From: Nitratiruptor sp. | Lineage (GTDB): Bacteria > Campylobacterota > Campylobacteria > Campylobacterales > Nitratiruptoraceae | Direction of reading: 5' to 3' | NCBI GenBank assembly: GCA_009659925.1 | Contig: PUXW01000016.1 | Span: 1-64,000 of the forward strand | Length of the DNA stretch: 64,000 nt | In this document: one piece after another, positions 1-64,000 of the stretch | How positions within the stretch are numbered: the first letter of the stretch is position 1 | Layout: each line of letters starts with the position of its first letter | Notes under the pieces: generated by a model | Databases searched by the model: none | What the model was told of the DNA's origin: nothing | The model's input: the letters and a program-made list of their open reading frames with translations, nothing else | Translations under genes and position numbers: made by a program

Positions 1-878
1 ATCATCGCAGCAGTGACTGTCTTGCCAAGCCCCACAACATCGGAGAGAAAAAAGCCGCCGTGCTTTTTGATCTTTGAAACTCCCTCTTTGACTGCATCGA
101 TCTGATAGGCAAGCTTTTTAAAGCCTTTTGGCAAGGAGGTGAGGTAGTTTGGATCCAAATCAACACGATCCTCAAAATACTCCATCAAAAATTTTATATA
201 AAGCTCATATGGCGTAAGAGGACGAAGGTATGTGTGTTTGATAATAACATCTATGTCATTTTCAGTAATCTCAATACTTTTTTTCCAAAGCTCTTCAAAC
301 TCATTGAGTGCAAACGCGATATCATCGTGATCCCTTAGTTCCACGTTGAATTCATAGTTGTCTTTTAAACCGCTTGCAGTAAGGTTTGATGAGCCTATGA
401 TCACAGCACCTATATATTCCTTACCGCTTTTATGGGTTCTGCTTCGTCTTTCATCCCGCAAAATGTAAAATTTTGCGTGAATATTCTTATCTGGATAGAT
501 ACGTATTTCGACCTTTTTATTAGCTAAATAGTTCGCCAAAAGTTCGATACTTCTATCTATTTCTTCGGTGTACGGAGTGGATGTATCTTGCAGCAACTGT
601 ACCTGTTCTTTATGAAATTGGTCTATAGCATTGTTGGCTTTAAAGATATTTCTATCAGATCCCCTCTTTTTTGCTTCCAATGTCAAGGCATCTACATTGA
701 TACCTACTAATATCCGCGCTTTTTCTACCCCACCTAAAAGACCGGCAATCTTTTTAAAACCACTCATTCTAAAATATGCGATCAAAAACTCTAAAAACTT
801 TGGCTTATGATAGCGCAGGATATCTTGGAGCCTTGTTTCGAGGTTGTCATTTTCCTTATTCGTGAAAAATTTTGTCAT
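1..878 (-). CDS. PLD-domain SNF2-type helicase, N-terminal part (runs off window)
   Basis: The frame opens at an ATG (876-878) preceded by GGAAGG and stays open to base 1, so only about 292 N-terminal residues are present. Residues ~130-175 carry a phospholipase D-like signature (IHAKFY, then GSSNLTASG). The last visible residues contain a Walker A-like motif (VVGLGKT), which suggests a SNF2/DEAD-type helicase follows outside the window. Proteins with this architecture occur in restriction-like and defence islands; that role is inference. The stretch is AT-rich compared with everything after base 900, which suggests transfer. It is divergent from mutY. Confidence 0.8.
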   Translation of the reverse strand, partial: MTKFFTNKENDNLETRLQDILRYHKPKFLEFLIAYFRMSGFKKIAGLLGGVEKARILVGINVDALTLEAKKRGSDRNIFKANNAIDQFHKEQVQLLQDTSTPYTEEIDRSIELLANYLANKKVEIRIYPDKNIHAKFYILRDERRSRTHKSGKEYIGAVIIGSSNLTASGLKDNYEFNVELRDHDDIAFALNEFEELWKKSIEITENDIDVIIKHTYLRPLTPYELYIKFLMEYFEDRVDLDPNYLTSLPKGFKKLAYQIDAVKEGVSKIKKHGGFFLSDVVGLGKTVTAAM

Positions 879-895
879 GTATAAGCCTTCCATAG

Positions 896-901
896 TATAA
901 T
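896..901 (+). promoter_or_regulatory. -10-like hexamer for mutY
   Basis: TATAAT lies 9 bases before the mutY ATG. No clear Shine-Dalgarno sequence precedes that ATG, so the transcript would be nearly leaderless if this promoter is used. Confidence 0.35.
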
Positions 902-909
902 GTCAAGTA

Positions 910-1845
910 ATGATGAATTATAACGAAGCCACAAAAATCCTCTTAGAATGGTACAAGCACTACGGTCGCCACGATCTGCCCTGGCGCCAGAGTCGGGACC
1001 CCTATCGCGTCTATGTGAGCGAAGTGATGCTCCAGCAGACCCAAGTGGAGCGGGTTTTGGGCTACTACCAGCGCTTCATCGAGCGCTGGCCGAGTCTACA
1101 GGCTCTGGCCCTGGCCAAAGAGGAGGAGGTTCTGGCCCTTTGGAGCGGTCTGGGCTACTACTCCCGGGCCAGAAATCTCCTGAAGAGCGCGCAGCTTTGC
1201 GCCGCTACGGGGCTGCCCCGGAGCTACGAGGAGCTCTTGCGTTTACCCGGTATTGGCCGCTATACCGCCAGTGCCATCTGCGCCTTCGCTTATGATCAGC
1301 CAGTGGTGGTGATCGACACCAACATCAAGCGGGTCTTGCGCCGCTATTTTGCCACCACCAAGGATAACGGGCTTTGGGATCTGGCCAAGACCATCTTGGA
1401 CACCAAGCACCCACGAGAACACAATCTGGCCCTCATGGATCTGGGTGCCCTAGTGTGCACCCCGACCGCCCCCCAGTGCCACGAGTGCCCTTTGCACCCC
1501 ACATGCCAGGGCCACGAGGATCCTCTCGCCTACTCCGCCCCAAAACCAAAGGCCTACGAAAAACTCCAACTCTTCCTAGGCCTTTGCATCCAAGATGGCC
1601 GACTCGCCCTTATCCCCTCGACCCAGCGCCTCTACCAAGGGCTCCTTGTCCTCCCTCCCACTACCCCCGACCCTACACGCTACATCGCCACCATCACCCA
1701 CACCTATACTCGCTATCGCATCAAGGCCCACCTCTACCACACCGACCCGCCCCGAGAGGCTACCTGGATTCCTCTCAATGCCCTCGACGAGGCCCCCATC
1801 TCCAGCCTCACCAAGAAGGCGGTGGCAAAATTTATTCAATCTTAA
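910..1845 (+). CDS. mutY: A/G-specific adenine glycosylase MutY
   Basis: Base-excision repair glycosylase that removes adenine mispaired with 8-oxoguanine. The 311-residue protein has the N-terminal catalytic helical domain with the VSEVMLQQTQV motif, the helix-hairpin-helix LPGIGRYTA with the following VIDTN containing the catalytic Asp, and a [4Fe-4S] loop CTPTAPQCHECPLHPTC (C-x6-C-x2-C-x5-C). A shortened NUDIX-like C-terminal half follows; most MutY proteins are 330-350 residues. The start is an ATG-ATG pair, so the first residue is uncertain by one codon. It is followed closely by a CLC channel gene on the same strand. Confidence 0.95.
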   Translation: MMNYNEATKILLEWYKHYGRHDLPWRQSRDPYRVYVSEVMLQQTQVERVLGYYQRFIERWPSLQALALAKEEEVLALWSGLGYYSRARNLLKSAQLCAATGLPRSYEELLRLPGIGRYTASAICAFAYDQPVVVIDTNIKRVLRRYFATTKDNGLWDLAKTILDTKHPREHNLALMDLGALVCTPTAPQCHECPLHPTCQGHEDPLAYSAPKPKAYEKLQLFLGLCIQDGRLALIPSTQRLYQGLLVLPPTTPDPTRYIATITHTYTRYRIKAHLYHTDPPREATWIPLNALDEAPISSLTKKAVAKFIQS

Positions 1846-1880
1846 CGGGAAAGATCGTACAATAGGCCAAAAGGGGGGCC

Positions 1881-3266
1881 ATGATCAAGAAGCATCTCAC
1901 CGAACAGACCGCCATCTTCATCTCCTTGACCAAGTGGCTCGTTCTCTCCTCTTTCGTCGGCATCCTCATCGGCGCCATCGTCACCCTCTTCCTCAAGATC
2001 ATCCAGTATGGCGAACACTACCAGGCCCAACTCCCCTTCCCCTACTACTTCACCCTCCCTGTCGCCCTGGTCTTCGTGGTCTGGCTGGTGCGCACCTTCG
2101 CCCCCAGCGCCGAGGGTCACGGCACCGAGAAGGTAATCGAAGCGGTCCACAAGAGGCATGGCAAGATGGATGTGAAGGTGGTTCCCATCAAGCTGATCGC
2201 TACGGTCATCACCATTCTTTCAGGCGGAAGCGTGGGCAAAGAGGGACCAGCAGGCCAGATCGGGGCGGCCAGCGCCTCTTTTGTCAGCGACATCCTGCAC
2301 TTTAGCGACAAGGATCGCAAAAAGTTGGTGATTTGTGGTATCAGCGCTGGATTTTCGGCGGTCTTTGGCACCCCCATCGCTGGAGCGATCTTCGGGGTGG
2401 AGGTCCTCATCATCGGCGTCATCCTCTACGATGTGCTACTTCCCTCTTTCATTGCTGGGTTTGCCGCCTTCACCACTGCCCAGTTCCTTGGCATCGACTA
2501 TACCTACTTCGATTACCACTCCTACCGGACCATGGCCCTCGACATCCCTCTCATCTTCAAGGTAATCGCCGCAGGGCTCTTCTTCGGCCTCGTTTCCGAT
2601 CTCATGATTACTGCCATGAACCAGATCCATAAAGGGATCGCGAAGATCAAGCTCAACCGCTATCTGCGCTCCTTCCTCATCGGACTTCTGCTGGTGGCGA
2701 TTGGATACTTCGTGGGAGAGCGCTATTTGGGCCTCGGGATGGAGACCATCAAGGACACCCTCAACCCCGACCCCTACTTTGCCAAGGACCTGCCTTGGTA
2801 CGCCTTCTTGCTCAAGATCCTCACCACCTCCTTGACCCTCAGTGGAGGGGGTAGCGGTGGAGTCATCACCCCGATCTTTTTCGTGGGTGCCACCAGTGGC
2901 CATACCTTCGGGGCATGGTTCGATCCTGAGCATATCGCTCTCTTTAGTGCCCTGGGCTTCATCAGCGTCCTCTCAGGAGCCACCAACACACCCATCGCCG
3001 CCACCATCATGGCCGTGGAGCTCTTTGGGATCGAGATCGCCCACTATGCGGCTATCAGTGCCGTCATCAGCTTCCTAGCCACAGGCCATCGCAGTATCTT
3101 CCCAAGCCAGATTCTGGCGATGAAAAAGAGCGAGATCCTCGAAGTTAAGATTGGCGATGAGATCGAAAAGGCCCAGGTTGACATTCCACCCCACAACCTC
3201 ACCCGCTTCCAGCGCATCCGCCGTCGAATCTTGCGCAAGAAACGAGCACTCAAAAAACAACCCTAA
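1881..3266 (+). CDS. CLC-family chloride channel / H+/Cl- exchanger
   Basis: Inner-membrane chloride transport protein of 461 residues with about ten or more hydrophobic helices. The filter motif GSVGKEGPAG is present, with the gating glutamate at about E121, and so is the C-terminal GGGSGGVITP segment. The GSGIP motif of ClcA is replaced by EGHGT, so it belongs to a more distant CLC subfamily. The gating glutamate suggests a coupled exchanger rather than a pure channel (family knowledge). There is no C-terminal CBS pair. Its stop codon overlaps the stop of the convergent permease gene by 4 bases. Confidence 0.9.
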   Translation: MIKKHLTEQTAIFISLTKWLVLSSFVGILIGAIVTLFLKIIQYGEHYQAQLPFPYYFTLPVALVFVVWLVRTFAPSAEGHGTEKVIEAVHKRHGKMDVKVVPIKLIATVITILSGGSVGKEGPAGQIGAASASFVSDILHFSDKDRKKLVICGISAGFSAVFGTPIAGAIFGVEVLIIGVILYDVLLPSFIAGFAAFTTAQFLGIDYTYFDYHSYRTMALDIPLIFKVIAAGLFFGLVSDLMITAMNQIHKGIAKIKLNRYLRSFLIGLLLVAIGYFVGERYLGLGMETIKDTLNPDPYFAKDLPWYAFLLKILTTSLTLSGGGSGGVITPIFFVGATSGHTFGAWFDPEHIALFSALGFISVLSGATNTPIAATIMAVELFGIEIAHYAAISAVISFLATGHRSIFPSQILAMKKSEILEVKIGDEIEKAQVDIPPHNLTRFQRIRRRILRKKRALKKQP

Positions 3267-4552
3267 ACAACCTGCCTGCGAATCACCCACCGACTGGTCA
3301 AACGGAGCCCAACTTCCAACAGAGAGGCCCCCAAAAAGGCTCCCGCCACGTACCACCCGACAGCGGACATCTTCTGGGCGGTGTAATCGAGGGCAAACCC
3401 AGCCGCCGCGAAGGCTCCAAGAGCCGCTAAAAGGACTAGAAATCCCTTGGCCCTGGTGCGCTCGATCAAGAAGAGGAGATGGCCCACATGGACAAAACCT
3501 TGAATCAAGAGGACCACGATGGAGGCGATGGTGGCAATCTCCCCCAAATTCCAGAAGAGGACCATGGGTACGATGAGCAGGGCCGAGACGATCAGCCCTT
3601 CGGTGGAGTGAAAGACATTGTACTCATAGACCTTGGGCAGCTCCCCTTTTCTAGCCAGATCGTAGCTGATCTGGGTAGCGGCGTAGAGGGAGGCGTTGAT
3701 GGCGCTGGTGGAGCTGATGAGGGCGACGGCTGCCATGATCTTGAATCCAAGCTCTCCAAAGATCGGCTTGGCCGCCTCAGCCAGGGCGTAGTCCTTGGCC
3801 TGGATGATTCTCTCCATCGGGAGGTTGCCGATAACGGCGATGGCTGTGGCGGTGTAGAGGACCATGACGAAACCGATGGCGATCATCATGGCCCGGAGCA
3901 TGTTGCGCTGCGAATCCTCCATATCCTCGACGCTGTTGGTGATGACGCTAAAGCCTTGATAGGCGAAGAAGACGAGTCCCAAAGCGTAGAAGAGGTTGAT
4001 CCAGTGGGGCGTTTGGTCGGGAAGGAGCCTAGCCGGATCGACGAAGAGCAGGGCCGCGGCCACGAAGAGGATCAAGGCGGTGAGCTTGACGACGACGATG
4101 ATGTTCTCACTCTTGGCCACGAAGGAGGCTCCGATGAGGTTGATCACCACAAAGAGGCTCAAGATCCCAAGGGCGAAGGTATTGACCCAAAAGGGCTCAA
4201 CCCCTCCCACCATAGAAGTAGCCGCATAGACCCCAAAGGACTTCACCACCGCTGCAAGCCCCACGATCTGGGCCAAATAGAAGAGCACCCCAAGAGCTCC
4301 ACTAAAAATCCCCTCCCCATAGGCTTGCACCAGGTACTCGATCACACCGCCCCGGCTCGGGAAGGCCAGGGCCAACTTGGCCAGGGAGTATCCGGCCAAA
4401 AGGGCGATGATTCCACCAAGAATAAAAGTCAAGATCACCAAATTCCCGGCAATCGCCCCCGCCTCGCCGATGACGATGAAGATCCCGATTCCCACCATCG
4501 CGCCGATCCCCAAAAAGACCGCACTCCAAAGACCAAAGGCCTTTTCCTCCAT
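3263..4552 (-). CDS. APC-family amino acid permease
   Basis: Integral membrane transporter of 429 residues and about 12 helices. The N-terminus carries the APC-superfamily helix-1 signature (GIGAMVGIGIF) and a conserved FPSRGGVIEYL segment follows. The substrate cannot be read from the sequence; cationic or neutral amino acids or polyamines are possible. It converges on the CLC gene with overlapping stop codons. It diverges from ppk2 across about 67 bases that must hold both promoters. Confidence 0.88.
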   Translation of the reverse strand: MEEKAFGLWSAVFLGIGAMVGIGIFIVIGEAGAIAGNLVILTFILGGIIALLAGYSLAKLALAFPSRGGVIEYLVQAYGEGIFSGALGVLFYLAQIVGLAAVVKSFGVYAATSMVGGVEPFWVNTFALGILSLFVVINLIGASFVAKSENIIVVVKLTALILFVAAALLFVDPARLLPDQTPHWINLFYALGLVFFAYQGFSVITNSVEDMEDSQRNMLRAMMIAIGFVMVLYTATAIAVIGNLPMERIIQAKDYALAEAAKPIFGELGFKIMAAVALISSTSAINASLYAATQISYDLARKGELPKVYEYNVFHSTEGLIVSALLIVPMVLFWNLGEIATIASIVVLLIQGFVHVGHLLFLIERTRAKGFLVLLAALGAFAAAGFALDYTAQKMSAVGWYVAGAFLGASLLEVGLRLTSRWVIRRQVV

Positions 4553-4619
4553 CCCAGCCTCCTTTTTGTGTTACTATTGAGTGACAAGTATACCTTGAAT
4601 TTCATGAAAGGAGCCGCCC

Positions 4620-5378
4620 ATGAACAAGAAGGAGTACAAAAAAGAGCTCTACCACCTCCAAGTGGAGCTGGTCAAGTTCCAACGCCACGTGATCGAACAC
4701 GATTTGAAGGTCTGCACCATCTTCGAAGGACGGGACGCCGCAGGCAAGGATGGGACCATCAAGCGCTTCACCGAACACCTCTCCCCCAGGGAGACCCGGG
4801 TGGTGGCCCTTGGCAAACCCAGCGACATCGAAAAAAAGAGCTGGTACTTCCAGCGCTACGTCCCCCACCTGCCTCATGGAGGTGAGATGGTCTTTTTCAA
4901 CCGGAGCTGGTACAACAGGGCTGGGGTGGAGAAGGTCATGGGCTTTTGTACCCAGGAAGAGTATGAGCGCTTCATGGAAGAGGTCCCCAAATTCGAGTTT
5001 CTCCTGGTGCACGATGGGATGATCTTCACCAAATACTACCTGGACATCACCAAAGAGGAGCAAAAAAGGCGCCTCGAAGAGCGCAAGCGGGATCCCCTCA
5101 AACAGTGGAAACTGAGCCCCATCGATCTTCAAGCTCAGGAGCTGTGGGAGGAGTATAGCATCGCCAGGGATGCGATGTTTAGCCGGACCCACTTCGCCTT
5201 TGCCCCATGGTATGTGGTCCGGGCCGATGATAAGAGAAGTGCCCGGATCAATTGCATCAAACACTTCCTCACCCGCCTCGACTATCCCAACAAGGACGAG
5301 AAACTCCTGGCCTACGATCCCAAGATCGTTTGTGAATTCGACAAGAGCTGTTATGAGAAAGGGCTTATCGCCCCGTGA
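4620..5378 (+). CDS. ppk2: Polyphosphate kinase 2
   Basis: Transfers phosphate between polyphosphate and nucleotides in the cytoplasm. The 252 residues match a single-domain class I PPK2: P-loop FEGRDAAGKDGTIKRF (~residues 39-54), then GEMVFFNRSWYNRAGVE with the lid and Walker B region, and DKRSARINCIKHFL near the C-terminus. The ATG follows AAAGGAGCCGCCC, a good ribosome binding site. It is monocistronic and followed by a 126-base spacer. Confidence 0.93.
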   Translation: MNKKEYKKELYHLQVELVKFQRHVIEHDLKVCTIFEGRDAAGKDGTIKRFTEHLSPRETRVVALGKPSDIEKKSWYFQRYVPHLPHGGEMVFFNRSWYNRAGVEKVMGFCTQEEYERFMEEVPKFEFLLVHDGMIFTKYYLDITKEEQKRRLEERKRDPLKQWKLSPIDLQAQELWEEYSIARDAMFSRTHFAFAPWYVVRADDKRSARINCIKHFLTRLDYPNKDEKLLAYDPKIVCEFDKSCYEKGLIAP

Positions 5379-5465
5379 GTGTTACTTTTTTACTCAAGGA
5401 AAAAGTTTTTCTTAGGAAAAATAGGACGATTATTAGAAATGTTAATGGCCCGTTAGCCAATCTCA

Positions 5466-5471
5466 TATAAT
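5466..5471 (+). promoter_or_regulatory. -10-like hexamer before the nine-heme cytochrome gene
   Basis: TATAAT lies 33 bases before the ATG, in the AT-rich 5379-5504 spacer. No convincing -35 or TTGAT palindrome is at the expected distance; a weak TTAATG lies about 18 bases upstream. Nothing else was recognised in the spacer. Confidence 0.4.
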
Positions 5472-5504
5472 ATTTTTCTATGAAAACTATCTCAAGGAGT
5501 CCAA

Positions 5505-7679
5505 ATGCGACGGGCCATTTTCCTCTTTCTTTTCCCCTTTGCCCTTTTGTACGGAGGCTATCTAGAAGAGCTTCTCCACTACCTGACCTCCAAATCCTCC
5601 TTCCCCATCAACGGGAAGTTTTACCCCTACGACTTCGATCGAGATGGCACAATCGCCCCGGATGAGTGGATCTATATAAGCCTTCCAGAAAGAAAGGGCT
5701 ACCGCCTCCTTGCCACCCCCCCATCCCCTAAAAACGCCTTTGGCTTCGCCCCCATTCCCCTACCGCCAGGGCTTCAAGAGGACAAGCCAGCGGGCTACTT
5801 TATCTATGTCGACTTCCCCAAAGATCCCGACCCCCGCTTCTCCTGGCTCTACGTCACCGCCACAAAACCCCATCTCGTCTACAAACTCATAGGAGCCACT
5901 CCCGAAAATACCTTTGCCTACCTCGATCTCGATGGGGATGGCCATTTCGATCCCCTCCCCAATCTGGCAGTGGAGCTCAAAGGAGATTGGATTCTCCTTT
6001 CCACCCCCAAACTCCCTGGAGCAGTACCCAGCCCCACCTCCCAACCTGAAGAGACCCCCCAATCCACCCACCCCCTGGATCAAATCGTCACAGATCGGGG
6101 CTACACCCTACTCGCCTGGAACGATTTGGGAATGCACTGCATGGACGACGATTATTCCATCTTCTCCATCCTCCCTCCCTACAACACCCTCAACGCCCAG
6201 CTCATCAAACGGGGAACCAAACCCCAACTCATCACCCAGGGGGTCACCATCACCTACGAAGCCTTCCCCTCCCTGGATGGAGTCCTCAACAGTTACAGCG
6301 CCGGAAAGACCAACTTCTGGCGCTTCGTCACCCCCCTCTACCACAAGAGCCCCCCTCCCAACATCGGTCTTACAGGTTTTCCTACCCCTTCCCGAAAACC
6401 GACCCCGATGCGTTACGATCCAACCCATGGGTGGTGGAGTGCCGAAGGGCTTCCTATCACCCCCATTGATGACGATGGAGGCTACAACCCCTACCCACTG
6501 GTTGCTGTGAAGGCTTGGGACGAGGCCGGTAACCTCCTGGCCCAGACCATCACCACCCTTCCTGTAAGTACCGAGATGGATTGCCGCTCTTGCCACTCCC
6601 CCACCTCCTCCAACCAAGCCGCCATGCCTGAGGGGGGATGGATTCGCATGGACGATCCCATCAAAGAGTACCGTCTCAACATCCTCCGCCTCCACGACCA
6701 GCACCACCCGGAAGCGGTTCGAAAGTATGCCGAAAGGCTTGAAGCCAAGGGGTATACCTACGATCCCCAAGGCCTCGAGGCCACAGCCCGGGCCAACACC
6801 CCGATCCTTTGTGCCAGTTGCCACCAGAGCAATGCCCTCCCTGGTAGTGGGATCAAGGGGATCCTCCCCCTCACCCAAGCCATCCACACCAGCCACGCTC
6901 AGGTCAAGGAGCCAACCACTGGTCAACCCCTCAACCAGATGGACGATCCCCGGAGCTGCTACGCCTGCCATCCGGGTAAACAGACCCGCTGTCTGCGGGG
7001 AGCCATGGGTAAGGAGGGAATCTCATGCCAGGATTGCCATGGAACGATGAGTGCCGTGGGTAGCAAGAACCGGCAAGGGTGGCTGGACGAGCCCAATTGC
7101 CAAAGCTGTCACCAAGGAGGAAAGCGCTACGAAGTAGCCACCATCGACCGCTATCGGGGAACGCTACGGGAGGCCTTGGACATGCGTTTCGCCACCAATC
7201 CCAACACCCCCCTCCCCGGCAAGAGCCTCTATCGATTCAGCAAAGGCCACGGGAAGTTGGCTTGCGCCGCCTGTCACGGCTCGCCCCATGCCATCTATCC
7301 CAGTGCTAAACCTGAGGATAACCTCCAAAGTATCGGGATCCAGGGCCATGAGGGCACCATCGCCGAGTGTACGAGCTGCCACTCCCAGGTCCCAGCCACA
7401 GGGGAGAAAGGTCCCCACGGCCTCCATAGCGTCGGTACCTGGTGGTTGGAGGAGCATGGAGAGTATGCCGAAAGGAACCTCCAGCGCTGTGCCAGCTGTC
7501 ACGGAGAGGATTATCGGGGAGGTCCATTGGCCAAAACATTTGCCACCAGGATCTTTTTCAGTGAGTATGGACGCAAGGTCTTCCAGGCCGGCCATGAGGT
7601 AAGTTGTTACGATTGCCACAATGGCCCCTACGGCGAAGATGGGGAGGAAAGGGAGTGGGAAGAAGGGGAGGAGGATTGA
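5505..7679 (+). CDS. Secreted nine-heme cytochrome c with EF-hand-like loops
   Basis: The 724-residue protein has an N-terminal signal peptide (residues ~1-18). Two Asp-rich calcium-loop-like segments lie in the N-terminal part (DFDRDGTIAPDE at 43-54, DLDGDGHFDP at 141-150). Nine CXXCH sites begin at residues 360, 436, 485, 508, 532, 587, 622, 662 and 701. The C-terminus is very acidic. No heme-binding site occurs in the first 350 residues, so a beta-rich sensing, docking or catalytic domain may be fused to a multiheme wire. Location should be periplasmic or outer-membrane associated. A good RBS (AAGGAG) precedes the start. The function is not recognised; a role as reductase or electron conduit is inference. 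Confidence 0.85.
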   Translation: MRRAIFLFLFPFALLYGGYLEELLHYLTSKSSFPINGKFYPYDFDRDGTIAPDEWIYISLPERKGYRLLATPPSPKNAFGFAPIPLPPGLQEDKPAGYFIYVDFPKDPDPRFSWLYVTATKPHLVYKLIGATPENTFAYLDLDGDGHFDPLPNLAVELKGDWILLSTPKLPGAVPSPTSQPEETPQSTHPLDQIVTDRGYTLLAWNDLGMHCMDDDYSIFSILPPYNTLNAQLIKRGTKPQLITQGVTITYEAFPSLDGVLNSYSAGKTNFWRFVTPLYHKSPPPNIGLTGFPTPSRKPTPMRYDPTHGWWSAEGLPITPIDDDGGYNPYPLVAVKAWDEAGNLLAQTITTLPVSTEMDCRSCHSPTSSNQAAMPEGGWIRMDDPIKEYRLNILRLHDQHHPEAVRKYAERLEAKGYTYDPQGLEATARANTPILCASCHQSNALPGSGIKGILPLTQAIHTSHAQVKEPTTGQPLNQMDDPRSCYACHPGKQTRCLRGAMGKEGISCQDCHGTMSAVGSKNRQGWLDEPNCQSCHQGGKRYEVATIDRYRGTLREALDMRFATNPNTPLPGKSLYRFSKGHGKLACAACHGSPHAIYPSAKPEDNLQSIGIQGHEGTIAECTSCHSQVPATGEKGPHGLHSVGTWWLEEHGEYAERNLQRCASCHGEDYRGGPLAKTFATRIFFSEYGRKVFQAGHEVSCYDCHNGPYGEDGEEREWEEGEED

Positions 7680-7689
7680 TCCTCCCCTT
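7663..7689 (+). terminator. Hairpin over the stop codon of the nine-heme cytochrome gene
   Basis: AAGGGGAGGA and TCCTCCCCTT form a perfect 10-bp stem with a 7-base loop. The TGA stop (7677-7679) sits in the loop. No U-tract follows, so transcript-end stabilisation is as likely as termination. Confidence 0.5.
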
Positions 7690-7744
7690 GAGATGGAGCG
7701 GGGATTTTCGCTATCATTAGTAAAAAGTGAAGAAGGAGGAGACG

Positions 7745-8062
7745 ATGGCGGCCCTGGAGCGATACATGTTCTACTACATGGACACCATCATCGAGAAGAA
7801 CTTCAAAGAGGCGATCCAGTTGGCCCAGGAGATGGTCAACCTCTGTGAGGAGGAGAGCGCTCCCCTCCTTGAGGGCTATCTTGCCGCCGCCCAATCCCTC
7901 CAGGCCCTCAAAATGGGGGACTTCGACGTCGTCGAGGAGCTATGGAACCAATTCGAGGAGTCCAAACGCTTCCTCGCCCCCCACAACCGCCACTTCGCCA
8001 TCCTTGCCGAAATCAACCTCATCCTGGAAAATACCAAAGAAGAGATCGAGCGGATCATATGA
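7745..8062 (+). CDS. Hypothetical helical protein, first gene of a three-gene coupled operon
   Basis: 105 residues from an ATG preceded by AAGGAGGAGACG. An upstream in-frame GTG at 7727 would overlap this ribosome site and is rejected. The sequence is almost entirely predicted helix, rich in Glu, Leu and Ala, and resembles a TPR-like helical repeat. No signal peptide or membrane segment is seen. Its TGA overlaps the ATG of the flavin reductase gene (ATGA), so the two are translationally coupled. The function is unknown. Confidence 0.7.
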   Translation: MAALERYMFYYMDTIIEKNFKEAIQLAQEMVNLCEEESAPLLEGYLAAAQSLQALKMGDFDVVEELWNQFEESKRFLAPHNRHFAILAEINLILENTKEEIERII

Positions 8063-8643
8063 AGTTCGACTTTGCCAAACTCACCCCCAAAGAGCGCTAC
8101 AAAATCACCTCCAGGACCATCATCCCCCGCCCCATCGCTTGGATCGCCACCCAGGATAGGAATGGCACCATCAATCTAGCCCCTTTCAGCTACTTCATCC
8201 CCTTGAGCTCTGAACCTCCAATGCTCCTTGTAAGCGTGGGTCACAAAAAGGATGGTACTCCCAAGGATACCCTGGCCAACCTCCGAGAGACCAAGCGGTG
8301 CACCATCTCCATGGTGGATCGGGCCCACCTGGAGCCGATGCATGCTACCTCCAAACCCTTGCCCCGGGGCAAGAGCGAGGCCCAGGAGTTCCAAATCCCC
8401 CTGATCTCCATTTTCGCCGACTATCCCCCCATGGTCGAGGGGGTACCTGCCGCAATTGGCTGTAGCCTCCACCAGGAGATCAACCTTGGGGGCAGGACCA
8501 TCCCCCTCATCCTCTCAATGGACCACTGTTACATCGACGACCGCTACATCAAAGATGGCCAAATCGAGCTGGACCTCATCGCCAGGGTCGGAGCGCGCTA
8601 TGCCACCTTGGGGGAACCCATCGACCCTTCTCCCATTCCATGA
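8059..8643 (+). CDS. Flavin reductase-like FMN-binding split-barrel protein
   Basis: 194 residues resembling the flavin reductase-like family (split barrel binding FMN). The N-terminus has the family pattern of a beta strand plus SRTIIPRPIAWIAT and then LAPFSYF, the FMN-phosphate region. Residues ~60-110 carry the GTPKDTLANLRET segment typical of the family. It is cytoplasmic. The start is set by the ATGA overlap with the upstream gene. The reaction partner is unknown. Confidence 0.85.
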   Translation: MKFDFAKLTPKERYKITSRTIIPRPIAWIATQDRNGTINLAPFSYFIPLSSEPPMLLVSVGHKKDGTPKDTLANLRETKRCTISMVDRAHLEPMHATSKPLPRGKSEAQEFQIPLISIFADYPPMVEGVPAAIGCSLHQEINLGGRTIPLILSMDHCYIDDRYIKDGQIELDLIARVGARYATLGEPIDPSPIP

Positions 8644-9140
8644 AAGAGCTCAAAACCTCCCTCCTCCTCGCCCTAGCCACTATCCTCGCTGCCATCGCGA
8701 TCCTCAAACTTACCAAGAACGAACCCCTCCTCATCCCGGTTCCGACAGTGGAAGCCAACAAGAGCAAAACAATCCTCGCCCACCCCATCGTCCCCCCAGA
8801 AGAGGATCGGCCAGAAACCGATCCCCTGGGCCTCTTCGCCAAAACGACCTTTTCTATCCCATCCGATGGCTTCCAATGGGTCCTCTACCAAGGCAAACTC
8901 TATCCCATCCGCAATGGCCGAGTCCAGCTCCCAGGGCGCTATCGCAAACCCCTCTCCCTCACCCTGGTCCAACAGATCAAACTCTGCTCCATTCCCAAAG
9001 CGGCGGCCTCCAAGCGCCAGGGACAATGGTTCGTAACCGACGCCAATGGATCCCAAATCCCTCTCCAGGTAGCACGAGTCCAAGAGGGCTATCTCCTTGC
9101 CACTCCTCCATGCCCCACCTTCATCCGCCTCAATCCATGA
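8640..9140 (+). CDS. Membrane-anchored hypothetical protein
   Basis: 166 residues with one N-terminal membrane segment (~residues 6-22) followed by an extracytoplasmic domain rich in Pro and containing two Cys (in KLCSIPK and TPPCPTF). The start overlaps the flavin reductase stop as ATGA. The 3' end overlaps the convergent sirtuin gene by 11 bases. Not recognised; coupling suggests a link with the flavin reductase. Confidence 0.7.
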   Translation: MKELKTSLLLALATILAAIAILKLTKNEPLLIPVPTVEANKSKTILAHPIVPPEEDRPETDPLGLFAKTTFSIPSDGFQWVLYQGKLYPIRNGRVQLPGRYRKPLSLTLVQQIKLCSIPKAAASKRQGQWFVTDANGSQIPLQVARVQEGYLLATPPCPTFIRLNP

Positions 9141-9852
9141 AGTCTCCCGCGCCTCCAGCCTCTCGCTGCAAGAGGAGCTCCAACTCTTCCAACGCTTCAC
9201 AAATATCCGCCTGGATGAAGTGGGTAAAGTACTCGTCGATATAGCAGTCGAACTCCCCGAACATCGTCACCCGCTTGTGGCGCACCGGATCGATGAGGAT
9301 GGAGCGAGGATAGTGTTGGGCGATATCGGCGATATCGATCACCCGCCCGCTGGTTCCAATGGCGATGAAGAGATCGGCTTCAATGGTGTAGAGGTAGCGA
9401 TAATTGGGGGCACTCTCACCGAAAAAGATGACATCGGGACGCACCTTGCAGGATCCACATCCAGGACAGCTCTTCCCCTCTTGGGAGAGATAGCCGATGG
9501 AGAAGGAGTGGCCACACTCGAGGCAACGTAACTTCGTCAGCTCCCCATGGAGATGGATGAGGGATTGTGCCCCCGCCCGTTCCAAGAGATCGTCCACATT
9601 CTGGGTAAGGTGGACGACGTCGAAGCGCTCTTCCAGCTTGGCCAGATAGTAGTGGGCCCGGTTGGGGCGAACCTGTCCGAGCTCTTGGCGCCGCTCATCG
9701 TAGAAGCGGTGCACCCTGTGGGGATCCCTCCTATACCCTTGGATGCTACACACCTCCACGACATCGTAACGATCCCACAAACCTCCATCGCGAAAGGTGG
9801 CAAGACCGCTGGGCGCACTCAATCCAGCCCCGCTGAGAAGATAGAGGCGCAC
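9130..9852 (-). CDS. Sir2-family NAD-dependent protein deacylase
   Basis: 240 residues with the sirtuin fold: GAGLSAPSGLATFR (NAD binding, ~residues 8-21), TQNVDDLLERAG, the catalytic His in HLHGEL and a zinc ribbon formed by CLEC and CPGC, followed by FFGESAP. It removes acyl groups from lysines using NAD. The start is a GTG overlapping the TAG of the upstream 74-aa gene (TAGTG). CobB is the usual name for bacterial members, but substrate preference (acetyl or succinyl) cannot be told. Confidence 0.9.
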   Translation of the reverse strand: MRLYLLSGAGLSAPSGLATFRDGGLWDRYDVVEVCSIQGYRRDPHRVHRFYDERRQELGQVRPNRAHYYLAKLEERFDVVHLTQNVDDLLERAGAQSLIHLHGELTKLRCLECGHSFSIGYLSQEGKSCPGCGSCKVRPDVIFFGESAPNYRYLYTIEADLFIAIGTSGRVIDIADIAQHYPRSILIDPVRHKRVTMFGEFDCYIDEYFTHFIQADICEALEELELLLQREAGGAGDFMD

Positions 9853-10076
9853 TACAAAAATCCGAGCTCAGCCAGGATCGGTTCAAATTTGGCGCTAATT
9901 TCCAGGAGCTTCTCCTTGACCATCGTCCAGAAGTACTGATCCGCCTGATCCTCGATGTACCACTCCTCCACGAGGGCCATTGCACTCGACTTCTCTTCCG
10001 GGGTCAGATTGGGATTGTTGCGGATCGCCTCTTTGAGGCGCTCTAGTCGCTCCCGTCGCTTATTGTGGTGTGGCAT
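9852..10076 (-). CDS. Small hypothetical protein upstream of the sirtuin gene
   Basis: 74 residues, highly charged and helical (basic N-terminus, acidic middle), without Cys or membrane segments. It starts at an ATG preceded by AAAGGAGGTACC and is coupled to the sirtuin gene by a one-base stop/start overlap. It could be a partner or substrate of the sirtuin; this rests only on coupling. Confidence 0.65.
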   Translation of the reverse strand: MPHHNKRRERLERLKEAIRNNPNLTPEEKSSAMALVEEWYIEDQADQYFWTMVKEKLLEISAKFEPILAELGFL

Positions 10077-10162
10077 GGTACCTCCTTTCTCCTATCATAC
10101 CACAAAATTAAGTGGAGTTTAACCTGGCCGAGGTTATAGTAGGGGGAAAGAAGGAGGTGAGC

Positions 10163-10594
10163 ATGGGGATGAGAGGAGAACTTGAGCTTATCAAGGGCGA
10201 TTTCGAGCTTCTCGGAGAGCCAGAGGCGATCATCGAATATATCCTCGACTTTGCCAAAACCAACGACATGCGGCTTCCTCCCGAGCTCAAGAACGACAAG
10301 ACCAAGATCCACGGTTGCGCCAGCGACGCCTGGATGGTCCACGAGTGCAAAGATGGCAAAGTCTACTTCACGGTGGAAGGAACCTCGGAGATGGCCAAGG
10401 GGATGATCCCACTTTTGCTGCGTATTTTCAATGGTCGAAGTCCCGATGAGATTCTCAATTTCGACCCCAAGGAGCTCTACGCCCTTGGCTTTGAAAAGAT
10501 CCTCAGCCCTACGCGACTCCAGGGGATGGAGGCCTTTTTGCAGCGGATCTATGAAGCGGCCAGGGAGTGCAAGGAGAAAGAAGAGAGCAAGTGA
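10163..10594 (+). CDS. SufE-like Fe-S assembly protein
   Basis: 143 residues from the ATG after AAGGAGGTGAGC. A GTG start 51 bases upstream lacks a ribosome site. The family signature is the loop with the sulfur-accepting Cys, KIHGCASDAWM (~residues 50-60), followed by the beta strand and the helical C-terminus. SufE accepts persulfide sulfur from a cysteine desulfurase and activates it. No suf genes lie nearby; demand for Fe-S clusters in Nap, Nos and Nir proteins is a plausible reason for its place. Confidence 0.85.
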   Translation: MGMRGELELIKGDFELLGEPEAIIEYILDFAKTNDMRLPPELKNDKTKIHGCASDAWMVHECKDGKVYFTVEGTSEMAKGMIPLLLRIFNGRSPDEILNFDPKELYALGFEKILSPTRLQGMEAFLQRIYEAARECKEKEESK

Positions 10595-10610
10595 GGAAAC
10601 TTCCCAAACT

Positions 10611-10970
10611 CTACTCCCCCACGATACACTGGCGAATGTTATAGGTTCGGTAGAAGTTAGGGTTGACGAAGGTATCCCCCTCCAGACTCCAGGCCCCCTT
10701 GTGAATAACAATCCCTCCCACCTTGGAGGTCTTATCGAGGCACTCGATCCGCTTCCCCTCGTGGAAGGCCTTGGCAACCTTGGCCATGTGCTCCTTGCGC
10801 CAGGTGTAATGGAAGATGAGAAGTCCCGTGAGGAAGAGGGCAAAAAGGGGCAGAAAGCGCTTGGGATTGAGGGGGACGAACTCCCTCGTCGCCACATAGA
10901 CCCCAATTCCGAAGAGAAAGAGGGCGATGAGGATGAAGACCAGCTCCTCCTTGAAGAAATCAGCGACCAT
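10611..10970 (-). CDS. Two-TM hypothetical protein coupled to the siroheme decarboxylase gene
   Basis: 119 residues. The start is an ATG inside the last codons of the upstream gene (11-base overlap); a longer frame with non-coding-like residues is rejected. Two membrane helices (~residues 10-25 and 40-56) precede a soluble tail of about 60 residues with two Cys (IECLDK and near the C-terminal end). It shares a transcript with the heme d1 gene under the box at 11997. The function is not recognised; a membrane role in denitrification or heme handling is inference. Confidence 0.7.
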   Translation of the reverse strand: MVADFFKEELVFILIALFLFGIGVYVATREFVPLNPKRFLPLFALFLTGLLIFHYTWRKEHMAKVAKAFHEGKRIECLDKTSKVGGIVIHKGAWSLEGDTFVNPNFYRTYNIRQCIVGE

Positions 10971-11949
10971 AGCGATCCTCCCATAGGGCAAATTCTGGGC
11001 TAAAGTATTTGATGCGCTGCTTCTTGAACTCCCTGGTGGAATAGAGGTAGCGATAGTCACGGGGCTCAATTTGACGAGCGATCTGCTGGACCACCTCCTC
11101 TACCTCCTCCCTGCTTCGGCCATGGATCATGCTAAAAAGGGCGTAGGGCCAGTTGGGATAGGTTGGACGCAAGTAGCAGTGGCTTACAGCCTTATACTGG
11201 GCCACCACCTCCCCGACCTCTTCGGGGCGATCCACGTCCCAGACCACCATGGCATTGGCAACAAATCCGGCTCGGCGATGGTAGAGGATGGTAGCAAAGC
11301 GCCGCATGTATCCTGCCTCCTGGAGGCGACGGCTCTCGCGAGCAAGCCACCCATAATCGCGTCCCAAGGCCTCCACGATATGGTCGAAGGGCCTTGGGGT
11401 TGCCGCGATATCCTCCTGGAGCAGTTTGATCAACTCGATGTGGATCGGCTCCAGCTCCATTGGGATCCGCTGGCGCCGCTTGAGCCGCTCCCGCCCTTGG
11501 ATACCCTTCCCACCCATGTCGAGGTGGACCTTGATCTTGAACATCTTCCTGGTTGGCAGGAGGATATACTCCTTGGCTCCGGTGCGCTGGGCCATAATGC
11601 GTACCGTCTCCTCGAGACCCAGCCGACTCTCGGGAGGGATGGCGATGGTGAACCAGAGGTTGAAGGGGTGATCCCGCTCATAGTTGTGGGAGACTCCTGG
11701 ATGGGTATTGACGAAGGCCGCCGCTGCATCGATGTCGTCCACTTTGAAGGCAACCAGAGAGGAAGAGTATCCCAGAGATTTGGTATCGAAGATAGCCGAG
11801 GTCTGGCGGATGATCCTCTGCTCCTTGAGCTCTTTGTAACAGCTTAGAACCTCATCCTCTCGGCTTCCCAGCTCTTGAGCTAGGAGGGCAAAGGGGCGCT
11901 CGGCAATGGGAAAGGCCTCTTGGATCTTGTTGAGCAGCGCCTCTTTCAT
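10960..11949 (-). CDS. Fused siroheme decarboxylase (NirDL/GH or AhbA-AhbB type) for heme d1
   Basis: 329 residues made of two similar AsnC/Lrp-like halves (about 1-150 and 165-329), each with an N-terminal winged-helix-like segment and a C-terminal ferredoxin-like fold. The halves carry the family-type motifs HNYERDHPFNLWFT and HCYLRPTYPNWPYALFSM. In the heme d1 pathway the NirD/L/G/H proteins decarboxylate siroheme to didecarboxysiroheme; here one fused protein replaces separate subunits. The RBS is AAAGGACTGCT. Transcription likely starts just upstream under the palindrome at 11997-12010. Confidence 0.88.
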   Translation of the reverse strand: MKEALLNKIQEAFPIAERPFALLAQELGSREDEVLSCYKELKEQRIIRQTSAIFDTKSLGYSSSLVAFKVDDIDAAAAFVNTHPGVSHNYERDHPFNLWFTIAIPPESRLGLEETVRIMAQRTGAKEYILLPTRKMFKIKVHLDMGGKGIQGRERLKRRQRIPMELEPIHIELIKLLQEDIAATPRPFDHIVEALGRDYGWLARESRRLQEAGYMRRFATILYHRRAGFVANAMVVWDVDRPEEVGEVVAQYKAVSHCYLRPTYPNWPYALFSMIHGRSREEVEEVVQQIARQIEPRDYRYLYSTREFKKQRIKYFSPEFALWEDRYGR

Positions 11950-11996
11950 AGCAGTCCTTTTTCTTTTTAGTCTAGTCCCTTTTTGGCCCCATGTCC

Positions 11997-12010
11997 TTGA
12001 TGGCTATCAA
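11997..12010. promoter_or_regulatory. FNR-type box shared by two divergent heme d1/siroheme promoters
   Basis: TTGATGGCTATCAA is a perfect TTGAT-N4-ATCAA palindrome centred at 12003.5. On the minus strand TAGACT (11969-11974), and on the plus strand TACCAT (12033-12038), both end 34.5 bp from the centre. A single bound dimer could therefore activate both directions at about -41.5. Both leaders would be only 11-13 bases long. Confidence 0.75.
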
Positions 12011-12055
12011 AGATATCCCAGCTTCCATGTGCTACCATAGCCAAAAAGGAGTTGG

Positions 12056-12631
12056 ATGTATTTCCCCGCCCTACTCGATCTGCGCTCGAAGAAGGTCCTC
12101 GTCGTTGGAGGTGGCAAGATCGCCAGGGAGAAGGTCGCTCGCCTCCTCGACTTCACCGGGGCGATCACCATTATTGCCCCCCAGTGCGACCAGGAGCTTG
12201 CCGCCCTCATTCAGAGACACCAGCTCACCTACCACCCCCGCCCTTACCGCAAGGGGGATATCGATGGATTCTTCCTCGTGGTGGTGGCGGTGGATGATCT
12301 CGCCTTGCAAGAGGCCATCTTCCACGAGGCCAGAGGGACGGGTGTCCTGGTCAATAGCGTCGATAGTGTGGACCTTTGCGACTTCATCTTTCCATCCTAC
12401 ATCAAACGGGGCGATCTGGTCATCGCCTTTTCCACCGGAGGAGCCTCCCCCTCCCTGGCCAAATATCTGCGCCGCGCTTTCGAGCGGCTCCTTCCCCCGG
12501 ATATCGGGGATTTCGTCGCCTCCTTGAAGCGGCTGCGCGCCTCCTTGCCCAAAGGGAAAGAGCGTATGAAACTCCTCGATCGCAAGGCCCGGGACTACGT
12601 CCAACGCCATTTTGGAGGAGCAGATGTTTAG
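12056..12631 (+). CDS. Precorrin-2 dehydrogenase / sirohydrochlorin ferrochelatase (CysG N-terminal type)
   Basis: 191 residues with an N-terminal Rossmann nucleotide-binding motif (VLVVGGGKIAREK, ~residues 14-26), the STGGASPSLAKYLRR segment typical of the siroheme synthase N-terminal domain, and a short helical C-terminus. It oxidises precorrin-2 and inserts iron to give siroheme, the substrate of the decarboxylase encoded divergently next to it. The methyltransferase half of CysG is absent here and is provided by the separate gene at 23106. The RBS is AAAAGGAG. Confidence 0.92.
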   Translation: MYFPALLDLRSKKVLVVGGGKIAREKVARLLDFTGAITIIAPQCDQELAALIQRHQLTYHPRPYRKGDIDGFFLVVVAVDDLALQEAIFHEARGTGVLVNSVDSVDLCDFIFPSYIKRGDLVIAFSTGGASPSLAKYLRRAFERLLPPDIGDFVASLKRLRASLPKGKERMKLLDRKARDYVQRHFGGADV

Positions 12632-13016
12632 CACACGACTCTTGTGGGGCTTCGCCTTCATCTTCATCTTCTTGAGTGTGATCGCTCTCTTGACCAATAT
12701 GCCCGAGTCCAAGAATCCTAGGGTCTATAAGGCCCTCCTCCCCTACTTTCCCTACCGGATCGAAAAGGAGTTTGGAGGCCTTGACATCGTGGACAAACGG
12801 ACCGGGAAGGATCTCGATGTAGAAAACGCCAAGGTCTATATCGTCTACGACGAGCTTTTGAAAAAGTGGGGGCGCAAACACCTGCGTCTCGAAGGGAATC
12901 GTCTCATCGTTCTCGACGATCAAGGCAACCCCCGCGCTACCATTCCTCTCCAAGGAGCCGAGGAGGTCCACTGGGTTCAGGAGTTCTTCTTCAAGGCAGA
13001 TCGAGATACTCGATAA
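12624..13016 (+). CDS. Single-TM hypothetical protein coupled to precorrin-2 dehydrogenase
   Basis: 130 residues from an ATG preceded by GGAGGAGC and overlapping the upstream stop by 8 bases. One N-terminal membrane anchor (~residues 6-24) is followed by a soluble domain of about 100 residues without Cys or metal motifs. The 3' end overlaps the convergent NosL-like gene by 26 bases. It shares the FNR-type box at 11997 through the upstream gene. Not recognised. Confidence 0.7.
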   Translation: MFSTRLLWGFAFIFIFLSVIALLTNMPESKNPRVYKALLPYFPYRIEKEFGGLDIVDKRTGKDLDVENAKVYIVYDELLKKWGRKHLRLEGNRLIVLDDQGNPRATIPLQGAEEVHWVQEFFFKADRDTR

Positions 13017-13449
13017 GCCCCATCCCCTTGTGGATGACTTCGGGGAAGGTCAAGACCCGACTCCCCCCATATTTGAGGCGCAAGATATGGAGGGCCTCCT
13101 GGTTGCGTACAGGGATGAGATCGTCCCCCTTGGGTCCAACCAATCGGCTTCCAAAGAGATAAAGAGCTCCCTCCGCTTTGATCCACGATTTGCTCAAGTA
13201 GTCCTTGACCAGCAGCTCCTTGAAGTCCAGCTCACTCTCAATCTTGTACTCGGGATAGAGATAGGGGCGCAAGTAGAAGGCGAACATCGCCTTGGGACAG
13301 CAGAAGAGAACCTCTTGCCCGCTGCGCAAGACAATCTTGGCGGCGAAGGGAGACTCCTTGGAGACTGGAATATGGTAGACCGGATCGTGCACCTCCTTGG
13401 CCATGAGGCCCATGAGGGTCAAATAAAGGAGAAGAAAAAGGCGTACCAT
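12991..13449 (-). CDS. NosL-like secreted protein with a Cys pair
   Basis: 152 residues from an ATG preceded by GGAGGTGCG. A signal peptide (~1-18) is followed by a domain containing VLFCCPKAMFAFY, a Cys-Cys pair. It has the size and position of a NosL-related protein and ends the nos gene row. NosL is a periplasmic Cu(I) chaperone for NosZ; a related copper or thiol role is inferred. The 3' end overlaps a convergent gene by 26 bases. Confidence 0.6.
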   Translation of the reverse strand: MVRLFLLLYLTLMGLMAKEVHDPVYHIPVSKESPFAAKIVLRSGQEVLFCCPKAMFAFYLRPYLYPEYKIESELDFKELLVKDYLSKSWIKAEGALYLFGSRLVGPKGDDLIPVRNQEALHILRLKYGGSRVLTFPEVIHKGMGLIEYLDLP

Positions 13450-13457
13450 CGCACCTC

Positions 13458-14285
13458 CTAGAGAAGATCTCGTTTGCGCAAGAGCCAATACCCCGCCCAA
13501 GCCGCCACCCCTCCAAGGAGGATGGGGTAGAAGATGGTATAGGCCAACAGGAGGGGCCGTCCGAAGGTATCGAGGAGAAAATAGGCCACAGGTCCCATGA
13601 CGCTGAGCTCAGGATCGAACAAGGCGATAGCCCCCACCCGAAAGAGTTCCAAGGGATTGAGGAGGGCCAGGGTGATGATCAACGAATCGCTCCAGCGATT
13701 TTGGAGCATCAACCCGATCAAAGCCACATCCAAGAAGGCCAAAAGGGCGATCCAGAGGACGAAACTACTCCCAAGGGCCATGTCGTGGCTCTTGACCAGG
13801 GTTGAGATACAAAAGGCGATCCCCAGAAAAGCGACACACAGCGCCAAGACGAAGGCTCCATAAAGGAGGAAGGGACCCCAGGGAATTGGGGCTCCTTGGA
13901 TGGCCCCCCAGACAATCCCGCCAACAAGGGCCAGGAAGACGGGGGTGAAGGTGATGACGAAGCGTCCAACCATCTTCCCCCAATAATACTCGCCCAGGGA
14001 GATGGGAAAGGAGAGCATATACTCCAAAATGGCGCTCTCCCGATCTGCAGAGATCGACTTGACGGTGGTAATAAGGATGAAAATGGGCAAGATAACGATG
14101 GTCACTTGGATATAGACCAGCAGGAGACGGCTCAATCCAGTAAAGCCCATCACCACGCTATCGGTGATCCCCGTCACGAAGAAGAGGGCCATCAGCCCTC
14201 CGAAAACCACGAGGTAGACGAGGAACCAACGACTGCGCATCGACTCGCGCATATCCAACCAGGCGACCAGGGCGAGATTCTTCAC
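13458..14285 (-). CDS. nosY: ABC transporter permease NosY
   Basis: 275 residues with about six membrane helices and the N-terminal WLDMRESMRSRWFL segment typical of ABC-2/NosY permeases. NosDFY form a complex needed for maturation of the NosZ copper centres, probably by supplying sulfur or mobilising copper. The start overlaps the nosL stop by 4 bases. Confidence 0.9.
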   Translation of the reverse strand: MKNLALVAWLDMRESMRSRWFLVYLVVFGGLMALFFVTGITDSVVMGFTGLSRLLLVYIQVTIVILPIFILITTVKSISADRESAILEYMLSFPISLGEYYWGKMVGRFVITFTPVFLALVGGIVWGAIQGAPIPWGPFLLYGAFVLALCVAFLGIAFCISTLVKSHDMALGSSFVLWIALLAFLDVALIGLMLQNRWSDSLIITLALLNPLELFRVGAIALFDPELSVMGPVAYFLLDTFGRPLLLAYTIFYPILLGGVAAWAGYWLLRKRDLL

Positions 14286-14698
14286 CGCTTCATCCTCTCG
14301 ATGGCTTTCACTACCTCATCGAAGGACAAACAACTCCCATTCCCCTCCTTCAAGGCTCCATACCCATAGGCCATAGGGGTATGGAAGCCCTTCTGGTAGC
14401 AGGCTTGGCGCCCATCGATCCACTCTCCGCTCTTGGCATCCTTGATCCAGATCTTGACGAGACGCACATTGGGAGCCTCCTGTTTGTGCCAGAGAACGAG
14501 GCAGCCAATATCGTCGAACTTATAGACTCGCCCTTGCTCATCCACCGCCTCCACGGCAAATTTCCGATCGCTAATGGCCATCTTGCACCGGGCACACAGA
14601 TCCCGGTCCCAATGGAGTGTCGCTGGCTCCTTAGTCCAGTCATTCCGCTCACATCCGACTAGCAGCACCGCGAGGACAATCCATCGCAAAAGGTTCAT
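14282..14698 (-). CDS. nosL: Copper chaperone lipoprotein NosL
   Basis: 138 residues from an ATG after GGTGGAAG; an in-frame ATG 18 bases upstream is possible. A lipoprotein signal ends in LLVGC. The mature protein has the family motif LCARCKMAISDRKFA (Cys-x2-Cys-x-Met, copper-binding region) and KFDDIGCL. It delivers Cu(I) to NosZ in the periplasm. It overlaps the nosF end by 50 bases, so translation is coupled. Confidence 0.92.
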   Translation of the reverse strand: MNLLRWIVLAVLLVGCERNDWTKEPATLHWDRDLCARCKMAISDRKFAVEAVDEQGRVYKFDDIGCLVLWHKQEAPNVRLVKIWIKDAKSGEWIDGRQACYQKGFHTPMAYGYGALKEGNGSCLSFDEVVKAIERMKR

Positions 14699-15323
14699 CT
14701 TCCACCACCTTTCCAAGTTCCATGTAGATCTTTCGATCGATCAAGCCGGCAAGCTCCTCGATACGATGGGTGATGAAGAGGATCCCATGTTCGCCAGAGA
14801 GCTCTTCGAGCCGTTTGTAGAAGAGCTCCCGGGCCTTGGGATCTAGGTTGGCCGTGGGCTCGTCGAAGATGAAGTAGCGTCCCCGACGGGCCAGGGCAAT
14901 GGCAATGAGCAGCTTTTGCTTCATCCCTCCACTCAACTTGAAGAAGGGCTTTTGCCAATGCTCCTCCACGACGAGTTCGAGGGCTTGGGCCTCTTCGCGA
15001 ATCCTTTCAGCCTCGATCTGGGAGCTCCTGGCCACATACTCGATGAGTTCCGAGACCAGAAGGCGGATGGGAGGAGGAGTCTGGGGGATAAAGGCGATGC
15101 GTCGGAGCACCTCCACCCGCTGGGCCACCGGATCAAAACCATCGACCCGGACCCTCCCCTCATCGAGATGGTAAAACCCCAACACCACCCGGACTAGGGT
15201 GGTCTTTCCGGCCCCGTTGGGTCCCATGAGGGCAATCCGCTCTCCTGGAGCTATCTGGAGATTGACCCCATCTAGAACGACATTTCCTCCAAACCGCTTG
15301 CGTGCCTGGGCAATCTCGATCAT
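14649..15323 (-). CDS. nosF: ABC transporter ATPase NosF
   Basis: 224 residues with Walker A GPNGAGKTT (~residues 34-42), signature LSGGMKQKL and Walker B YFIFDEPTANLD. It is the cytoplasmic ATPase partner of NosY and NosD. The start is an ATG in an ATGA overlap with the nosH stop; the longer upstream frame runs inside nosH and is rejected. Confidence 0.93.
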   Translation of the reverse strand: MIEIAQARKRFGGNVVLDGVNLQIAPGERIALMGPNGAGKTTLVRVVLGFYHLDEGRVRVDGFDPVAQRVEVLRRIAFIPQTPPPIRLLVSELIEYVARSSQIEAERIREEAQALELVVEEHWQKPFFKLSGGMKQKLLIAIALARRGRYFIFDEPTANLDPKARELFYKRLEELSGEHGILFITHRIEELAGLIDRKIYMELGKVVEDEPFAMDCPRGAASRM

Positions 15324-16231
15324 ACCAGATTCTTGAGGCGAAATTCGAAATTGTAGGCATCTTCGTGGCACACGTCAAAGCAGCGGGCACACATGATGCA
15401 ATCCCCATCCTTGACGAACTCCTTGGTAATCCCCTTGGCCCGGCGCTCCTCGTCGTACTTGGCCTTGAAGCGCTCCAAGACATGGTCCTCGGGACAGGCG
15501 ATGAAACAGGCAGCACAATGGTCGCACTTCTCCATATCCCACTGGACCTTCATGGGGCTTACCCAACCAATGAAGCTATAGGTCGTCCCGATGGGACATA
15601 CATACTTGCACCACCCCCGTCTGGAGTAGAAGATCTCAAAGAGCAAGATCACCACCACCCAGACGATGGCCAGGCTCCACCCATAGACGATGAAGCGGCT
15701 CAAAATCCCGACTGGGTTGATCATCTCGAAGACGAGATAGCCATCGATGGCGGCAGCGGCTAGAAAGATGAGCCAGAAGAGGTAGCGGATCCGGGGATTG
15801 TAGCGGTGCTCCTTGATAATCCGTTTGGAGACCAGCTTCATATGGAAATACTCCCCGATCTCGCTCAAGAGTCCATAGGGGCAAACCCAGCCGCAAAAGG
15901 CCTTCCCTCCGACGAAGAAGTAGAACCCCACCACCGTAGCCACCCCGATAATGATGTTGGTATGGAGGTGGTGCTCAGCGGCGAGAATCTCCAGAGCCAC
16001 GAAGGGATCGATGAGGTGAAACCCTAGGAGTCTGGAACCGGTGAGGGTTCCTTCGAGAAACTGGATGTCCAGGTGGTAGGAGAGGAAGAAGGCCAAATTG
16101 ATGAGGATGATGGTCAACCAGCGCCAAAAACGCCAGGTAGGGCGGATCTTGCCATCACGGGTCCTGTAGTAAAGGGTAGAAAGGAGCGGGGCGTAGGCAA
16201 GCTCTTGGGCACTCCACTTATACCGATCCAT
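15320..16231 (-). CDS. nosH: Membrane ferredoxin-type quinol oxidase component NosH (NapH-like)
   Basis: 303 residues with four to five membrane helices, two CxxxCP motifs facing the cytoplasm (CGWVCP and CKYVCP) and two C-terminal [4Fe-4S] motifs (CDHCAACFIACPE and CIMCARCFDVCHE). With NosG it is thought to pass menaquinol electrons toward the periplasmic Nos cytochromes. Gene order nosG-C1-C2-H matches Wolinella-type nos clusters. The RBS is AAGGAGGGAGG. Confidence 0.92.
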   Translation of the reverse strand: MDRYKWSAQELAYAPLLSTLYYRTRDGKIRPTWRFWRWLTIILINLAFFLSYHLDIQFLEGTLTGSRLLGFHLIDPFVALEILAAEHHLHTNIIIGVATVVGFYFFVGGKAFCGWVCPYGLLSEIGEYFHMKLVSKRIIKEHRYNPRIRYLFWLIFLAAAAIDGYLVFEMINPVGILSRFIVYGWSLAIVWVVVILLFEIFYSRRGWCKYVCPIGTTYSFIGWVSPMKVQWDMEKCDHCAACFIACPEDHVLERFKAKYDEERRAKGITKEFVKDGDCIMCARCFDVCHEDAYNFEFRLKNLV

Positions 16232-16240
16232 CCTCCCTCC

Positions 16241-16738
16241 TTACCGGGCCGCCTGGAGCTTGGTAGCAAAAGAGGCGATCTCCTGGGCAAGGGCTCGCAA
16301 CTCATCATCACCGATATTTTGCAAGAGGCCATACATCACATAGTTCTTCCGCTTCCCGCTTTTAAAGTCCATCAAGGCTTGGTAGATATACTCTTGAGAG
16401 CGCCCAATGAGTTTCGGGCCAATGCCCCCCTCCCCGTTGATTCCATGGCAGGAGGCGCAATTGCGCCGATAGAGGGGGGAGACCTCGAAGGCACTTATAG
16501 GTCCCGCTTTCTCTTTGAGCACCTTGAGTTTCCGCTCGGCGGCGCTCTCTTCCCTTTGCTGCTCTTTCTGCTTGGTCTCCCCTTGGGATTGGTGCTGGAG
16601 CGGCACTTCGAGTTTGGAACGCTCGATCACCTCCTGGATCTTGGCGAGTTTGTCGATCTCCATATCGAGCTTGGCCATGTAGAGGATGGCCCCAAGACTC
16701 ACAACCGCTGCCACGAGGGCGATGAAGTGGCGTACCAT
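16241..16738 (-). CDS. nosC2: Membrane-anchored monoheme cytochrome c NosC2
   Basis: 165 residues: an N-terminal membrane anchor (~5-22), a charged helical linker, and a C-terminal cytochrome c domain with CASCHG. The heme domain is clearly similar to the neighbouring NosC1 (both have IGPxLxGxSxEYIYxxL), so the pair arose by duplication. It is a likely electron carrier between the NosGH module and NosZ. Confidence 0.85.
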   Translation of the reverse strand: MVRHFIALVAAVVSLGAILYMAKLDMEIDKLAKIQEVIERSKLEVPLQHQSQGETKQKEQQREESAAERKLKVLKEKAGPISAFEVSPLYRRNCASCHGINGEGGIGPKLIGRSQEYIYQALMDFKSGKRKNYVMYGLLQNIGDDELRALAQEIASFATKLQAAR

Positions 16739-16741
16739 TGG

Positions 16742-17317
16742 CTATCCTTTAACGCTGTTTTGCTCTTTGATCTTTTGAACCTCTTGGTTGAATTTGGCGA
16801 TCTCCTCGGCTAGGGCCCGAAGGGTCTCCTCGGGAAGTCGGCGCACCAACTGCTCCATGAGGACATTCTTGCGCTCACCCCGACGAAACTGCATCAACTG
16901 CTCATAGATATACTCCCCGCTCTTGCCAAGAAGGGAAGGGCCAATGACCCCATTGGCATAGTCGTCGTGGCAGGCGGAGCAATAGATGAGAAACTCCCGG
17001 CTCAGCTTGTTAGCCAGCAGGGCGATCTGGACATCAGTGTAGTTCTTGACGTAGCGATAGGCTCCCAGTTTGGTATAGCGCCCCTCGTCCTCAATTGAAG
17101 GCTCCTCCTTGGAAGATTGGCGTTTGTAGGAGTAGTAGAACTCCCCTTGATCTGGTCCCTCCCTTCCCCCATCCTCCTTGGCCTGGCTGGAGATGGCATT
17201 ATGAGTAATTTCGATCTTCCCTTGGGGCTCTTGGGGGATGGCCTTGCGATCCTCCCCCTTCTCCTCGCATCCGCTCAAGAGTAGAAGTATCCCAACGATC
17301 CAGATCCATCGCTCCAT
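16742..17317 (-). CDS. nosC1: Monoheme cytochrome c lipoprotein NosC1
   Basis: 191 residues from an ATG one base after the nosG stop, with AAAGGGATAAG as RBS; longer in-frame starts lie within nosG. The signal peptide ends in a lipobox (LLLSGC). CSACHD binds one heme c. It is an anchored periplasmic electron carrier for NosZ, paralogous to NosC2. Confidence 0.85.
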   Translation of the reverse strand: MERWIWIVGILLLLSGCEEKGEDRKAIPQEPQGKIEITHNAISSQAKEDGGREGPDQGEFYYSYKRQSSKEEPSIEDEGRYTKLGAYRYVKNYTDVQIALLANKLSREFLIYCSACHDDYANGVIGPSLLGKSGEYIYEQLMQFRRGERKNVLMEQLVRRLPEETLRALAEEIAKFNQEVQKIKEQNSVKG

Positions 17318-17318
17318 C

Positions 17319-18095
17319 TTATCCCTTTCTCGTTCCATAGACCTCTTCGTAGGTGGCTCTGGGGATGATATTGAGAACCTGCGTCGGGCAAAGCTCGACA
17401 CAGGCCCCACATCCAACACACTCGTGGCGTATCTCCGGTACCAACCCCTCACCCTTGGCTACCAGCCCAATGGCCTCCTCCGGCTCCTCATAGGGACACA
17501 AATCGACGCAGATACGACACTGCTTCCCTCGATAACGCTCCAGCTTCAAAAGCAGATCCACTTGAAGTTGACGCTTCTCACTCTCGCCAGGCAGGTGCTG
17601 AACCCGTCTGCTTCGCCGCTCCTCCTCGGTGAGGACCGTAGTATGGTCATAGATACGATCGATGGCGCTATCTGGGACCGGCTTGTTGTAAAGGGCGAGA
17701 CAGGCTGGCTCGTTGACCACCACCGCCATCCCCATGTGGACCCGTTTGATGTCGGCCTGCTCATGGTCGAGGGCCCCACTGGGACAAGCGAGGATGCAAG
17801 GAAAGAGGCGGCACAAATAGCAGCCCCGCCGAAAGGGGTCGATGTAGGCAGTTCCAACCCCATCGAGACCATCGATATCCTCCAGGAGGATCGAATCGTA
17901 GGGGCACACTTGCAAACACTGGCCACACTTGATGCAAAGGGCGGTAAAATCCTCTTCGGGAACCGCTCCCGGGGGGCGCAGTTTCAACTCATCATCACGC
18001 AAATATCTGGCCCCATAGATACCCCCAGCGGCAGCCAACCCCAAAAGCCCCAAAGAGGCCATCTGTTTGACGAACTTCCTTCTATCCTTTCTCAT
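17319..18095 (-). CDS. nosG: Ferredoxin-type protein NosG (NapG-like)
   Basis: 258 residues with an N-terminal twin-arginine-like signal (RRKFVKQM). Several [4Fe-4S] motifs include CIKCGQCLQVCPYD, CYLCRLFPCILACP, CRICVDLCPYE and CVGCGACVELCP, consistent with four clusters. It is a periplasmic partner of NosH in quinol-to-cytochrome electron transfer. The start overlaps the nosD end by 14 bases. Confidence 0.92.
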   Translation of the reverse strand: MRKDRRKFVKQMASLGLLGLAAAGGIYGARYLRDDELKLRPPGAVPEEDFTALCIKCGQCLQVCPYDSILLEDIDGLDGVGTAYIDPFRRGCYLCRLFPCILACPSGALDHEQADIKRVHMGMAVVVNEPACLALYNKPVPDSAIDRIYDHTTVLTEEERRSRRVQHLPGESEKRQLQVDLLLKLERYRGKQCRICVDLCPYEEPEEAIGLVAKGEGLVPEIRHECVGCGACVELCPTQVLNIIPRATYEEVYGTRKG

Positions 18096-19311
18096 AGAGA
18101 CACTCCTCTTCGTGCATCAAGGGTTTGGGATCGGTTAAGAGTCGGACCGGCTGGCTAATTGGCGCCAGTTTGGCGATAAAATTGAGGATGGAAATGACCG
18201 GAGAGCCGTAGAAGAAGCGCAAATTTGGATTGAGGAGCCAGATCTTGTCGGCGTAGTAGTAGAGGGTGTAGGGGATATCCCCGATCCCATCCCCATCCCG
18301 ATCGATCCCGGCATAATCGTCCCAATAGTTCATCTCCCACCGATTCATGACCGAGTGGATCCGGCCGCTATCGTCGTAGACCTGCTCCATGTTGCCCTTG
18401 AAGATGTTGCAGGTGATGGAGTTGTTGGTGCTTAAAGAGTGGAAATGGATCCCAATGGCGTTGTAGAGAATCCGGTTCCCCTCGATCCGGTTGGTGCTCT
18501 CCGGATCGAAGGGGCTGCGATCGATATAGAGCCCCTTGGCACAATAGAGGATGGTGTTGTTGCGGATGGTGAAGTTGGAGGCATCTTTGAGTCCGATCCC
18601 AATCCCAGTTGTCCCCACGGAGCTTTCAATCACATTCTCCTCGGCGAGGGTATCTCGGGAATACATGAAGAAGATCCCCACGCTGTTGTGGCGGTAGCGG
18701 TTCTTGCGTACCACATTCCTCCCAGCATACATGAAGTGGAGGCTGTAGCGCCCATACTCGCCGAGATTCTCCTCGATCAAGTTGCCATGGCTATACCAAA
18801 CGACGAAATCCCGGGATTTGTAGAGGTGGTTGCGGCGTAAGATGTTGTCGTTGCTGTACCAGAGCCGGATCCCATCCCCCCGCAATCCGAGGGGAAAGGG
18901 TTTGGAGGTGATGGTATTCCCCTCGATCCGGGAATTATGGACATTTTCCAGATCGATCCCAAAGAGGGCGTCACGAATGTGGCACCGAAGGACCTGGCAA
19001 AAACGGGCATTCTTGATGGAGATCGCCGCATCGAGGCGCTCATGCTCACTCCCGCTCCCCTCGATGGTCAATCCCTCCAGGTGCACATGGGAGCTCGTGA
19101 TCCGAATCACACTCCCATTTCCATCGCCCCGGATGATGGTCCCTTCTCCCTGGCCAGCGAGGATGAGGGGCTTGTCGATCACCAAATTCCCCCGGAAGAT
19201 CCCCTTAGGGAGTTGGATCTTTGAACCTGGGGGCGTTTTGTCGATGAGCTGCTGCAAATCGACCCCCAAGAGGGTCACCACCCCGACCGCCAGCCAGGCT
19301 ATCACCCTCAT
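18082..19311 (-). CDS. nosD: NosZ maturation protein NosD
   Basis: 409 residues with a signal peptide and then a right-handed beta-helix of carbohydrate-binding/CASH-type repeats (many N-x-I-x-x-N turns, for example IRNNTILYCAKGLY). NosD works with the NosFY transporter in assembling the copper-sulfide centre of NosZ in the periplasm. The start overlaps the nosB stop by 4 bases. Confidence 0.93.
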   Translation of the reverse strand: MRVIAWLAVGVVTLLGVDLQQLIDKTPPGSKIQLPKGIFRGNLVIDKPLILAGQGEGTIIRGDGNGSVIRITSSHVHLEGLTIEGSGSEHERLDAAISIKNARFCQVLRCHIRDALFGIDLENVHNSRIEGNTITSKPFPLGLRGDGIRLWYSNDNILRRNHLYKSRDFVVWYSHGNLIEENLGEYGRYSLHFMYAGRNVVRKNRYRHNSVGIFFMYSRDTLAEENVIESSVGTTGIGIGLKDASNFTIRNNTILYCAKGLYIDRSPFDPESTNRIEGNRILYNAIGIHFHSLSTNNSITCNIFKGNMEQVYDDSGRIHSVMNRWEMNYWDDYAGIDRDGDGIGDIPYTLYYYADKIWLLNPNLRFFYGSPVISILNFIAKLAPISQPVRLLTDPKPLMHEEECLYEKG

Positions 19312-20090
19312 CGCCCCTCCCGCTCCTTCAAGGAGCGCTTCTTGGCTATGATGGCCAGAAGCGTAAAGAGGCTAATGGCTAGGAGGAGCCAAAAACCGGT
19401 GGTTGGATAGGAGTGGGTGGTAAACTGGGCAACCTTCCCATCTCCGAAGACGGTCGGCATGAAGGGTTTGATCTTGAAGGCCCCCCAATCGTGCATATGG
19501 TGGCCAAACCAGTAGAGCCAGTAGGCGTAAAAGCCGAGGAAGATTACTGGCAGCAGGACCGCAAGCCACATCAAGTAGTTGAGCCATTTCCAATCGTAAA
19601 GGATGAAGAGGACATAGGCTAGAGCAAGGAGCACCAGGACATAGGGGGCGATAGCCCGCAAATAGGGAGCCCCCCGCTCCATGGGATCCATCCCGATGAA
19701 GTGGTTGATGGTGTTCATCTCATGGACATCACCACTGAAGCCGTCAAAGTGGTAATAGACGGGAATTCCCTCGGGAAAGGCATCTTTAGGGTAGTTGGGA
19801 GCTTCAAGGGAGACATACCAAATAGGAGCGCTGGCCACCCCGATCTCGGCATTGTAGCGGACCATCTTCTCCAATTTGGGATTTCCCTCTTCATCCAGAG
19901 CCTCTGGAGGAGTATTGGGACTCACATAGCGCCCAGCCATGTAGTGGTCCCACACCTTAGCCACCAGCTTGGGAATCTCCTTCCCCTCCTTGGCCAATTC
20001 AGGGACATTGTGGGTGATGACGGCGGGAATGACGAACCAGTAGAGCAGAATCGCCAAGGCGATGAGGGCGTAGATCTGGTACTTCTTCAT
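19308..20090 (-). CDS. nosB: Membrane protein NosB
   Basis: 260 residues with one N-terminal helix, a periplasmic domain of about 120 residues, and four further membrane helices. NosB follows nosZ in clade II nos clusters and is needed for N2O reduction in Wolinella; its exact step is unsettled. It is the first gene of the nosB-to-nosL-like transcript under the box at 20146. Confidence 0.82.
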   Translation of the reverse strand: MKKYQIYALIALAILLYWFVIPAVITHNVPELAKEGKEIPKLVAKVWDHYMAGRYVSPNTPPEALDEEGNPKLEKMVRYNAEIGVASAPIWYVSLEAPNYPKDAFPEGIPVYYHFDGFSGDVHEMNTINHFIGMDPMERGAPYLRAIAPYVLVLLALAYVLFILYDWKWLNYLMWLAVLLPVIFLGFYAYWLYWFGHHMHDWGAFKIKPFMPTVFGDGKVAQFTTHSYPTTGFWLLLAISLFTLLAIIAKKRSLKEREGR

Positions 20091-20145
20091 GCTCTTCCTT
20101 TGTCAGGGTCTTCCATGATCATAGGCAATATTGGAGCCAAAAGCT

Positions 20146-20159
20146 ATGATCAAGGTCAA
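20146..20159 (-). promoter_or_regulatory. FNR-type box for the nosB operon
   Basis: On the minus strand the box reads TTGACCTTGATCAT (TTGAC-N4-ATCAT, two mismatches from the palindrome), centre 20152.5. A -10-like TATGAT at 20118-20123 ends 34.5 bp from the centre, the same spacing as the other boxes. The nosB ATG is 28 bases further. Confidence 0.55.
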
Positions 20160-20173
20160 ATATTAGGCACAGT

Positions 20174-20221
20174 TATCACTTTTATTGGATCTTATTATAA
20201 ACTCGTGGCAAAAAAGTGATA
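20174..20221. repeat. Long-range inverted repeat between nosZ and nosB
   Basis: TATCACTTTT (20174-20183) and AAAAGTGATA (20212-20221) are perfect 10-base inverted arms separated by 28 AT-rich bases. It lies between the nosZ terminator hairpin and the nosB promoter box. It could be an operator or part of a transcript fold. Confidence 0.5.
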
Positions 20222-20247
20222 GCTCTACCCAAGGGCCAGCTGGAGGG

Positions 20248-20265
20248 TGGGGCCAGGAGGCCCCA
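20248..20265 (-). terminator. Hairpin after nosZ
   Basis: TGGGGCC-N4-GGCCCCA forms a perfect 7-bp stem starting 5 bases after the nosZ stop. No U-tract is adjacent, so it may be a partial terminator between nosZ and nosB. Confidence 0.55.
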
Positions 20266-20269
20266 GCGA

Positions 20270-22870
20270 TTAGAAGAGATGGGCGTTCTCGTCGACCCAC
20301 TTGAGGTATTCGATGATATCCTTGATTTCTTGGTCGCTCATGTGCTGGTTGGGCATGCGGAGGTTGAAGTAGTCGATCATCGCTTTGATGTAAGGATCGT
20401 CGTAGTACTTTTCGGGGTTCTTGATGAAATCGGCAACCCACTGCTCCCCATTCTCATGGCGCTGCAAGACTCCAACCAGGTCTGGTCCAGAGCTAACCTT
20501 TCCAATGACGTGACAACCGCTACAACCACCCTCTTGGAAGGCGATCTCACCCCGTTTGGCCGCTTCGCTCATTGGGGTTGCAAGTTTGCGCACCAGCAGA
20601 TCCTTGGCCCGGATACCGACATCGGCCGCCTTGACCAGATACTGCCAGGCTTGGTATTGGAAGTTGATAGCCGTCTCGATATCCCCCCGCTTCAAAGCCT
20701 CTTCCGCCTTCTTCTCTTCGGCTTCAACCTTGCTATATTGATCGAGGGCATCTTCGACCAGCTGCTTGACGACGGGATACTTCTCGTAGTGGTTCTCTTT
20801 GAGGAACTTCATGACGCTCTGGATGACCTTCTTCGTCGCTTCGTTCAAGGCCACCGTCTTTTCATACTCTTTCAAAAGCTCCTCTTTGCTCATCTTCTTG
20901 AGCTTGATCTTCTTCACCGACTTGTACTGCTTGTTGGGATCCTTGACCAGCAGGTAACCCATCATCTCCAGGTGGAGGGCGGAACAAAACTCGGTACAGT
21001 AGTAGGGAAAGACCCCTTCACGATCGGCTTTGAAGGTGATGGCCGCCGTCTTTCCTGGCTCCAGAGAGGCATGGACATTGTACCAGTCCACGGTGAAACC
21101 ATGGGTTTCGTCTTCGGCCCGCTCCAGGTTGGTCAAATAGAAGGTGACGATATCCCCCTTGTTGACAGTGACATGTTCGGGGTTGATGTGGCTGCGGACC
21201 ACCGTTCCATAGACATAGACATGGTTCCCCTTACGCACGATACGCTCTTGCCCGGCCAAGGTCTTCCCTTCGTGGGGCTTTCCTGTGAAGGGGTTGGTTC
21301 CCATAGGATAGCGTACCTCGGGGTGGAGCTTGCTGGCCCGGATCGCTACAGCCTGGTGGGGCTCACCAAGGGGGACGGGCATATCGTACAGGAGCTTCAT
21401 CTTCTTGCCGCTAATGTCGATGAGCTGGTGGTTTTGGGGATGGAGGGGGCCAATGGGATTGAAGCGGTCGATGGCCAGTTTGTTGAGAGCGATGATATAC
21501 TCGCCCTGGGGATCCCTAGTTTTCCCTTCCATACCACAAAGGTGGCCGATATTGTAGTTGACATTGACCCGATCTTTGACCTTACAGGTGAGATAGTCCC
21601 ACTTGACCACCTGGCTATCGACGTAGAGCGAGGTATAGACCTCCCCTTCGCTTTGCCACTTGGGTCCAAATTGGTTGTGCAGCGGTCCCAGTCCAAGCTC
21701 GGCCTGGCAGTGCATCGCCTTCTTCATGTCCAAAATTGGAATACCGTAGGGATCGCGACCGGCGTAATCCTTGTTCTTGATGAGCTCAAGAATCTTCTTG
21801 AAATCGTAGACTGTGGCGTGGGTGTCCAGCTTCCCGCACACAATGATATAGCGTCCATCCGGACTGACATCGACCCCGTGGGGCGATTTGGGTTCTGGGA
21901 TGAGGAAGAGAGCATCGTGTTTGACCGCCACCTCGATGGGGATCACCTTCATTCCGTTGATGATCTTGACATTCTTGGGATCTTGAGCCAGCTCCGCCAA
22001 CTTCTTCCAGTTGTACACATGCAAATAGTCGGTATCATTCCGACTCATCCCAGCTTCAAAGGGAGGCAATCCCTTCTCAATTCCACCTGTGTACATTTCA
22101 GAGTTGAAGGAGTTGGTAAAGCCCCATCCATAACTGAGCTCCTTCCCTGCATCGCTGAGATCTTGCATGTAGGGAGGCATCTCAATGACAAAGGACTCCT
22201 CAGGAATGATACGTCCCCGCTCATGGTCGAACTTCCAGCAGGTTACCCCGCCCCGGTAGACATCGGCATACTCCTCCATCGGATGGTACTCGTTGTCAAA
22301 GGGGGCAGCATATTGGCAGGCTTCGAGGATATATTCGCTGTTTGGGGTGAAGAAGGCCCCACCATGGTCGGACTTGAAGACCGGGTTGACCACGATCTGC
22401 TTGGTGACGAAATCTTTCAAATCGATGATGGCAATCCTCGGGTTGGCTTTGTCGTTGATGGCAAGCCAACGCCCATCATACTTCCCATCGGTCTCGCTAA
22501 TAGCTGGATGGTGGGTATCCCCCCAGGTAATGGGTTTGCCGAACCAATAGCCCTGTTTTAACACTTTTTTGGTATCATCATCATAGCCCCATCCTTGCCA
22601 TGGCTCGGGCGTGAAGACTCCGATGAACTTGAGAATGCGCATCGAGGGAACACCATAGACCATGATCTGTCCGGATTGACCGCCCGAGCTAAAGACAATA
22701 TATTTGTCTCGGCGCCCGGATGGGGTGTAGGTCTTTGCGGCAGCGAGGATATCATCTTGGGTGAGTCCTCGCTCCTTCATAATCTTCTCCAGTTCACTCT
22801 CTCCATAGGCGAGGGAACCCATCAAACCCACAGCCGCTACGATGCTAAGCCACTTGCGCACTCGCCTCAT
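20270..22870 (-). CDS. nosZ: Clade II nitrous oxide reductase with C-terminal cytochrome c domain
   Basis: Reduces N2O to N2 in the periplasm. 866 residues with a Sec signal peptide (no twin-arginine motif), which marks clade II. A beta-propeller with HGVDVSPDGRY and related His-bearing blades would hold the CuZ site. A CuA domain has the motif YYCTEFCSALHLEMMGYL. A C-terminal monoheme domain with CSGCHVIGK follows a helical linker (~residues 680-780), as in Wolinella-type cNosZ. A separate promoter likely lies upstream (22908-22949), so nosZ is transcribed as the first gene of the nos row. Confidence 0.97.
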   Translation of the reverse strand: MRRVRKWLSIVAAVGLMGSLAYGESELEKIMKERGLTQDDILAAAKTYTPSGRRDKYIVFSSGGQSGQIMVYGVPSMRILKFIGVFTPEPWQGWGYDDDTKKVLKQGYWFGKPITWGDTHHPAISETDGKYDGRWLAINDKANPRIAIIDLKDFVTKQIVVNPVFKSDHGGAFFTPNSEYILEACQYAAPFDNEYHPMEEYADVYRGGVTCWKFDHERGRIIPEESFVIEMPPYMQDLSDAGKELSYGWGFTNSFNSEMYTGGIEKGLPPFEAGMSRNDTDYLHVYNWKKLAELAQDPKNVKIINGMKVIPIEVAVKHDALFLIPEPKSPHGVDVSPDGRYIIVCGKLDTHATVYDFKKILELIKNKDYAGRDPYGIPILDMKKAMHCQAELGLGPLHNQFGPKWQSEGEVYTSLYVDSQVVKWDYLTCKVKDRVNVNYNIGHLCGMEGKTRDPQGEYIIALNKLAIDRFNPIGPLHPQNHQLIDISGKKMKLLYDMPVPLGEPHQAVAIRASKLHPEVRYPMGTNPFTGKPHEGKTLAGQERIVRKGNHVYVYGTVVRSHINPEHVTVNKGDIVTFYLTNLERAEDETHGFTVDWYNVHASLEPGKTAAITFKADREGVFPYYCTEFCSALHLEMMGYLLVKDPNKQYKSVKKIKLKKMSKEELLKEYEKTVALNEATKKVIQSVMKFLKENHYEKYPVVKQLVEDALDQYSKVEAEEKKAEEALKRGDIETAINFQYQAWQYLVKAADVGIRAKDLLVRKLATPMSEAAKRGEIAFQEGGCSGCHVIGKVSSGPDLVGVLQRHENGEQWVADFIKNPEKYYDDPYIKAMIDYFNLRMPNQHMSDQEIKDIIEYLKWVDENAHLF

Positions 22871-22907
22871 CTATGCTCCTTTCAAAAGTTAATCGGCTGT
22901 TAGGAAA

Positions 22908-22949
22908 ATTATAGATCAATATCTCTTATCAAAAGCTTAAGTTTTTAAG
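22908..22949 (-). promoter_or_regulatory. nosZ promoter with a variant 5-4-5 palindrome
   Basis: A perfect -10 (TATAAT on the minus strand, 22908-22913) lies 38 bases before the nosZ ATG. Centred exactly 34.5 bp upstream of its downstream edge is CTTAA-N4-TTAAG (22936-22949), with the same arm length and spacing as CRP/FNR-family sites but a different half-site from the TTGAT boxes elsewhere. A different CRP-family protein may act here; this is inference. Confidence 0.5.
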
Positions 22950-23061
22950 ATATTCGTAAATTTCGCTAGGGGTTTGGAGGGGAAAACGGGGAGAAAGAAG
23001 GATTTTTTTTAAGGAAAAGAGCCCTTTCATAACCTAGATAAGTGGCCAATATTCCTTAGCT

Positions 23062-23083
23062 TGTGACATTTCTGTGACATTTC
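23062..23083. repeat. Tandem 11-bp direct repeat downstream of the methyltransferase gene
   Basis: TGTGACATTTC occurs twice without a gap. One-turn tandem repeats of this type are typical of OmpR/PhoB-family operators. It lies about 190 bases upstream of nosZ and 23 bases after the stop of the preceding gene. No matching promoter was found. Confidence 0.4.
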
Positions 23084-23105
23084 TAGCTTTCAAAAGCTTA
23101 AACAA

Positions 23106-23846
23106 TTAAACTAATTTATCGAACCACCGCAACTGCTCCCGGAGCTCCACCACCCGCCCGACAACGATGAGGGCCGGCGTTGGCAAGTTCTTGGCCCTCT
23201 CATAGATGTTTTCCAAGGTCCCCACCACAACCTGTTGCTCGGGAGTCGTCCCCTTGGAGATAACGGCGACGGGGAAATCCTTCGGCTTGCCAATTTCCAT
23301 AAGTTTGGCAGCGATTTGCTTGAGATTGTGCAATCCCATGAGAAAGACGATGGTATCGTCACTGCGAAAGTTCTCCCAGGGGATCTGGCTTTTGGGCTTT
23401 CCTGGAGCTTCGTGGCCAGTGACTACTCGAAACCCCACACTGATCCCCCGGTGGGTGACTGGTATGCCGGCGTAGGCTGGAACGCTGATGGCAGAAGTGA
23501 CTCCTGGAATCACCTCGAAAGGGACTCCCCGCTGGGCCAAATAGGCCCCTTCCTCTCCCCCCCGCCCAAAGACGAAGGGATCCCCCCCTTTCAAGCGCAC
23601 CACCACATCGTAGCGCTGGGCCATCTCGTAGATGGTCTCATTGATTTGATCCTGGGGGAGGATATGGCGCCCATCCTCCTTCCCGACATAGATGAAGCGG
23701 CATCCATCCTTGGCCATCTTGAGGATCTCGGGATTGGCGAGACGGTCGTAGATGATCACATCGGCCATACCGATGACCTTGGCCGCTTTGAGGGTCAAAA
23801 GTTCGATATCCCCAGGGCCGGCGCCGGTGAGATAGACTTTGCCCAT
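23106..23846 (-). CDS. Uroporphyrinogen-III C-methyltransferase (SUMT, NirE/CobA type)
   Basis: Makes precorrin-2 from uroporphyrinogen III with SAM, the entry to siroheme and heme d1. 246 residues with VYLTGAGPGDIELLTLKA at the N-terminus, VVRLKGGDPFVFGRGGEE, and VIPGVTSAISVPAYAGIPVTHR, all hallmark SUMT motifs. It lacks the CysG dehydrogenase half, which is encoded at 12056. It is the last gene of the nor-nir transcript; its ATG directly follows the nirF stop. Confidence 0.94.
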   Translation of the reverse strand: MGKVYLTGAGPGDIELLTLKAAKVIGMADVIIYDRLANPEILKMAKDGCRFIYVGKEDGRHILPQDQINETIYEMAQRYDVVVRLKGGDPFVFGRGGEEGAYLAQRGVPFEVIPGVTSAISVPAYAGIPVTHRGISVGFRVVTGHEAPGKPKSQIPWENFRSDDTIVFLMGLHNLKQIAAKLMEIGKPKDFPVAVISKGTTPEQQVVVGTLENIYERAKNLPTPALIVVGRVVELREQLRWFDKLV

Positions 23847-24998
23847 TTAGCGACGCTCCTGGAAGATGAAGATCCCACTTGGCTTCGGTACCCCTACCTC
23901 GAAGCGCTCTTGCCATGAATCCCTCTCTAGAGCAATCACTTTGCTATGGCCATTGTTGGAGATATAGAGCAAGGGCTCCTCCTGGCTCCAGCGTACATGC
24001 AGAACCCTCCCACCAAAGTCCAACCGTTTGATCGGCTTGAGGGTGGAGACATCAACGATCTCGACGATGGGAAACTCCTTGCCGCTGAAGGTAACCGCCA
24101 GATAGCGACGATCGGGGGAGAGAGCGGTAAAGACTGGCTGGCCCGCCACCTCGATGGCTTTGATGAGATGGAAGTTGCGATCGAAGACGAAGACCTTGTT
24201 ATCCCCAACCGCTGGCACGAAGAAGCGATCCTCCATTACCGACCAGAAACCAAAATGGGGGACTTTGAGGACCGCTTGGCGCTTTTCCAGTTTGAGGGGG
24301 AGGCGGTGATACGTTCGCCGATCGAGATCGAGGACACCGATGAAGGGAGAGTTGAAAAAGCCGACGATATAGAGGTTTCCATCGAGCATAGCATCAAAGG
24401 GCATCTGCCCGGCCTCATCGACTACATGGACCTTGACGAAGGTGAACTTCGGTCGCCCATTTTGCCCTATACACCGCAGGAGCTCCTTCTTCATTACCCA
24501 GATCTGATCCCGATCCATGAGGGCAAAGACCAGATAGGTATCACAAGGGCGCACCACCCGATCCCCCACCACATAGCTCTTTCCACACCGCTTGTAGACC
24601 TTGATCCCGACGTTGCGCGAGCCGGTCTCGATGGTCTGGAGGTGGTTGAGATCGCGATCGTAGATCTCCACCGTCTTGTCGGCGTAGTTGGCCACAGCTA
24701 CGAAATCCCGATCGAGGGTAAAACCAATGGCGCTCTTGCTGGCCCGCACCTCTTTGAGTTTTCGCTCTCGGATAGGGTCGAATTTGATGAGGTAGCCATC
24801 CCTGGTAATGAGGTAGCCATCTTGATCGATGAATTTGACCACCCCATGGTTGAGGTTGTGCAACCCTGTGATCTCATTGGTCAATTGCCGATTCTCAATT
24901 ACCGCCAGGGCCCCATCCTCTCGTTCCACGACGAAGAGCTTCTCCGCCCCCTGGAGCACCATCACGAGTAAAAGGATCAAAGGTACTATTCGCACCAT
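23847..24998 (-). CDS. nirF: Heme d1 biosynthesis protein NirF
   Basis: 383 residues from the ATG at 24998, after GGAGAGGAG; the longer frame runs within nirJ. A signal peptide (~1-18) without a lipobox is followed by an eight-blade-type propeller related to the d1 domain of NirS (blade motifs such as ALSPDRRYLAVTF and HVRWSQEEPLLYISNNG). NirF acts in the periplasm in late heme d1 assembly before NirN. Confidence 0.9.
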   Translation of the reverse strand: MVRIVPLILLLVMVLQGAEKLFVVEREDGALAVIENRQLTNEITGLHNLNHGVVKFIDQDGYLITRDGYLIKFDPIRERKLKEVRASKSAIGFTLDRDFVAVANYADKTVEIYDRDLNHLQTIETGSRNVGIKVYKRCGKSYVVGDRVVRPCDTYLVFALMDRDQIWVMKKELLRCIGQNGRPKFTFVKVHVVDEAGQMPFDAMLDGNLYIVGFFNSPFIGVLDLDRRTYHRLPLKLEKRQAVLKVPHFGFWSVMEDRFFVPAVGDNKVFVFDRNFHLIKAIEVAGQPVFTALSPDRRYLAVTFSGKEFPIVEIVDVSTLKPIKRLDFGGRVLHVRWSQEEPLLYISNNGHSKVIALERDSWQERFEVGVPKPSGIFIFQERR

Positions 24999-26113
24999 GG
25001 CGACTCCTCTCCATCGATATAGCAACTGGGATCTTCGGCCCACAAATCCCCATGAACCGCCCAGGCCCGAGGACGCGACCCTCCATTGCATATGGCAATC
25101 CACTGGCACTGGCCACATCGGCCCCCAAGTTTCCGGGGATGCTCCCGCAAACGGCGCAATAAAGGATGCTCCTCATCCAACCAGATCTCATCGAAGGGCC
25201 CCTCGAAGAGACTCCCCAAACTCACGGGGAAGAAGGGGTCAGGCTTGACATTTCCCTGGCTGTCGATGTTGACCAGGTTACGCCCTGCGCTATTCCCCCC
25301 CCATTTTTCAAGACGCTCCAAAAGTCTCTGGGCCCAGATGGGATTTTCCTGCAAGAGGCGCTGGTAGAGCATGATGGCGTCCATCTCCATGTTCCCTGTG
25401 ACAATTTCGATCTGGCGCCCGTGACGGTAGTACTCCAAGGCCCGCTCGATAATCCCCGCAACAATCGTACGCCGCTCCTGAGGGGTAAGATCCATCGCCA
25501 AATTCTCCAATCCCCGTCCCGAATAGACCAGGTGGGAGATGTAGACCTTGGCGATCCCACGCTCTTGGGCCAGTTGGAAGATGTGCTCCAAGGCCCCTTT
25601 GGTCTCTTTGGTGATAGTAAAGCGGATCCCCACCCGACCTCCATGGTCGTGGATGAGATCAATCGCTTTCAGGGCCATCCGGTAACTTCCAGGCAGTCCC
25701 CTGAAGCGATCGTGAATCTCCTCATTTCCATCGATGCTAATGCCGATGTAGTTGAAGCTCTCTAGAATCTGGGCCACATTGTGGCGGTGGATATAGAGCC
25801 CGTTGGTGGAAAGATAGGTGATAATCCCCTCCTCCCGCATCCGTTGGGCAATCTGGAAGATGTCCCGGCGCACCAGGGGCTCCCCCCCACTGAAGATGAC
25901 GAACCGAATCCCCCCCCGTTTGAGTTGGGGAATGGTGTGGAAGATCTGTTCCGTCGTCAGGCGGTCATGCCCGTGCAGCTCAGCTTTGGAGTAGCAGTGG
26001 AGGCAGGAGAGGTTACAGCGGTTGGTAAAGTTCCAAATGGCGATAGCCCCATCCAAGGTACGCTGGGGTCGATCCTCGATAGAAGCGGCGATGAGGTTGG
26101 AGAGGCGAAACAT
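24986..26113 (-). CDS. nirJ: Radical SAM heme d1 biosynthesis protein NirJ
   Basis: 375 residues. The radical SAM [4Fe-4S] motif CNLSCLHC places Cys at 33, 37 and 40, followed by FSGGEPL. A SPASM-like C-terminal region has Cys around CGQCQWIAICNGGSRPR. NirJ removes the two propionate side chains of didecarboxysiroheme to form the oxo groups of heme d1. The start overlaps the nirN stop by one base (TGATG). Confidence 0.92.
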   Translation of the reverse strand: MFRLSNLIAASIEDRPQRTLDGAIAIWNFTNRCNLSCLHCYSKAELHGHDRLTTEQIFHTIPQLKRGGIRFVIFSGGEPLVRRDIFQIAQRMREEGIITYLSTNGLYIHRHNVAQILESFNYIGISIDGNEEIHDRFRGLPGSYRMALKAIDLIHDHGGRVGIRFTITKETKGALEHIFQLAQERGIAKVYISHLVYSGRGLENLAMDLTPQERRTIVAGIIERALEYYRHGRQIEIVTGNMEMDAIMLYQRLLQENPIWAQRLLERLEKWGGNSAGRNLVNIDSQGNVKPDPFFPVSLGSLFEGPFDEIWLDEEHPLLRRLREHPRKLGGRCGQCQWIAICNGGSRPRAWAVHGDLWAEDPSCYIDGEESPWCE

Positions 26114-27789
26114 CAGCGTCCACTCCGAATGTAAGCGAGGATGCTCTCCAGCTCTTTAGGAGAGAGAGGAAAAGCGGGCATGGCGTTGCGCTTGTAGCCC
26201 AGGAGTTTGGAGGTGTGTTCGGGATCGAGGATCTGGGCGATGATCTCATCATCAGAGCGCTTCGCCGCTATCTGGCGCAGTGGAGGACCAAAGGCCATGG
26301 ACTCTTCATGGTGGCATCCCCAACACTTCTCCTGAAAGAGGGCCTGCCCAAAGAGGCGAGGGTAGAAGCGACGATTCTTGTTGACGAAGTTGTATTTTCC
26401 GACGGGGACATTGGCCTTGTAGTCGCGCACCTCCCGGAAAGTATCGCCCCGCCACACCAGTAAATCGCCATCCGGTTCGTAGATACTCAAATAGGCGTAG
26501 CGTCCATCCCCGCTAAACTCAGCATGCAAATAGCGCTTCCCCCGGCGCGGTACGAGGGTCTTGATGGAGTAATTCCCCTTGTCGATGAGCACCAGTTGAT
26601 CACTTCCGTTATCGACCCACAAGTAGCTGGTGGCCGGATGGGTCTTGACGAAGAAGCCATCCCCACCAACATCGACCTCTCGGACCAGCTTCCAGTCGTA
26701 CATCTGCCAGATGGTCACAGAAGAGCTACGCAGATGGGGGGTGGCAAAGTAGAAGTGGCCATCTTTGTACCAGAAGGTGGCACTGAAAAGATGGGGCATC
26801 CCCGGGATGGAGGCGTGAAAGACCTCTTTGAACCCATCCAAGCGATAGACGGCCAGCCGCTTCCCGGACCGGGCTGTGCCGACGAGATACTCCTCGAAGG
26901 GATCGATAAAAAAGTCTTCGATCGGCTGTTCGAGGGGAATCTTTGAAAAGGTGAGCCGCTTCGTGTCGACCAGATAGAGCCACGGTTTGTCCCGTAGGGT
27001 AAAAAGAGCCCTATCCTGAGTGTAGAGCTCGTACAAAGCGCTGATCTTCCCCTCCACTGGAAAGAGCTTTACCGGATCAAGATGCTCTGGATCGAGAACC
27101 ACAACCCTCTTTGGCAAGAGGCATGTGGCAAAGAGGTAGCGACCATCCCGACTCAAAGCGATGTTACGTAAGGCTATGCAGGGGCGAACCTTCGCCTCCA
27201 AGCCTCCCTTGACCAAGGAGTAGCGGCCAACCCACCCATCTCTAGTGGGAATGTAGCATCTCTCTCCCGCGGGGGTAAACTTCAGCCCTCCATGGACATT
27301 GGCAAAGGGGAAACGATCGAGAATGCGCTCATCCTCCATCACCCAGATCCGATCTGCCCCTCGCTCCACGACCATGGTGACATTTTCGATAGATTTGATA
27401 CCAAGTTCCCGCGTGGGCAGGTCGAAGAACTCTTTGGAATTGCGGATTTGCTCCCGATCCCATCGGAGCTGGGTGGCTGGAGTCCGCAAATAGGCGATGA
27501 GTTTGTCGATTTGCTCCTTGGAGAGGAAGTCGAATTTGGGCATGAGGGTCTGGGGCAGGGAGTTGCGGATGATCCCTTCAAGCCGACGGTCGTCGATGCC
27601 TTTTAAAAAAGAGGGAAGCAACGGGGGCGCGCTGACCCCTTCCCGCTCTTTGCCATGGCAAGAGGAGCAATACTTGTAATAGAGGCTGGCCCCACTCTCT
27701 TGAAAACCACTAGCTTCAATCTCATGGATGAGCACTTCTGAAGCAAGGACAGCGGTAGCCAGGAGGCCCATGATGAAGGCACTTCTCAT
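26113..27789 (-). CDS. nirN: NirN-like heme d1 propeller protein with two cytochrome c domains
   Basis: 558 residues from an ATG after GGAGAGGGAAG. Order: signal peptide (~1-17), N-terminal cytochrome c domain (CSSCH at 41-45), d1-type eight-bladed propeller (~150-470), and a second, C-terminal cytochrome c domain (CWGCH at ~489-493). NirN, a paralogue of NirS, oxidises dihydro-heme d1 to heme d1. Known NirN proteins are about 490 residues with one N-terminal heme c, so the extra C-terminal domain is unusual. No separate nirC is seen and this domain may replace it (inference). Confidence 0.85.
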   Translation of the reverse strand: MRSAFIMGLLATAVLASEVLIHEIEASGFQESGASLYYKYCSSCHGKEREGVSAPPLLPSFLKGIDDRRLEGIIRNSLPQTLMPKFDFLSKEQIDKLIAYLRTPATQLRWDREQIRNSKEFFDLPTRELGIKSIENVTMVVERGADRIWVMEDERILDRFPFANVHGGLKFTPAGERCYIPTRDGWVGRYSLVKGGLEAKVRPCIALRNIALSRDGRYLFATCLLPKRVVVLDPEHLDPVKLFPVEGKISALYELYTQDRALFTLRDKPWLYLVDTKRLTFSKIPLEQPIEDFFIDPFEEYLVGTARSGKRLAVYRLDGFKEVFHASIPGMPHLFSATFWYKDGHFYFATPHLRSSSVTIWQMYDWKLVREVDVGGDGFFVKTHPATSYLWVDNGSDQLVLIDKGNYSIKTLVPRRGKRYLHAEFSGDGRYAYLSIYEPDGDLLVWRGDTFREVRDYKANVPVGKYNFVNKNRRFYPRLFGQALFQEKCWGCHHEESMAFGPPLRQIAAKRSDDEIIAQILDPEHTSKLLGYKRNAMPAFPLSPKELESILAYIRSGR

Positions 27790-27866
27790 CTTCCCTCTCC
27801 TTCCGAGCAACGGGGAGTAGGAAGATTGCAAAACTTCCCACTCCTCGCTCCTCAATCATACCATAA

Positions 27867-27888
27867 GCCGGACCCCGAAGGGGCCGGC
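27867..27888 (-). terminator. cUUCGg-capped hairpin between nirS and nirN
   Basis: On the minus strand GCCGG-CCCC-UUC-GGGG-U-CCGGC forms a 9-bp stem with one bulged U and a CUUCGG tetraloop, the most stable loop class. It starts 8 bases after the nirS stop. No U-tract follows, so RNA stabilisation of nirS or partial termination is expected. Confidence 0.65.
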
Positions 27889-27895
27889 ATGGCGA

Positions 27896-29551
27896 TTAAT
27901 AGATATCGTACATCGTGTTGTAGACATTGAATTTTCCGGTGGGGGTGCGGACCCAATCCCCTTCGATCGCCTTTTTCAGCTTGAGGGTGTTGGAGTCGTA
28001 GACCAAGATGGCAGATGGAACCAGCTTGTTCCCCCAGATGCTCACCCAGAACTCGCTTCCATCTTTGTTGAATTCGATGTGGACCGGTCCCCGAGGCTTC
28101 ACCTCGATCATCTTGCCATTTACCTCGACCTTTCGTGGCTTAACATACTTTTCGGGAACCTTGATGGTTTTGACTACCTCGAGCGAATTCTTGTCGATGA
28201 CATAGAGTTGGGTTTGGAGCTTGCGGTCTGGGTTGACTGGGCGATCAGCAATGATGTATTTACAGTTAGGATGGGTCTTGATGAAGAGGTTACCACCGCC
28301 ATCTCCAGGAAGGGTGACGGTCTTGACGATCTTCCAAGCATTGGTCTTGTGGTTTTCAGGATCGGTACCGATGAAGTCGATGTGATGGGATCCGATATGG
28401 CCTGTCGCCCAAAGTGGACCATACTTGGGATGATCGACGTTGGCTCCCCGTCCTGGGTGGGGCTTGATACCGCTAGTAGGAATAATCGCCTCGACCTCAC
28501 CCTCTTTGGTATCGACGGCAACCACCTTGTTTCGGGCGTTGGCGGCAACCAAGAAGTAGCGCTTGCTCAAATCCCATCCACCATCGTGGAGGTAGCGCTC
28601 GGCCATGAGCATATGGATCTTGGGGTTTCGAGGATCGGCGTAGTTGTAGAGCCAGACTTGGCCGGTCTCCTTGACATTGATGACCCACTCGGGTTTGTGG
28701 TGGTTGGCAACGATCGATGCGACCCGGGCCTCCCGAGTGAACTCACCGGTATCATAGGTGTAGCTTGCAGTGGAGACGACCTGGATGGGCTCAAGGGTAT
28801 CCCCTTTGAGGGTGACGATGGAGGGTGGCCAGTAGCATCCAACCACGGCATACTCGTCTTCGTAGCCTTTGGCTTTGGAGGTGTCGATACTGCGAGCATC
28901 GTTACAGACCCGAATCTCGGCGACGTTTTGAGGTTTTTCCATCCACAAGTCGATGACGCTCGCCTTTCCATCCCGTCCGATGGCATACATGTAGCGTCCG
29001 GACTTGGAAGTTCGCAGGATGTGGGTCGCAAATCCAGATGGGACGATGCTCACCAGTTCCTTCGTGTCTCCATCGACGATAGCGACCTTACCCACATCAC
29101 GCAAGACGATGCCAAAGTAGTTTTGCCAGTTGCGATTGGTCTCTGGCTTCTTGGGGCGCTTTTCAGGTGGTACGAGGACCTTCCAACTGCGCTTCATGTC
29201 GGCGATAGACTTTTCTGGGGGAGCGACAGGAGGAAGCTGGATGAACTTGGCCATCAGCTCTACCTCCTCTTTGCTCAACTCTCCACTGGCACCCCAATCG
29301 GGCATACCGCCTGGCGTTCCGTTGAAAATAATGTACTCTAGAGTTTCGGTTCCCATGGCCCGAGTCTTTTCGGGAAGCAGACTGGGACCCAAAGCTCCCT
29401 TTCGCAACATTCCATGACACCCGGCACAGCGATCGAAGTAGATCTGGGTCGCCTTCTTCATCTCTTCGGGGGAGAGTTTGATATCATCTGCCGCGAAGGC
29501 ACTACCCATCAGCCCGAGAGCCACAACCGCGCTAAGACCTACCTTGAGCAT
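27896..29551 (-). CDS. nirS: Cytochrome cd1 nitrite reductase NirS
   Basis: Reduces nitrite to NO in the periplasm. 551 residues: signal peptide ending AFA (~1-20), heme c domain with CAGCHG (~42-47), and an eight-bladed d1 propeller with conserved segments NYFGIVLRD, SGFATHILR and ATGHIGSHH, the latter containing two likely active-site His. Length and motifs fit the family. The RBS is AAGGAG. Hairpins flank it on both sides. Co-transcribed with norCB upstream and heme d1 genes downstream. Confidence 0.97.
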   Translation of the reverse strand: MLKVGLSAVVALGLMGSAFAADDIKLSPEEMKKATQIYFDRCAGCHGMLRKGALGPSLLPEKTRAMGTETLEYIIFNGTPGGMPDWGASGELSKEEVELMAKFIQLPPVAPPEKSIADMKRSWKVLVPPEKRPKKPETNRNWQNYFGIVLRDVGKVAIVDGDTKELVSIVPSGFATHILRTSKSGRYMYAIGRDGKASVIDLWMEKPQNVAEIRVCNDARSIDTSKAKGYEDEYAVVGCYWPPSIVTLKGDTLEPIQVVSTASYTYDTGEFTREARVASIVANHHKPEWVINVKETGQVWLYNYADPRNPKIHMLMAERYLHDGGWDLSKRYFLVAANARNKVVAVDTKEGEVEAIIPTSGIKPHPGRGANVDHPKYGPLWATGHIGSHHIDFIGTDPENHKTNAWKIVKTVTLPGDGGGNLFIKTHPNCKYIIADRPVNPDRKLQTQLYVIDKNSLEVVKTIKVPEKYVKPRKVEVNGKMIEVKPRGPVHIEFNKDGSEFWVSIWGNKLVPSAILVYDSNTLKLKKAIEGDWVRTPTGKFNVYNTMYDIY

Positions 29552-29569
29552 CCTTCACTCCTTCTTGTA

Positions 29570-29594
29570 AGATTGGGTCCCCTCCCCCCAATCT
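29570..29594 (-). other. Hairpin in the leader between the 54-aa gene and nirS
   Basis: AGATTGGG and CCCAATCT form an 8-bp stem with a 9-base loop, ending about 18 bases before the nirS ATG and just upstream of its RBS. It may protect the 5' end of a processed nirS message. Confidence 0.45.
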
Positions 29595-29600
29595 CAAGAG

Positions 29601-29765
29601 CTACTCGTTTGGAATATCACCCCGTTCCAAACGCTTCTTCTCATCGAAATAGATCCAAATCATCGGTAAAACGATTAAGGTATGCAAAAAGATGGTCAAT
29701 GTCATTGGCCCCTGGTTGAGGTAGGACCAGAAGCTACAGACCACATCTCGGCATGGCTCAAACAT
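29601..29765 (-). CDS. Unannotated 54-aa single-TM protein between norB and nirS
   Basis: The minus strand has an ATG (29763-29765) preceded by AAAGGAGTGGG, an excellent ribosome site, and a frame of 54 codons ending in TAG. Residues ~20-39 (starting GPMTLTIFL) form one hydrophobic helix. The N-terminus has two Cys (PCRDVVCSFW) and the C-terminus is charged (FDEKKRLERGD). Position between norB and nirS suggests a small subunit or assembly factor of either enzyme. Size and topology recall CcoQ-like small subunits, without detectable motif identity. Not recognised by name. Confidence 0.7.
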   Translation of the reverse strand: MFEPCRDVVCSFWSYLNQGPMTLTIFLHTLIVLPMIWIYFDEKKRLERGDIPNE

Positions 29766-29804
29766 TCCCACTCCTTTCAATCTTACTTATTTTTTCATTA
29801 ACAA

Positions 29805-29819
29805 CCGCTTATGAAGCGG
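29805..29819 (-). terminator. Hairpin after norB
   Basis: On the minus strand CCGCTT-CAT-AAGCGG is followed by TTGTTAATGAAAAAA. It lies 9 bases after the norB stop, next to a further 10-base palindrome GGGCTAGCCC (29819-29828). A weak terminator or processing site is likely. Confidence 0.5.
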
Positions 29820-29828
29820 GGCTAGCCC

Positions 29829-31253
29829 TTAGGCTGCCGCCGCTGCTGTTTCTCCCTCTTCGACTGGTTGATGTTTGGGACAAGTGATCAGGTCATAAAC
29901 GAGGAATCCATATCCAACAATAACCGCCAATCCAGTCACCAGTCGCCAGCCAATTCCTTGGAGGAACCACATATTGGATTGAGCTGCGAAATAGCCTTCC
30001 CAGGTGGCTCCATGCATTCCCCGCTCAACCATAGTCTGGGTATAGGCGGCAACAGTCAAGGAGACGGTCATCAGGAGAACCCCTACACTGATGAGGCTAA
30101 TGGCCCACCAGCCGGCTTTGGTCATCTTGAGTCGCTCCAAGCCAGCCTTTCCTTGGACGGCAATGTACATGGCACTAATCATGATGGCCACATAGGCACC
30201 GTAGAAGGCCAGGTGTCCATGGGCTGCAGGCCACTGGGTTCCGTGGGTGTAGAGGTTGATTTGAGGCAAGGTATGCATAAATCCCCAAACCCCTGCACCC
30301 AGGAAGTTTCCAAAGGTCTCAACGGTCAACCAGGCAAAGGCTGGAACGTTTTTGATCTCGTTTCCTTTTCCTCGCTCTTTCCCCCAGTCATAGAGGACAT
30401 GGACAAAAAGACCGATCAAAGGCACTGGCTCGAGGGCGCTAAAGAGAGCTCCGATCTCCCACCAATATTCGGGAGTCCCGATCCAGAAGTAGTGGTGGCC
30501 AAGCCCCAGAATCCCAGAACCAAACATCATGGCCACCTCGATCCAGAGCCACATCTCCACTACTTTGCGGTTAGCGTTCAAGGTCTTGATGAGGATGTAA
30601 CCTCCAACCGCAGCGACATAGACCTCCCAAGTCGCCTCAACCCACAAATGGACGACCCACCACCACCAATACTGGTCGACGGCGATGTTGTCGGTATAGA
30701 ACATACCTGCCAGATAGAGACCTGCCAGGGCGATAAGGTCGGCCATGAGAACGGTCAAGATTCCGGTCTGGCGTCCCCGCATGACGGTGGCATAGACATT
30801 GTAGAGGAAGACCAAGACCACGGCGACGATACCAATGTCGGCCCAGCGTGGTGCCTCAATATACTCTCGTCCCTCGGTAATGAACCAGATGGTACTCTCT
30901 TTTCCTGGCCCAACTTGGACGAAGAGGTAGACCAGCACTACTACGGCCACCGCCGCCGTGAGGATGTAAAAGGCGATGTTGGCCAGCTTGATCCCGACCA
31001 CCTCGATTCCAGCCTCATCCGGCAAGAGCCAGTAGACCGCCCCAATCATCGCATAGAGCAGCCACACCACCAACGCGTTGATGTGGAGCATCCGGGCAAT
31101 GGAAAAGTCGAGGGTATTGAAGAGAAAATCTGGATAAAGATACTGGATCGCCGCTACGAGCCCAAAGAGCAACTGGGCACCGAAGAGAATGATCGCCACA
31201 GTGAAGTACTTGATCGCCAGCTCTTGAGACTGGTAGAGTTTATTTCCTTGCAT
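29829..31253 (-). CDS. norB: Nitric oxide reductase catalytic subunit NorB
   Basis: Reduces NO to N2O. 474 residues from an ATG after AAAGGAGCTGTCG inside the end of norC (14-base overlap). About 12 membrane helices; conserved elements include RMLHINALVVWLLY, HLWVEATWEVY with the glutamate-rich non-heme iron region, and HGHLAFYGAYVA near the heme ligands. The short N-terminus without the quinol-oxidising extension makes it cNOR, consistent with norC next to it. The C-terminus is an Ala run. Confidence 0.95.
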   Translation of the reverse strand: MQGNKLYQSQELAIKYFTVAIILFGAQLLFGLVAAIQYLYPDFLFNTLDFSIARMLHINALVVWLLYAMIGAVYWLLPDEAGIEVVGIKLANIAFYILTAAVAVVVLVYLFVQVGPGKESTIWFITEGREYIEAPRWADIGIVAVVLVFLYNVYATVMRGRQTGILTVLMADLIALAGLYLAGMFYTDNIAVDQYWWWWVVHLWVEATWEVYVAAVGGYILIKTLNANRKVVEMWLWIEVAMMFGSGILGLGHHYFWIGTPEYWWEIGALFSALEPVPLIGLFVHVLYDWGKERGKGNEIKNVPAFAWLTVETFGNFLGAGVWGFMHTLPQINLYTHGTQWPAAHGHLAFYGAYVAIMISAMYIAVQGKAGLERLKMTKAGWWAISLISVGVLLMTVSLTVAAYTQTMVERGMHGATWEGYFAAQSNMWFLQGIGWRLVTGLAVIVGYGFLVYDLITCPKHQPVEEGETAAAAA

Positions 31254-31929
31254 CGACAGCTCCTTTGATCTTGCCGAAGTTTCGTGGGAATCCATTGGTA
31301 TCGATGGCTGACATGAACTTCAAGTAAGCGACGACAGCTTTCGCCTCCTCTTCGGTAATGCCGAGATTGGGCATCTTGCGCTCATGCATTGCCATCTTGG
31401 GAGGATCTTGCAAGAAGGCGGCCATTGCATACTCCTTGCCGTTGAAGGCTGGAGCCAGAGTCTCCCAAGTTGGATCGAGCCATGCCTTGGTCAAGTCGGG
31501 AGCGTAGTAGGCCCCATTTCCAAGGAGGGTGTGGCAATCCATGCAGTTTTTGGCCTGGATCGTGAGTTTTCCCTTGTGGATGAGGGCCCGTGCCTCCTCT
31601 TCGGTGTAGTCATCCCGACCGAAGAACTTCTCCTTCTTTTCGTAGGCACTCTTAATACCCCCCTCCTTGCGCTGCATCTCTCCGCCGATAATGGGAATCT
31701 CATGACCGCGGTAAGGGTCAAGCTTGTACTCTATGGTATAATTGATCACCAGTGGAGATGGGATACGTTTGTCGATCTTCTTGGCGATATCTTCGGCCGT
31801 TCCCATCTTCATCTGGGCCATAGAGTCGAAGGTCAACAAGATCAAGAGCACACTGGCAACCCCGGTGATCCAGGTCGCCGACCTACGCCAGAATCTGTTG
31901 GATGTCCACACAGATACCTTCTGCGCCAT
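31240..31929 (-). CDS. norC: Nitric oxide reductase cytochrome c subunit NorC
   Basis: 229 residues with one N-terminal membrane anchor (~18-36) and a periplasmic heme c domain with CMDCHTLLGNGAYYAPDL, a typical NorC signature. It accepts electrons from periplasmic cytochromes and passes them to NorB. It is longer than common NorC (about 150 residues) because of an insertion of about 70 residues before the heme motif. The RBS is AAAGGAGGAGA. Confidence 0.95.
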   Translation of the reverse strand: MAQKVSVWTSNRFWRRSATWITGVASVLLILLTFDSMAQMKMGTAEDIAKKIDKRIPSPLVINYTIEYKLDPYRGHEIPIIGGEMQRKEGGIKSAYEKKEKFFGRDDYTEEEARALIHKGKLTIQAKNCMDCHTLLGNGAYYAPDLTKAWLDPTWETLAPAFNGKEYAMAAFLQDPPKMAMHERKMPNLGITEEEAKAVVAYLKFMSAIDTNGFPRNFGKIKGAVDARK

Positions 31930-31940
31930 CTCTCCTCCTT

Positions 31941-32276
31941 TTATTGAGATTCACTGGGTTTGCGTTCGAAGCGCTCGTGGAGCCGATCCACCAAAAAGTA
32001 GACGATATGGGGGAAGATGAGATAGCCCACCATCGCCCCGATCAAGACTTTCTGGGTGTAGGGTTCGACCCGGAGAAGCTCCCCGAGATAGAACATCAAC
32101 CCTACAAGCACCAGCCACGATCCATAAGCTGCTACCATGAAGGCCCGTTTGAGCAGTTTCAACTTGACCAGGGTAAAAAACCCGGCATAGGCCATCCCAA
32201 AGAGGATGATCAAGGCCGAAACGACGAAGATCGCTAGAAAGTCGCTGGATGGAATGTCGGGCATATAGTATTCCAT
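31941..32276 (-). CDS. Three-TM hypothetical protein heading the nor-nir operon
   Basis: 111 residues with three hydrophobic helices (~12-35, 45-68, 78-98) and a basic C-terminus. It is the first gene downstream of the box at 32334 and sits 11 bases before norC. The role is unknown; position suggests an accessory or assembly factor for NO reductase, comparable in place but not in sequence to NorE/NorF-type proteins. Confidence 0.75.
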   Translation of the reverse strand: MEYYMPDIPSSDFLAIFVVSALIILFGMAYAGFFTLVKLKLLKRAFMVAAYGSWLVLVGLMFYLGELLRVEPYTQKVLIGAMVGYLIFPHIVYFLVDRLHERFERKPSESQ

Positions 32277-32333
32277 CAGCCCCCCTTAACGACTTTTTCA
32301 CGATTAGTTTAATACTAAATGAAAAAAATAGCT

Positions 32334-32347
32334 TTGATATAGGTCAA
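32334..32347 (-). promoter_or_regulatory. FNR-type box for the nor-nir operon
   Basis: TTGATATAGGTCAA (TTGAT-N4-GTCAA, one mismatch), centre 32340.5. On the minus strand TAAACT (32306-32311) ends 34.5 bp from the centre, the position of a class II activated promoter. The first gene starts 30 bases further. The plus-strand regulator gene has no -10-like hexamer at the matching distance on its side. Confidence 0.72.
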
Positions 32348-32472
32348 AAATGGTTTTCAATCTTCTTCTGGCAAAATTAAAAATTTTTCTAGAAAAAAAG
32401 CTTATCCATTTAACTTGTGGTACAATTACCCAAAGTCGTGATTGTGCGACCACCAGACAAGCAAGGGAGTGG

Positions 32473-33111
32473 ATGGAGCGACTCAAATCCTTTTATATGT
32501 TCAAGAACCTTTCCGATGACCAGTTCCAACGGCTCAAATCGATTTCCAAAGTAAAAGAGTATAAGAAAGGAAACATTCTCTTCTACGAGGGGGATCGGCC
32601 CGAACACCTCATCGTCCTAACGGAAGGGATCTTGCAAATTTACAAGAGCGACCCTAAGGGGAACAAAATTATCCTTCACTCCTTCTTCCAGCCCAGTCTC
32701 ATCGCCGAAATCGCCAACTTCGAGAGAATGCGCTATCCGGCCACTGCCGAATTTCTTACCGACGGAAAAGTAGTCCTCATCGACTACGATATCTTTGAAA
32801 AGGAGTTCCTCAAGAATCCTGAAGTTGCCTTCACCATCATCAAATCCCTCTCAGATAAGGTTCGCCTTCTCGAAAATGTGATCACCTACGACATCGTCCT
32901 CTCATCCACTGGACGGGTTGCCAAATTCATCTACGACCATGAAGAGGACTTCCTTACCTTGAAAAAGAGCGAGATCGCCTCCATCATGAACATCACTCCG
33001 GAGACCCTCTCACGCATCATCTCTAAGTTCAAGAAGTTGGGACTCTTGGTTAAAGAGGGAAGTGGGTACAAAGTGGTGGATCGGGAGGGGTTGAAATCCT
33101 TCTTTGAATAG
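32473..33111 (+). CDS. CRP/FNR-family regulator without cysteines (DNR/NssR-like)
   Basis: 212 residues from an ATG after AGGGAGTGG; a longer frame opening at 32350 starts in AT-rich non-coding sequence. N-terminal cyclic-nucleotide-type beta barrel (~15-120), long dimer helix, C-terminal winged helix (~160-212) with recognition helix TPETLSRIISKF. The E-x-x-S-R pattern is that of FNR, which reads TTGAT half-sites. There is no Cys at all, so it cannot hold the FNR [4Fe-4S] cluster and more likely senses NO or another signal, as DNR/NNR/NssR do. It is the prime candidate for binding the boxes in this window. Confidence 0.9.
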   Translation: MERLKSFYMFKNLSDDQFQRLKSISKVKEYKKGNILFYEGDRPEHLIVLTEGILQIYKSDPKGNKIILHSFFQPSLIAEIANFERMRYPATAEFLTDGKVVLIDYDIFEKEFLKNPEVAFTIIKSLSDKVRLLENVITYDIVLSSTGRVAKFIYDHEEDFLTLKKSEIASIMNITPETLSRIISKFKKLGLLVKEGSGYKVVDREGLKSFFE

Positions 33112-33145
33112 GCAGCGCAAAGGAGACTGGCGGACTTTGCGCTGC
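33112..33145 (+). terminator. Terminator-like hairpin after the regulator gene
   Basis: GCAGCGCAAAG and CTTTGCGCTGC form a perfect 11-bp stem with a 12-base loop, directly at the regulator stop. TTACT follows. Confidence 0.6.
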
Positions 33146-33154
33146 TTACTCAAA

Positions 33155-33171
33155 CCTCCCCATAGGGGAGG
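33155..33171 (-). terminator. Terminator-like hairpin after the barrel gene
   Basis: CCTCCCC-N3-GGGGAGG is a perfect 7-bp stem with a 3-base loop, followed on the minus strand by TTTG. It lies 7 bases after the stop of the gene at 33179. Confidence 0.55.
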
Positions 33172-33178
33172 AGGAAAA

Positions 33179-34402
33179 CTACATACTCGCTGAGAATTTG
33201 TAATCGAGCTGGAGCCAATACTTGGTGACGTCGTGGGTCCACAACGGTGCTCCAGGGGTATCGGCGTCGCTGCTGTATCGGGCGTATTTGAGGAGGAGTC
33301 CCAGTCCCTTGTCGATCTTGTACTTGTAGACCGCGTCAAACTCCTTCCCATAATCGATACTTCCAGCATCGCTTTCAAATTTGTGGTAGATACCGATCAA
33401 TTTTCCATACTCCCCAAAGTTGTAGCCCAACTTGAAGGAGAGATCTTTCAGACCGGCATCTGGCGTCTTCTTCAAGAAGACATCGGCCCATCCGTTGAAT
33501 TTATGGAGCGTTGCCAATGGAGTATAGAATGCACTTGCTCCATCCCCTTTTTCACCCAGAACTTCGTAGCCGACCCCTGCAATAAGCCCTTGATAGCCAA
33601 GACCCAAGTTGACATTGTAATACTCGGCATCTTGCTCCAAATCGCTGGTCTTGTCCTCAAGACTTGGATCCATCTGTTTGGCATACTCAGCGGCATAGGT
33701 GAGCTTCGCATCTCCCAATCCAAGCTTTCCTGTCAGCCGGACCCCAACATGATCGGCGAAATCTTCGATCAAATAGCCATAGACCGTGAGCTTGAGCTCT
33801 GGCATGAAGGTATAGGCTCCATGGAGCAGGACAGAGCCGGTGCTCACACTCTTATCAATGACCTTATGGACCCTGGTTACATAGGCACCCAAGAGGTTCA
33901 AGTGTTCCAGGCCGTTGAAAATGAGGGCGTAGAGATCGTAGGTCTGGGGCATTTGTCTCCAACCAACATTCCCGATGAAACGGGCATTGTCCAAGATCAC
34001 CATCTCCCGTCCAGCCACGGCGGTAAATCCATTGGAACTGAACTTCACATTGGCCTGGGTCACCCGGGTCTGGGAGGGATCGGCAATTGGATCATATCCC
34101 GCTCGCTCTGGAGCATACTTGTCGACCCAACTGAAGTTGGCTACATTGATGGCCTGCAACTCGGCTCCCAGTCCCTCGACACCAAAGAGTTGGGCATTGA
34201 GTCCAAGAGCGGTTCGAACGGTAAAGCCCTTTGCCTTTTTGGTTGGGTTGTCTTTGACGTTGGCATACTCGTAGCGAGGTCGAATCTCGAGGTTGACCTT
34301 GGGATTGGAGATAATGTTTTCCAGCGCTCCTGCACTTGCACTGCTTCCAATGCTAGCTGCCAAGACGAGTGCTGATGCTAGACTTAGACCAACTCTTTTC
34401 AT
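33179..34402 (-). CDS. Outer-membrane porin-like beta-barrel protein
   Basis: 407 residues with a signal peptide (~1-24, cleavage near ASA) and alternating polar/aromatic strands through the whole length, as in Campylobacterota porins. The last residue is Met rather than the usual Phe (FSASM), with LDYKF close to the end as the likely sorting signal. The RBS is AAAGGAGAGACG. The FNR-type box upstream puts it under anaerobic/denitrification control, so passage of nitrate or nitrite is a reasonable but unproven role. Confidence 0.78.
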   Translation of the reverse strand: MKRVGLSLASALVLAASIGSSASAGALENIISNPKVNLEIRPRYEYANVKDNPTKKAKGFTVRTALGLNAQLFGVEGLGAELQAINVANFSWVDKYAPERAGYDPIADPSQTRVTQANVKFSSNGFTAVAGREMVILDNARFIGNVGWRQMPQTYDLYALIFNGLEHLNLLGAYVTRVHKVIDKSVSTGSVLLHGAYTFMPELKLTVYGYLIEDFADHVGVRLTGKLGLGDAKLTYAAEYAKQMDPSLEDKTSDLEQDAEYYNVNLGLGYQGLIAGVGYEVLGEKGDGASAFYTPLATLHKFNGWADVFLKKTPDAGLKDLSFKLGYNFGEYGKLIGIYHKFESDAGSIDYGKEFDAVYKYKIDKGLGLLLKYARYSSDADTPGAPLWTHDVTKYWLQLDYKFSASM

Positions 34403-34485
34403 CGTCTCTCCTTTTAAAGATTGGCCGTTAACTTTTGGTTAACGATGCTTTCTAAGAATAATATAACAATTCCTGGGTTTTCAAA

Positions 34486-34499
34486 TTGATTTAAATCAA
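34486..34499 (-). promoter_or_regulatory. Perfect FNR-type box for the barrel gene
   Basis: TTGATTTAAATCAA is a perfect palindrome centred at 34492.5. On the minus strand TATTAT (34458-34463) ends 34.5 bp from the centre. The box overlaps the stop codon of the PAS gene. Another inverted pair, GTTAAC-N5-GTTAAC, lies at about 34435-34451 near the expected transcript start. Confidence 0.78.
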
Positions 34500-35012
34500 T
34501 TTTTTAAGGAGCTCTTCCGGCGTACACCCCTCTTCCCGACTCCGTTCTACCCATCGCTTGTACAACTGGGCTGGGATATAGGCGAGGGTACGCACCTGCT
34601 CCCCATCATCGAGGCGGATCTGATCGTAGAGCCGCTGCATCTCGACCCGCTTCTGAGGCGCAACCCAGCTGCGCATCGATTTATACTCTACCAGCTCCCC
34701 ATCCCGATAAACCCCGCTCACCTCGGCATAGACCCAATAAAAGCCCCGATCTTTGCGCAAATTTTTGACATACCCCCTCCAAACCTTTCCGGCCTGGATC
34801 GTCTCCCAAAGCTCTCGGAAGAGCCGCTTTGGCATGTCGGGATGGCGCAAGATGTTATGGGGTTTGCCAATGAGCTCCTCTACCTCATAACCGCTGATTC
34901 GAGCGAAGGTCTCATTGGCATAAGTGATCACCCCATCTAAATCGGTCCGAGAGATAATGAGCTCATCCTGGGGCACCTCGGTCTCGATGAACATATCCCA
35001 ACCGCTCTCCAT
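34491..35012 (-). CDS. PAS-domain protein at the end of the nap operon
   Basis: 173 residues. A single PAS domain (~15-125) with the Aer/CetB-like pattern YANETFARISGYEVEELIGKPHNILRHPDMP. A helical C-terminus of about 50 residues has no transmitter, HAMP or methyl-accepting domain. The start at 35012 has AGGGGAGGGG; MFIET six codons later is an alternative. Such PAS proteins often bind FAD and report redox state to a chemoreceptor. Location 9 bases after napD suggests co-transcription and a link to nitrate respiration. Confidence 0.82.
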   Translation of the reverse strand: MESGWDMFIETEVPQDELIISRTDLDGVITYANETFARISGYEVEELIGKPHNILRHPDMPKRLFRELWETIQAGKVWRGYVKNLRKDRGFYWVYAEVSGVYRDGELVEYKSMRSWVAPQKRVEMQRLYDQIRLDDGEQVRTLAYIPAQLYKRWVERSREEGCTPEELLKKLI

Positions 35013-35021
35013 ACCCCTCCC

Positions 35022-35369
35022 CTAGATGAACTTCTTCTTCAAATCGCCGTTATAGACGATCTGCTCGGCAGGAACATCCTTCTCCAAAATCTCTGGTACT
35101 GGATCTTGGATCTCTAGATCTTCCCGAAGGGCATCGAGCTGATCTTCGCTATAGCTATAGACCATCTCGGCTGAGAGGACTCCATCGAGAAACTGGAGGA
35201 CCTTGAGCTTTTGAATCTCCTCCTCGATATTTTCCCCTTCGATGGTCACGATAATATAGCCTTGCTTGTCGACTAGATGGATGTCGCAGACACCACTCTC
35301 TTCAATTCGCTGACGCACCGCCTCGAGATCTTGAGGGTGACAGCGAACCACACAGCTACTCAAAGTCAT
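35022..35369 (-). CDS. napD: NapA maturation chaperone NapD
   Basis: 115 residues from an ATG after GGAGGTTACC that overlaps the napL stop (ATGA). The N-terminal MTLSSCVVRCHPQDLEAVRQ pattern is the NapD ferredoxin-like fold, which binds the NapA twin-arginine signal peptide in the cytoplasm. The C-terminal 35 residues are an acidic extension not usual in NapD (about 90 residues). Confidence 0.88.
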   Translation of the reverse strand: MTLSSCVVRCHPQDLEAVRQRIEESGVCDIHLVDKQGYIIVTIEGENIEEEIQKLKVLQFLDGVLSAEMVYSYSEDQLDALREDLEIQDPVPEILEKDVPAEQIVYNGDLKKKFI

Positions 35370-36316
35370 GGTAACCTCCATTTCATGATTTCACCGGTCT
35401 CGCTTCCACTGATCAGAGTTCGCTCATCGAGGAAGCGGATCACATTGACGATATGGGTGTGCCCTTGGAGCTGGTGGAGGATTCGCAAGCTCTGGGTATC
35501 GACGAGCTTGAGGATGTAGTGTTCATTATCCCCGTAGAGGGCGTAATTGCCATCTTGGGAGAGTCCAACTACATAGACGAAAAAGTCTGGATTGCGTAGG
35601 ACTTTGGCCTTTCCAGTGGAGATTTGATAAAGGGCAAAGGCCTTATCCGCCCGGCTACCAGCCGCGATGAGATCCCCCTCTACGGCCAGGCTCAAAATTT
35701 TATCCTTGTTCACATCCTTGAAGAGTTTGACCCTCTGGAAGGCGGAGAGATCGATGAGAGCCACCTCTCCCCCCTCGTCCCCTACCACGAGGAAACGCCG
35801 TTTCGAGTCGATGGCCATCGTCGAATAGAAGTAATCTCCAGCCTTGATGGTCTTGAGGACCTTCCCTTGCTCTAGATCATAAAGGACCACCTCATCGCTC
35901 ATCAAGGTTAAAAAGGCTCGCTTGGCATCGATGAACTTGGCGGCCTTGGCATACATTTGGAGCGACTTGTCCAAGACCTTACGACTCTTCCCATTCTCAT
36001 GGAGGAAGAGTTCGGCATAGCCATCTTCAGCCTGGGCGAGGTAGAGAACTTTTCCATCGAGCACATCGACCGAATAGATGTCGGCGTTATTAAGCTCTCC
36101 CATGAAATCTTTGATCTGGCGTACCTGGATCGTCTCAATGACTTTGAGCCCCTTGCGCTCCAAGATGAGCACCTTACTGGCATCGGTCGCCACATAGATG
36201 CGATCTCCCTCCAGAGCTACATCCAAAACAGCTGCATTGATATCGATCTGTTCAATCGGATGGAGGGTCGCCCCATAGAGCCAGATTCCTAAAAGGAAGA
36301 GGAAAAGTCCACGCAC
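35366..36316 (-). CDS. napL: Periplasmic propeller protein NapL
   Basis: 316 residues with a signal peptide (~1-16) and WD40/YVTN-like blades to the end (for example HTHIVNVIRFLDERTLISGSE, a near-canonical last blade). NapL occurs only in Campylobacterota nap operons and its role is unsettled; loss has little effect on nitrate reduction in Wolinella. It starts 3 bases after the napF stop. Confidence 0.9.
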   Translation of the reverse strand: MRGLFLFLLGIWLYGATLHPIEQIDINAAVLDVALEGDRIYVATDASKVLILERKGLKVIETIQVRQIKDFMGELNNADIYSVDVLDGKVLYLAQAEDGYAELFLHENGKSRKVLDKSLQMYAKAAKFIDAKRAFLTLMSDEVVLYDLEQGKVLKTIKAGDYFYSTMAIDSKRRFLVVGDEGGEVALIDLSAFQRVKLFKDVNKDKILSLAVEGDLIAAGSRADKAFALYQISTGKAKVLRNPDFFVYVVGLSQDGNYALYGDNEHYILKLVDTQSLRILHQLQGHTHIVNVIRFLDERTLISGSETGEIMKWRLP

Positions 36317-36319
36317 GTC

Positions 36320-36787
36320 CTATCTCCCGATCGCTTTCGTTGGACAAACCCCAACACAAAAGCCACACCCAGTACACTTTTGGGCAATAATTTGGGGCTG
36401 AAAGAGTCCCGTAAACTCAATGGCCTGGTCCAAACAGGCATCCCGACAACTACTACAAATAGTCCCATGCCATGCCAAACAGCCTATAGGATCGATGGCA
36501 AGGGGTGGCAAGCTCCTCTTAGCATCGACCCGCAAGACCTGGAGAGGACAGGTAAGGGCACACTGATCGCAAAAGGTACACCCCGATTTAAAGAAGTCTA
36601 GAGAGGGCACCCCATCGACAATCTCAATTATACCCTCTTCACAGGCTTTCACACACGGGGTATCGTCACACTCCCTACACCTCTGGAAATCGGCCTCGTC
36701 GCTGAAGTAGGGGGGATAGGTGGGGAGCTGCCGCTCCTCTCCCCGCAGTAACTTGGCAAAAGAGGAGAAGAGCTCCCGACGCTCCAC
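36320..36787 (-). CDS. napF: Ferredoxin-type protein NapF
   Basis: 155 residues, starting with GTG in a TAGTG overlap with napB. Three cluster regions are visible (CRECDDTPCVKACEE, CTFCDQCALTCP and CTGCGFCVGVCPT), plus an additional Cys group CSSCRDACL. NapF is a cytoplasmic Fe-S protein that helps mature NapA. The size is typical. Confidence 0.9.
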   Translation of the reverse strand: MERRELFSSFAKLLRGEERQLPTYPPYFSDEADFQRCRECDDTPCVKACEEGIIEIVDGVPSLDFFKSGCTFCDQCALTCPLQVLRVDAKRSLPPLAIDPIGCLAWHGTICSSCRDACLDQAIEFTGLFQPQIIAQKCTGCGFCVGVCPTKAIGR

Positions 36788-37371
36788 TACTGGACCCCCT
36801 CCATGAGAGTCTGGTTGAGGTTGGAGCGATGTTTGGCGTTGGGATCCCGGTACTCGGGCTTGAAGGTATTTTCCACTAATGGCTTGGCATTGGCTTGAGG
36901 AACATGGCACTGGACGCAGTTGTAGCGTTGGGGAGCAATGTCCTCTTTCTTCGCTAGCTTGGCCAAACGGGCCTTGTAGACGGCTTCATCCTCGTAGAGC
37001 CCCTGTTTGATCAGCTTCTTCTTGGTGGAGAAGAAGAAATCTTTAAAGTGGGTAGGAGGCATTGGAGTTGCACCCATCGCTTCGGCTACACTTGGCATAT
37101 GGCAGCCTAGACAGGCGTTGTTTTGCAAGGTGATGGGTAGCATCCCTTCGATAGAGTGGGGGATGAGAGGAGGAGCGTTCTCATAACTGCGGGGGAGGCG
37201 CTGGGATGTTCCAGGAGCCGCTTTGGAATATTCCACCTTAGGAGGGGTCCCTCGATCGGAATATCCAAGTTCGCTCTCGTTAACCACTTGAGCCTTTTGC
37301 GCCGCTCCACATCCTGCAGCAAAGAGGATTGCCAGGGCAGCGGAAACTCCAAGAAAGCGCTTAAGATACAT
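36787..37371 (-). CDS. napB: Diheme cytochrome c NapB
   Basis: 194 residues with an N-terminal signal whose LFAAGC resembles a lipobox, so the protein may be membrane-anchored. Two heme sites, CLGCH and CVQCH, are each followed by the expected C-terminal spacing. NapB passes electrons to NapA in the periplasm. The start overlaps the napH end by 11 bases. Confidence 0.93.
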   Translation of the reverse strand: MYLKRFLGVSAALAILFAAGCGAAQKAQVVNESELGYSDRGTPPKVEYSKAAPGTSQRLPRSYENAPPLIPHSIEGMLPITLQNNACLGCHMPSVAEAMGATPMPPTHFKDFFFSTKKKLIKQGLYEDEAVYKARLAKLAKKEDIAPQRYNCVQCHVPQANAKPLVENTFKPEYRDPNAKHRSNLNQTLMEGVQ

Positions 37372-38191
37372 CTCTTGCTCCTTTGTCTAGAAAATCTCGC
37401 AGACGAAAATAGAGGGCATCATCGTCACACACCTCGACACAGCGGCCACAGAGGGTACACTCCCCCATCTTCACCTGCATACTCTTTTTCCCAACCATGA
37501 AGAGGACCTCTTTTTCAGGGCAGACCTCTTTACACCGCATACAAAGGGTGCAGTTGGGCTGGTTGTGCTCGACCCGCACCAGATTGAAGCGGCCAAGCAG
37601 GGAATAGAATCCCCCAAGTGGGCAGATATGGCCACACCACCCATTCTTGAGGATGAAAAGATCGAAGAGGAAGATGGCAACGATCATCGCCCAACCAAAG
37701 CCCATGCCAAAGATGATCCCCCGATGGGTTATGGAGACTGGGCTAACCATCTCAAAGGCCGCAGTCCCAAGGAGGAAGGAGAGGATGAAACTCAGCCCCA
37801 TCACCCAGTAGCGGATATTTCGGCTGGCCCACCATTTGCGCTCATATTTGTCCAAATTGAACTTACGACGCAAATAGTTGGCCCCATCGGTGACCATATT
37901 CACAGGACAGACCCAACTGCAAAAGGCCCGCCCCCCAACAATCCCATAAAAGAGGGCAATGATAAGGGCTCCGATGATGGCATCGGCGGCCACCATGGCA
38001 CCCGTGGCAAAAATTTGCAACAGGGCATAGGGGTCGGCCAAGGGGATGGTGCCAAAGAGCACGGAAGAGCTCAAATTGCCCTGCAAGACCTTCCAGCCAA
38101 GGTAGTTTCCTGCCAGATAGAGGGCGAGGATGGTCAATTGAGTGAGACGACGCAAAATCAAATAGCGATACTTCTTCCAGATCCTACTCAA
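37361..38191 (-). CDS. napH: Membrane quinol dehydrogenase component NapH
   Basis: 276 residues from a TTG that overlaps the napG stop by 8 bases (TTGAGTAG). No ATG or GTG gives a sensible N-terminus; the longer frame is antisense-like. Four membrane helices, two cytoplasmic CxxxCP motifs (CSWVCP, CGHICP) and two [4Fe-4S] motifs (CTLCMRCKEVCPE, CTLCGRCVEVCDD). NapH with NapG replaces NapC in Campylobacterota for menaquinol oxidation. Confidence 0.9.
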   Translation of the reverse strand: MSRIWKKYRYLILRRLTQLTILALYLAGNYLGWKVLQGNLSSSVLFGTIPLADPYALLQIFATGAMVAADAIIGALIIALFYGIVGGRAFCSWVCPVNMVTDGANYLRRKFNLDKYERKWWASRNIRYWVMGLSFILSFLLGTAAFEMVSPVSITHRGIIFGMGFGWAMIVAIFLFDLFILKNGWCGHICPLGGFYSLLGRFNLVRVEHNQPNCTLCMRCKEVCPEKEVLFMVGKKSMQVKMGECTLCGRCVEVCDDDALYFRLRDFLDKGARDVS

Positions 38192-38984
38192 AGTCGATCC
38201 CTTCGTTGAGTGAATCGACCGGGCTCTTTTGAGAGCGCGGTGTAACGGTCGTCTCGATTCCCTGGCTTCCATGGAGTCGTGCCTCGTCACTCTTCTCCCA
38301 CCCTTTGACATAGTGTTTACCAACCTTGCCCAACGCCACATCCCGGGGGAGGACCTTGATCGCGGCGATCTCGGTGACGCAAGCATGTTCACACAGACCG
38401 CATCCCGTACAATAGTCCGGATCGACGACGGGCAGGAGTTTGGCATGTTTTCCTGTCCGCTCGTTTTGGCGATACTCCATGTAGATCGCCTTGTCCAAGA
38501 GCGGGCAGGCGCGATAACAAGCATCGCACTGGATTCCCCAGTAGGCGATGCAATTTTTTATATCGACGATGGCCACCCCCATGCGCATCTTCGTGATGTC
38601 AAAGATCCGCTCTCCATCCTTGACCTCGGAGACGCTGTCAATATCGAGCGCACCCGTAGGGCAAGGTGGAACACAGGGAATATCGTCACACATGTAGCAG
38701 GGCACCTCCCTGGGAATGAAGTAGGGAGTCCCCAAGGGTTTGTGATCCCCTGGCTTGGCAAGCATGAGCGTGTCGTAGGGACAAGCTTCTACGCACAGCC
38801 CACACTTGATGCACAGGCTAATGAATTCATCCTCCTTGCGAGCCCCTGGAGGACGAAGGACCAGAGGCGCCGCCTTGGCCTCGTCCACATAGGCGCTCCA
38901 GAGCAGGGACCCAACGGTGGCGATCGCCACATTTTGGGCCATGGAGACGATGAATCGTCGCCTTCCCTCATCGGTTTTTGCCAT
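38184..38984 (-). CDS. napG: Ferredoxin-type periplasmic protein NapG
   Basis: 266 residues from an ATG after GGGGGAGGGGAG. A twin-arginine signal (GRRRFIVSMAQ) is followed by four [4Fe-4S] motifs (CIKCGLCVEACPYD, CYMCDDIPCVPPCP, CDACYRACPLL and CTGCGLCEHACV). It transfers electrons from NapH to NapB. Similar in architecture to NosG in this window. Confidence 0.92.
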   Translation of the reverse strand: MAKTDEGRRRFIVSMAQNVAIATVGSLLWSAYVDEAKAAPLVLRPPGARKEDEFISLCIKCGLCVEACPYDTLMLAKPGDHKPLGTPYFIPREVPCYMCDDIPCVPPCPTGALDIDSVSEVKDGERIFDITKMRMGVAIVDIKNCIAYWGIQCDACYRACPLLDKAIYMEYRQNERTGKHAKLLPVVDPDYCTGCGLCEHACVTEIAAIKVLPRDVALGKVGKHYVKGWEKSDEARLHGSQGIETTVTPRSQKSPVDSLNEGIDFE

Positions 38985-39002
38985 CTCCCCTCCCCCGGAC
39001 AC

Positions 39003-41813
39003 TTAGGCCTTGTAGATCTTGACAGCACACTTCTTGTAGTCTGTCTGCTTGGAAATTGGACAGGTAGCATCGAGGGTCACTTTGTTGATGTAGACCCGCT
39101 CATCGAACCAAGGTACGAAGACCAGACCGCGTGGTGGCCTGTTACGTCCTCGGGTCTCAACCCGGGCCTTCACCTTTCCTCGACGGCTCTCGATAACTAC
39201 CAAATCACCCCGTTTGACGCCTCGCTTCTTGGCATCTTCTGGATGCATGTAGCACAGTGCTTCTGGAACGGCTCGATAGAGCTCGGGAACCCGCATGGTC
39301 ATGGTACCGCTGTGCCAGTGCTCCAAGACCCGCCCAGTACACAGCCACATATCGTACTCGTTGTCTGGCATTTCAGGTGGCTCCATATAGGGGCGAGCGA
39401 AGATCTTCGCCTTGTTGGGCAGGTGGATCTTGGGCTTACTCTTGTCTGGGCCAGTCAGGCTACCTTGGGGGATGGTCTTAAGAGCATGTCCATAGAAGGC
39501 GAATTCACCCTTGACATGTCCCAGCTCTTTTTCACGCTTGGCGTATGGGTCGTAGTTGACGTTGAATCGCCATGGTGTATCTTTACCGTTGACCACTGGC
39601 CAGCGCAGACCCCGCACTTTGTGGTAGACATCGAAGGGCGCATAGTCGTGGGCCCGTCCGGCACCGAACTTGCGATACTCTTCCCACATCGCCTTTTGGA
39701 TGAAGAAGCCATACCCTTTCCATGGCTTGCCATCGGCGCCGATGACGTTTCGTTTGTCCCCTTCGGCCTCAGTGTTGGGGAAGCCTGCACCAATTGGATC
39801 TGGCCACTTGAAGCTCTTGTAATAGTCGTTGGCAAAGAGGACATCGTAGAGGGTGTCATCCGGACTATAGCCCATCTTCTTGGCCTCTTCGAGAACATCG
39901 GGCAATACCGTACCATCAGGCAGCTTATGCTCTTTCCAGACCTCTTTGAGCTTGAAGCGCTTGGAGAACTCTACATATTGCCACAAATCGGGCATCGCAT
40001 CACCTACAGGGGTGACTTGTTGTCGCCAATGCTGGGTTCGTCGCTCGGCGTTACCATAGGCACCCCACTTTTCGTAGATCATCGCACTTGGCAGGATGAG
40101 GTCTGCAACTTTGGCGCTGATACCTGGATATCCATCGCTGACCACGATGAAGTTGTCCATCGTTCGGGCCGCTTTGATCCAGTGGTTGGCGTTGGCGGTA
40201 TCTTGCCATGGGTTACATACATGGACCCAAGCGAATTTGATCTTTCCTTCCTCCAAGTCGCGCATGATCTTGACGATATGGCTTCCGACCTTGGGATTGA
40301 GGGTTCCCTTAGGCAGCTTCCAGATCTTTTCGCTGATGGCTCGGTGTTTGGGGTTGAAGACCACCATATCCGCAGGCAATCGGTGGGCAAAGGTACCAAC
40401 TTCCCGGGCCGTACCACATGCACTGGGCTGACCTGTGAGGGAGAAGGCTCCATCCCCGGGTTTGGCCTGTTTGCCAAGGAGGAAGTGGACCACATAGCTC
40501 AGCTCGTTGTCCCAGGTTCCCCGGGTGTGCTGGTTCATACCCATGGTCCAGAAGCTCACGACCTTGCGGCCCTTCTCCACGTAGAGATCCTTCAGCCGCT
40601 CAAGCTTGGCCTTGAAGCTCTCGAGACTCTCATCCGGATCTCCCTTGGCCAACTCCGCTACATAATCGAGGGTATAAGGCTCCAAGGACTTCTTGAAATC
40701 TTCGAAGCTGATGGCCCAATGTTTACCAGCCGCTTTGGCATGCTTCATCTTCATCACTTCGGTATTGCCATAGCCAAAGGGGGCGAGGGCTTTGCGCTCT
40801 GCTTCGCTGAGCCGCTTGTGATCCTGCTTCCAGATGGTTTGCATCTCCTTCTTGCTATAGCCCAGCTCCTCGGCCCGTTTGGGGTTGCGCATACCATAAC
40901 CGATGTCCGGATAACCCGTAGCGAAGACGGTGTACTCCTTGACGAAGTCCCAATCGATGGCATCTGGATGGTCGTAGACGATACTTCTGGCGATGTAGTT
41001 CCAAATAGCCAGGTCGGTGTTGGGCTTGAAGATGATCACATCATCGGCCAGGTCACAGCTTCGATGGGTGTAGGTAGACAAAACGACGACCTTGACCTTC
41101 TCGGGATTGGAGAGTTTGCGGTCTGTACAGCGGGCCCACAAAATCGGGTGCATCTCCGCCATGTTGGATCCCCACAAGACGATGGTATCGGTCAGCTCGA
41201 TGTCATCGTAACATCCAGCCGGCTCGTCGATACCAAAGGTCTGGATGAAACCGGCCACGGCACTTGCCATACAGTGGCGGGCGTTGGGGTCGATGTTGTT
41301 ACTGCGAAATCCAGCCTTCATCAACTTGGCCGCCGCATATCCCTCCATGATTGTATACTGACCAGATCCAAAGAAGGCCACCCCGGTTGGTCCCAGCTCG
41401 TTGTAGGCCTTCTTGAACTGTTTCTCCATCTCGTCGAAGGCCCGCTTCCAGCTGACCGGGCGGAATTTCCCCTTCTTGTCGAACTCACCCTTATCGTTCA
41501 TGCGAAGCAGGGGGGTTTTGAGGCGGTCGGCGCCATACATGATCTTGGCGGTAAAGTATCCCTTGATACAGTTGAGTCCCCGGTTGACTGGGGCAAGAGG
41601 GTCACCCTTGACGGCAACGATTCGATCGTCCTTGGTGGCGATCATGATCCCACATCCAGTCCCACAGAAGCGGCACACTGCCTTATCCCAGCGCCATCCC
41701 TTCTCGGCCTCCTTGCTAGCAGCCTCCATCTCCTTGGGAACGGAGAGGCCAACTGCACTTGCAGCCGCAGCTGCAGCCGTACTCTTGAGAAAGTCCCTTC
41801 TGCTTAGTGCCAT
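39003..41813 (-). CDS. napA: Periplasmic nitrate reductase catalytic subunit NapA
   Basis: Reduces nitrate to nitrite. 936 residues from an ATG after GAGGAGGCTTGC. Twin-arginine signal SRRDFLK (residues ~4-10) with a poly-Ala hydrophobic part; [4Fe-4S] motif CRFCGTGCG...GLNC (~residues 44-82); molybdenum-ligand Cys in ARHCMASAV; bis-MGD binding blocks follow. Length matches the Campylobacterota form. It is the first gene of napAGHBFLD plus the PAS gene, with a perfect FNR-type box upstream. Confidence 0.97.
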
Positions 41814-41891
41814 GCAAGCCTCCTCATAGTGATTGCTTTGAAACGACTCTTGCGACAACTCTATTTTACTTGGTTTCAGCGGAGCTAAACA

Positions 41892-41905
41892 TTGATATAA
41901 ATCAA
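41892..41905 (-). promoter_or_regulatory. Perfect FNR-type box for the nap operon
   Basis: TTGATATAAATCAA, centre 41898.5. On the minus strand TAAAAT (41863-41868) ends 35.5 bp from the centre. The napA ATG lies 50 bases beyond the -10. Confidence 0.8.
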
Positions 41906-41953
41906 ATTTAGATTTCCACGGCAAGGAAAAATTAAGAGAAAATTTGTCTCATT

Positions 41954-41967
41954 TTGATCCCTGTCAA
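41954..41967 (+). promoter_or_regulatory. FNR-type box for the FmdE-like gene
   Basis: TTGATCCCTGTCAA (one mismatch), centre 41960.5. On the plus strand TATGAT (41990-41995) ends 34.5 bp from the centre. It is 62 bases from the nap box, so the two divergent genes each have their own site. Confidence 0.72.
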
Positions 41968-42028
41968 CTCCTCCTTTTCTAGTTTTCGCTATGATCGGAC
42001 TGTTTGAAGGAAAAATTGAGGAGGCACC

Positions 42029-42631
42029 ATGACCTATCCAGACTTTTTCGACCAGGTGGAACCCCTCTTGCTCTACGATCCCCTCGCCGACTTTCTCGGA
42101 GCCCTCGATGGGGGAGTCACCCAAATCACCTACCTCGATCTGGTCAAACTGGCCGGCCACTCATGTCCCACGGTAGCTGGAATCTACCTCATGGCTCGGA
42201 TCGGCCTAGAGCGACTCTTTCCCGACGCCATGCCCATTCGTGGCGAGATCGAAGTCCATATTCAAGGGGCCAAAGGGGAAGGGGTCAACGGAGTCATCGG
42301 CACTGGACTAGCCTATATTTGCGGTGTCAGTGACGAAGGAGGCTTCAAAGGGATTGGAGGCAGGTTCAACCGGGCAAACAAGCTCTTCTACCAGGCTCCC
42401 ATCTCGGGGGAAGTACGCTTGAAGCGATGCGATAGTGGCGCATCCATCGACTTGAGCTACGATCCCTCCGTCATCCCACCCAATCCCGAGATGAAAGAGC
42501 TCCTGGCCAAACTCCAAAGTGGCCACGCCACCATCGATGATCGGAGGGCCTTCCAGAAGCTCTGGCAGGAGCGGGTAGCCAAAATCCTCCTCTCAAAGGA
42601 GCTCTGGCCCCAGATGGTCACGATCCTTTGA
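42029..42631 (+). CDS. FmdE-like protein in the denitrification regulon
   Basis: 200 residues after AATTGAGGAGGCACC. The segment LAGHSCPTVAGIYLMARI (~residues 42-59) resembles the GHxCPG motif of FmdE-family proteins, which bind a metal and are linked to molybdenum enzymes. Other features are a Gly-rich middle and a helical C-terminus; no signal peptide. It diverges from napA and has its own FNR-type box, so a role with nitrate reductase or NO handling is inferred. Family assignment is moderate. Confidence 0.65.
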   Translation: MTYPDFFDQVEPLLLYDPLADFLGALDGGVTQITYLDLVKLAGHSCPTVAGIYLMARIGLERLFPDAMPIRGEIEVHIQGAKGEGVNGVIGTGLAYICGVSDEGGFKGIGGRFNRANKLFYQAPISGEVRLKRCDSGASIDLSYDPSVIPPNPEMKELLAKLQSGHATIDDRRAFQKLWQERVAKILLSKELWPQMVTIL

Positions 42632-43124
42632 GGATGTAGGTGTGATATAAATCGGGACCCCGGGCTTGGCTATAGACCTGGTGGCCCCGCTTGGCCATCT
42701 CCTCGATGAGGGGTTCGGGACGAAAGTCGCTTACGAGTAGGAGGAGCTCGCCAGGTTCCATCCCCTTGAGAGCTCTATTGACATGGGCCAAGGGATTTTC
42801 CCCTCGATCGAGGAGCTCGTTAGCGTTGAGGGTCAATACGGGACTCCCCTCGATCCAAGGTGGGGCTGGCTCTTCTTCCTCTCGGGAGCCTCTTTCTACC
42901 AACGGTGGCTGCCCAACCCGCTCCCGCAAGAGGTTGACCAGCTCCAGGGGATCCATCCCGCCAACTCGAGCTGCCTGCTGGATAGAGGCTATCTTGGTAA
43001 TGGTTCGGCGTAGAATCGGATTCTTGAGCCGCTTGAACTTGGGATTGATGCGAATAAGCTCCTCTTCGAGGAAGGGATAGGCTTTGAGGAGGTCGTAAAT
43101 TTTTGTCTCCAGAGTTATCTCCAT
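42618..43124 (-). CDS. DUF1858 plus DUF2249-like protein
   Basis: 168 residues from an ATG overlapping the upstream stop. The N-terminal ~65 residues match a DUF1858-type pattern (TKIYDLLKAYPFLEEELIRI...PILRRTI); an acidic linker follows; the C-terminal ~75 residues resemble a DUF2249/TusA-like fold (NANELLDRGENPLAHV, RGHQVYSQARGPD). Such pairs accompany hemerythrin and NO-stress genes elsewhere (family knowledge). Last gene of the five-gene operon starting at 45238. The 3' end overlaps the convergent FmdE-like gene by 14 bases. Confidence 0.72.
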   Translation of the reverse strand: MEITLETKIYDLLKAYPFLEEELIRINPKFKRLKNPILRRTITKIASIQQAARVGGMDPLELVNLLRERVGQPPLVERGSREEEEPAPPWIEGSPVLTLNANELLDRGENPLAHVNRALKGMEPGELLLLVSDFRPEPLIEEMAKRGHQVYSQARGPDLYHTYILKGS

Positions 43125-43345
43125 AATCGCTCTCCCCGTCTCCAGCGTCGCAAAAGGAGGATGAGATCCTTGAGGATCAGTGCAACAGACCAGACCCAGA
43201 GGATATCCATGTAAATATTGCGTCGATAGCCGTAAAAGGTGTAAAGAATCGGCAAACCGATGGCGATTGGCCACTTGAAATAGTAGAAGAAGAGGATTCC
43301 AGCGCCCCAGAGGTGGCGTAGTTCTCGTTTGAGACTATCCCGCAC
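43115..43345 (-). CDS. Small two-TM membrane protein in the DUF2249 operon
   Basis: 76 residues from a GTG (a TTG one codon earlier is possible) overlapping the DUF59 gene by 11 bases. Two hydrophobic segments (~15-35 and 48-64) with flanking Arg/Lys. Unrecognised; overlapping frames on both sides show it is translated as part of the operon. Confidence 0.65.
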   Translation of the reverse strand: MRDSLKRELRHLWGAGILFFYYFKWPIAIGLPILYTFYGYRRNIYMDILWVWSVALILKDLILLLRRWRRGERLWR

Positions 43346-43643
43346 CAAGGGCCTTTTTCACAACATCGCTCGCCATCGAGATATTCCATGGAGGATCCCA
43401 GACGATCTCTACATCCACATTGCCAACCCCAGGGAGCCGCTCCACCGCTTCCTTGACCCACTGCTCCATCATCTGGTGGAGGGGGCAGCCTCGGGTCGAG
43501 AGGGTCATGCGGACCTTCACATTGTTCTCCTCATCCACATCGACCCCATAAATGAGCCCCATGTCCACCAGATTGAAACCAACCTCCGGATCGATCACCG
43601 TCCGGATGGCATCGTAGACTTGATCTTGAGTGATTGTTGCCAT
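43335..43643 (-). CDS. DUF59 / MIP18-family protein (SufT/PaaD-like)
   Basis: 102 residues. VYDAIRTVIDPEVGFNLVDMGLIYGVDV and STRGCPLHQMM are hallmark MIP18 motifs, with the conserved Cys in RGCPL. These small proteins assist Fe-S cluster or metal-centre assembly. The ATG overlaps the stop of the 12-TM gene (TGATG). In this operon it may mature a metal site of a neighbouring protein. Confidence 0.9.
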   Translation of the reverse strand: MATITQDQVYDAIRTVIDPEVGFNLVDMGLIYGVDVDEENNVKVRMTLSTRGCPLHQMMEQWVKEAVERLPGVGNVDVEIVWDPPWNISMASDVVKKALGAG

Positions 43644-44881
43644 CAAACCTCCTTGAAGGCCAACATAAATCGCAAAGATGTGGCCAAAAAGATCGCCCCG
43701 ACAAAGAGGAAGCTCCCTCCCGCCCGAAGGAGGGTATCACTGCCCGTTACGATCCCGAGCCAGACCAGAATAGCTCCGACAAGGCTGAGCCAGAACTCCA
43801 TTTGAGCCTGCTTCTTGGGATACATCTCATGGAGCATGGGAACCCTCTTCTTCCCAACAAGGGGGCTGAAGCGGTGGAACCAGACGAGGAAAGGGACGAT
43901 TTTGTAGAGGTGGCCATTGATCAAGAAGGCGAAGAAGCTAAAGAGAGCCCAGAAGAGCCCGTAGAGGAAGGTCCTCTCCCCACCGCTGAGTAGATAGAGC
44001 CACCCTTGCACTATGGCTAGAGCGAAGAAGCCATATCCGGCTACCATAGATTGGAACCAGATCTCCCACTCCTTCCTGGCCCGCTGGCGGTAGATCAGGT
44101 AGACTTGGTAGAAGTAGAAGAGGGCGGCCCCCAAGCTCCCCATGAAGGCGAGGATCGTCAAAAAGTCCCACTCCAGCAAAGCTGCTACGATCCCTAGAAC
44201 CACCGAAGCCACCATGGTATTGATCCCATATTCCAGGGGCCACGTCCCAAAGCCGTGGGCTAAGCCGAACATGGGCAACAAGACGATACTGATTCCAAAG
44301 ATGGTGATCATTACATAGCCCCCAATCACGGCGAAGAGGTGGAGCTGGAGCATCCCATCCAAATCGAGGGACCAGAACCCTCCGAGACCCAAAGCCATGA
44401 GAAAACCACTCAAAACTCCAACCAGCAAGAAGATATTGGCAAGCCGAACGGCCTTAGTTGTGAGGGAGCGGTGACTACTCTTGGCGATAGTCAAAAAGAC
44501 CTCGGTGGCGAAGATGACCATCGCAGCAAGGACCAGCAGACCGCCAAAGGGCAAGAGGGGGGGAGCCATCCAGAAGCCGACCACAAGTCCTATGGTCCCC
44601 AGAAAGAGGAGGGGGAAGATGAGGTAGTACCAATCTACGCTGAAGTGCCCCTCCTCCACCACGACCGGGACTAGCTGGGCCATAGCCCCGAAGATGATGG
44701 TCATTACATAGCCTACCAGGAAGAGGTGGACCCAACCGGCGATATCTAGTTGGGCATGGTGGAAGGTGGCAGAATAGAAGAGGAGGGCCCCCATCGCCAC
44801 GAGGTAGCAGAAGATTCCAGCTACGAAGAAGGGGACGATCAAGGAAAAAGGGGGAGCGAACTCCTTGGAGATGGACAGCAT
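43643..44881 (-). CDS. 12-TM heme-copper-oxidase-like or NnrS-like membrane protein
   Basis: 412 residues with about 12 membrane helices. His-bearing helices recall heme-copper subunit I or NnrS proteins: GWVHLFLVGYVMTIIFGAM, LQLHLFAVIGGYVMITIFG and NGHLYKIVPFLVWFHRFSP. Subunit I proteins normally have more than 450 residues and six metal-ligand His; the full set is not obvious here. The RBS is AAGGAGGGGCG. Control by the FNR-type box at 45300 suggests a role in NO or nitrite metabolism. Confidence 0.7.
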   Translation of the reverse strand: MLSISKEFAPPFSLIVPFFVAGIFCYLVAMGALLFYSATFHHAQLDIAGWVHLFLVGYVMTIIFGAMAQLVPVVVEEGHFSVDWYYLIFPLLFLGTIGLVVGFWMAPPLLPFGGLLVLAAMVIFATEVFLTIAKSSHRSLTTKAVRLANIFLLVGVLSGFLMALGLGGFWSLDLDGMLQLHLFAVIGGYVMITIFGISIVLLPMFGLAHGFGTWPLEYGINTMVASVVLGIVAALLEWDFLTILAFMGSLGAALFYFYQVYLIYRQRARKEWEIWFQSMVAGYGFFALAIVQGWLYLLSGGERTFLYGLFWALFSFFAFLINGHLYKIVPFLVWFHRFSPLVGKKRVPMLHEMYPKKQAQMEFWLSLVGAILVWLGIVTGSDTLLRAGGSFLFVGAIFLATSLRFMLAFKEV

Positions 44882-44890
44882 CGCCCCTCC

Positions 44891-45238
44891 TTAGCCGTGG
44901 CAACGGTTATCGCTCAAATCGGCCTTTTCACTGGCTCCAGGCTTATAGCCAAAGATGAGCATCACCCGTCCGTCAGGCAACTCTTCCTTGAGGATCTCGT
45001 AGTTGTCACCGATCTTGTTCAAAAGCCCCATGGGCATTTTGTGGTTGATCATGATCAACTTCGTATTGGGGTCGGTGACCAGTTTGAGCCCAGCCATGGC
45101 GTTGACCATTGGCTCTGGCGGGCCACAGCGGGAAGTATCGAAGGCGTAGTAGGTCGTCCCATCTTGAGTGAACTTTTTGAATTCGACACTCGCCCCCTCG
45201 ACGGGAACGACCTGGGCATCTTGGGGAATCGTCACCAT
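44891..45238 (-). CDS. DUF2249-family protein heading the FNR-controlled operon
   Basis: 115 residues from the ATG after TTGGAGGTCTGCC. Upstream in-frame starts would include the promoter and are rejected. RCGPPEPMVNAMAGL, then MINHKMPMGLLNKI and the C-terminal VMLIFGYK fit DUF2249 (TusA-like, sulfur- or redox-related). The C-terminus ends in CHG, which could bind metal. First gene of a five-gene operon. Confidence 0.78.
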   Translation of the reverse strand: MVTIPQDAQVVPVEGASVEFKKFTQDGTTYYAFDTSRCGPPEPMVNAMAGLKLVTDPNTKLIMINHKMPMGLLNKIGDNYEILKEELPDGRVMLIFGYKPGASEKADLSDNRCHG

Positions 45239-45299
45239 GGCAGACCTCCAATTGGGATAATTTTTCTCCCAATTGTAGGCCAATGTCATGGCTGTGTCA

Positions 45300-45313
45300 T
45301 TGACATATATCAA
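45300..45313 (-). promoter_or_regulatory. FNR-type box for the DUF2249 operon
   Basis: TTGACATATATCAA (one mismatch), centre 45306.5. On the minus strand TACAAT (45272-45277) ends 34.5 bp from the centre. It overlaps the stop codon of the preceding ferredoxin gene. Confidence 0.75.
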
Positions 45314-46344
45314 GACTCTTCCCTGGCCAGTTTGAAAATATCGCCAAACTCCTCTACGAACCCCTTGCACCTGGCACAAATGGGATCCCCCTTGAAGGCG
45401 AAGGGGGTCTTGCACTCACGGCAGATGGCGATGGTGTGTTCTACCAACTCCCGCCCCCTGTTGTGGGCCCAGGCGACGAGATCCACCTCCTCCTGGGGCC
45501 CCAGGGCATCGCTCTTGCATACCTGGCTACAGATCCCACATCCAATACAAGCTCCATCGACGAACCAGATCGCCCGTCCATCTTTGGCGCTCACCAAGGC
45601 TTGGGTCGGGCAAAACTGGATACACTCCCCACAATTATCACACCGCCTTTCATCGATAGCCCAGGAAGCCAGGAAGGAGAAAGTGGTAGGAAGCCGTTTC
45701 TTGGGCAGATGGGGAAGGTGGGAGCGGACCCACTCTTTCAAGAGGGTGGTGCTGGGAGGAATCCCCTCCTCCCTTGGAGGGCACTCTTGAGGAGTCACCT
45801 TTTCAAAAATCGCTTTGAAGAAACGGCGTCTGGAAGGCTGGGGCTGGTAGGCCCGCTCTTTCATTCGACGCTCGATCCCTAAGGCTGCTACGAATCTTTC
45901 CGCCTCCTGGATGCGCCCTCTGATCGATTGAAGGGTCGCTCCTTCTGGATTGAGGGGACATGCCTCACAATGGCTCAAATCGCAAGCGACCTCCTGGCTC
46001 TCCAGGAGCAAGGCGGCAAAGTGTTGGGGGCGAAAGAGGCTCAAACAGGGAATATCCCGTTTACACGAAAGCTCCACCTCTTCGACCCCCTTCCACTTGG
46101 CAACATAGGCATTTGGGTCGAAGAAGGGTAGCTCCAGGGCTTCGCTTGGACACCCCCCAACGCAGACGCCACACCCACTACACGCCTCCAGCCGAAGGCT
46201 CAAGCGCCCCCGATCCAGGAAGAAGGCCCCTTCAGGGCACAGATCCACACAGGCTTGACAGGAGTTGTGGAAGTGGGCACTGCGCAAGCAGGCGAGCCGA
46301 TCGAAGCGAAACCGCTCCCCCTCCATGCGGTATTCAAGAGCCAT
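45310..46344 (-). CDS. Multi-cluster ferredoxin-like protein of the molybdoenzyme operon
   Basis: 344 residues from an ATG after GGGAGGAGTGTGCG, overlapping the TorD-like gene by 11 bases. N-terminal pair of [4Fe-4S] motifs (CQACVDLCPE, CSGCGVCVGGCP), a further Cys group CDLSHCEACPL, a second C-terminal pair (CDNCGECIQFCP, CIGCGICSQVCK) and a zinc-ribbon-like CRECKTPF...CARCKG. No signal peptide, so cytoplasmic. It may donate electrons or clusters during cofactor assembly, or serve as a redox partner. Not named in known type II enzyme operons I recognise. Confidence 0.8.
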   Translation of the reverse strand: MALEYRMEGERFRFDRLACLRSAHFHNSCQACVDLCPEGAFFLDRGRLSLRLEACSGCGVCVGGCPSEALELPFFDPNAYVAKWKGVEEVELSCKRDIPCLSLFRPQHFAALLLESQEVACDLSHCEACPLNPEGATLQSIRGRIQEAERFVAALGIERRMKERAYQPQPSRRRFFKAIFEKVTPQECPPREEGIPPSTTLLKEWVRSHLPHLPKKRLPTTFSFLASWAIDERRCDNCGECIQFCPTQALVSAKDGRAIWFVDGACIGCGICSQVCKSDALGPQEEVDLVAWAHNRGRELVEHTIAICRECKTPFAFKGDPICARCKGFVEEFGDIFKLAREES

Positions 46345-46918
46345 CGCACACTCCTCCCAGATGGCTGTACTCATTGAAGAGAAAATCGATGGTGAAATCG
46401 CATACATCTTGGTAGAAAGGAGTTTGGGCCACGCTTCCCATAGCTAGCAGGTATGGCGGAACCCACTGGAGTAGATGCTCCCTCAAGAAGCGACAGGCCA
46501 CCAGATCCTCCTGGCGATAGGCGAGATTTTGCATGAAGCCGAACTCGATGGCCAGGTGATCCGGAGCAAGGAGGTGGGTCCGGTTCATATCGATCTCATA
46601 GCCGTGCTCGAAGTAGAAGAACATAACCGGGTTTTGCAGCCCGACGAGGATCTCCCGGGTCGAATCGAGTACGAGGGTTTCAACTGGTTGGGAGTTGACA
46701 ATGAAAAGGGAGCTGAAATCGATATTGAGCTCTTCCTCCAACCGCTCTGGAGGAACCTCCTGGAAGTAGCGGTAGGCCTTGGGGCCAATGGTTTCTAGGA
46801 GCTCTTCGCGATGGAGCAGATCCTCAATCTCCCTTGCTCCCAAAGGCTTTTCAAAGAGGCGAGAGAGAAAGGCGTAGACGAAGGCTCGGGCTTTGTGATC
46901 CAACGACAATCCTTCCAC
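46334..46918 (-). CDS. TorD/DmsD-family chaperone for the molybdoenzyme
   Basis: 194 residues, all-helical, with GTG start. YFEHGYEIDMNRTHLLAPDHLAIEF resembles the TorD-family ExxxxPDH segment. Such chaperones hold the Tat signal and help insert the molybdenum cofactor into the catalytic subunit (encoded at 49691). The RBS is weak, and a hairpin covers the region just upstream (46921-46941). Confidence 0.85.
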   Translation of the reverse strand: MEGLSLDHKARAFVYAFLSRLFEKPLGAREIEDLLHREELLETIGPKAYRYFQEVPPERLEEELNIDFSSLFIVNSQPVETLVLDSTREILVGLQNPVMFFYFEHGYEIDMNRTHLLAPDHLAIEFGFMQNLAYRQEDLVACRFLREHLLQWVPPYLLAMGSVAQTPFYQDVCDFTIDFLFNEYSHLGGVCDGS

Positions 46919-46920
46919 GA

Positions 46921-46941
46921 GGTGCCTCGATTAGAGGCACC
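46921..46941 (-). other. Intercistronic hairpin before the TorD-like gene
   Basis: GGTGCCTC-N5-GAGGCACC is a perfect 8-bp stem whose loop includes the stop codon of the upstream gene. It ends 2 bases before the GTG start of the chaperone gene, so it could limit chaperone translation. Confidence 0.5.
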
Positions 46942-47344
46942 CTTTGAAGAAGGATTTCTTGGGAGGTGGGGGGGCTTTGAACTCACTCGCTTCGATGGTC
47001 TTTCCATCTCGGGCCAGCTTCCCGATGATGGTCACCTCGTTCCGGTTGGCAGCCTTTTCCAGGAGCTCGCTCACATGGACTCCAGCCGGTTTGACATAGT
47101 AGTAGGTACCCTCGTCATGGACGTAGAGGACCAGGCGCATCTTCTCCGGTTCCCCAGGAAGCCAGTTGCGATAGCACCCCTCCTCACCACAATGATAGCT
47201 CTCCAATCGGCAATCGGCGAAAAGGTCGTTTTGAACACACCACTCGGTCGTCAAGAACCCCTTCTTCTCGAACTCTCCCTTCTCAGCGCCACCGCTGGCC
47301 AACAGGAATCCAGCGGCCAGCAGGCTCACGACCAAGGCTTTCAT
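46931..47344 (-). CDS. Secreted Cys-rich protein of the molybdoenzyme operon
   Basis: 137 residues, ATG in a TGATG overlap with the gamma-subunit gene. Signal peptide (~1-18). Mature N-terminal part has four Cys (EWCVQNDLFADC, YHCGEEGCYRNW) and a fifth near the C-terminal end (KGCL). The C-terminal half looks like a beta-rich domain. No heme motif. Unrecognised; a periplasmic assembly or electron-transfer role with the enzyme is inferred. Confidence 0.7.
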   Translation of the reverse strand: MKALVVSLLAAGFLLASGGAEKGEFEKKGFLTTEWCVQNDLFADCRLESYHCGEEGCYRNWLPGEPEKMRLVLYVHDEGTYYYVKPAGVHVSELLEKAANRNEVTIIGKLARDGKTIEASEFKAPPPPKKSFFKGCL

Positions 47345-48552
47345 CACTCCACCTCCGCTTTTTGAGTCTGCAAGTAGGCTACGATATCCTCCACCGTCTT
47401 CTTATCCAGGTAGTTGAAGGGGGGCATCGTCGAAGTCCGGTTCCCCTTCTCATCCACCATGTACCAGGAGAAGTTGGGGTGGGCGTTGCGGTTGTATCCG
47501 GGAACCACCACCGCGTTGGGATCGAGAATCGACTCACGCAAATAGGCGGCTGTCGTCTGACCTCCGATGTTCTCCAAGCCTGGAGCCATGTAGAGCGGGG
47601 CATTTTGGAAGTCCCTGGTTCGGTGGCAGCTGGCGCAGTTGGTTTCAAACTGCTGCTTTCCGTTAGCCAGATCCCCTTTGACTACCTCGTTGACCACCCG
47701 CTCAAGGGCTTTATGCTTGCCTCCGGGAAGACGAACGGCAATCCAGCTTGAGAGCCGCTTGAGACCGTCCCGATCCAACTCCTTGCCATCCCAAACGGCG
47801 ATGGCGATGGCAAACTCACCCTTCGTCGGAGCGGCATACTCATCCTCGATGGGGCGAATTACAGTTCCACCCCACATGCCACCTCGCTTGCGCACATAGT
47901 GCATGTCGGTGCGATAGGTGGCCGAACCATCCTTGATCTGGGTCATAGAGCGGAAGCCCTCGCCGACGAAGGCGCGCTGGTAGATGCTCGCCCCCCGTTT
48001 GGCCACCTCTTTGTTAAATTGCTCCACCTCTTTGCCAAAGTAGGGGAGGTTGTGGGGATTGACCTGGTAGAAGACCTCGCCATTGCCATTGGGCTCGTAG
48101 ACTACATCGTAGGCCTTACGCAAATAGATGGCTACGGGACGTCCGTCACTGCCCATGCCGATGTAGGGGAGCTTTTCCGGCTCTTTGGCGGAACTGGCAA
48201 ACTGAACAGCGAAACCGTCGGCATAAAGATCGCTCTTGTAGCCCTTGTAGACATCCTTGCTCTTATCGGGCCAACGCACGACGATAGCGATCTCCTTCCC
48301 ATCGGTGAGGGCCCCTACTTCGACGATCTTCCCCTTCGCATCCTTATGGAGCTCTAGAGCCCGCTTGTCGTTGAGTTTAATGGTGCTTTGAGGGTAGACG
48401 GCGACAGGGGTCCACTTGATCCGTTTCACCAGCTTGGTCCCACAGCGAAAATCCTTGAGGGAGGCTACCTTGACAGCTTGGACCACATTCCCAGCCAGAC
48501 TCACCGAAGCGGCCAGACTCAAGGCCGCCATCATCAATCCTACTCCTCTCAT
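47344..48552 (-). CDS. Type II DMSO-reductase gamma subunit fused to cytochrome c
   Basis: 402 residues. Signal peptide (~1-20); residues ~40-290 match an ethylbenzene-dehydrogenase-type heme b domain (EbdC/SerC/DdhC family, with VVRWPD and FAIAIAVWDG); residues ~295-400 are a cytochrome c domain with CASCH (306-310) and a likely distal Met in TSTMPPF. Usual gamma subunits of about 210-240 residues lack the cytochrome. The fusion would give the enzyme its own b-to-c heme exit in the periplasm. Confidence 0.85.
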   Translation of the reverse strand: MRGVGLMMAALSLAASVSLAGNVVQAVKVASLKDFRCGTKLVKRIKWTPVAVYPQSTIKLNDKRALELHKDAKGKIVEVGALTDGKEIAIVVRWPDKSKDVYKGYKSDLYADGFAVQFASSAKEPEKLPYIGMGSDGRPVAIYLRKAYDVVYEPNGNGEVFYQVNPHNLPYFGKEVEQFNKEVAKRGASIYQRAFVGEGFRSMTQIKDGSATYRTDMHYVRKRGGMWGGTVIRPIEDEYAAPTKGEFAIAIAVWDGKELDRDGLKRLSSWIAVRLPGGKHKALERVVNEVVKGDLANGKQQFETNCASCHRTRDFQNAPLYMAPGLENIGGQTTAAYLRESILDPNAVVVPGYNRNAHPNFSWYMVDEKGNRTSTMPPFNYLDKKTVEDIVAYLQTQKAEVE

Positions 48553-49676
48553 GCGTGCACCTTAAAGTGGGTTAGTGAAGATGGTTTGGTGTACTTCCCA
48601 GCCACATAGCGCTCATCCACCAGTGGCAACGGCTTCATTCCCTTCTCCTTGGCCACTTGGACATAGTAGTTGTGATCGAGGCGGAACATATCCTTGTGCT
48701 GGTAGGCGATGAGGATATCCATCAGCTCGCTCTCACCTGTTTCGGCCCGCTTTTTTCGCTCCTGGCGAAGGGTCTTGATGGCATCGTGGACCGCAGGACC
48801 GAAGAGCTTCTCGAGCTCTTCCATTGGGATTCGGTTGCTCCCTTCGATAATGCGTCCCTGGGCATCGAACTTGGGTGGAGCATCAACTGGAGGGATGTAG
48901 TAGACATTGGGCTGGGTGCCATAATCTGGCCGCAGTGGGAGGGCCACCTTGTACTTGTGGACCAGCTTGTAGACCTGTCCCTCCTCATCATCGAGGAAGC
49001 CAACGAATCGGATCCGTCCCACACAGCTTTGAGCGCAAGCTGGAGGGAGCCCCTGCTCGATTCGAGGGAAGCAGAGGATACACTTCTCGCTCTTGGAGAT
49101 CTTGGGGTTGAAGTAGATCTTCTTGTAGGGACACCCAGCGATGCAGTAGCGATACCCTTGACAGCGGTCCAGATCCACCAGGACCACCCCATCTTCCTCC
49201 CGCTTGAAGATGGCGTCCCGAGGACAAGCGCTCAAACAGCCCGGATTGGTGCAGTGGTTACAGATTCGGGGGAGGTAGAAGAAGTAGTTGTCCATGGGGA
49301 ACTCCCCAGCCCCCTCGTCCTCATCCCAGTTGGGACCCCAAGTGGGGGATTGGTCGGGGCGAATTCCTGGAGTTGGATCCCCATCGATGAGGTTCTGCTC
49401 GGCCAGGGAGTCGTAGTTGTAATCCCACGGTACCCCGTAATCCGACTCGATATTGGGGATGATGCCAGGCTTCAAATCCCCGGCGGCATCGAAACCGCCG
49501 CCCAGCTCCATCCAGTTCTTGGGGTATCCTTTGCCTGGATAGGTCTCCACATTGTTCCAGTACATGTACTCTCGGCCATTCCTGTTGGTCCACTGGGTCT
49601 TACAGGCAACCGTACAGGTTTGGCATCCGATACATTTGTTCAGATCCATCACCATCGCAAGTTGTCGTTTGGACAT
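48549..49676 (-). CDS. Type II DMSO-reductase beta subunit (SerB/PcrB/EbdB-like)
   Basis: 375 residues with four Cys groups: CIGCQTCTVAC at the N-terminus, CNHCTNPGCLSACP, CQGYRYCIAGCP and CILCFPRIEQGLPPACAQSC. The one Tyr-containing site is consistent with three [4Fe-4S] and one [3Fe-4S] cluster as in this family. The segment TNRNGREYMYWNNVE is characteristic of the selenate/perchlorate/ethylbenzene group rather than NarH. No signal; it would be co-exported with alpha. It starts 14 bases after the alpha stop. Confidence 0.92.
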   Translation of the reverse strand: MSKRQLAMVMDLNKCIGCQTCTVACKTQWTNRNGREYMYWNNVETYPGKGYPKNWMELGGGFDAAGDLKPGIIPNIESDYGVPWDYNYDSLAEQNLIDGDPTPGIRPDQSPTWGPNWDEDEGAGEFPMDNYFFYLPRICNHCTNPGCLSACPRDAIFKREEDGVVLVDLDRCQGYRYCIAGCPYKKIYFNPKISKSEKCILCFPRIEQGLPPACAQSCVGRIRFVGFLDDEEGQVYKLVHKYKVALPLRPDYGTQPNVYYIPPVDAPPKFDAQGRIIEGSNRIPMEELEKLFGPAVHDAIKTLRQERKKRAETGESELMDILIAYQHKDMFRLDHNYYVQVAKEKGMKPLPLVDERYVAGKYTKPSSLTHFKVHA

Positions 49677-49690
49677 TCCACTCTCCTCAA

Positions 49691-52591
49691 TCAGTATGTG
49701 AACTTGGTCGACTTCTCGATATCGACGGCCCCGTCATAAGCGTACTGGTTTCCGTCCCACAGACCGCCGAACTTCAGATGGCCCCACCCATCGGCAAGCT
49801 CCAGGAGGTTGAGGGCCGTTGGGACACACTCGTTGTGCCCTTTGTTGAAGAGGTATTGGTAGGGCTCCCAACCGTGCTCCATGACCAGGGTATCAGGAGC
49901 TACCGAAGAGCTCACCTTGGCCATGGCGTAGAACTCTCCCAGATCGTTGAAGATTCGAACTGTATCGCCATCCTTGATCCCCTTCATCTGGGCGATTTTG
50001 CGGTTGATGGCTACATAGGGAACTCCCCGCTGGAGGCGCTGGAGGGTACGGGAGGTCTTCCAGTTGGAGTGGATCGACCAGCGGGCGTGGGGTGTCATAA
50101 GCATGAAGGGGTTCTTCTTGTTCTGAGGTGCGATGGGTTTGAGGGCGTAGTTGGTTCCATTGACCAGCTTGAGGTAGGTGGGATGGTCGACATAAAAAGT
50201 CTGGCGCCCCGTCAAGGTCTCGAAAGGCTCCAGTTTGAAGAGGACGAACTCCCCTGAGTTATAGGGCCGATCGGCATAGAGGGGACTCATCTTGGCAGCC
50301 TTTTCGTTGAGCTGGAGGAATCCCCCTGCCTTGTACATCTTCTCCATAGTCCAGGGCTGGTACTGATCCGTCTTCTCCAGGGCCGCTTGCACAGCAAGCT
50401 TATCGGTTCCCAAGTAGGGTTCCATCGCAGCTTCCGACTCTTCGTCGGTGTTGGTGTACTCTTTGTAGAAGTTCGCCAGGTCTCGGTACCCGGTGCGGGT
50501 GTACTTCTTGCTGTCTGGTACCTTGGCTTTGGCTTTATTTTCTGGTCGGTTGGCGATCTCTTCGAGCTTCTTGGCCAAGAAGGCAAAGAGGCTCCACTCG
50601 TCCTTAGCCTCTCCGACCGGTTTGAGGTTGGCCATCGGCTGAGCCAAGTTGGTGAAGCGGTGGTATCCGGGGCTGGTTCGAATGTCATAGACCTCGTAGT
50701 GGGACTTGGCCGGCAAGAGGACATCGGCGAACATCGCCGCCTCGCTCATCTTATAGTCGACATAGGCGAAGAACTTGGTCTTTTTCAAGAAGGCCTTGCG
50801 ATACTCGCTCCCCTTATTGCGGCGGAATTTGGAATCGGCGACAATAATGGCCACCTCGGGGGTCCACCAAGGCTTGTAGTAGAGGCTCTCTTCCTCTGGA
50901 TCCTTGCCATCTTCTCCACTCTTGAGGGCCTCTTCGACGATCTTGATGTACTCCTCTTTGGAAATCTTGCCCCCATGGGCCCGTTTCACATCCTCGTTGG
51001 AGAAATACTCCTTAAAGGTCTTGAGCCCGTCGCCAAAGACAAACTCCCCGACGAATCCCGAACCGAAGCGGGGTTTATACTTGCCACCAAAGCCGCTGAG
51101 AGCTCCCAACCCGCTCAGGTTGAACTCGTTCTCAGTGTTGAGACCACCATAGGGCCCAAGGCGTCCTGTCAAGCCACAAATGGAGGCGATGTTCCAGATA
51201 TTGAGGATTCCGTTGAAGTACTTGTTGAGGCTGAAGCCCGTCGTAATCTCTACCACTTTGGGAAGGGCGATCTCTCTAGCCAAAAGGCGAACCGTATCGG
51301 GATGGACCCCTGTGATCTCTTGGGTCTGCTCGGGAGCGAACTGGGCCACATTCTGCTTGAGCTTCTCGAAGACGGTTGTGACCTTGACCCGCTTGCCATC
51401 TTTGAGGGTCACCTCCCAACTGCCCTCGAGCTCGGGATCGATGCCAAACTCCTTGATGTTGAGGGTCTTGTGTTCACTGCCATGGCTTCCTGGCATGAGG
51501 GCGATCTTGCCGCTCTTCTTGTTCATCACATAGAATTGGGCTTCGTAGTGTTCTCGCTCCTCTTCTTTGTGGGGCTCTTCCAAGTCGATGCGGCGCAAGA
51601 GTTTGCCATTGTCCTCCCGGACCAGGAATGGCAAATCGGTGTAGATCTTCATAAAGCCCGGCTTGTACCATTTGTTCTTGATAATTTCGTGCATGACACT
51701 CATGGCCAAGAACTGATCGGTTCCGGGCTTGATCGGAATCCACAAGTCGGCAGATTTAGCAGAGGCATTGAATTCGGGAGTAATGACGATGATCTTGGCT
51801 CCGTTGTATTTTCCTTCCCAGACGAAGTGGGCATCTGGAATTCGGGAGACGCTGGGATTGGCTCCCCAGAAGACGGCAGTATCGACCTGGTACATGAAGT
51901 CGTAGGTACATCCGACGTTCCCCTCGCCATAGGCCACCGCTGCACCGCTGAACATATCCCCGAGGTAGGAGGCGGGGTAGATGCGATAGGCTCCAAGCTG
52001 GGTGGAAAAGCGCAGCGGTGCCCCTCGGCGCCCTTCGGTCAAGAGTCCCGTTCCAGCATGGACCATGAGCCGACTTGGCCCCTTCTTGGGATCGGTCATC
52101 ACCTCCCAGATCTTCTGGGCTACAATCTCGGCAGCCTCATCCCAGCTAATCCGTTTCCACTTTCCTTCGCCCCGTTTGCCAACCCGCTTCATCGGATAGA
52201 GGATCCGATCCTTCTCGTACATGACTTGGGAGTGCTGGATCCCCTTGTTACATCCCCGGGGGTTGAAGTCGGGAATCTTCGGGTTGATTCGAGGATATCT
52301 GGCCGATTGGTTCTCCCGGGTTACAACCCCATTGTTCCCCCAAATCTCCCAGGCACAGTTCCCCTGGCAGTTGACACAGTGATAGGCGTAGCCGTGCTCC
52401 TCCTTCTTCCCGTAGGTGAAACCAAACTCGTTGCGGTACATCTGTTCGGTGTAGGTGGTGTTGGGATAGTTCTCCTTCCCATTCTCCACCTTCACAACCT
52501 CGGTTTTGGCAAAGAGAGATCCTTGGCTCGCCACGAGGGCCGCCGTGGCTCCTGAAATTTTGAGAAAGTCTCGGCGCTTCATGGTGCTCAT
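49691..52591 (-). CDS. Tat-exported type II DMSO-reductase-family catalytic subunit, substrate unknown
   Basis: 966 residues from an ATG after AAGGAGCGAAG. Twin-arginine signal KRRDFLKIS. The FS0 cluster motif is H71-x3-C75-x3-C79-x34-C114, the His-type pattern of type II enzymes (nitrate, selenate, perchlorate, DMS, ethylbenzene). The expected molybdenum-ligand Asp is in YLGDMFSG (D212). Gene order alpha-beta-gamma-(Cys protein)-TorD is like selenate or chlorate reductases, but the rhodanese and ferredoxin neighbours are not. The substrate cannot be named from sequence. Confidence 0.88.
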   Translation of the reverse strand: MSTMKRRDFLKISGATAALVASQGSLFAKTEVVKVENGKENYPNTTYTEQMYRNEFGFTYGKKEEHGYAYHCVNCQGNCAWEIWGNNGVVTRENQSARYPRINPKIPDFNPRGCNKGIQHSQVMYEKDRILYPMKRVGKRGEGKWKRISWDEAAEIVAQKIWEVMTDPKKGPSRLMVHAGTGLLTEGRRGAPLRFSTQLGAYRIYPASYLGDMFSGAAVAYGEGNVGCTYDFMYQVDTAVFWGANPSVSRIPDAHFVWEGKYNGAKIIVITPEFNASAKSADLWIPIKPGTDQFLAMSVMHEIIKNKWYKPGFMKIYTDLPFLVREDNGKLLRRIDLEEPHKEEEREHYEAQFYVMNKKSGKIALMPGSHGSEHKTLNIKEFGIDPELEGSWEVTLKDGKRVKVTTVFEKLKQNVAQFAPEQTQEITGVHPDTVRLLAREIALPKVVEITTGFSLNKYFNGILNIWNIASICGLTGRLGPYGGLNTENEFNLSGLGALSGFGGKYKPRFGSGFVGEFVFGDGLKTFKEYFSNEDVKRAHGGKISKEEYIKIVEEALKSGEDGKDPEEESLYYKPWWTPEVAIIVADSKFRRNKGSEYRKAFLKKTKFFAYVDYKMSEAAMFADVLLPAKSHYEVYDIRTSPGYHRFTNLAQPMANLKPVGEAKDEWSLFAFLAKKLEEIANRPENKAKAKVPDSKKYTRTGYRDLANFYKEYTNTDEESEAAMEPYLGTDKLAVQAALEKTDQYQPWTMEKMYKAGGFLQLNEKAAKMSPLYADRPYNSGEFVLFKLEPFETLTGRQTFYVDHPTYLKLVNGTNYALKPIAPQNKKNPFMLMTPHARWSIHSNWKTSRTLQRLQRGVPYVAINRKIAQMKGIKDGDTVRIFNDLGEFYAMAKVSSSVAPDTLVMEHGWEPYQYLFNKGHNECVPTALNLLELADGWGHLKFGGLWDGNQYAYDGAVDIEKSTKFTY

Positions 52592-52600
52592 CTTCGCTCC

Positions 52601-53725
52601 TTATCGTCGGATAGGTAGATTCATATCGTTGCCCCACTCGTCCCAACTACCGCTGTAGACCTTGGCGTTGGGATAGCCCAGCAACTTCAAAGCGGTGACG
52701 ATATCCGAACCCCGTCCGGTCCCGACCTGGCAGTAGGCGTAGATGGTCTTGTCCTTGGTCACTCCATGGCGTTCGAAGAGCTGTTTGAGCTCTTTGAGGT
52801 CGCGGAAGCTCTTTTTGTTCTCAAAGTCGGTGATATGTTTCCACTCGATGAACTTGGAAGTTGGAATATGGCCACCCCGGGCAACATTGTCCATCTTGCG
52901 CTCGCCGATGATCTCGATCATACTGCGGGTGTCGATGATGACATATTTGGACTTATCCCCATTCTTAAGGCGGTCTTGAACCGCGGCGTAGACCTCATCC
53001 TTGCCGGCGATCCAGCTATAGTCGATATGCTTGGGATCGATATGGTAGTGTTTGGGTTCAATCTTGCGCTCGCTCTCGGGACACAAGTAGGCGTAATGGC
53101 CATTACCCAGATCGACTTTGCGAATGCCCTTCTGGATGATGAGCTTGGGTTCCAGCTCCTTCATAGCGGCTTTGATCTTCTTGTACTCCGCCTTGAGCCG
53201 CTTGTACTCTTCTAAATTGCCCTCCTTCTTCGCCTTTTTGTAGGCCTTCTTCAACTGGCGAGCCTTGGCTTTGAGCTCGTCGTACTTGCGCTGGTTGGGA
53301 TCGAGCCGTTTGATCTGCTCCACCCCTCCATCCAGGACATAGACCTTTTTGTGGCCGTAGCTTTTAAAATAGGCCAACACCCCTGTGGCGTTGGGCCCCC
53401 GGAAGTTGTCGTAGGCGATCACCATGGTCTCGTTATCGATTCCATGGGCTCCAATGTAGTGTTCCGCCTCTTTGGGACACATGAAGAGGGGGGCACACTC
53501 CATCCGTCCCATGATATCGGAGCGATGAAGGTGGTGGGCGTACATATTGACGGAGCCTCGAATGTGACCATTTTCAAAGGCCGTCTCGCTATCGCCGCTG
53601 ACGAACATGACTCCTGGCTTGCCAATGAGTTTGTAGGCTTCCTGAGCGGTGATGAGGAGTTGCTCGGCATAGGCGCCACCAGCCATGAGAGCCAAGACCA
53701 AGGCGGCCTGTAACAACCTCTTCAT
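52601..53725 (-). CDS. Periplasmic tandem rhodanese heading the molybdoenzyme operon
   Basis: 374 residues, signal peptide cleaved after AYA (~20). First rhodanese domain (~22-140) has DNFRGP where the catalytic Cys loop should be, so it is likely inactive. A Lys/Glu-rich coiled-coil-like insertion spans ~143-195. The second domain (~215-370) has the active loop CQVGTGRGSD with Cys332. It would move sulfane sulfur in the periplasm. It lies 9 bases upstream of the alpha gene, so the enzyme may act on a sulfur compound; that is inference. Confidence 0.88.
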   Translation of the reverse strand: MKRLLQAALVLALMAGGAYAEQLLITAQEAYKLIGKPGVMFVSGDSETAFENGHIRGSVNMYAHHLHRSDIMGRMECAPLFMCPKEAEHYIGAHGIDNETMVIAYDNFRGPNATGVLAYFKSYGHKKVYVLDGGVEQIKRLDPNQRKYDELKAKARQLKKAYKKAKKEGNLEEYKRLKAEYKKIKAAMKELEPKLIIQKGIRKVDLGNGHYAYLCPESERKIEPKHYHIDPKHIDYSWIAGKDEVYAAVQDRLKNGDKSKYVIIDTRSMIEIIGERKMDNVARGGHIPTSKFIEWKHITDFENKKSFRDLKELKQLFERHGVTKDKTIYAYCQVGTGRGSDIVTALKLLGYPNAKVYSGSWDEWGNDMNLPIRR

Positions 53726-53794
53726 TACGACTCCTTATAGTTTAGTTCATAGGCTCTTATGCCCGAAATATCGGACTTTGCGCTATCGTGCTCC

Positions 53795-53800
53795 ATTATA
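53795..53800 (-). promoter_or_regulatory. -10-like hexamer for the rhodanese-molybdoenzyme operon
   Basis: TATAAT on the minus strand, about 70 bases before the rhodanese ATG. No FNR-type palindrome is at the 34.5-bp distance; only a half-site CTTAA (53823-53827) is there. Regulation therefore appears different from that of the denitrification genes. Confidence 0.4.
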
Positions 53801-53852
53801 AATGCTACTCCTTGAAACGAAACTTAATGGTCCATGATTTGCCAAAGCTCAG

Positions 53853-53874
53853 TCTCTTTTAAGCTAAAAAGAGA
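53853..53874. other. Hairpin in the divergent spacer upstream of the rhodanese gene
   Basis: TCTCTTTT-N6-AAAAGAGA is an 8-bp inverted repeat within the 242-base divergent spacer (53726-53967). It could be an operator for either side. Confidence 0.4.
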
Positions 53875-53967
53875 GACAATGGCCTCTATTCATCAGGATA
53901 ATTTATTTTCGAGAGCAGGAAAATTGATGGCGATTTTTTGCTACCATTTAAGGAAAAAAGGAGCCCC

Positions 53968-54540
53968 ATGACCCGCGAAGAAGCTCTCAAACGCCTGGAG
54001 GATCGCAATCTCCCCCTTCAAGAGGTAAAGGCGATCTTCGAGGCTTTCCGAAACGATCGCCAGGTGGTCGGGATGGTGGCGATGAACTTGAGTTTACGCA
54101 CCAGTGTCTACGATCGGAGCAAAGGGGCCCATCCCATCATGGAAGAGCTCCTCATCGCCTTGAGTGAGGTCGACGATATGGGAAGTCGCTGGGCGGTGGC
54201 CAAGAATCCCCACACTCCGGTAGCCATTCTCGAAAAATTGGCCAAGGACCAGGTTAACCTGGTGCGGGCCCTCGTAGCCACCAACCCCAACACTCCAGTC
54301 CATCTCATCGAAAAGCTCTTCGAGGATGAGAAGATCGTTCGAGACGGCACCAGCGGTAACCCCAACACCCCACCCCATATCCTCGCCCAACTGGCCAAGG
54401 ATCCAGACAAGCTGGTGCGGCTTCGAGTAGCCGAAAACCCCTCTACCCCGACGACAACCCTCCAAGAGCTTCTCAAAGACCACGATCCCGATGTGGCCAA
54501 GGCGGCCCAAATCAAACTCCAAGAGCGTCGCCATGGCTAG
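53968..54540 (+). CDS. LRV/HEAT-like repeat protein
   Basis: 190 residues after AAAAAAGGAGCCCC. From ~residue 80 there are four repeats of about 24 residues with the pattern xNPxTPxxxLxxLxxD (for example ATNPNTPVHLIEKL and AENPSTPTTTLQEL), as in leucine-rich-variant proteins. The Cys cluster found in some LRV proteins is absent. It is cytoplasmic, probably protein-binding. It overlaps the next gene by 8 bases and forms an operon with Mrp. Confidence 0.82.
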   Translation: MTREEALKRLEDRNLPLQEVKAIFEAFRNDRQVVGMVAMNLSLRTSVYDRSKGAHPIMEELLIALSEVDDMGSRWAVAKNPHTPVAILEKLAKDQVNLVRALVATNPNTPVHLIEKLFEDEKIVRDGTSGNPNTPPHILAQLAKDPDKLVRLRVAENPSTPTTTLQELLKDHDPDVAKAAQIKLQERRHG

Positions 54541-54883
54541 CCACTTCTCCCTCCTGGAAAAGCAGATCCTCGCCCTCCACTTTAGCGGGAGCTATATCAG
54601 CAACTTCGAATTCAAGCAGATTGGCCACTCCATCGGGATCGAGATCGACCTGGCCGATCGGGAACAGATGCTCAAGAACCTCATCACCAAGGCCAAGGAA
54701 CTCCACAAAGAGGCCCAACTCTTCCAGGCCATCGCCACGCTTATCCAAGAGCGCATCGACCATTACGAAAAGTGGCGCCAAACCTACCCCCAGGGGCGCC
54801 CCATCATCGACGAATATATCAAGAAGGGGCGCAATACCATCGCCCTTCTCGAACAAAAGGCAAGGATGGCGACCTATGAGTGA
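54533..54883 (+). CDS. Hypothetical helical protein between the LRV and Mrp genes
   Basis: 116 residues, ATG inside the LRV gene end and stop inside the Mrp start (ATGAGTGA), so it is coupled on both sides. Mostly helical with an amphipathic middle (LITKAKELHKEAQLFQAIA). No Cys, signal or membrane segment. Not recognised. Confidence 0.7.
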   Translation: MASHFSLLEKQILALHFSGSYISNFEFKQIGHSIGIEIDLADREQMLKNLITKAKELHKEAQLFQAIATLIQERIDHYEKWRQTYPQGRPIIDEYIKKGRNTIALLEQKARMATYE

Positions 54884-55910
54884 GGCTATCCGCAAACGGC
54901 TTCGGGCCGTCGGCTATCCAGGACTTGAACGCAATATCGTCGACCTTGGCCTTGTGGAGGCAGTCGAAGTCGACGGCAAGCAGGTACGGATCACCTTGGA
55001 CATGGCCAACGAAGCAGCCTTCGAGGCTATCGAGGGGGCCATCCGGGACCTTTTGAAGGAGTACTCCGTCGAGGTACGCCTCAAGGCCAAGCCCAAGCGC
55101 TCCATCCACTACGGCTCCACCGCCCGCCCCAACAACCGGGCTCCCTACGCCAAACGGACCATCGCCATCACCAGCGGGAAAGGGGGGGTCGGCAAGAGCA
55201 CGGTCAGCACCAACCTGGCCATCGCCCTCGCCCAACAGGGCTACCGGGTGGGCCTCCTCGACGCCGATGTCTATGGCCCCGACATCCCCCGCATGGTGGG
55301 ACTTCAAGAGGAGCGGTTGCGCTGGGGAGCCAACGACAAGATTATCCCCGCCGAGAATTTCGGGATCAAAGTAATGAGTGTCGGTTTGACCACCCCAGCC
55401 CCAGATACCCCCCTGGTATGGCGTAGTAGTGTCGCAGTCAGCGCCCTGGTCCAGTTTCTGGAAGATGTGGAGTGGGGGGAGCTCGATTTTCTCCTCATCG
55501 ACATGCCTCCAGGAACGGGAGACATCCAGCTCACCATGGCCCAGGAGCTCCCCTTGAGCTGCGGTATCCTCGTTACCACCCCGCAGATGGTGGCCGCCGA
55601 CGATGTTAGCCGAGCCATCGTTATGTTCCAAGAGATCGGAGTTCCAATTGGAGGGTTGATCGAGAATATGAGCTACTTCCTTGCCCCAGATACCAAGAAG
55701 CGCTACTACATCTTCGGTCGAGATGGTGGGAAGGGATTAGCGGCCCGCTACGCCATCCCCTTCCTCGGAGAGATCCCCTTGGAGATGGAGATCCGCTCCC
55801 TCAGCGACGAAGGGCGGCCCCCCGTGGCCATGGGCCAGGAGCGCCACAAGGCCTACTACCACCAGATCGTTGAGCGCCTCTTTGCCGCTTTGCCCCAACT
55901 CAAGGTATAG
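54876..55910 (+). CDS. mrp: Mrp/ApbC Fe-S cluster carrier ATPase
   Basis: 344 residues. N-terminal MIP18-like domain (~1-75), deviant Walker A SGKGGVGKST (~100-109), and ADVYGPDIPRM, LIDMPPGTGD and IGGLIENMSYF, all diagnostic for Mrp. It carries Fe-S clusters to apo-proteins. The CxxC seen in many members is not found after ENMSYF (replaced by FLAPDTKK), as in some ApbC relatives. Convergent overlap of 11 bases with the DUF302 gene. Confidence 0.93.
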   Translation: MSEAIRKRLRAVGYPGLERNIVDLGLVEAVEVDGKQVRITLDMANEAAFEAIEGAIRDLLKEYSVEVRLKAKPKRSIHYGSTARPNNRAPYAKRTIAITSGKGGVGKSTVSTNLAIALAQQGYRVGLLDADVYGPDIPRMVGLQEERLRWGANDKIIPAENFGIKVMSVGLTTPAPDTPLVWRSSVAVSALVQFLEDVEWGELDFLLIDMPPGTGDIQLTMAQELPLSCGILVTTPQMVAADDVSRAIVMFQEIGVPIGGLIENMSYFLAPDTKKRYYIFGRDGGKGLAARYAIPFLGEIPLEMEIRSLSDEGRPPVAMGQERHKAYYHQIVERLFAALPQLKV

Positions 55911-56793
55911 CGTTACGCAAGACCTCCTCCATGTCCCGTTGGGCCTTGCGCAAGGTGGCAATGGCCTCGGGATCTTCCAGGGCAAGGGTCGAGATCCAGT
56001 TCTCCACATTGGGAAAGAGGATCTCCATCTCTCCTTTGCCCTTTTGCTGGTAGATGGCCAAGGTACACGGAGCAAAGACCCCAGCCTCGGGACGGATCTT
56101 GGAGAGGGTGTAGATCACCTTGAGCTTACACAAGGAGTAGGTGTCGTAGAAGAGGAAGCTATCGATCCCAGCCTCCTTGAGGTCGTAGTTGAAATCGTTG
56201 AAGTTCGCCATGACAAAACCAATGGGCCCAAGCCCATCCTCGATCACCATCTCGACCTCTTCCTTGATGTCGAGGGCCTCCTTGGGATCGACCGGGAAGC
56301 GGTAGGAGGTCAGGAGGGGTTTCGTAGTTGGTTTGGGTTTGTAGCTCAAAGGCACCAGCTGGCCTCCAAGGCCCTGGAGGATGGAGCGGTTGGACTGCTC
56401 CAACCGATCCAAGAGGGGGCTCTCCATGCCGAGGATCTTCTCCATTCCCCGGGCACTCAAAACCCCGGCAAAGAGATGCCCATCCCCCTTCTTGCGGTAG
56501 ATGACCACGGAGAAGGGGGCGAAAATCCCACTTCGCGGCTCTTCGAGAACCAGCTCCATCGCGATCTTGGGATGGTAGAGGGTCAAGAGGTTGTAGATGG
56601 CAAAATCGCTCTGTCCAAACTGCTTCAAATAGGGACCGTTCATATCCCGATTCTGCTGGATCGAATAGCCCCCTTTTTCGAAAGCCTCTTCGATCTGCTG
56701 AGGAGTCACAAAGGAGGGATAGCGAAAGAGGAGGATCTCCTCATTTCCCCAAAGGATCCCAATCACTAGGGCGAAAAGGGCAAGATAGCGCAC
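55900..56793 (-). CDS. Secreted tandem DUF302 protein, last gene of the sox operon
   Basis: 297 residues with a signal peptide (~1-16). Two DUF302-like halves (~20-130 and ~160-280), each with a similar core (FAPFSVVIYRKKG and FAPCTLAIYQQKG). The function of DUF302 is unknown; it is often found with sulfur and metal genes. It follows the DsrE gene by 12 bases. Confidence 0.85.
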   Translation of the reverse strand: MRYLALFALVIGILWGNEEILLFRYPSFVTPQQIEEAFEKGGYSIQQNRDMNGPYLKQFGQSDFAIYNLLTLYHPKIAMELVLEEPRSGIFAPFSVVIYRKKGDGHLFAGVLSARGMEKILGMESPLLDRLEQSNRSILQGLGGQLVPLSYKPKPTTKPLLTSYRFPVDPKEALDIKEEVEMVIEDGLGPIGFVMANFNDFNYDLKEAGIDSFLFYDTYSLCKLKVIYTLSKIRPEAGVFAPCTLAIYQQKGKGEMEILFPNVENWISTLALEDPEAIATLRKAQRDMEEVLRNAIP

Positions 56794-56805
56794 GATCGTC
56801 TCCTT

Positions 56806-57237
56806 CTATGGTCGAATGTAGACCCATCCCCGCAAGGTCCGCTCCACCAATTCCACGATTCCAGCCGTGACCACTTCAACCCCATCGATGAGCTCTTCTT
56901 TTCCAATCCCCTTGGTGCGCATCGTGTTGCCACAAGCGATGAACTCCACATCATAAGCCATGAGGCTGCGAACCCGCATGGCGATGGCCTTCTCCCGCTT
57001 CAGGAGGGCCCGAATCCCTTTGGAGTAGCATACGATGGCGATCAAAACCCGATCGGGGCCATAGAATTTCAAGACATTGTTGGCCGAACTGAGAACATGG
57101 TGGATCGATTCATCGTCCCCCTGGCTTAAGGGGAAAACCAGCCGACGGGGGTTGTCGATGGACGGCGGCGGATGGGCAAACTGGGTCTCGGCCCAAAGAC
57201 TCCACACAAGCCAGCAGAGCAAAAGGAGCCTACTCAT
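56806..57237 (-). CDS. Periplasmic DsrE-family protein
   Basis: 143 residues: signal peptide (~1-16) and a DsrE/DsrF fold with FIACGNTM, where the Cys is at the position of the sulfur-binding Cys of the family. The start overlaps the thioredoxin stop by 8 bases. It probably relays sulfur in the periplasm in Sox metabolism. Confidence 0.85.
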   Translation of the reverse strand: MSRLLLLCWLVWSLWAETQFAHPPPSIDNPRRLVFPLSQGDDESIHHVLSSANNVLKFYGPDRVLIAIVCYSKGIRALLKREKAIAMRVRSLMAYDVEFIACGNTMRTKGIGKEELIDGVEVVTAGIVELVERTLRGWVYIRP

Positions 57238-57583
57238 GGACTACCCCTTGCAAAATGGTCCAAAAATCCTCTCGGCTCCAGGCACCTGGAATCCGTTTGA
57301 GGAGGGTTCCATTCCCATCGAAGAAGAGGAAGGTAGGGACCATCTTCCACTGGAAGGGAGGGTTGGCGGCTACATCGAGGGGGAGGAGGAGGAAGTGGCG
57401 CTCCAACATCTCCTCGATCTTGGGATCGGCGAGGACCTCCTCCATCATCTGGCAGTAGTGGCACCCCTTGGAGGTGAGTTGAACCAAGAGGATCTTCCCC
57501 TCCTTCCTCGCCTTGTGGAGGGCCTGTTCAAAGGAGTCCCCACCCCAGATCAGGGCTGGAACCAGCAACCACCACCAACGCAT
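57230..57583 (-). CDS. Periplasmic thioredoxin-like protein (SoxW-like role)
   Basis: 117 residues: signal peptide (~1-15), thioredoxin fold with active site CHYC in LTSKGCHYCQMMEEVL and cis-Pro in KMVPTFLFF. It could keep SoxY or SoxA cysteines reduced. It belongs to the thioredoxin_7/SoxW-type group by length and motif. It starts 8 bases after the barrel gene. Confidence 0.85.
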   Translation of the reverse strand: MRWWWLLVPALIWGGDSFEQALHKARKEGKILLVQLTSKGCHYCQMMEEVLADPKIEEMLERHFLLLPLDVAANPPFQWKMVPTFLFFDGNGTLLKRIPGAWSREDFWTILQGVVHE

Positions 57584-57591
57584 CCCAACTC

Positions 57592-59070
57592 CTAGAAGAG
57601 GTAGTTGATCTCGAAGCGGTACTCGTTGTAGGAGGGATCCCGCTTCAACTTCCCGTGGATGTCGTAGGTCGAATCATCCCCATCCACCAGTCCCATGCGA
57701 AACTTGAGATAGAGGCCGGGGAGACTCTTGACCTTCTCGATGAGGTCGAGGTGGACGATGGAGCTATCGGCCTGGACTCCACTCTTGGCATCGTCAAAAT
57801 CTTGGACCGCATAGCGCAACGAAGCCTTGAGTCCTGGAACGAGCCCGGCCCGATCCAAGTTCCAAACACCCCGGACCATCCAGGTCTTGGTATTGGCATA
57901 CCAGTTGTATTGGGCCATGGCCCGGGTAAATCCCCCCGTTGGGAAGCCCCGCCATGGAGCCACCAGATCGGCCTTGTCGGCCACCTTGGAATAGCCAACC
58001 CGCGCCCACCAGATCTTGTGTTCTGGTCGCAGATCAACCCTGGCGGCAAAGAGCCAACTATCCAAGGAGTAGGGATCTTTGTACCCGTCAGCCTTCCCCT
58101 TGAGGTTGGCGACGGGAACCCCCAACTCGTCGGCTCCCCGATCCCACTGCTTGATGTAGCGCACCCCAGGCACCACGGTATACGAGCCCAGGGGGATGGC
58201 ATAGTGGGCCTCGATGGCTCCCAGAGCTACCACATCTGGGACGAGGGTGTAGTTGAGGAGCCACTTAAAGCCGGGGAGGCTCTTGTTCACCAGCTCGGCG
58301 ACGATCAGGTTGTGGCGTGGATCTTTACCGGCCGCTACGAAGTTCTCAAAAGAGAGGGACTTGTTGACGGCGCTATCGTCGTTGTTCCCCCAACTATCTC
58401 CCTGGGCATCCTTGAAGGTGATCACATCGTGAAAGTCCTCGTGATCCCGGAGCTTTTGCCCCGTGAAATAGGCGAGCTTGAGGGTCGTTCCAGGGAGATC
58501 CCGACTCGTGAGGGAGTAGCCCTGGAAGGTGTTGGGGATCATCTTGGTGTCGTTGCTCTTGGTCAAGAGGCTCTCGAAGATCTGGCGTCCCGCTTTAAAA
58601 GAGCTTTGCCCCCGCCGATACTCGATGTAGGCCTGGGCCACGCTGGTCAGGCCGAAGTGGCCCGTATGTTTGACCTTGTAGCGGGAGAAGGTGTCCTTTC
58701 CAGCCTTAACGAACTTCACCTCATCTTTGTCCATGTGCCACGGGTTTTGGGTTGTATAGATCCCGATAGTCCCTCCAATCCCGTGGAAGTAGGCACTCTT
58801 GTAGACGAAACTTCCCCCAACTCCAATGGCCCAGTTGTCCTTGGTCTTGCCCGGATACTCCCGATCCCAATCCCATAGGAAGGCATTCAACCGCAACCGC
58901 CCATAGAAGATCCCTTCTCGGAAGAGATCCTCCAGTCGATCCACCTCCCCTGGGAGGACTTTGTACTTGAGGGTCATATTCCCTTTTAAAATCCGCTTCT
59001 CCTCCCCCTGCAACCCGGCTCCCGCGCCTAGGGTGAGGATGGTCGCTAGTGATAATTTGACAAGACGCAT
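57592..59070 (-). CDS. OprD-like outer-membrane porin in the sox operon
   Basis: 492 residues from an ATG after AGGAGGGGG. Signal peptide (~1-21), strand-rich sequence with many aromatic girdle residues and a C-terminal YLF, the classic outer-membrane sorting end. The features fit OprD-family porins. Placed 10 bases after soxB, it may admit thiosulfate or export products (inference). Confidence 0.78.
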   Translation of the reverse strand: MRLVKLSLATILTLGAGAGLQGEEKRILKGNMTLKYKVLPGEVDRLEDLFREGIFYGRLRLNAFLWDWDREYPGKTKDNWAIGVGGSFVYKSAYFHGIGGTIGIYTTQNPWHMDKDEVKFVKAGKDTFSRYKVKHTGHFGLTSVAQAYIEYRRGQSSFKAGRQIFESLLTKSNDTKMIPNTFQGYSLTSRDLPGTTLKLAYFTGQKLRDHEDFHDVITFKDAQGDSWGNNDDSAVNKSLSFENFVAAGKDPRHNLIVAELVNKSLPGFKWLLNYTLVPDVVALGAIEAHYAIPLGSYTVVPGVRYIKQWDRGADELGVPVANLKGKADGYKDPYSLDSWLFAARVDLRPEHKIWWARVGYSKVADKADLVAPWRGFPTGGFTRAMAQYNWYANTKTWMVRGVWNLDRAGLVPGLKASLRYAVQDFDDAKSGVQADSSIVHLDLIEKVKSLPGLYLKFRMGLVDGDDSTYDIHGKLKRDPSYNEYRFEINYLF

Positions 59071-59080
59071 ACCCCCTCCT

Positions 59081-60841
59081 TTAACACAAACCGCCCCGTT
59101 TGGGGCAACCACACTCATAATCGAGGACCCGGACATTGGAACGATCAGGAATGTCGATCCTCTTCTGCTGGGCCACATAGCGGGCGACGACTTCATAAAC
59201 CGGTTCGATCCGATCTTCCCGGAGCCCCTTTCCAGCCCTTTGCAAGTTCCCTCCCCAGGCACTCACAAGGTAGGAGCGATTGGGATCTAGGGGCTTCCCA
59301 TCCACCAGGATCTGGCGAATCCGCTTCCCCGTCGGGGCGTTGATCTGGATGGCATATTCCACGCCGGTGAGTCGGCTCATATCCCCACCCTGCTGGTAGA
59401 GGGGGTTGGGGTTAAAGACATTGTCAGCAATATCTTCGAGCAGCTGGGCGATCTGGGCCCCTTTGAGCTCGAAGGTGTAGACCTCGGGATAGGTAATGGC
59501 ACTCATGTGGTAGATATGCTCCATCTGGATCCCCTCCCCTGGCAGAAGGGTCGTCCCCCATCGATACCCAGGAGTGAAGGCGATCTCACATCCCATCCGC
59601 TCCCGAATGGCATCCCCGATGAGCCGATCGAAAGTGGAGAAGAAGGTGTCCCGTTTGTAAAGAAGCCCCTTAGTCGTCCCGAGCGTGCGCTCCAGCTCGT
59701 GGCGATAGGGAGCCCGCCACCGCTCGATGAGTTCGAGCCCCTTCTTGTCGGGTGGAATGAGGTTGGAGGCGATGGGGATGAGCTTGTAGGCGAAATCCCG
59801 GACCCGCCCCTTGGCCACATCGATATCGAGACGCCCTATGAACTTCCCATGGCTTCCTGCTATAATGATGGTGGTCCCATTGATGGTGATCGGCTTGGGA
59901 CCTGGATCGTGGGTGTGGCCACTGAGGATGAAATCGATGCCCCGAACCCTCCGGGCCACCTCCTGATCCACGCTGAACCCATCGTGGCTGAGAACCACGA
60001 CACAATCCACCCCCTTGTCCTTGCGCAACTGATCTACATAGCCCTGGAGGCTATCGAGCCTGAGCCCGAAACTCCACCCTTGGGTGAATCGTTTGGGGTT
60101 GGCAGTGGAGGTGAAGGGAAAAGATTGGCCGATAATCCCTATCTTGGCTCCACCGACCTCCTTGATGGTGTAGGGAGGAAAGACCGTCTCCTCAAAGGTA
60201 TCGCTAAAGGGATCGTCGTCCACGATATTCTGACTGACGAAGTCCCCACGTAAGCGCTCTAGGAGTTCGAGGACCCGCTCCTTGCCGTAGGTGAACTCCC
60301 AGTGGCCCACCATCACATCGACTCCCAGATAGTTCTGGGCATCGACGATCGCCTCCCCTCGACTCTTCAAAGCAACGGCGGTTCCCTGCCATGTATCCCC
60401 GCTGTCAAGGAGAAGAACATTCTCTGGACCCCGCTCCTTGCGGATCTGGTCGATCACTGTCTTCATATGGGCTATGCCCCCCATCTTGCCAAACTTCTTG
60501 GCCAACTCCTCGAAGTTGAGGTAGGTATCGAAATAGGCCTCCAGGGTATTGGGCTCGATGCCGTAAAACTTCAAAAAGGCCTGGCCACACAGAAACCCCG
60601 GTGTTCCCACCAGATTTTTGGCGCTCAAGAGGGTCGATGGCTCCCGCCAGTAGAGGGGTTCGAGATGGGCGTGGAGGTCGCAGATGTGCAAGAGGGTAAC
60701 CTTCCCGACCGGCTCAAACTCCAACAGATCTTCCAACCCCACCTCATCGGGCCGCTTCTGGGCTTGGAGTTTGCCCCCCGAAAAGCCCAGCAGGCCAAGG
60801 GCCGCGGCGATATGGAGAAAGTCCCTTCGATCGATGGCCAT
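59081..60841 (-). CDS. soxB: Sulfur-oxidising protein SoxB
   Basis: Hydrolyses the sulfone group from SoxY-bound thiosulfate as sulfate. 586 residues, twin-arginine signal DRRDFLHIA, metallophosphoesterase domain with CDLHAHLEP, LDSGDTWQGTA and SGHTHDPG (dimanganese site ligands), and a 5'-nucleotidase C-terminal domain. The C-terminal tail has three Cys (CGCPKRGGLC). Confidence 0.96.
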   Translation of the reverse strand: MAIDRRDFLHIAAALGLLGFSGGKLQAQKRPDEVGLEDLLEFEPVGKVTLLHICDLHAHLEPLYWREPSTLLSAKNLVGTPGFLCGQAFLKFYGIEPNTLEAYFDTYLNFEELAKKFGKMGGIAHMKTVIDQIRKERGPENVLLLDSGDTWQGTAVALKSRGEAIVDAQNYLGVDVMVGHWEFTYGKERVLELLERLRGDFVSQNIVDDDPFSDTFEETVFPPYTIKEVGGAKIGIIGQSFPFTSTANPKRFTQGWSFGLRLDSLQGYVDQLRKDKGVDCVVVLSHDGFSVDQEVARRVRGIDFILSGHTHDPGPKPITINGTTIIIAGSHGKFIGRLDIDVAKGRVRDFAYKLIPIASNLIPPDKKGLELIERWRAPYRHELERTLGTTKGLLYKRDTFFSTFDRLIGDAIRERMGCEIAFTPGYRWGTTLLPGEGIQMEHIYHMSAITYPEVYTFELKGAQIAQLLEDIADNVFNPNPLYQQGGDMSRLTGVEYAIQINAPTGKRIRQILVDGKPLDPNRSYLVSAWGGNLQRAGKGLREDRIEPVYEVVARYVAQQKRIDIPDRSNVRVLDYECGCPKRGGLC

Positions 60842-60845
60842 GATG

Positions 60846-61616
60846 CTACCTTTTGAGTCCGGGAATTTGGATCTCTTGCCCTTTGGCCATATTGGTCACA
60901 TAGACCTCCAGGGCCACCATTTGGGGACTACCCAACGGAATCTGAGCCAAGAGCGCATTCTTCATACACTGCTGGAACCGCTTTTGCAGGGTGAACATCT
61001 TTCCCTTGGTCATCCGATAGGCCGGCCAGGTGGCCGCCGCTTTGACCTTGGGATCCCCCAAATCGGGGAGGATCTGCATCCGCAACCGCAATCCCACCAC
61101 ATCCTTGCTATGGCAACTATCACAGGAGAGTCCCCGCTTACCCCGGCGCATCTTGAAGACCTCCTCCCCAAGTCGGTAGGCGGCCTGCATGGCTTCGTTG
61201 GCATTGACGTCGATGTTGATCTTCTCCCCGTTGGCTAGGGACTTCACGTATGCCGCGAACCCATCCATCTCAGCCGACTTGAGGGGGTAGGGCTGCTTTC
61301 CCCGGTCATACATGAAGGCCTGGAGCATCTGGTCGATGGCTACCACCATTCCGATCTTGGGAATGTAGCGGGGGAATCCGGCCAGATACTTGGGAAGCTC
61401 CTCCTCGTCAATTTCTAAAAACTTGGCCAACGCCTCTTCACCCCCCAATTCTTCCAGATGCTCGGCCCCCTCCTCCACGAAGATGTCGGCCGGATTGTTT
61501 TCGAGCATCTCCTCGTACAAAGCCCGATCCTGAGCACTCATGCTCAACTTCTCTTCGGCAACGACCATACCACCCATGAGAAGGCCCGCAAGGGCAATCG
61601 ATAGGAGCCGTTTCAT
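60846..61616 (-). CDS. soxA: SoxA cytochrome subunit
   Basis: 256 residues, signal peptide (~1-20). One heme c site CDSCHS and the catalytic Cys in RFQQCMKNALL, the persulfide-ligand Cys of SoxA. Only one CXXCH is present, as in single-heme SoxA forms. With SoxX it links thiosulfate to SoxY. Starts 3 bases after soxZ. Confidence 0.95.
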   Translation of the reverse strand: MKRLLSIALAGLLMGGMVVAEEKLSMSAQDRALYEEMLENNPADIFVEEGAEHLEELGGEEALAKFLEIDEEELPKYLAGFPRYIPKIGMVVAIDQMLQAFMYDRGKQPYPLKSAEMDGFAAYVKSLANGEKINIDVNANEAMQAAYRLGEEVFKMRRGKRGLSCDSCHSKDVVGLRLRMQILPDLGDPKVKAAATWPAYRMTKGKMFTLQKRFQQCMKNALLAQIPLGSPQMVALEVYVTNMAKGQEIQIPGLKR

Positions 61617-61619
61617 CGC

Positions 61620-61952
61620 CTATCCTTTCGGTCTAACCCGTTTGCTCTTCTCGTTGACCTCACCCAGATTATCCTTGTAGACCACCTTGATCACTCCAGG
61701 CCCAGTCACCTTCATGTTGATAGAGAAGTAAGGGTTGGTAGAGACCGTCTCCCACGGGAGGATGGTGGTAAAAAGTTCGTCGTTGAAGTAGAACTTGACC
61801 TCGTTGATGTAGTGGAGGGGTTTGATCTTGCCGGTCTTTTTGTCCTTGCGCATGCCGGTCTCCATCGGGTGGATCACGATGAAGTCGACCTTGACGATAT
61901 CGCCAACCTTATACTTGCGGGGTTTGATCTTGATAATCGATTTGCGTGCCAT
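61620..61952 (-). CDS. soxZ: SoxZ
   Basis: 110 residues from an ATG after AAGGAGGAAGAG; a longer frame overlaps soxY and is rejected. The Ig-like fold has the SoxZ pattern HPMETGMRKDKKTG and HYINEVKFYFND. It forms the carrier complex with SoxY in the periplasm. It has no signal peptide and is co-exported with Tat-targeted SoxY. Confidence 0.95.
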   Translation of the reverse strand: MARKSIIKIKPRKYKVGDIVKVDFIVIHPMETGMRKDKKTGKIKPLHYINEVKFYFNDELFTTILPWETVSTNPYFSINMKVTGPGVIKVVYKDNLGEVNEKSKRVRPKG

Positions 61953-61962
61953 CTCTTCCTCC

Positions 61963-62421
61963 TTATCCACAGCCACCAATCGTCACTTTGACCGGTTTCG
62001 AGGCCATGAGAGCCTCCCCGTTGTCCAACACCGCCACGGCCACCACATCCTGGGACTGGCTCAGTTTAATCCGGGTGGCAAAGTAGGGCCGCCCGTTCCG
62101 AGGAGTCAAGAAGACATCGGCACTCCTGGCATTGGAGTTCTTGGTGGTGAGGATATGGATGGAGCGCACCCGTTCGATAGGCAACTCCACATTGACCTTC
62201 ACCGGTACCACAGCCCCGTTTTCGGCGATCTCGGGGACGATGAGCTTCACTCGATCGCTCGCTTTGGCCCCCTTCCCGTTGGTGATGACCTCCAGGGCCT
62301 TCTGGAAGGAGATGGCATTCTTGCTCTTTGGCTTCTTGGGGGCCTCGGCCAGGAGGGATCCCGCCAAAATTGGCACCAGGGGAAGCGCCCCTACTCCTTG
62401 GAGAAAGGTTCGTCGTTGCAT
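61963..62421 (-). CDS. soxY: Sulfur carrier SoxY
   Basis: 152 residues, twin-arginine-type signal (QRRTFLQGV). The C-terminus ends in the swinging-arm motif GGCG, whose Cys carries the sulfur intermediates. ATG in a TGATG overlap with soxX. Confidence 0.96.
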   Translation of the reverse strand: MQRRTFLQGVGALPLVPILAGSLLAEAPKKPKSKNAISFQKALEVITNGKGAKASDRVKLIVPEIAENGAVVPVKVNVELPIERVRSIHILTTKNSNARSADVFLTPRNGRPYFATRIKLSQSQDVVAVAVLDNGEALMASKPVKVTIGGCG

Positions 62422-62963
62422 CACTCCTCCTTTTTGCTCACGACATAGGATGCGATCTCACAGATCTCCTTGGGGGTGAAGAGCCCCGTAGTCAAGTTGA
62501 TGGTCATATGGGTGGTTGGATTGTCCACCCGGGCATCGGCGATCTTCTGGTAGACGAAGGCGTAATCCCTGGCTCCAGTATCGATGAAGAGCTCCTTGTA
62601 GCGGTGCAAGTCGGGTCCCACATTTCCAGGTCCCTGGGCTCCCTCGATATTGTGGCAGGCAACGCAGTTTCCATACTGTTTGGGTACCTTCTTCCCATTG
62701 ACGACGATGAATCGGGGGAGCCCCTTGGGAGGGGGAGTTTTGGCCTTCTTGCCGTTGAGGTTGTGGAAGATATACCGCCCCCTGGCAATAGCGTCGGGAT
62801 CATCGGTGATACACCCCTTGGGCATGGTGTAGCGCTTAGGAGGTGGGAGCTTGTCTTGCTCCAAGATCGCCGACGCATCTGGGTGTTCGACGACATCTTT
62901 ATAGTCCTTAGCAAAGCTGCACAAGAGAGTTGCTCCAAGTGTGAGAACCAACCAGCCTCGCAT
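62421..62963 (-). CDS. soxX: SoxX cytochrome subunit
   Basis: 180 residues from the ATG after AAAAGGAGTGGCA. Signal peptide (~1-18), one heme c site CVACHNIEG and a C-terminal Met-containing region. Partner of SoxA. First gene of the nine-gene operon that runs to the DUF302 gene. Confidence 0.93.
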   Translation of the reverse strand: MRGWLVLTLGATLLCSFAKDYKDVVEHPDASAILEQDKLPPPKRYTMPKGCITDDPDAIARGRYIFHNLNGKKAKTPPPKGLPRFIVVNGKKVPKQYGNCVACHNIEGAQGPGNVGPDLHRYKELFIDTGARDYAFVYQKIADARVDNPTTHMTINLTTGLFTPKEICEIASYVVSKKEE

Positions 62964-63005
62964 TGCCACTCCTTTTGGCGTGATCGCAAAAATGGTAACG
63001 AGAAG

Positions 63006-63024
63006 TTGTAAAATTTTTGTAAAA
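63006..63024. promoter_or_regulatory. Direct repeats with 11-bp period upstream of soxX
   Basis: TTGTAAAA occurs at 63006-63013 and 63017-63024 (plus-strand reading), one helical turn apart, about 45-60 bases before the soxX ATG. A weak -10-like TACCAT lies at 62992-62997 on the minus strand. This layout is typical of OmpR-family response regulators, and a sensor kinase gene ends just upstream. Confidence 0.5.
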
Positions 63025-63035
63025 AGTGGGGGAAG

Positions 63036-64000
63036 CTAGAAGCGGTAGATGAAGGTACTGCCCCTCTCAGGCTTGGAGACAACTCGAAGGTCGATTCCCT
63101 CCTCCTCGACAATGGCCTTGACGATACTTAGCCCAATTCCAAAGCCCCCCTTGTTGTGGTCCTCCCGATAGAAACGCTCAAAAATCCGCTCGGGATCCTC
63201 AATCCCGATGCCATAGTCACGAATGGCCAGAAGAATCCCCTTGGGGGAGGATTTGAGATAGATCTTCACCCTTCCCCCCTCCTTGGAGTATTTGATGGCG
63301 TTGGAGAGGGTGTTGTCGATGAGGCGCTGGAGTCTGGTCCGATTGGAGATGACACCCACTCCCGGTTCAATTCTAGGGGAGAGTTCGATCCGGCGCAAAG
63401 CGGCAACCTCCCTGAAATAGTCCACCCGCTCTTGGACCAGTTTGCTCAAATCTATGGTGGTGCGCCGGTAGTCGATGCGATCCTTCTTGATGAGATAGTC
63501 CATATCGTTGTAGATATTCCCCAAAACCTTGGCGGCAGCTTTGATCCGGGCGAGGTACTTGTTGGAGCCGAACTTCTGGTTGAAAAGGTCGATATTGACA
63601 TTGATGATGCTCAAGGGGGTGTTGATTTCGTGCATCGAGTCCTTGATGAAGTTGTCGAGGGCCCTATTGACCTGTTCGAAGGGAGTGAGGAAGTGTTTGA
63701 GGAGGAGATAGGAGAAGAGGGCTAAGAGGACGACGATTCCAAGGGCGATGAGGAGGCTCATCCGGTAGATCTGCCAAAGGTTGGCCTTGGTAGAGACAAT
63801 GAGGTAGCGGGCTCCAAAGTAGATCCCATCGGGAAGTTCGAGGATGTAGTAGCGCCGTGCCCCATCGGCGTGATACCCTGGGGCAAAGGAGGAGGGGGTA
63901 AAGTCCAAAAGGGAGAAGATCGGTTTGAAATTGCGATCGAAGAGGCCAGAGCGATACTGGTTGTAGCGGGGATAGCGAAAGACCTGCTGGGTGTTGTCGT
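63036..64000 (-). CDS. Sensor histidine kinase, C-terminal part (starts outside window)
   Basis: The frame is open to the last base, so the N-terminus is missing. Visible: an extracytoplasmic segment, one membrane helix (~LIALGIVVLLALFSYLLL), DHp H-box MHEINTPLSIIN, N-box IDNTLSNAIKYS, G1 box DYGIGIEDP, F-box FERFYRED and G2 box GGFGIGLSIV. It belongs to the OmpR-linked kinase type. It lies 72 bases upstream of soxX in the same direction, so control of sox is plausible. The response regulator gene is not in the window. Confidence 0.9.
   Translation of the reverse strand, partial: DNTQQVFRYPRYNQYRSGLFDRNFKPIFSLLDFTPSSFAPGYHADGARRYYILELPDGIYFGARYLIVSTKANLWQIYRMSLLIALGIVVLLALFSYLLLKHFLTPFEQVNRALDNFIKDSMHEINTPLSIINVNIDLFNQKFGSNKYLARIKAAAKVLGNIYNDMDYLIKKDRIDYRRTTIDLSKLVQERVDYFREVAALRRIELSPRIEPGVGVISNRTRLQRLIDNTLSNAIKYSKEGGRVKIYLKSSPKGILLAIRDYGIGIEDPERIFERFYREDHNKGGFGIGLSIVKAIVEEEGIDLRVVSKPERGSTFIYRF

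Follow-up and report, generated by a model that had tools for sequence, protein, structure and literature searches.

We identified a conserved five-gene operon (genes A to E), regulated by a putative FNR/DNR-type box, within the nap-nor-nir-nos island of a Nitratiruptor sp.; its second gene encodes a 12-transmembrane (TM) protein with the predicted fold of the heme-copper oxidases (HCOs). Since related sets lie among the nitrate- and nitrite-respiration genes of very distant microbes, the module is probably a shared, uncharacterised part of making or protecting the metal enzymes of denitrification. Our preferred reading, to which we assign a probability of roughly 0.45, is that the set forms an accessory complex for the maturation or protection of denitrification metalloenzymes exposed to NO.

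The window is the whole 64,000-nucleotide stretch that was analysed. Reading of its open reading frames placed five genes on the minus strand (42618-45238), with 9 nt between A and B and overlaps at B/C, C/D and D/E (Table 1), in agreement with the operon proposed in a preliminary description of this DNA. The FNR-type box and the -10 element proposed there were both found. The box overlaps the stop codon of the ferredoxin-like gene upstream, and the positions of the two elements put its centre at -41.5 relative to the predicted start, which is the spacing of class II activation. Of 121 related loci, 103 have a TTGA-N6-TCAA motif upstream of gene A, far beyond chance given the 0.9 expected from shuffles.

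Table 1. Positions of the operon genes, the promoter elements and the convergent neighbouring gene in the window.
Feature	Positions	Strand	Basis
FNR/DNR-type box TTGATATATGTCAA	45300..45313	-	Sequence; conserved upstream of gene A
-10 element TACAAT	45272..45277	-	Sequence
Gene A, 115 aa, TusA/SirA-fold, DUF2249-like	44891..45238	-	AF2, Foldseek, Pfam of aligned copies
Gene B, 412 aa, 12-TM protein of predicted heme-copper-oxidase fold (probable pseudo-oxidase)	43643..44881	-	AF2, Foldseek, alignment, COX1 Pfam in homologues, internal repeats
Gene C, DUF59/FeS_assembly_P protein	43335..43646	-	Pfam
Gene D, 77 aa, small membrane protein, TTG start	43115..43348	-	Sequence
Gene E, DUF1858-DUF2249 protein, Thermus DrpB homologue	42618..43124	-	Pfam, BLASTP
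FmdE-like gene, convergent	42029..42631	+	Pfam (sub-cut-off), neighbourhood

The AF2 model of B contained the 12 helices that had been anticipated (pLDDT 92.4). The top 49 Foldseek matches of this model were all HCOs, and the best PDB matches were without exception HCO catalytic subunits (subunit I), with TM-scores up to 0.76, so that the suspected resemblance to heme-copper subunit I was borne out and B, judged by its modelled fold, is a member of the HCO superfamily. The fold search alone worked at this level, as searching the PDB with the B sequence returned nothing useful. Whole-length hhalign comparisons of B with NnrS, NorB, and CcoN gave no significant alignment; single 4-TM units were informative. 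B consists of three homologous 4-TM units (E 4e-8 for unit 1 versus 2, and 1e-6 for 1 versus 3), and unit 1 aligned with the TM1-4 profile of the HCOs (E 1e-7), pairing H52 with the TM2 His of NorB, a ligand of the low-spin heme. The COX1 Pfam model matched 10 of 26 B homologues, while the window copy of B had no Pfam match, and the NnrS model (PF05940) exceeded its cut-off in none of the 26. A paralogue on C19, adjoining a hemerythrin gene, scored 31.6 bits with the NnrS model (cut-off 28). The predicted topology of B is N-in/C-in (K/R 13.8 vs 0.7).

Alignment revealed three conserved His residues in B, H52 (TM2), H181 (TM6), and H324 (TM10), of which the TM2/TM6 pair is kept across four phyla. 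Only this pair matches by position any of the six catalytic ligand His of HCOs and NO reductases: B shares the fold of CcoN and NorB but lacks the TM7 His-His and the TM10 His-x-His, and has no conserved TM7 His. A by-eye alignment of TM10 with the His-x-His of NorB had suggested an intact bis-His low-spin heme site formed by TM2 and TM10; this idea was dropped because the repeat alignment places H324 at the opposite end of TM10 from the HCO/NorB His-x-His. The conserved E76, H209, H324, and K327 are oriented toward the cytoplasmic side. The HCO fold, the loss of the catalytic His, and the retention of the TM2/TM6 His together mark B as a probable heme-binding pseudo-oxidase, of the HCO-homology (HCOH) kind and related to NnrS. 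Pei et al. are said to have described HCOH proteins, including NnrS, in 2014, as 12-TM proteins of HCO fold built from three 4-TM units. These proteins reportedly carry two universally conserved His, a probable single heme, and a denitrification context; B shares the architecture, the two His, and the context, and differs from NnrS in its lack of a Pfam NnrS match and of a significant hhalign alignment.

Two of the four other genes encode DUF2249-related proteins, as had been proposed, although the Pfam evidence differs between them. Gene E matched DUF1858 (5.3e-17) and one DUF2249 (3.1e-9), whereas the window copy of gene A had no Pfam DUF2249 match; 38 of 50 aligned copies of A scored below E 1 (best 4.6e-6). 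The model of A (pLDDT 92), which starts with a beta hairpin and ends in a Cys-His-Gly tail, matched SirA-like 3hz7 (probability 1.00, TMt 0.73, E 0.04). A role of A as persulfide carrier was rejected, since its Cys is not invariant. Gene C, which had been taken for a metal-assembly protein, indeed matched DUF59/FeS_assembly_P at 8.7e-21 (74.4 bits, cut-off 23.5). DUF59 proteins have a role in Fe-S assembly, and C shares with DUF59/SufT/PaaD proteins both the domain and an invariant Cys (Cys54, in 12 sequences from three phyla), but is a dedicated operon copy that falls below the NCBIfam equivalog cut-offs. Gene D had no Pfam match and is lineage-restricted (14 of 44 B loci). The convergent FmdE-like gene scored 22.2 bits against a cut-off of 22.9, which an orthologue passes. 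It occurs close to B at 21 of 44 loci; in other families it follows C directly and shares its strand. It is a sixth conserved member of the set.

The A-B-C core (TusA/DUF2249-like, B, DUF59) hardly varies within Campylobacterales. A is directly upstream of B in all 68 loci examined, and C is directly downstream in 63. B is present in 62 of 64 nirS genomes of this order (18 of 19 nirS genera), and the two genes are at most 34 kb apart in 14/14 large-contig genomes compared, which answers the call for co-conservation with nir/nor genes in the preliminary description. About 20 genomes carry B without nirS, most of them also without cNorB, and an NO-producing nitrite reductase is thus no strict requirement. 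The rhizobial module is located inside nor-nirK clusters, adjoining NnrS.

In Thermus, the module directly follows drpA-drpB in one block. This drp locus (DrpA, DrpB, and four following genes) encodes homologues of B (32% identity), C (42%), and E (34%), and additionally a 4-TM COX1-like protein and a protoglobin. The identity between gene E and DrpB extends over 164 aa (BLASTP, E 1e-30), and the Thermus copy of C is nearly identical to TTHB138 (PDB 2CU6). DrpB has a DUF1858 followed by two DUF2249 domains, a pattern that gene E, with its single DUF2249, does not follow; the third and last domain of DrpB resembles gene A (E 1e-4), so that A and E look like a split DrpB. The assignment of A as the DrpA orthologue was rejected in favour of this domain, and DrpA, a short DUF2249 protein, has no clear match in the operon.

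The preliminary description called the operon undescribed. This appears to hold for the whole conserved set, of which we found no description as a single module in the searchable literature, but not for its parts, since E and C are homologues of DrpB and TTHB138. COG4309/DUF2249 was tied to nor genes as early as 2005, among the NnrR/NsrR regulons and with co-transcription in rhizobia; the accessible part of that report notes a single DUF2249 gene and not the module (Rodionov 2005, PMC1274295). Families of HCO-homology proteins linked to DUF2249 go back to a 2014 report (cited in PMC11218638).

In the accessory complex that we favour, an FNR/DNR-type regulator would turn the operon on during nitrogen-oxide respiration. 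B, lacking a binuclear catalytic centre, probably binds a single heme via the TM2 and TM6 His near the periplasmic face. The soluble partners A, E, and C would attach to the cytoplasmic face of B, which is positively charged. A and E (TusA-fold/DUF2249) would together correspond to a split DrpB, and C would serve as an Fe-S/metal insertion factor using its conserved Cys. The complex may maintain, or else repair or protect, the Fe-S and other metal centres on which nitrate and nitrite respiration depends, so that they stay assembled during NO production. Such protection would be analogous to that by NnrS, which guards the iron of the cell against dinitrosyl complexes but does not remove NO (PMC9246220). 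Thermus drpAB mutants produce about as much nitrate reductase as the wild type, but the enzyme shows little activity (PMC6282519), a phenotype that favours B and its helpers jointly serving other enzymes over helpers assembling B. A more elaborate and quite improbable version is a metallocentre repair complex shared across phyla, whose heme pseudo-oxidase would sense or take up NO (or electrons) outside and drive cytoplasmic Fe-S/metal re-insertion by the DUF59 and TusA-fold partners, keeping the denitrification enzymes active in their own NO, with the Thermus DrpAB as part of the machine.

The Thermus data can be read differently. Deletion of drpAB renders nar expression nitrate-independent, and the Thermus authors explained DrpAB mainly as a nitrate sensor (PMC6282519). 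With gene E as a DrpB homologue and Crp/FNR genes close to the module at 13 B loci, B could be a membrane receptor (for heme and NO, or nitrate/nitrite) whose signal the DUF2249/DUF1858 proteins relay to regulators of the FNR type, the role suggested for DrpA/DrpB. We consider this conceivable but rather unlikely, as it leaves unexplained both the nearly constant DUF59 Fe-S factor and the low activity at normal enzyme level in the mutants, and most loci have no adjoining regulator. Alternatively, B itself may handle NO chemically, as a reductase, a scavenger, or an NnrS-like handler of NO/iron-nitrosyl species, with A, C, and E as its maturation factors, which corresponds to the assembly line of the preliminary description. 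The HCO fold and NOR similarity, the hemerythrin-adjoining paralogue above the NnrS cut-off, and the Thermus protoglobin are consistent with this. However, without the TM7 His-His and TM10 His-x-His, B has no known NO-reducing centre, which also tells against the catalytic metalloprotein for NO or nitrite envisaged earlier; the B-NnrS profile comparison was not significant, and we regard the reading as unlikely. The lost catalytic ligands, the TusA-like partner, and the conserved cytoplasmic-side residues of B would also suit a transporter or channel for nitrite, iron, or sulfur species on a re-used HCO fold, partnered as in thiosulfate uptake systems. The TM2/TM6 His pair kept across phyla argues against it, and Pfam and Foldseek matched B to no transporter family or fold, so that the unrelated transporter considered in advance gave way to the HCO fold; this is very unlikely.

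Denitrification is among the best-studied respiratory pathways, yet the members of this module are unannotated or named only as DUFs. A regulated, order-conserved module accompanies nearly all nirS-bearing Campylobacterales, as well as rhizobial and Thermus clusters, and it joins separate reports, on the DUF2249-nor association, Thermus DrpAB, and the HCO-homology proteins, into one testable unit. It suggests that the 'nitrate sensor' phenotype of DrpAB should be re-read as that of part of a maturation or protection complex.

The 12-TM protein B (412 aa), encoded by the second gene of operon A-E, was modeled with 12 helices by AlphaFold2 from a 61-sequence alignment (pLDDT 92.4, pTM 0.91). Among the PDB matches listed with E < 0.001, every one was a heme-copper oxidase (HCO) or NO reductase catalytic subunit, with TM-scores of 0.75-0.76 to cbb3 CcoN and 0.65 to cNOR. 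The resemblance to heme-copper subunit I noted in the preliminary description is thus borne out, and no unrelated transporter family appeared among these matches. Pfam COX1 was matched by 10/26 B homologues (best 7e-8). In a repeat alignment, the three 4-TM units of B matched one another; unit 1 also matched HCO TM1-4 (E 1e-7), and H52 aligned on the TM2 His of NorB, a low-spin heme ligand.

H52 (TM2), H181 (TM6), and H324 (TM10) are invariant in B of Campylobacterales, and the TM2 and TM6 His are the only ones left upon alignment with the Thermus, Sinorhizobium, Gemmobacter, and Haloferax proteins. The full set of heme and copper ligands is absent: no conserved His-His was detected in TM7 in the alignments or the model, and the TM10 His does not fall on the HCO His-x-His position in the repeat alignment. 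Thus, B has the HCO fold but lacks the catalytic binuclear centre. From the aligned sequences, the natural inference is that a single heme may lie between TM2 and TM6. Positive charge in B is concentrated almost entirely on the face that carries the N- and C-termini (13.8 vs 0.7), so that in the model the TM2/TM6 His pair would be close to the outside of the membrane, and E76, H209, H324, and K327 would lie closer to the cytoplasmic side.

The genome encodes another 12-TM protein (on contig C19; L002/L087), whose gene follows those for a hemerythrin and a DUF2249-like protein. This 12-TM protein scores above the Pfam NnrS cut-off, and profile alignment shows homology between its family and B (hhalign E 2e-49). 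The profile of B itself fails to reach NnrS in profile comparison; it is this paralogue that ties B to the NnrS kind.

The proposal that DUF2249 proteins and a DUF59/MIP18 protein flank B was borne out for C and E. The window copy of A has no Pfam DUF2249 match of its own, although 38/50 of its aligned copies matched DUF2249; it has a fold like SirA/TusA (3hz7; probability 1.00, target TM-score 0.73, but E only 0.04). C is a DUF59 protein with an invariant Cys, and E has a DUF1858-DUF2249 architecture. The neighborhood is conserved in Campylobacterales. Across 44 B-type neighborhoods, A was present in 43, C in 41, the small membrane protein D in 14, E in 14, and an FmdE-like gene in 21. The FmdE-like gene is convergent in some loci, the window among them, and immediately follows C in the others. 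In the 68 public loci with enough flank, whose genomes partly overlap with that set, A was directly upstream of B in 68 and C directly downstream in 63. Since A and C are near-constant beside B in both sets, the conserved core is A-B-C; D and E occur mainly in the family to which the window belongs and in a small number of other families.

The 1.44 Mb genome, whose nearest named relatives are Nitratiruptor and other Campylobacterales, carries the operon in a denitrification island.

Features of the denitrification island and the operon A-E promoter
Feature	Position	Strand	Remark
nosZ	20939-22741		in island
nirS	27914-29131		cd1-type, strong match; second cd1-like gene adjoins
cNorB	29829-31295		in island
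nap genes	about 36787-41924		in island
operon A-E	42618-45238	minus	after nap genes in island order
-10 element TACAAT	45277-45272	minus	implies predicted transcription start
FNR-type box TTGATATATGTCAA	45313-45300	minus	overlaps stop codon of upstream ferredoxin-like gene

The paired cd1-type genes (26113-29551, minus strand; nirS and a weaker copy) recur in many relatives. Genes at 46334-53725 (minus strand) encode a type II DMSO-reductase-family molybdoenzyme (alpha, Fe-S beta, heme-b/cytochrome c gamma, NarJ-like chaperone) and a rhodanese-like protein, with soxA and soxB further on.

Genes A-E touch or overlap, and the expected FNR-type box and -10 element precede them. Counted from the transcription start that TACAAT predicts, the box centre falls at -41.5, a classic class II position. 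TTGA-N6-TCAA occurred upstream of gene A in 103/121 related loci, not all independent (many from related genomes, a few twice under two names), vs 0.9 expected from shuffles, mostly 50-90 nt from the gene A start; the half-sites are kept and the bases between them vary. Further FNR-type boxes lie within the island at 41892-41967, 34486, and 32334, including a pair close to the napA start and the divergent FmdE-like gene.

Scored at a best E of at most 1e-36, B was present in 82 genomes among the window genome and 149 relatives: 62/64 with true nirS vs 20/86 without (Fisher 1e-21, relatives not being independent). At genus level, it occurred in 18/19 nirS genera vs 10/40 others (p 4e-7). Co-conservation with nir genes, on which the earlier interpretation depended, is thus evident. 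The association was weaker with nosZ and weaker still with napA, and the B-nirS distance was 13-34 kb in 14/14 large-contig genomes compared. B without nirS was found mainly in lineages having Nap, most of which also lack cNorB. The only nirS genomes without B (G029 and G122) belong to one genus, g11.

Related loci lie outside the phylum. Sinorhizobium sp. B11 and Rhizobium phaseoli share the order nor genes, hemN, DUF2249, 12-TM, DUF2249, DUF59, NnrS, nirK, SUMF1-type (nirV-like), and Crp/Fnr gene; Gemmobacter has 12-TM, DUF2249, and DUF59, then NnrS and nirK. The Haloferax 12-TM gene adjoins a multicopper oxidase gene, near genes for a cbb3-type subunit I, halocyanin, and DUF2249. B reached the Thermus and Sinorhizobium proteins at profile E-values of 4e-39 and 4e-19. 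The Thermus block (DUF2249, drpB, 4-TM COX1-like, protoglobin, 12-TM, DUF59) follows nar in one plasmid and is intact but away from nar in two others; its first two genes were identified as drpA and drpB by location behind nar, by size (273 aa), and by domain content, as in PMC6282519. Its proteins share 32%, 42%, and 34% identity with B, C, and E. The 4-TM protein (L198 6765-8041) matches COX1 TM9-12 only, and the protoglobin has a ThiS-like tail. The C protein of the Thermus block is almost identical to TTHB138 of T. thermophilus HB8, for which a crystal structure exists (PDB 2CU6). In HB8, the DUF59 gene is kept (L220 5001-5551), the neighboring 12-TM gene has no annotation, and the annotation lacks the remainder of the block.

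Some pieces are already known, namely DrpAB and the HCO-homology families, the latter reportedly through Pei et al. in 2014. So are the association of COG4309/DUF2249 with nor genes (PMC1274295) and the induction of DUF2249 proteins in haloarchaeal denitrification (PMC11218638). A literature search covering few subscription papers found none joining DUF2249 with DUF59 or with NnrS; the operon, earlier called undescribed, therefore appears so as a unit within the literature searched, not in its pieces. The DrpB link and the HCO-fold core likewise appear undescribed there.

Thermus mutants without DrpA and DrpB have near-normal amounts of NarG with little activity, and the authors noted a maturation effect besides the nitrate sensing they proposed (PMC6282519). 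Signalling by the module is a serious rival reading, which we consider less likely; direct NO handling is another, and we give it slightly lower odds than signalling. NnrS guards iron from dinitrosyl complexes without NO removal (PMC9246220). Because B almost invariably has a dedicated DUF59 Fe-S factor beside it, and in view of the low NarG activity in the Thermus mutants and the iron protection by NnrS, the best single explanation, tentatively held at a probability of about 0.45, is that the module may mature or protect metal centres during denitrification.
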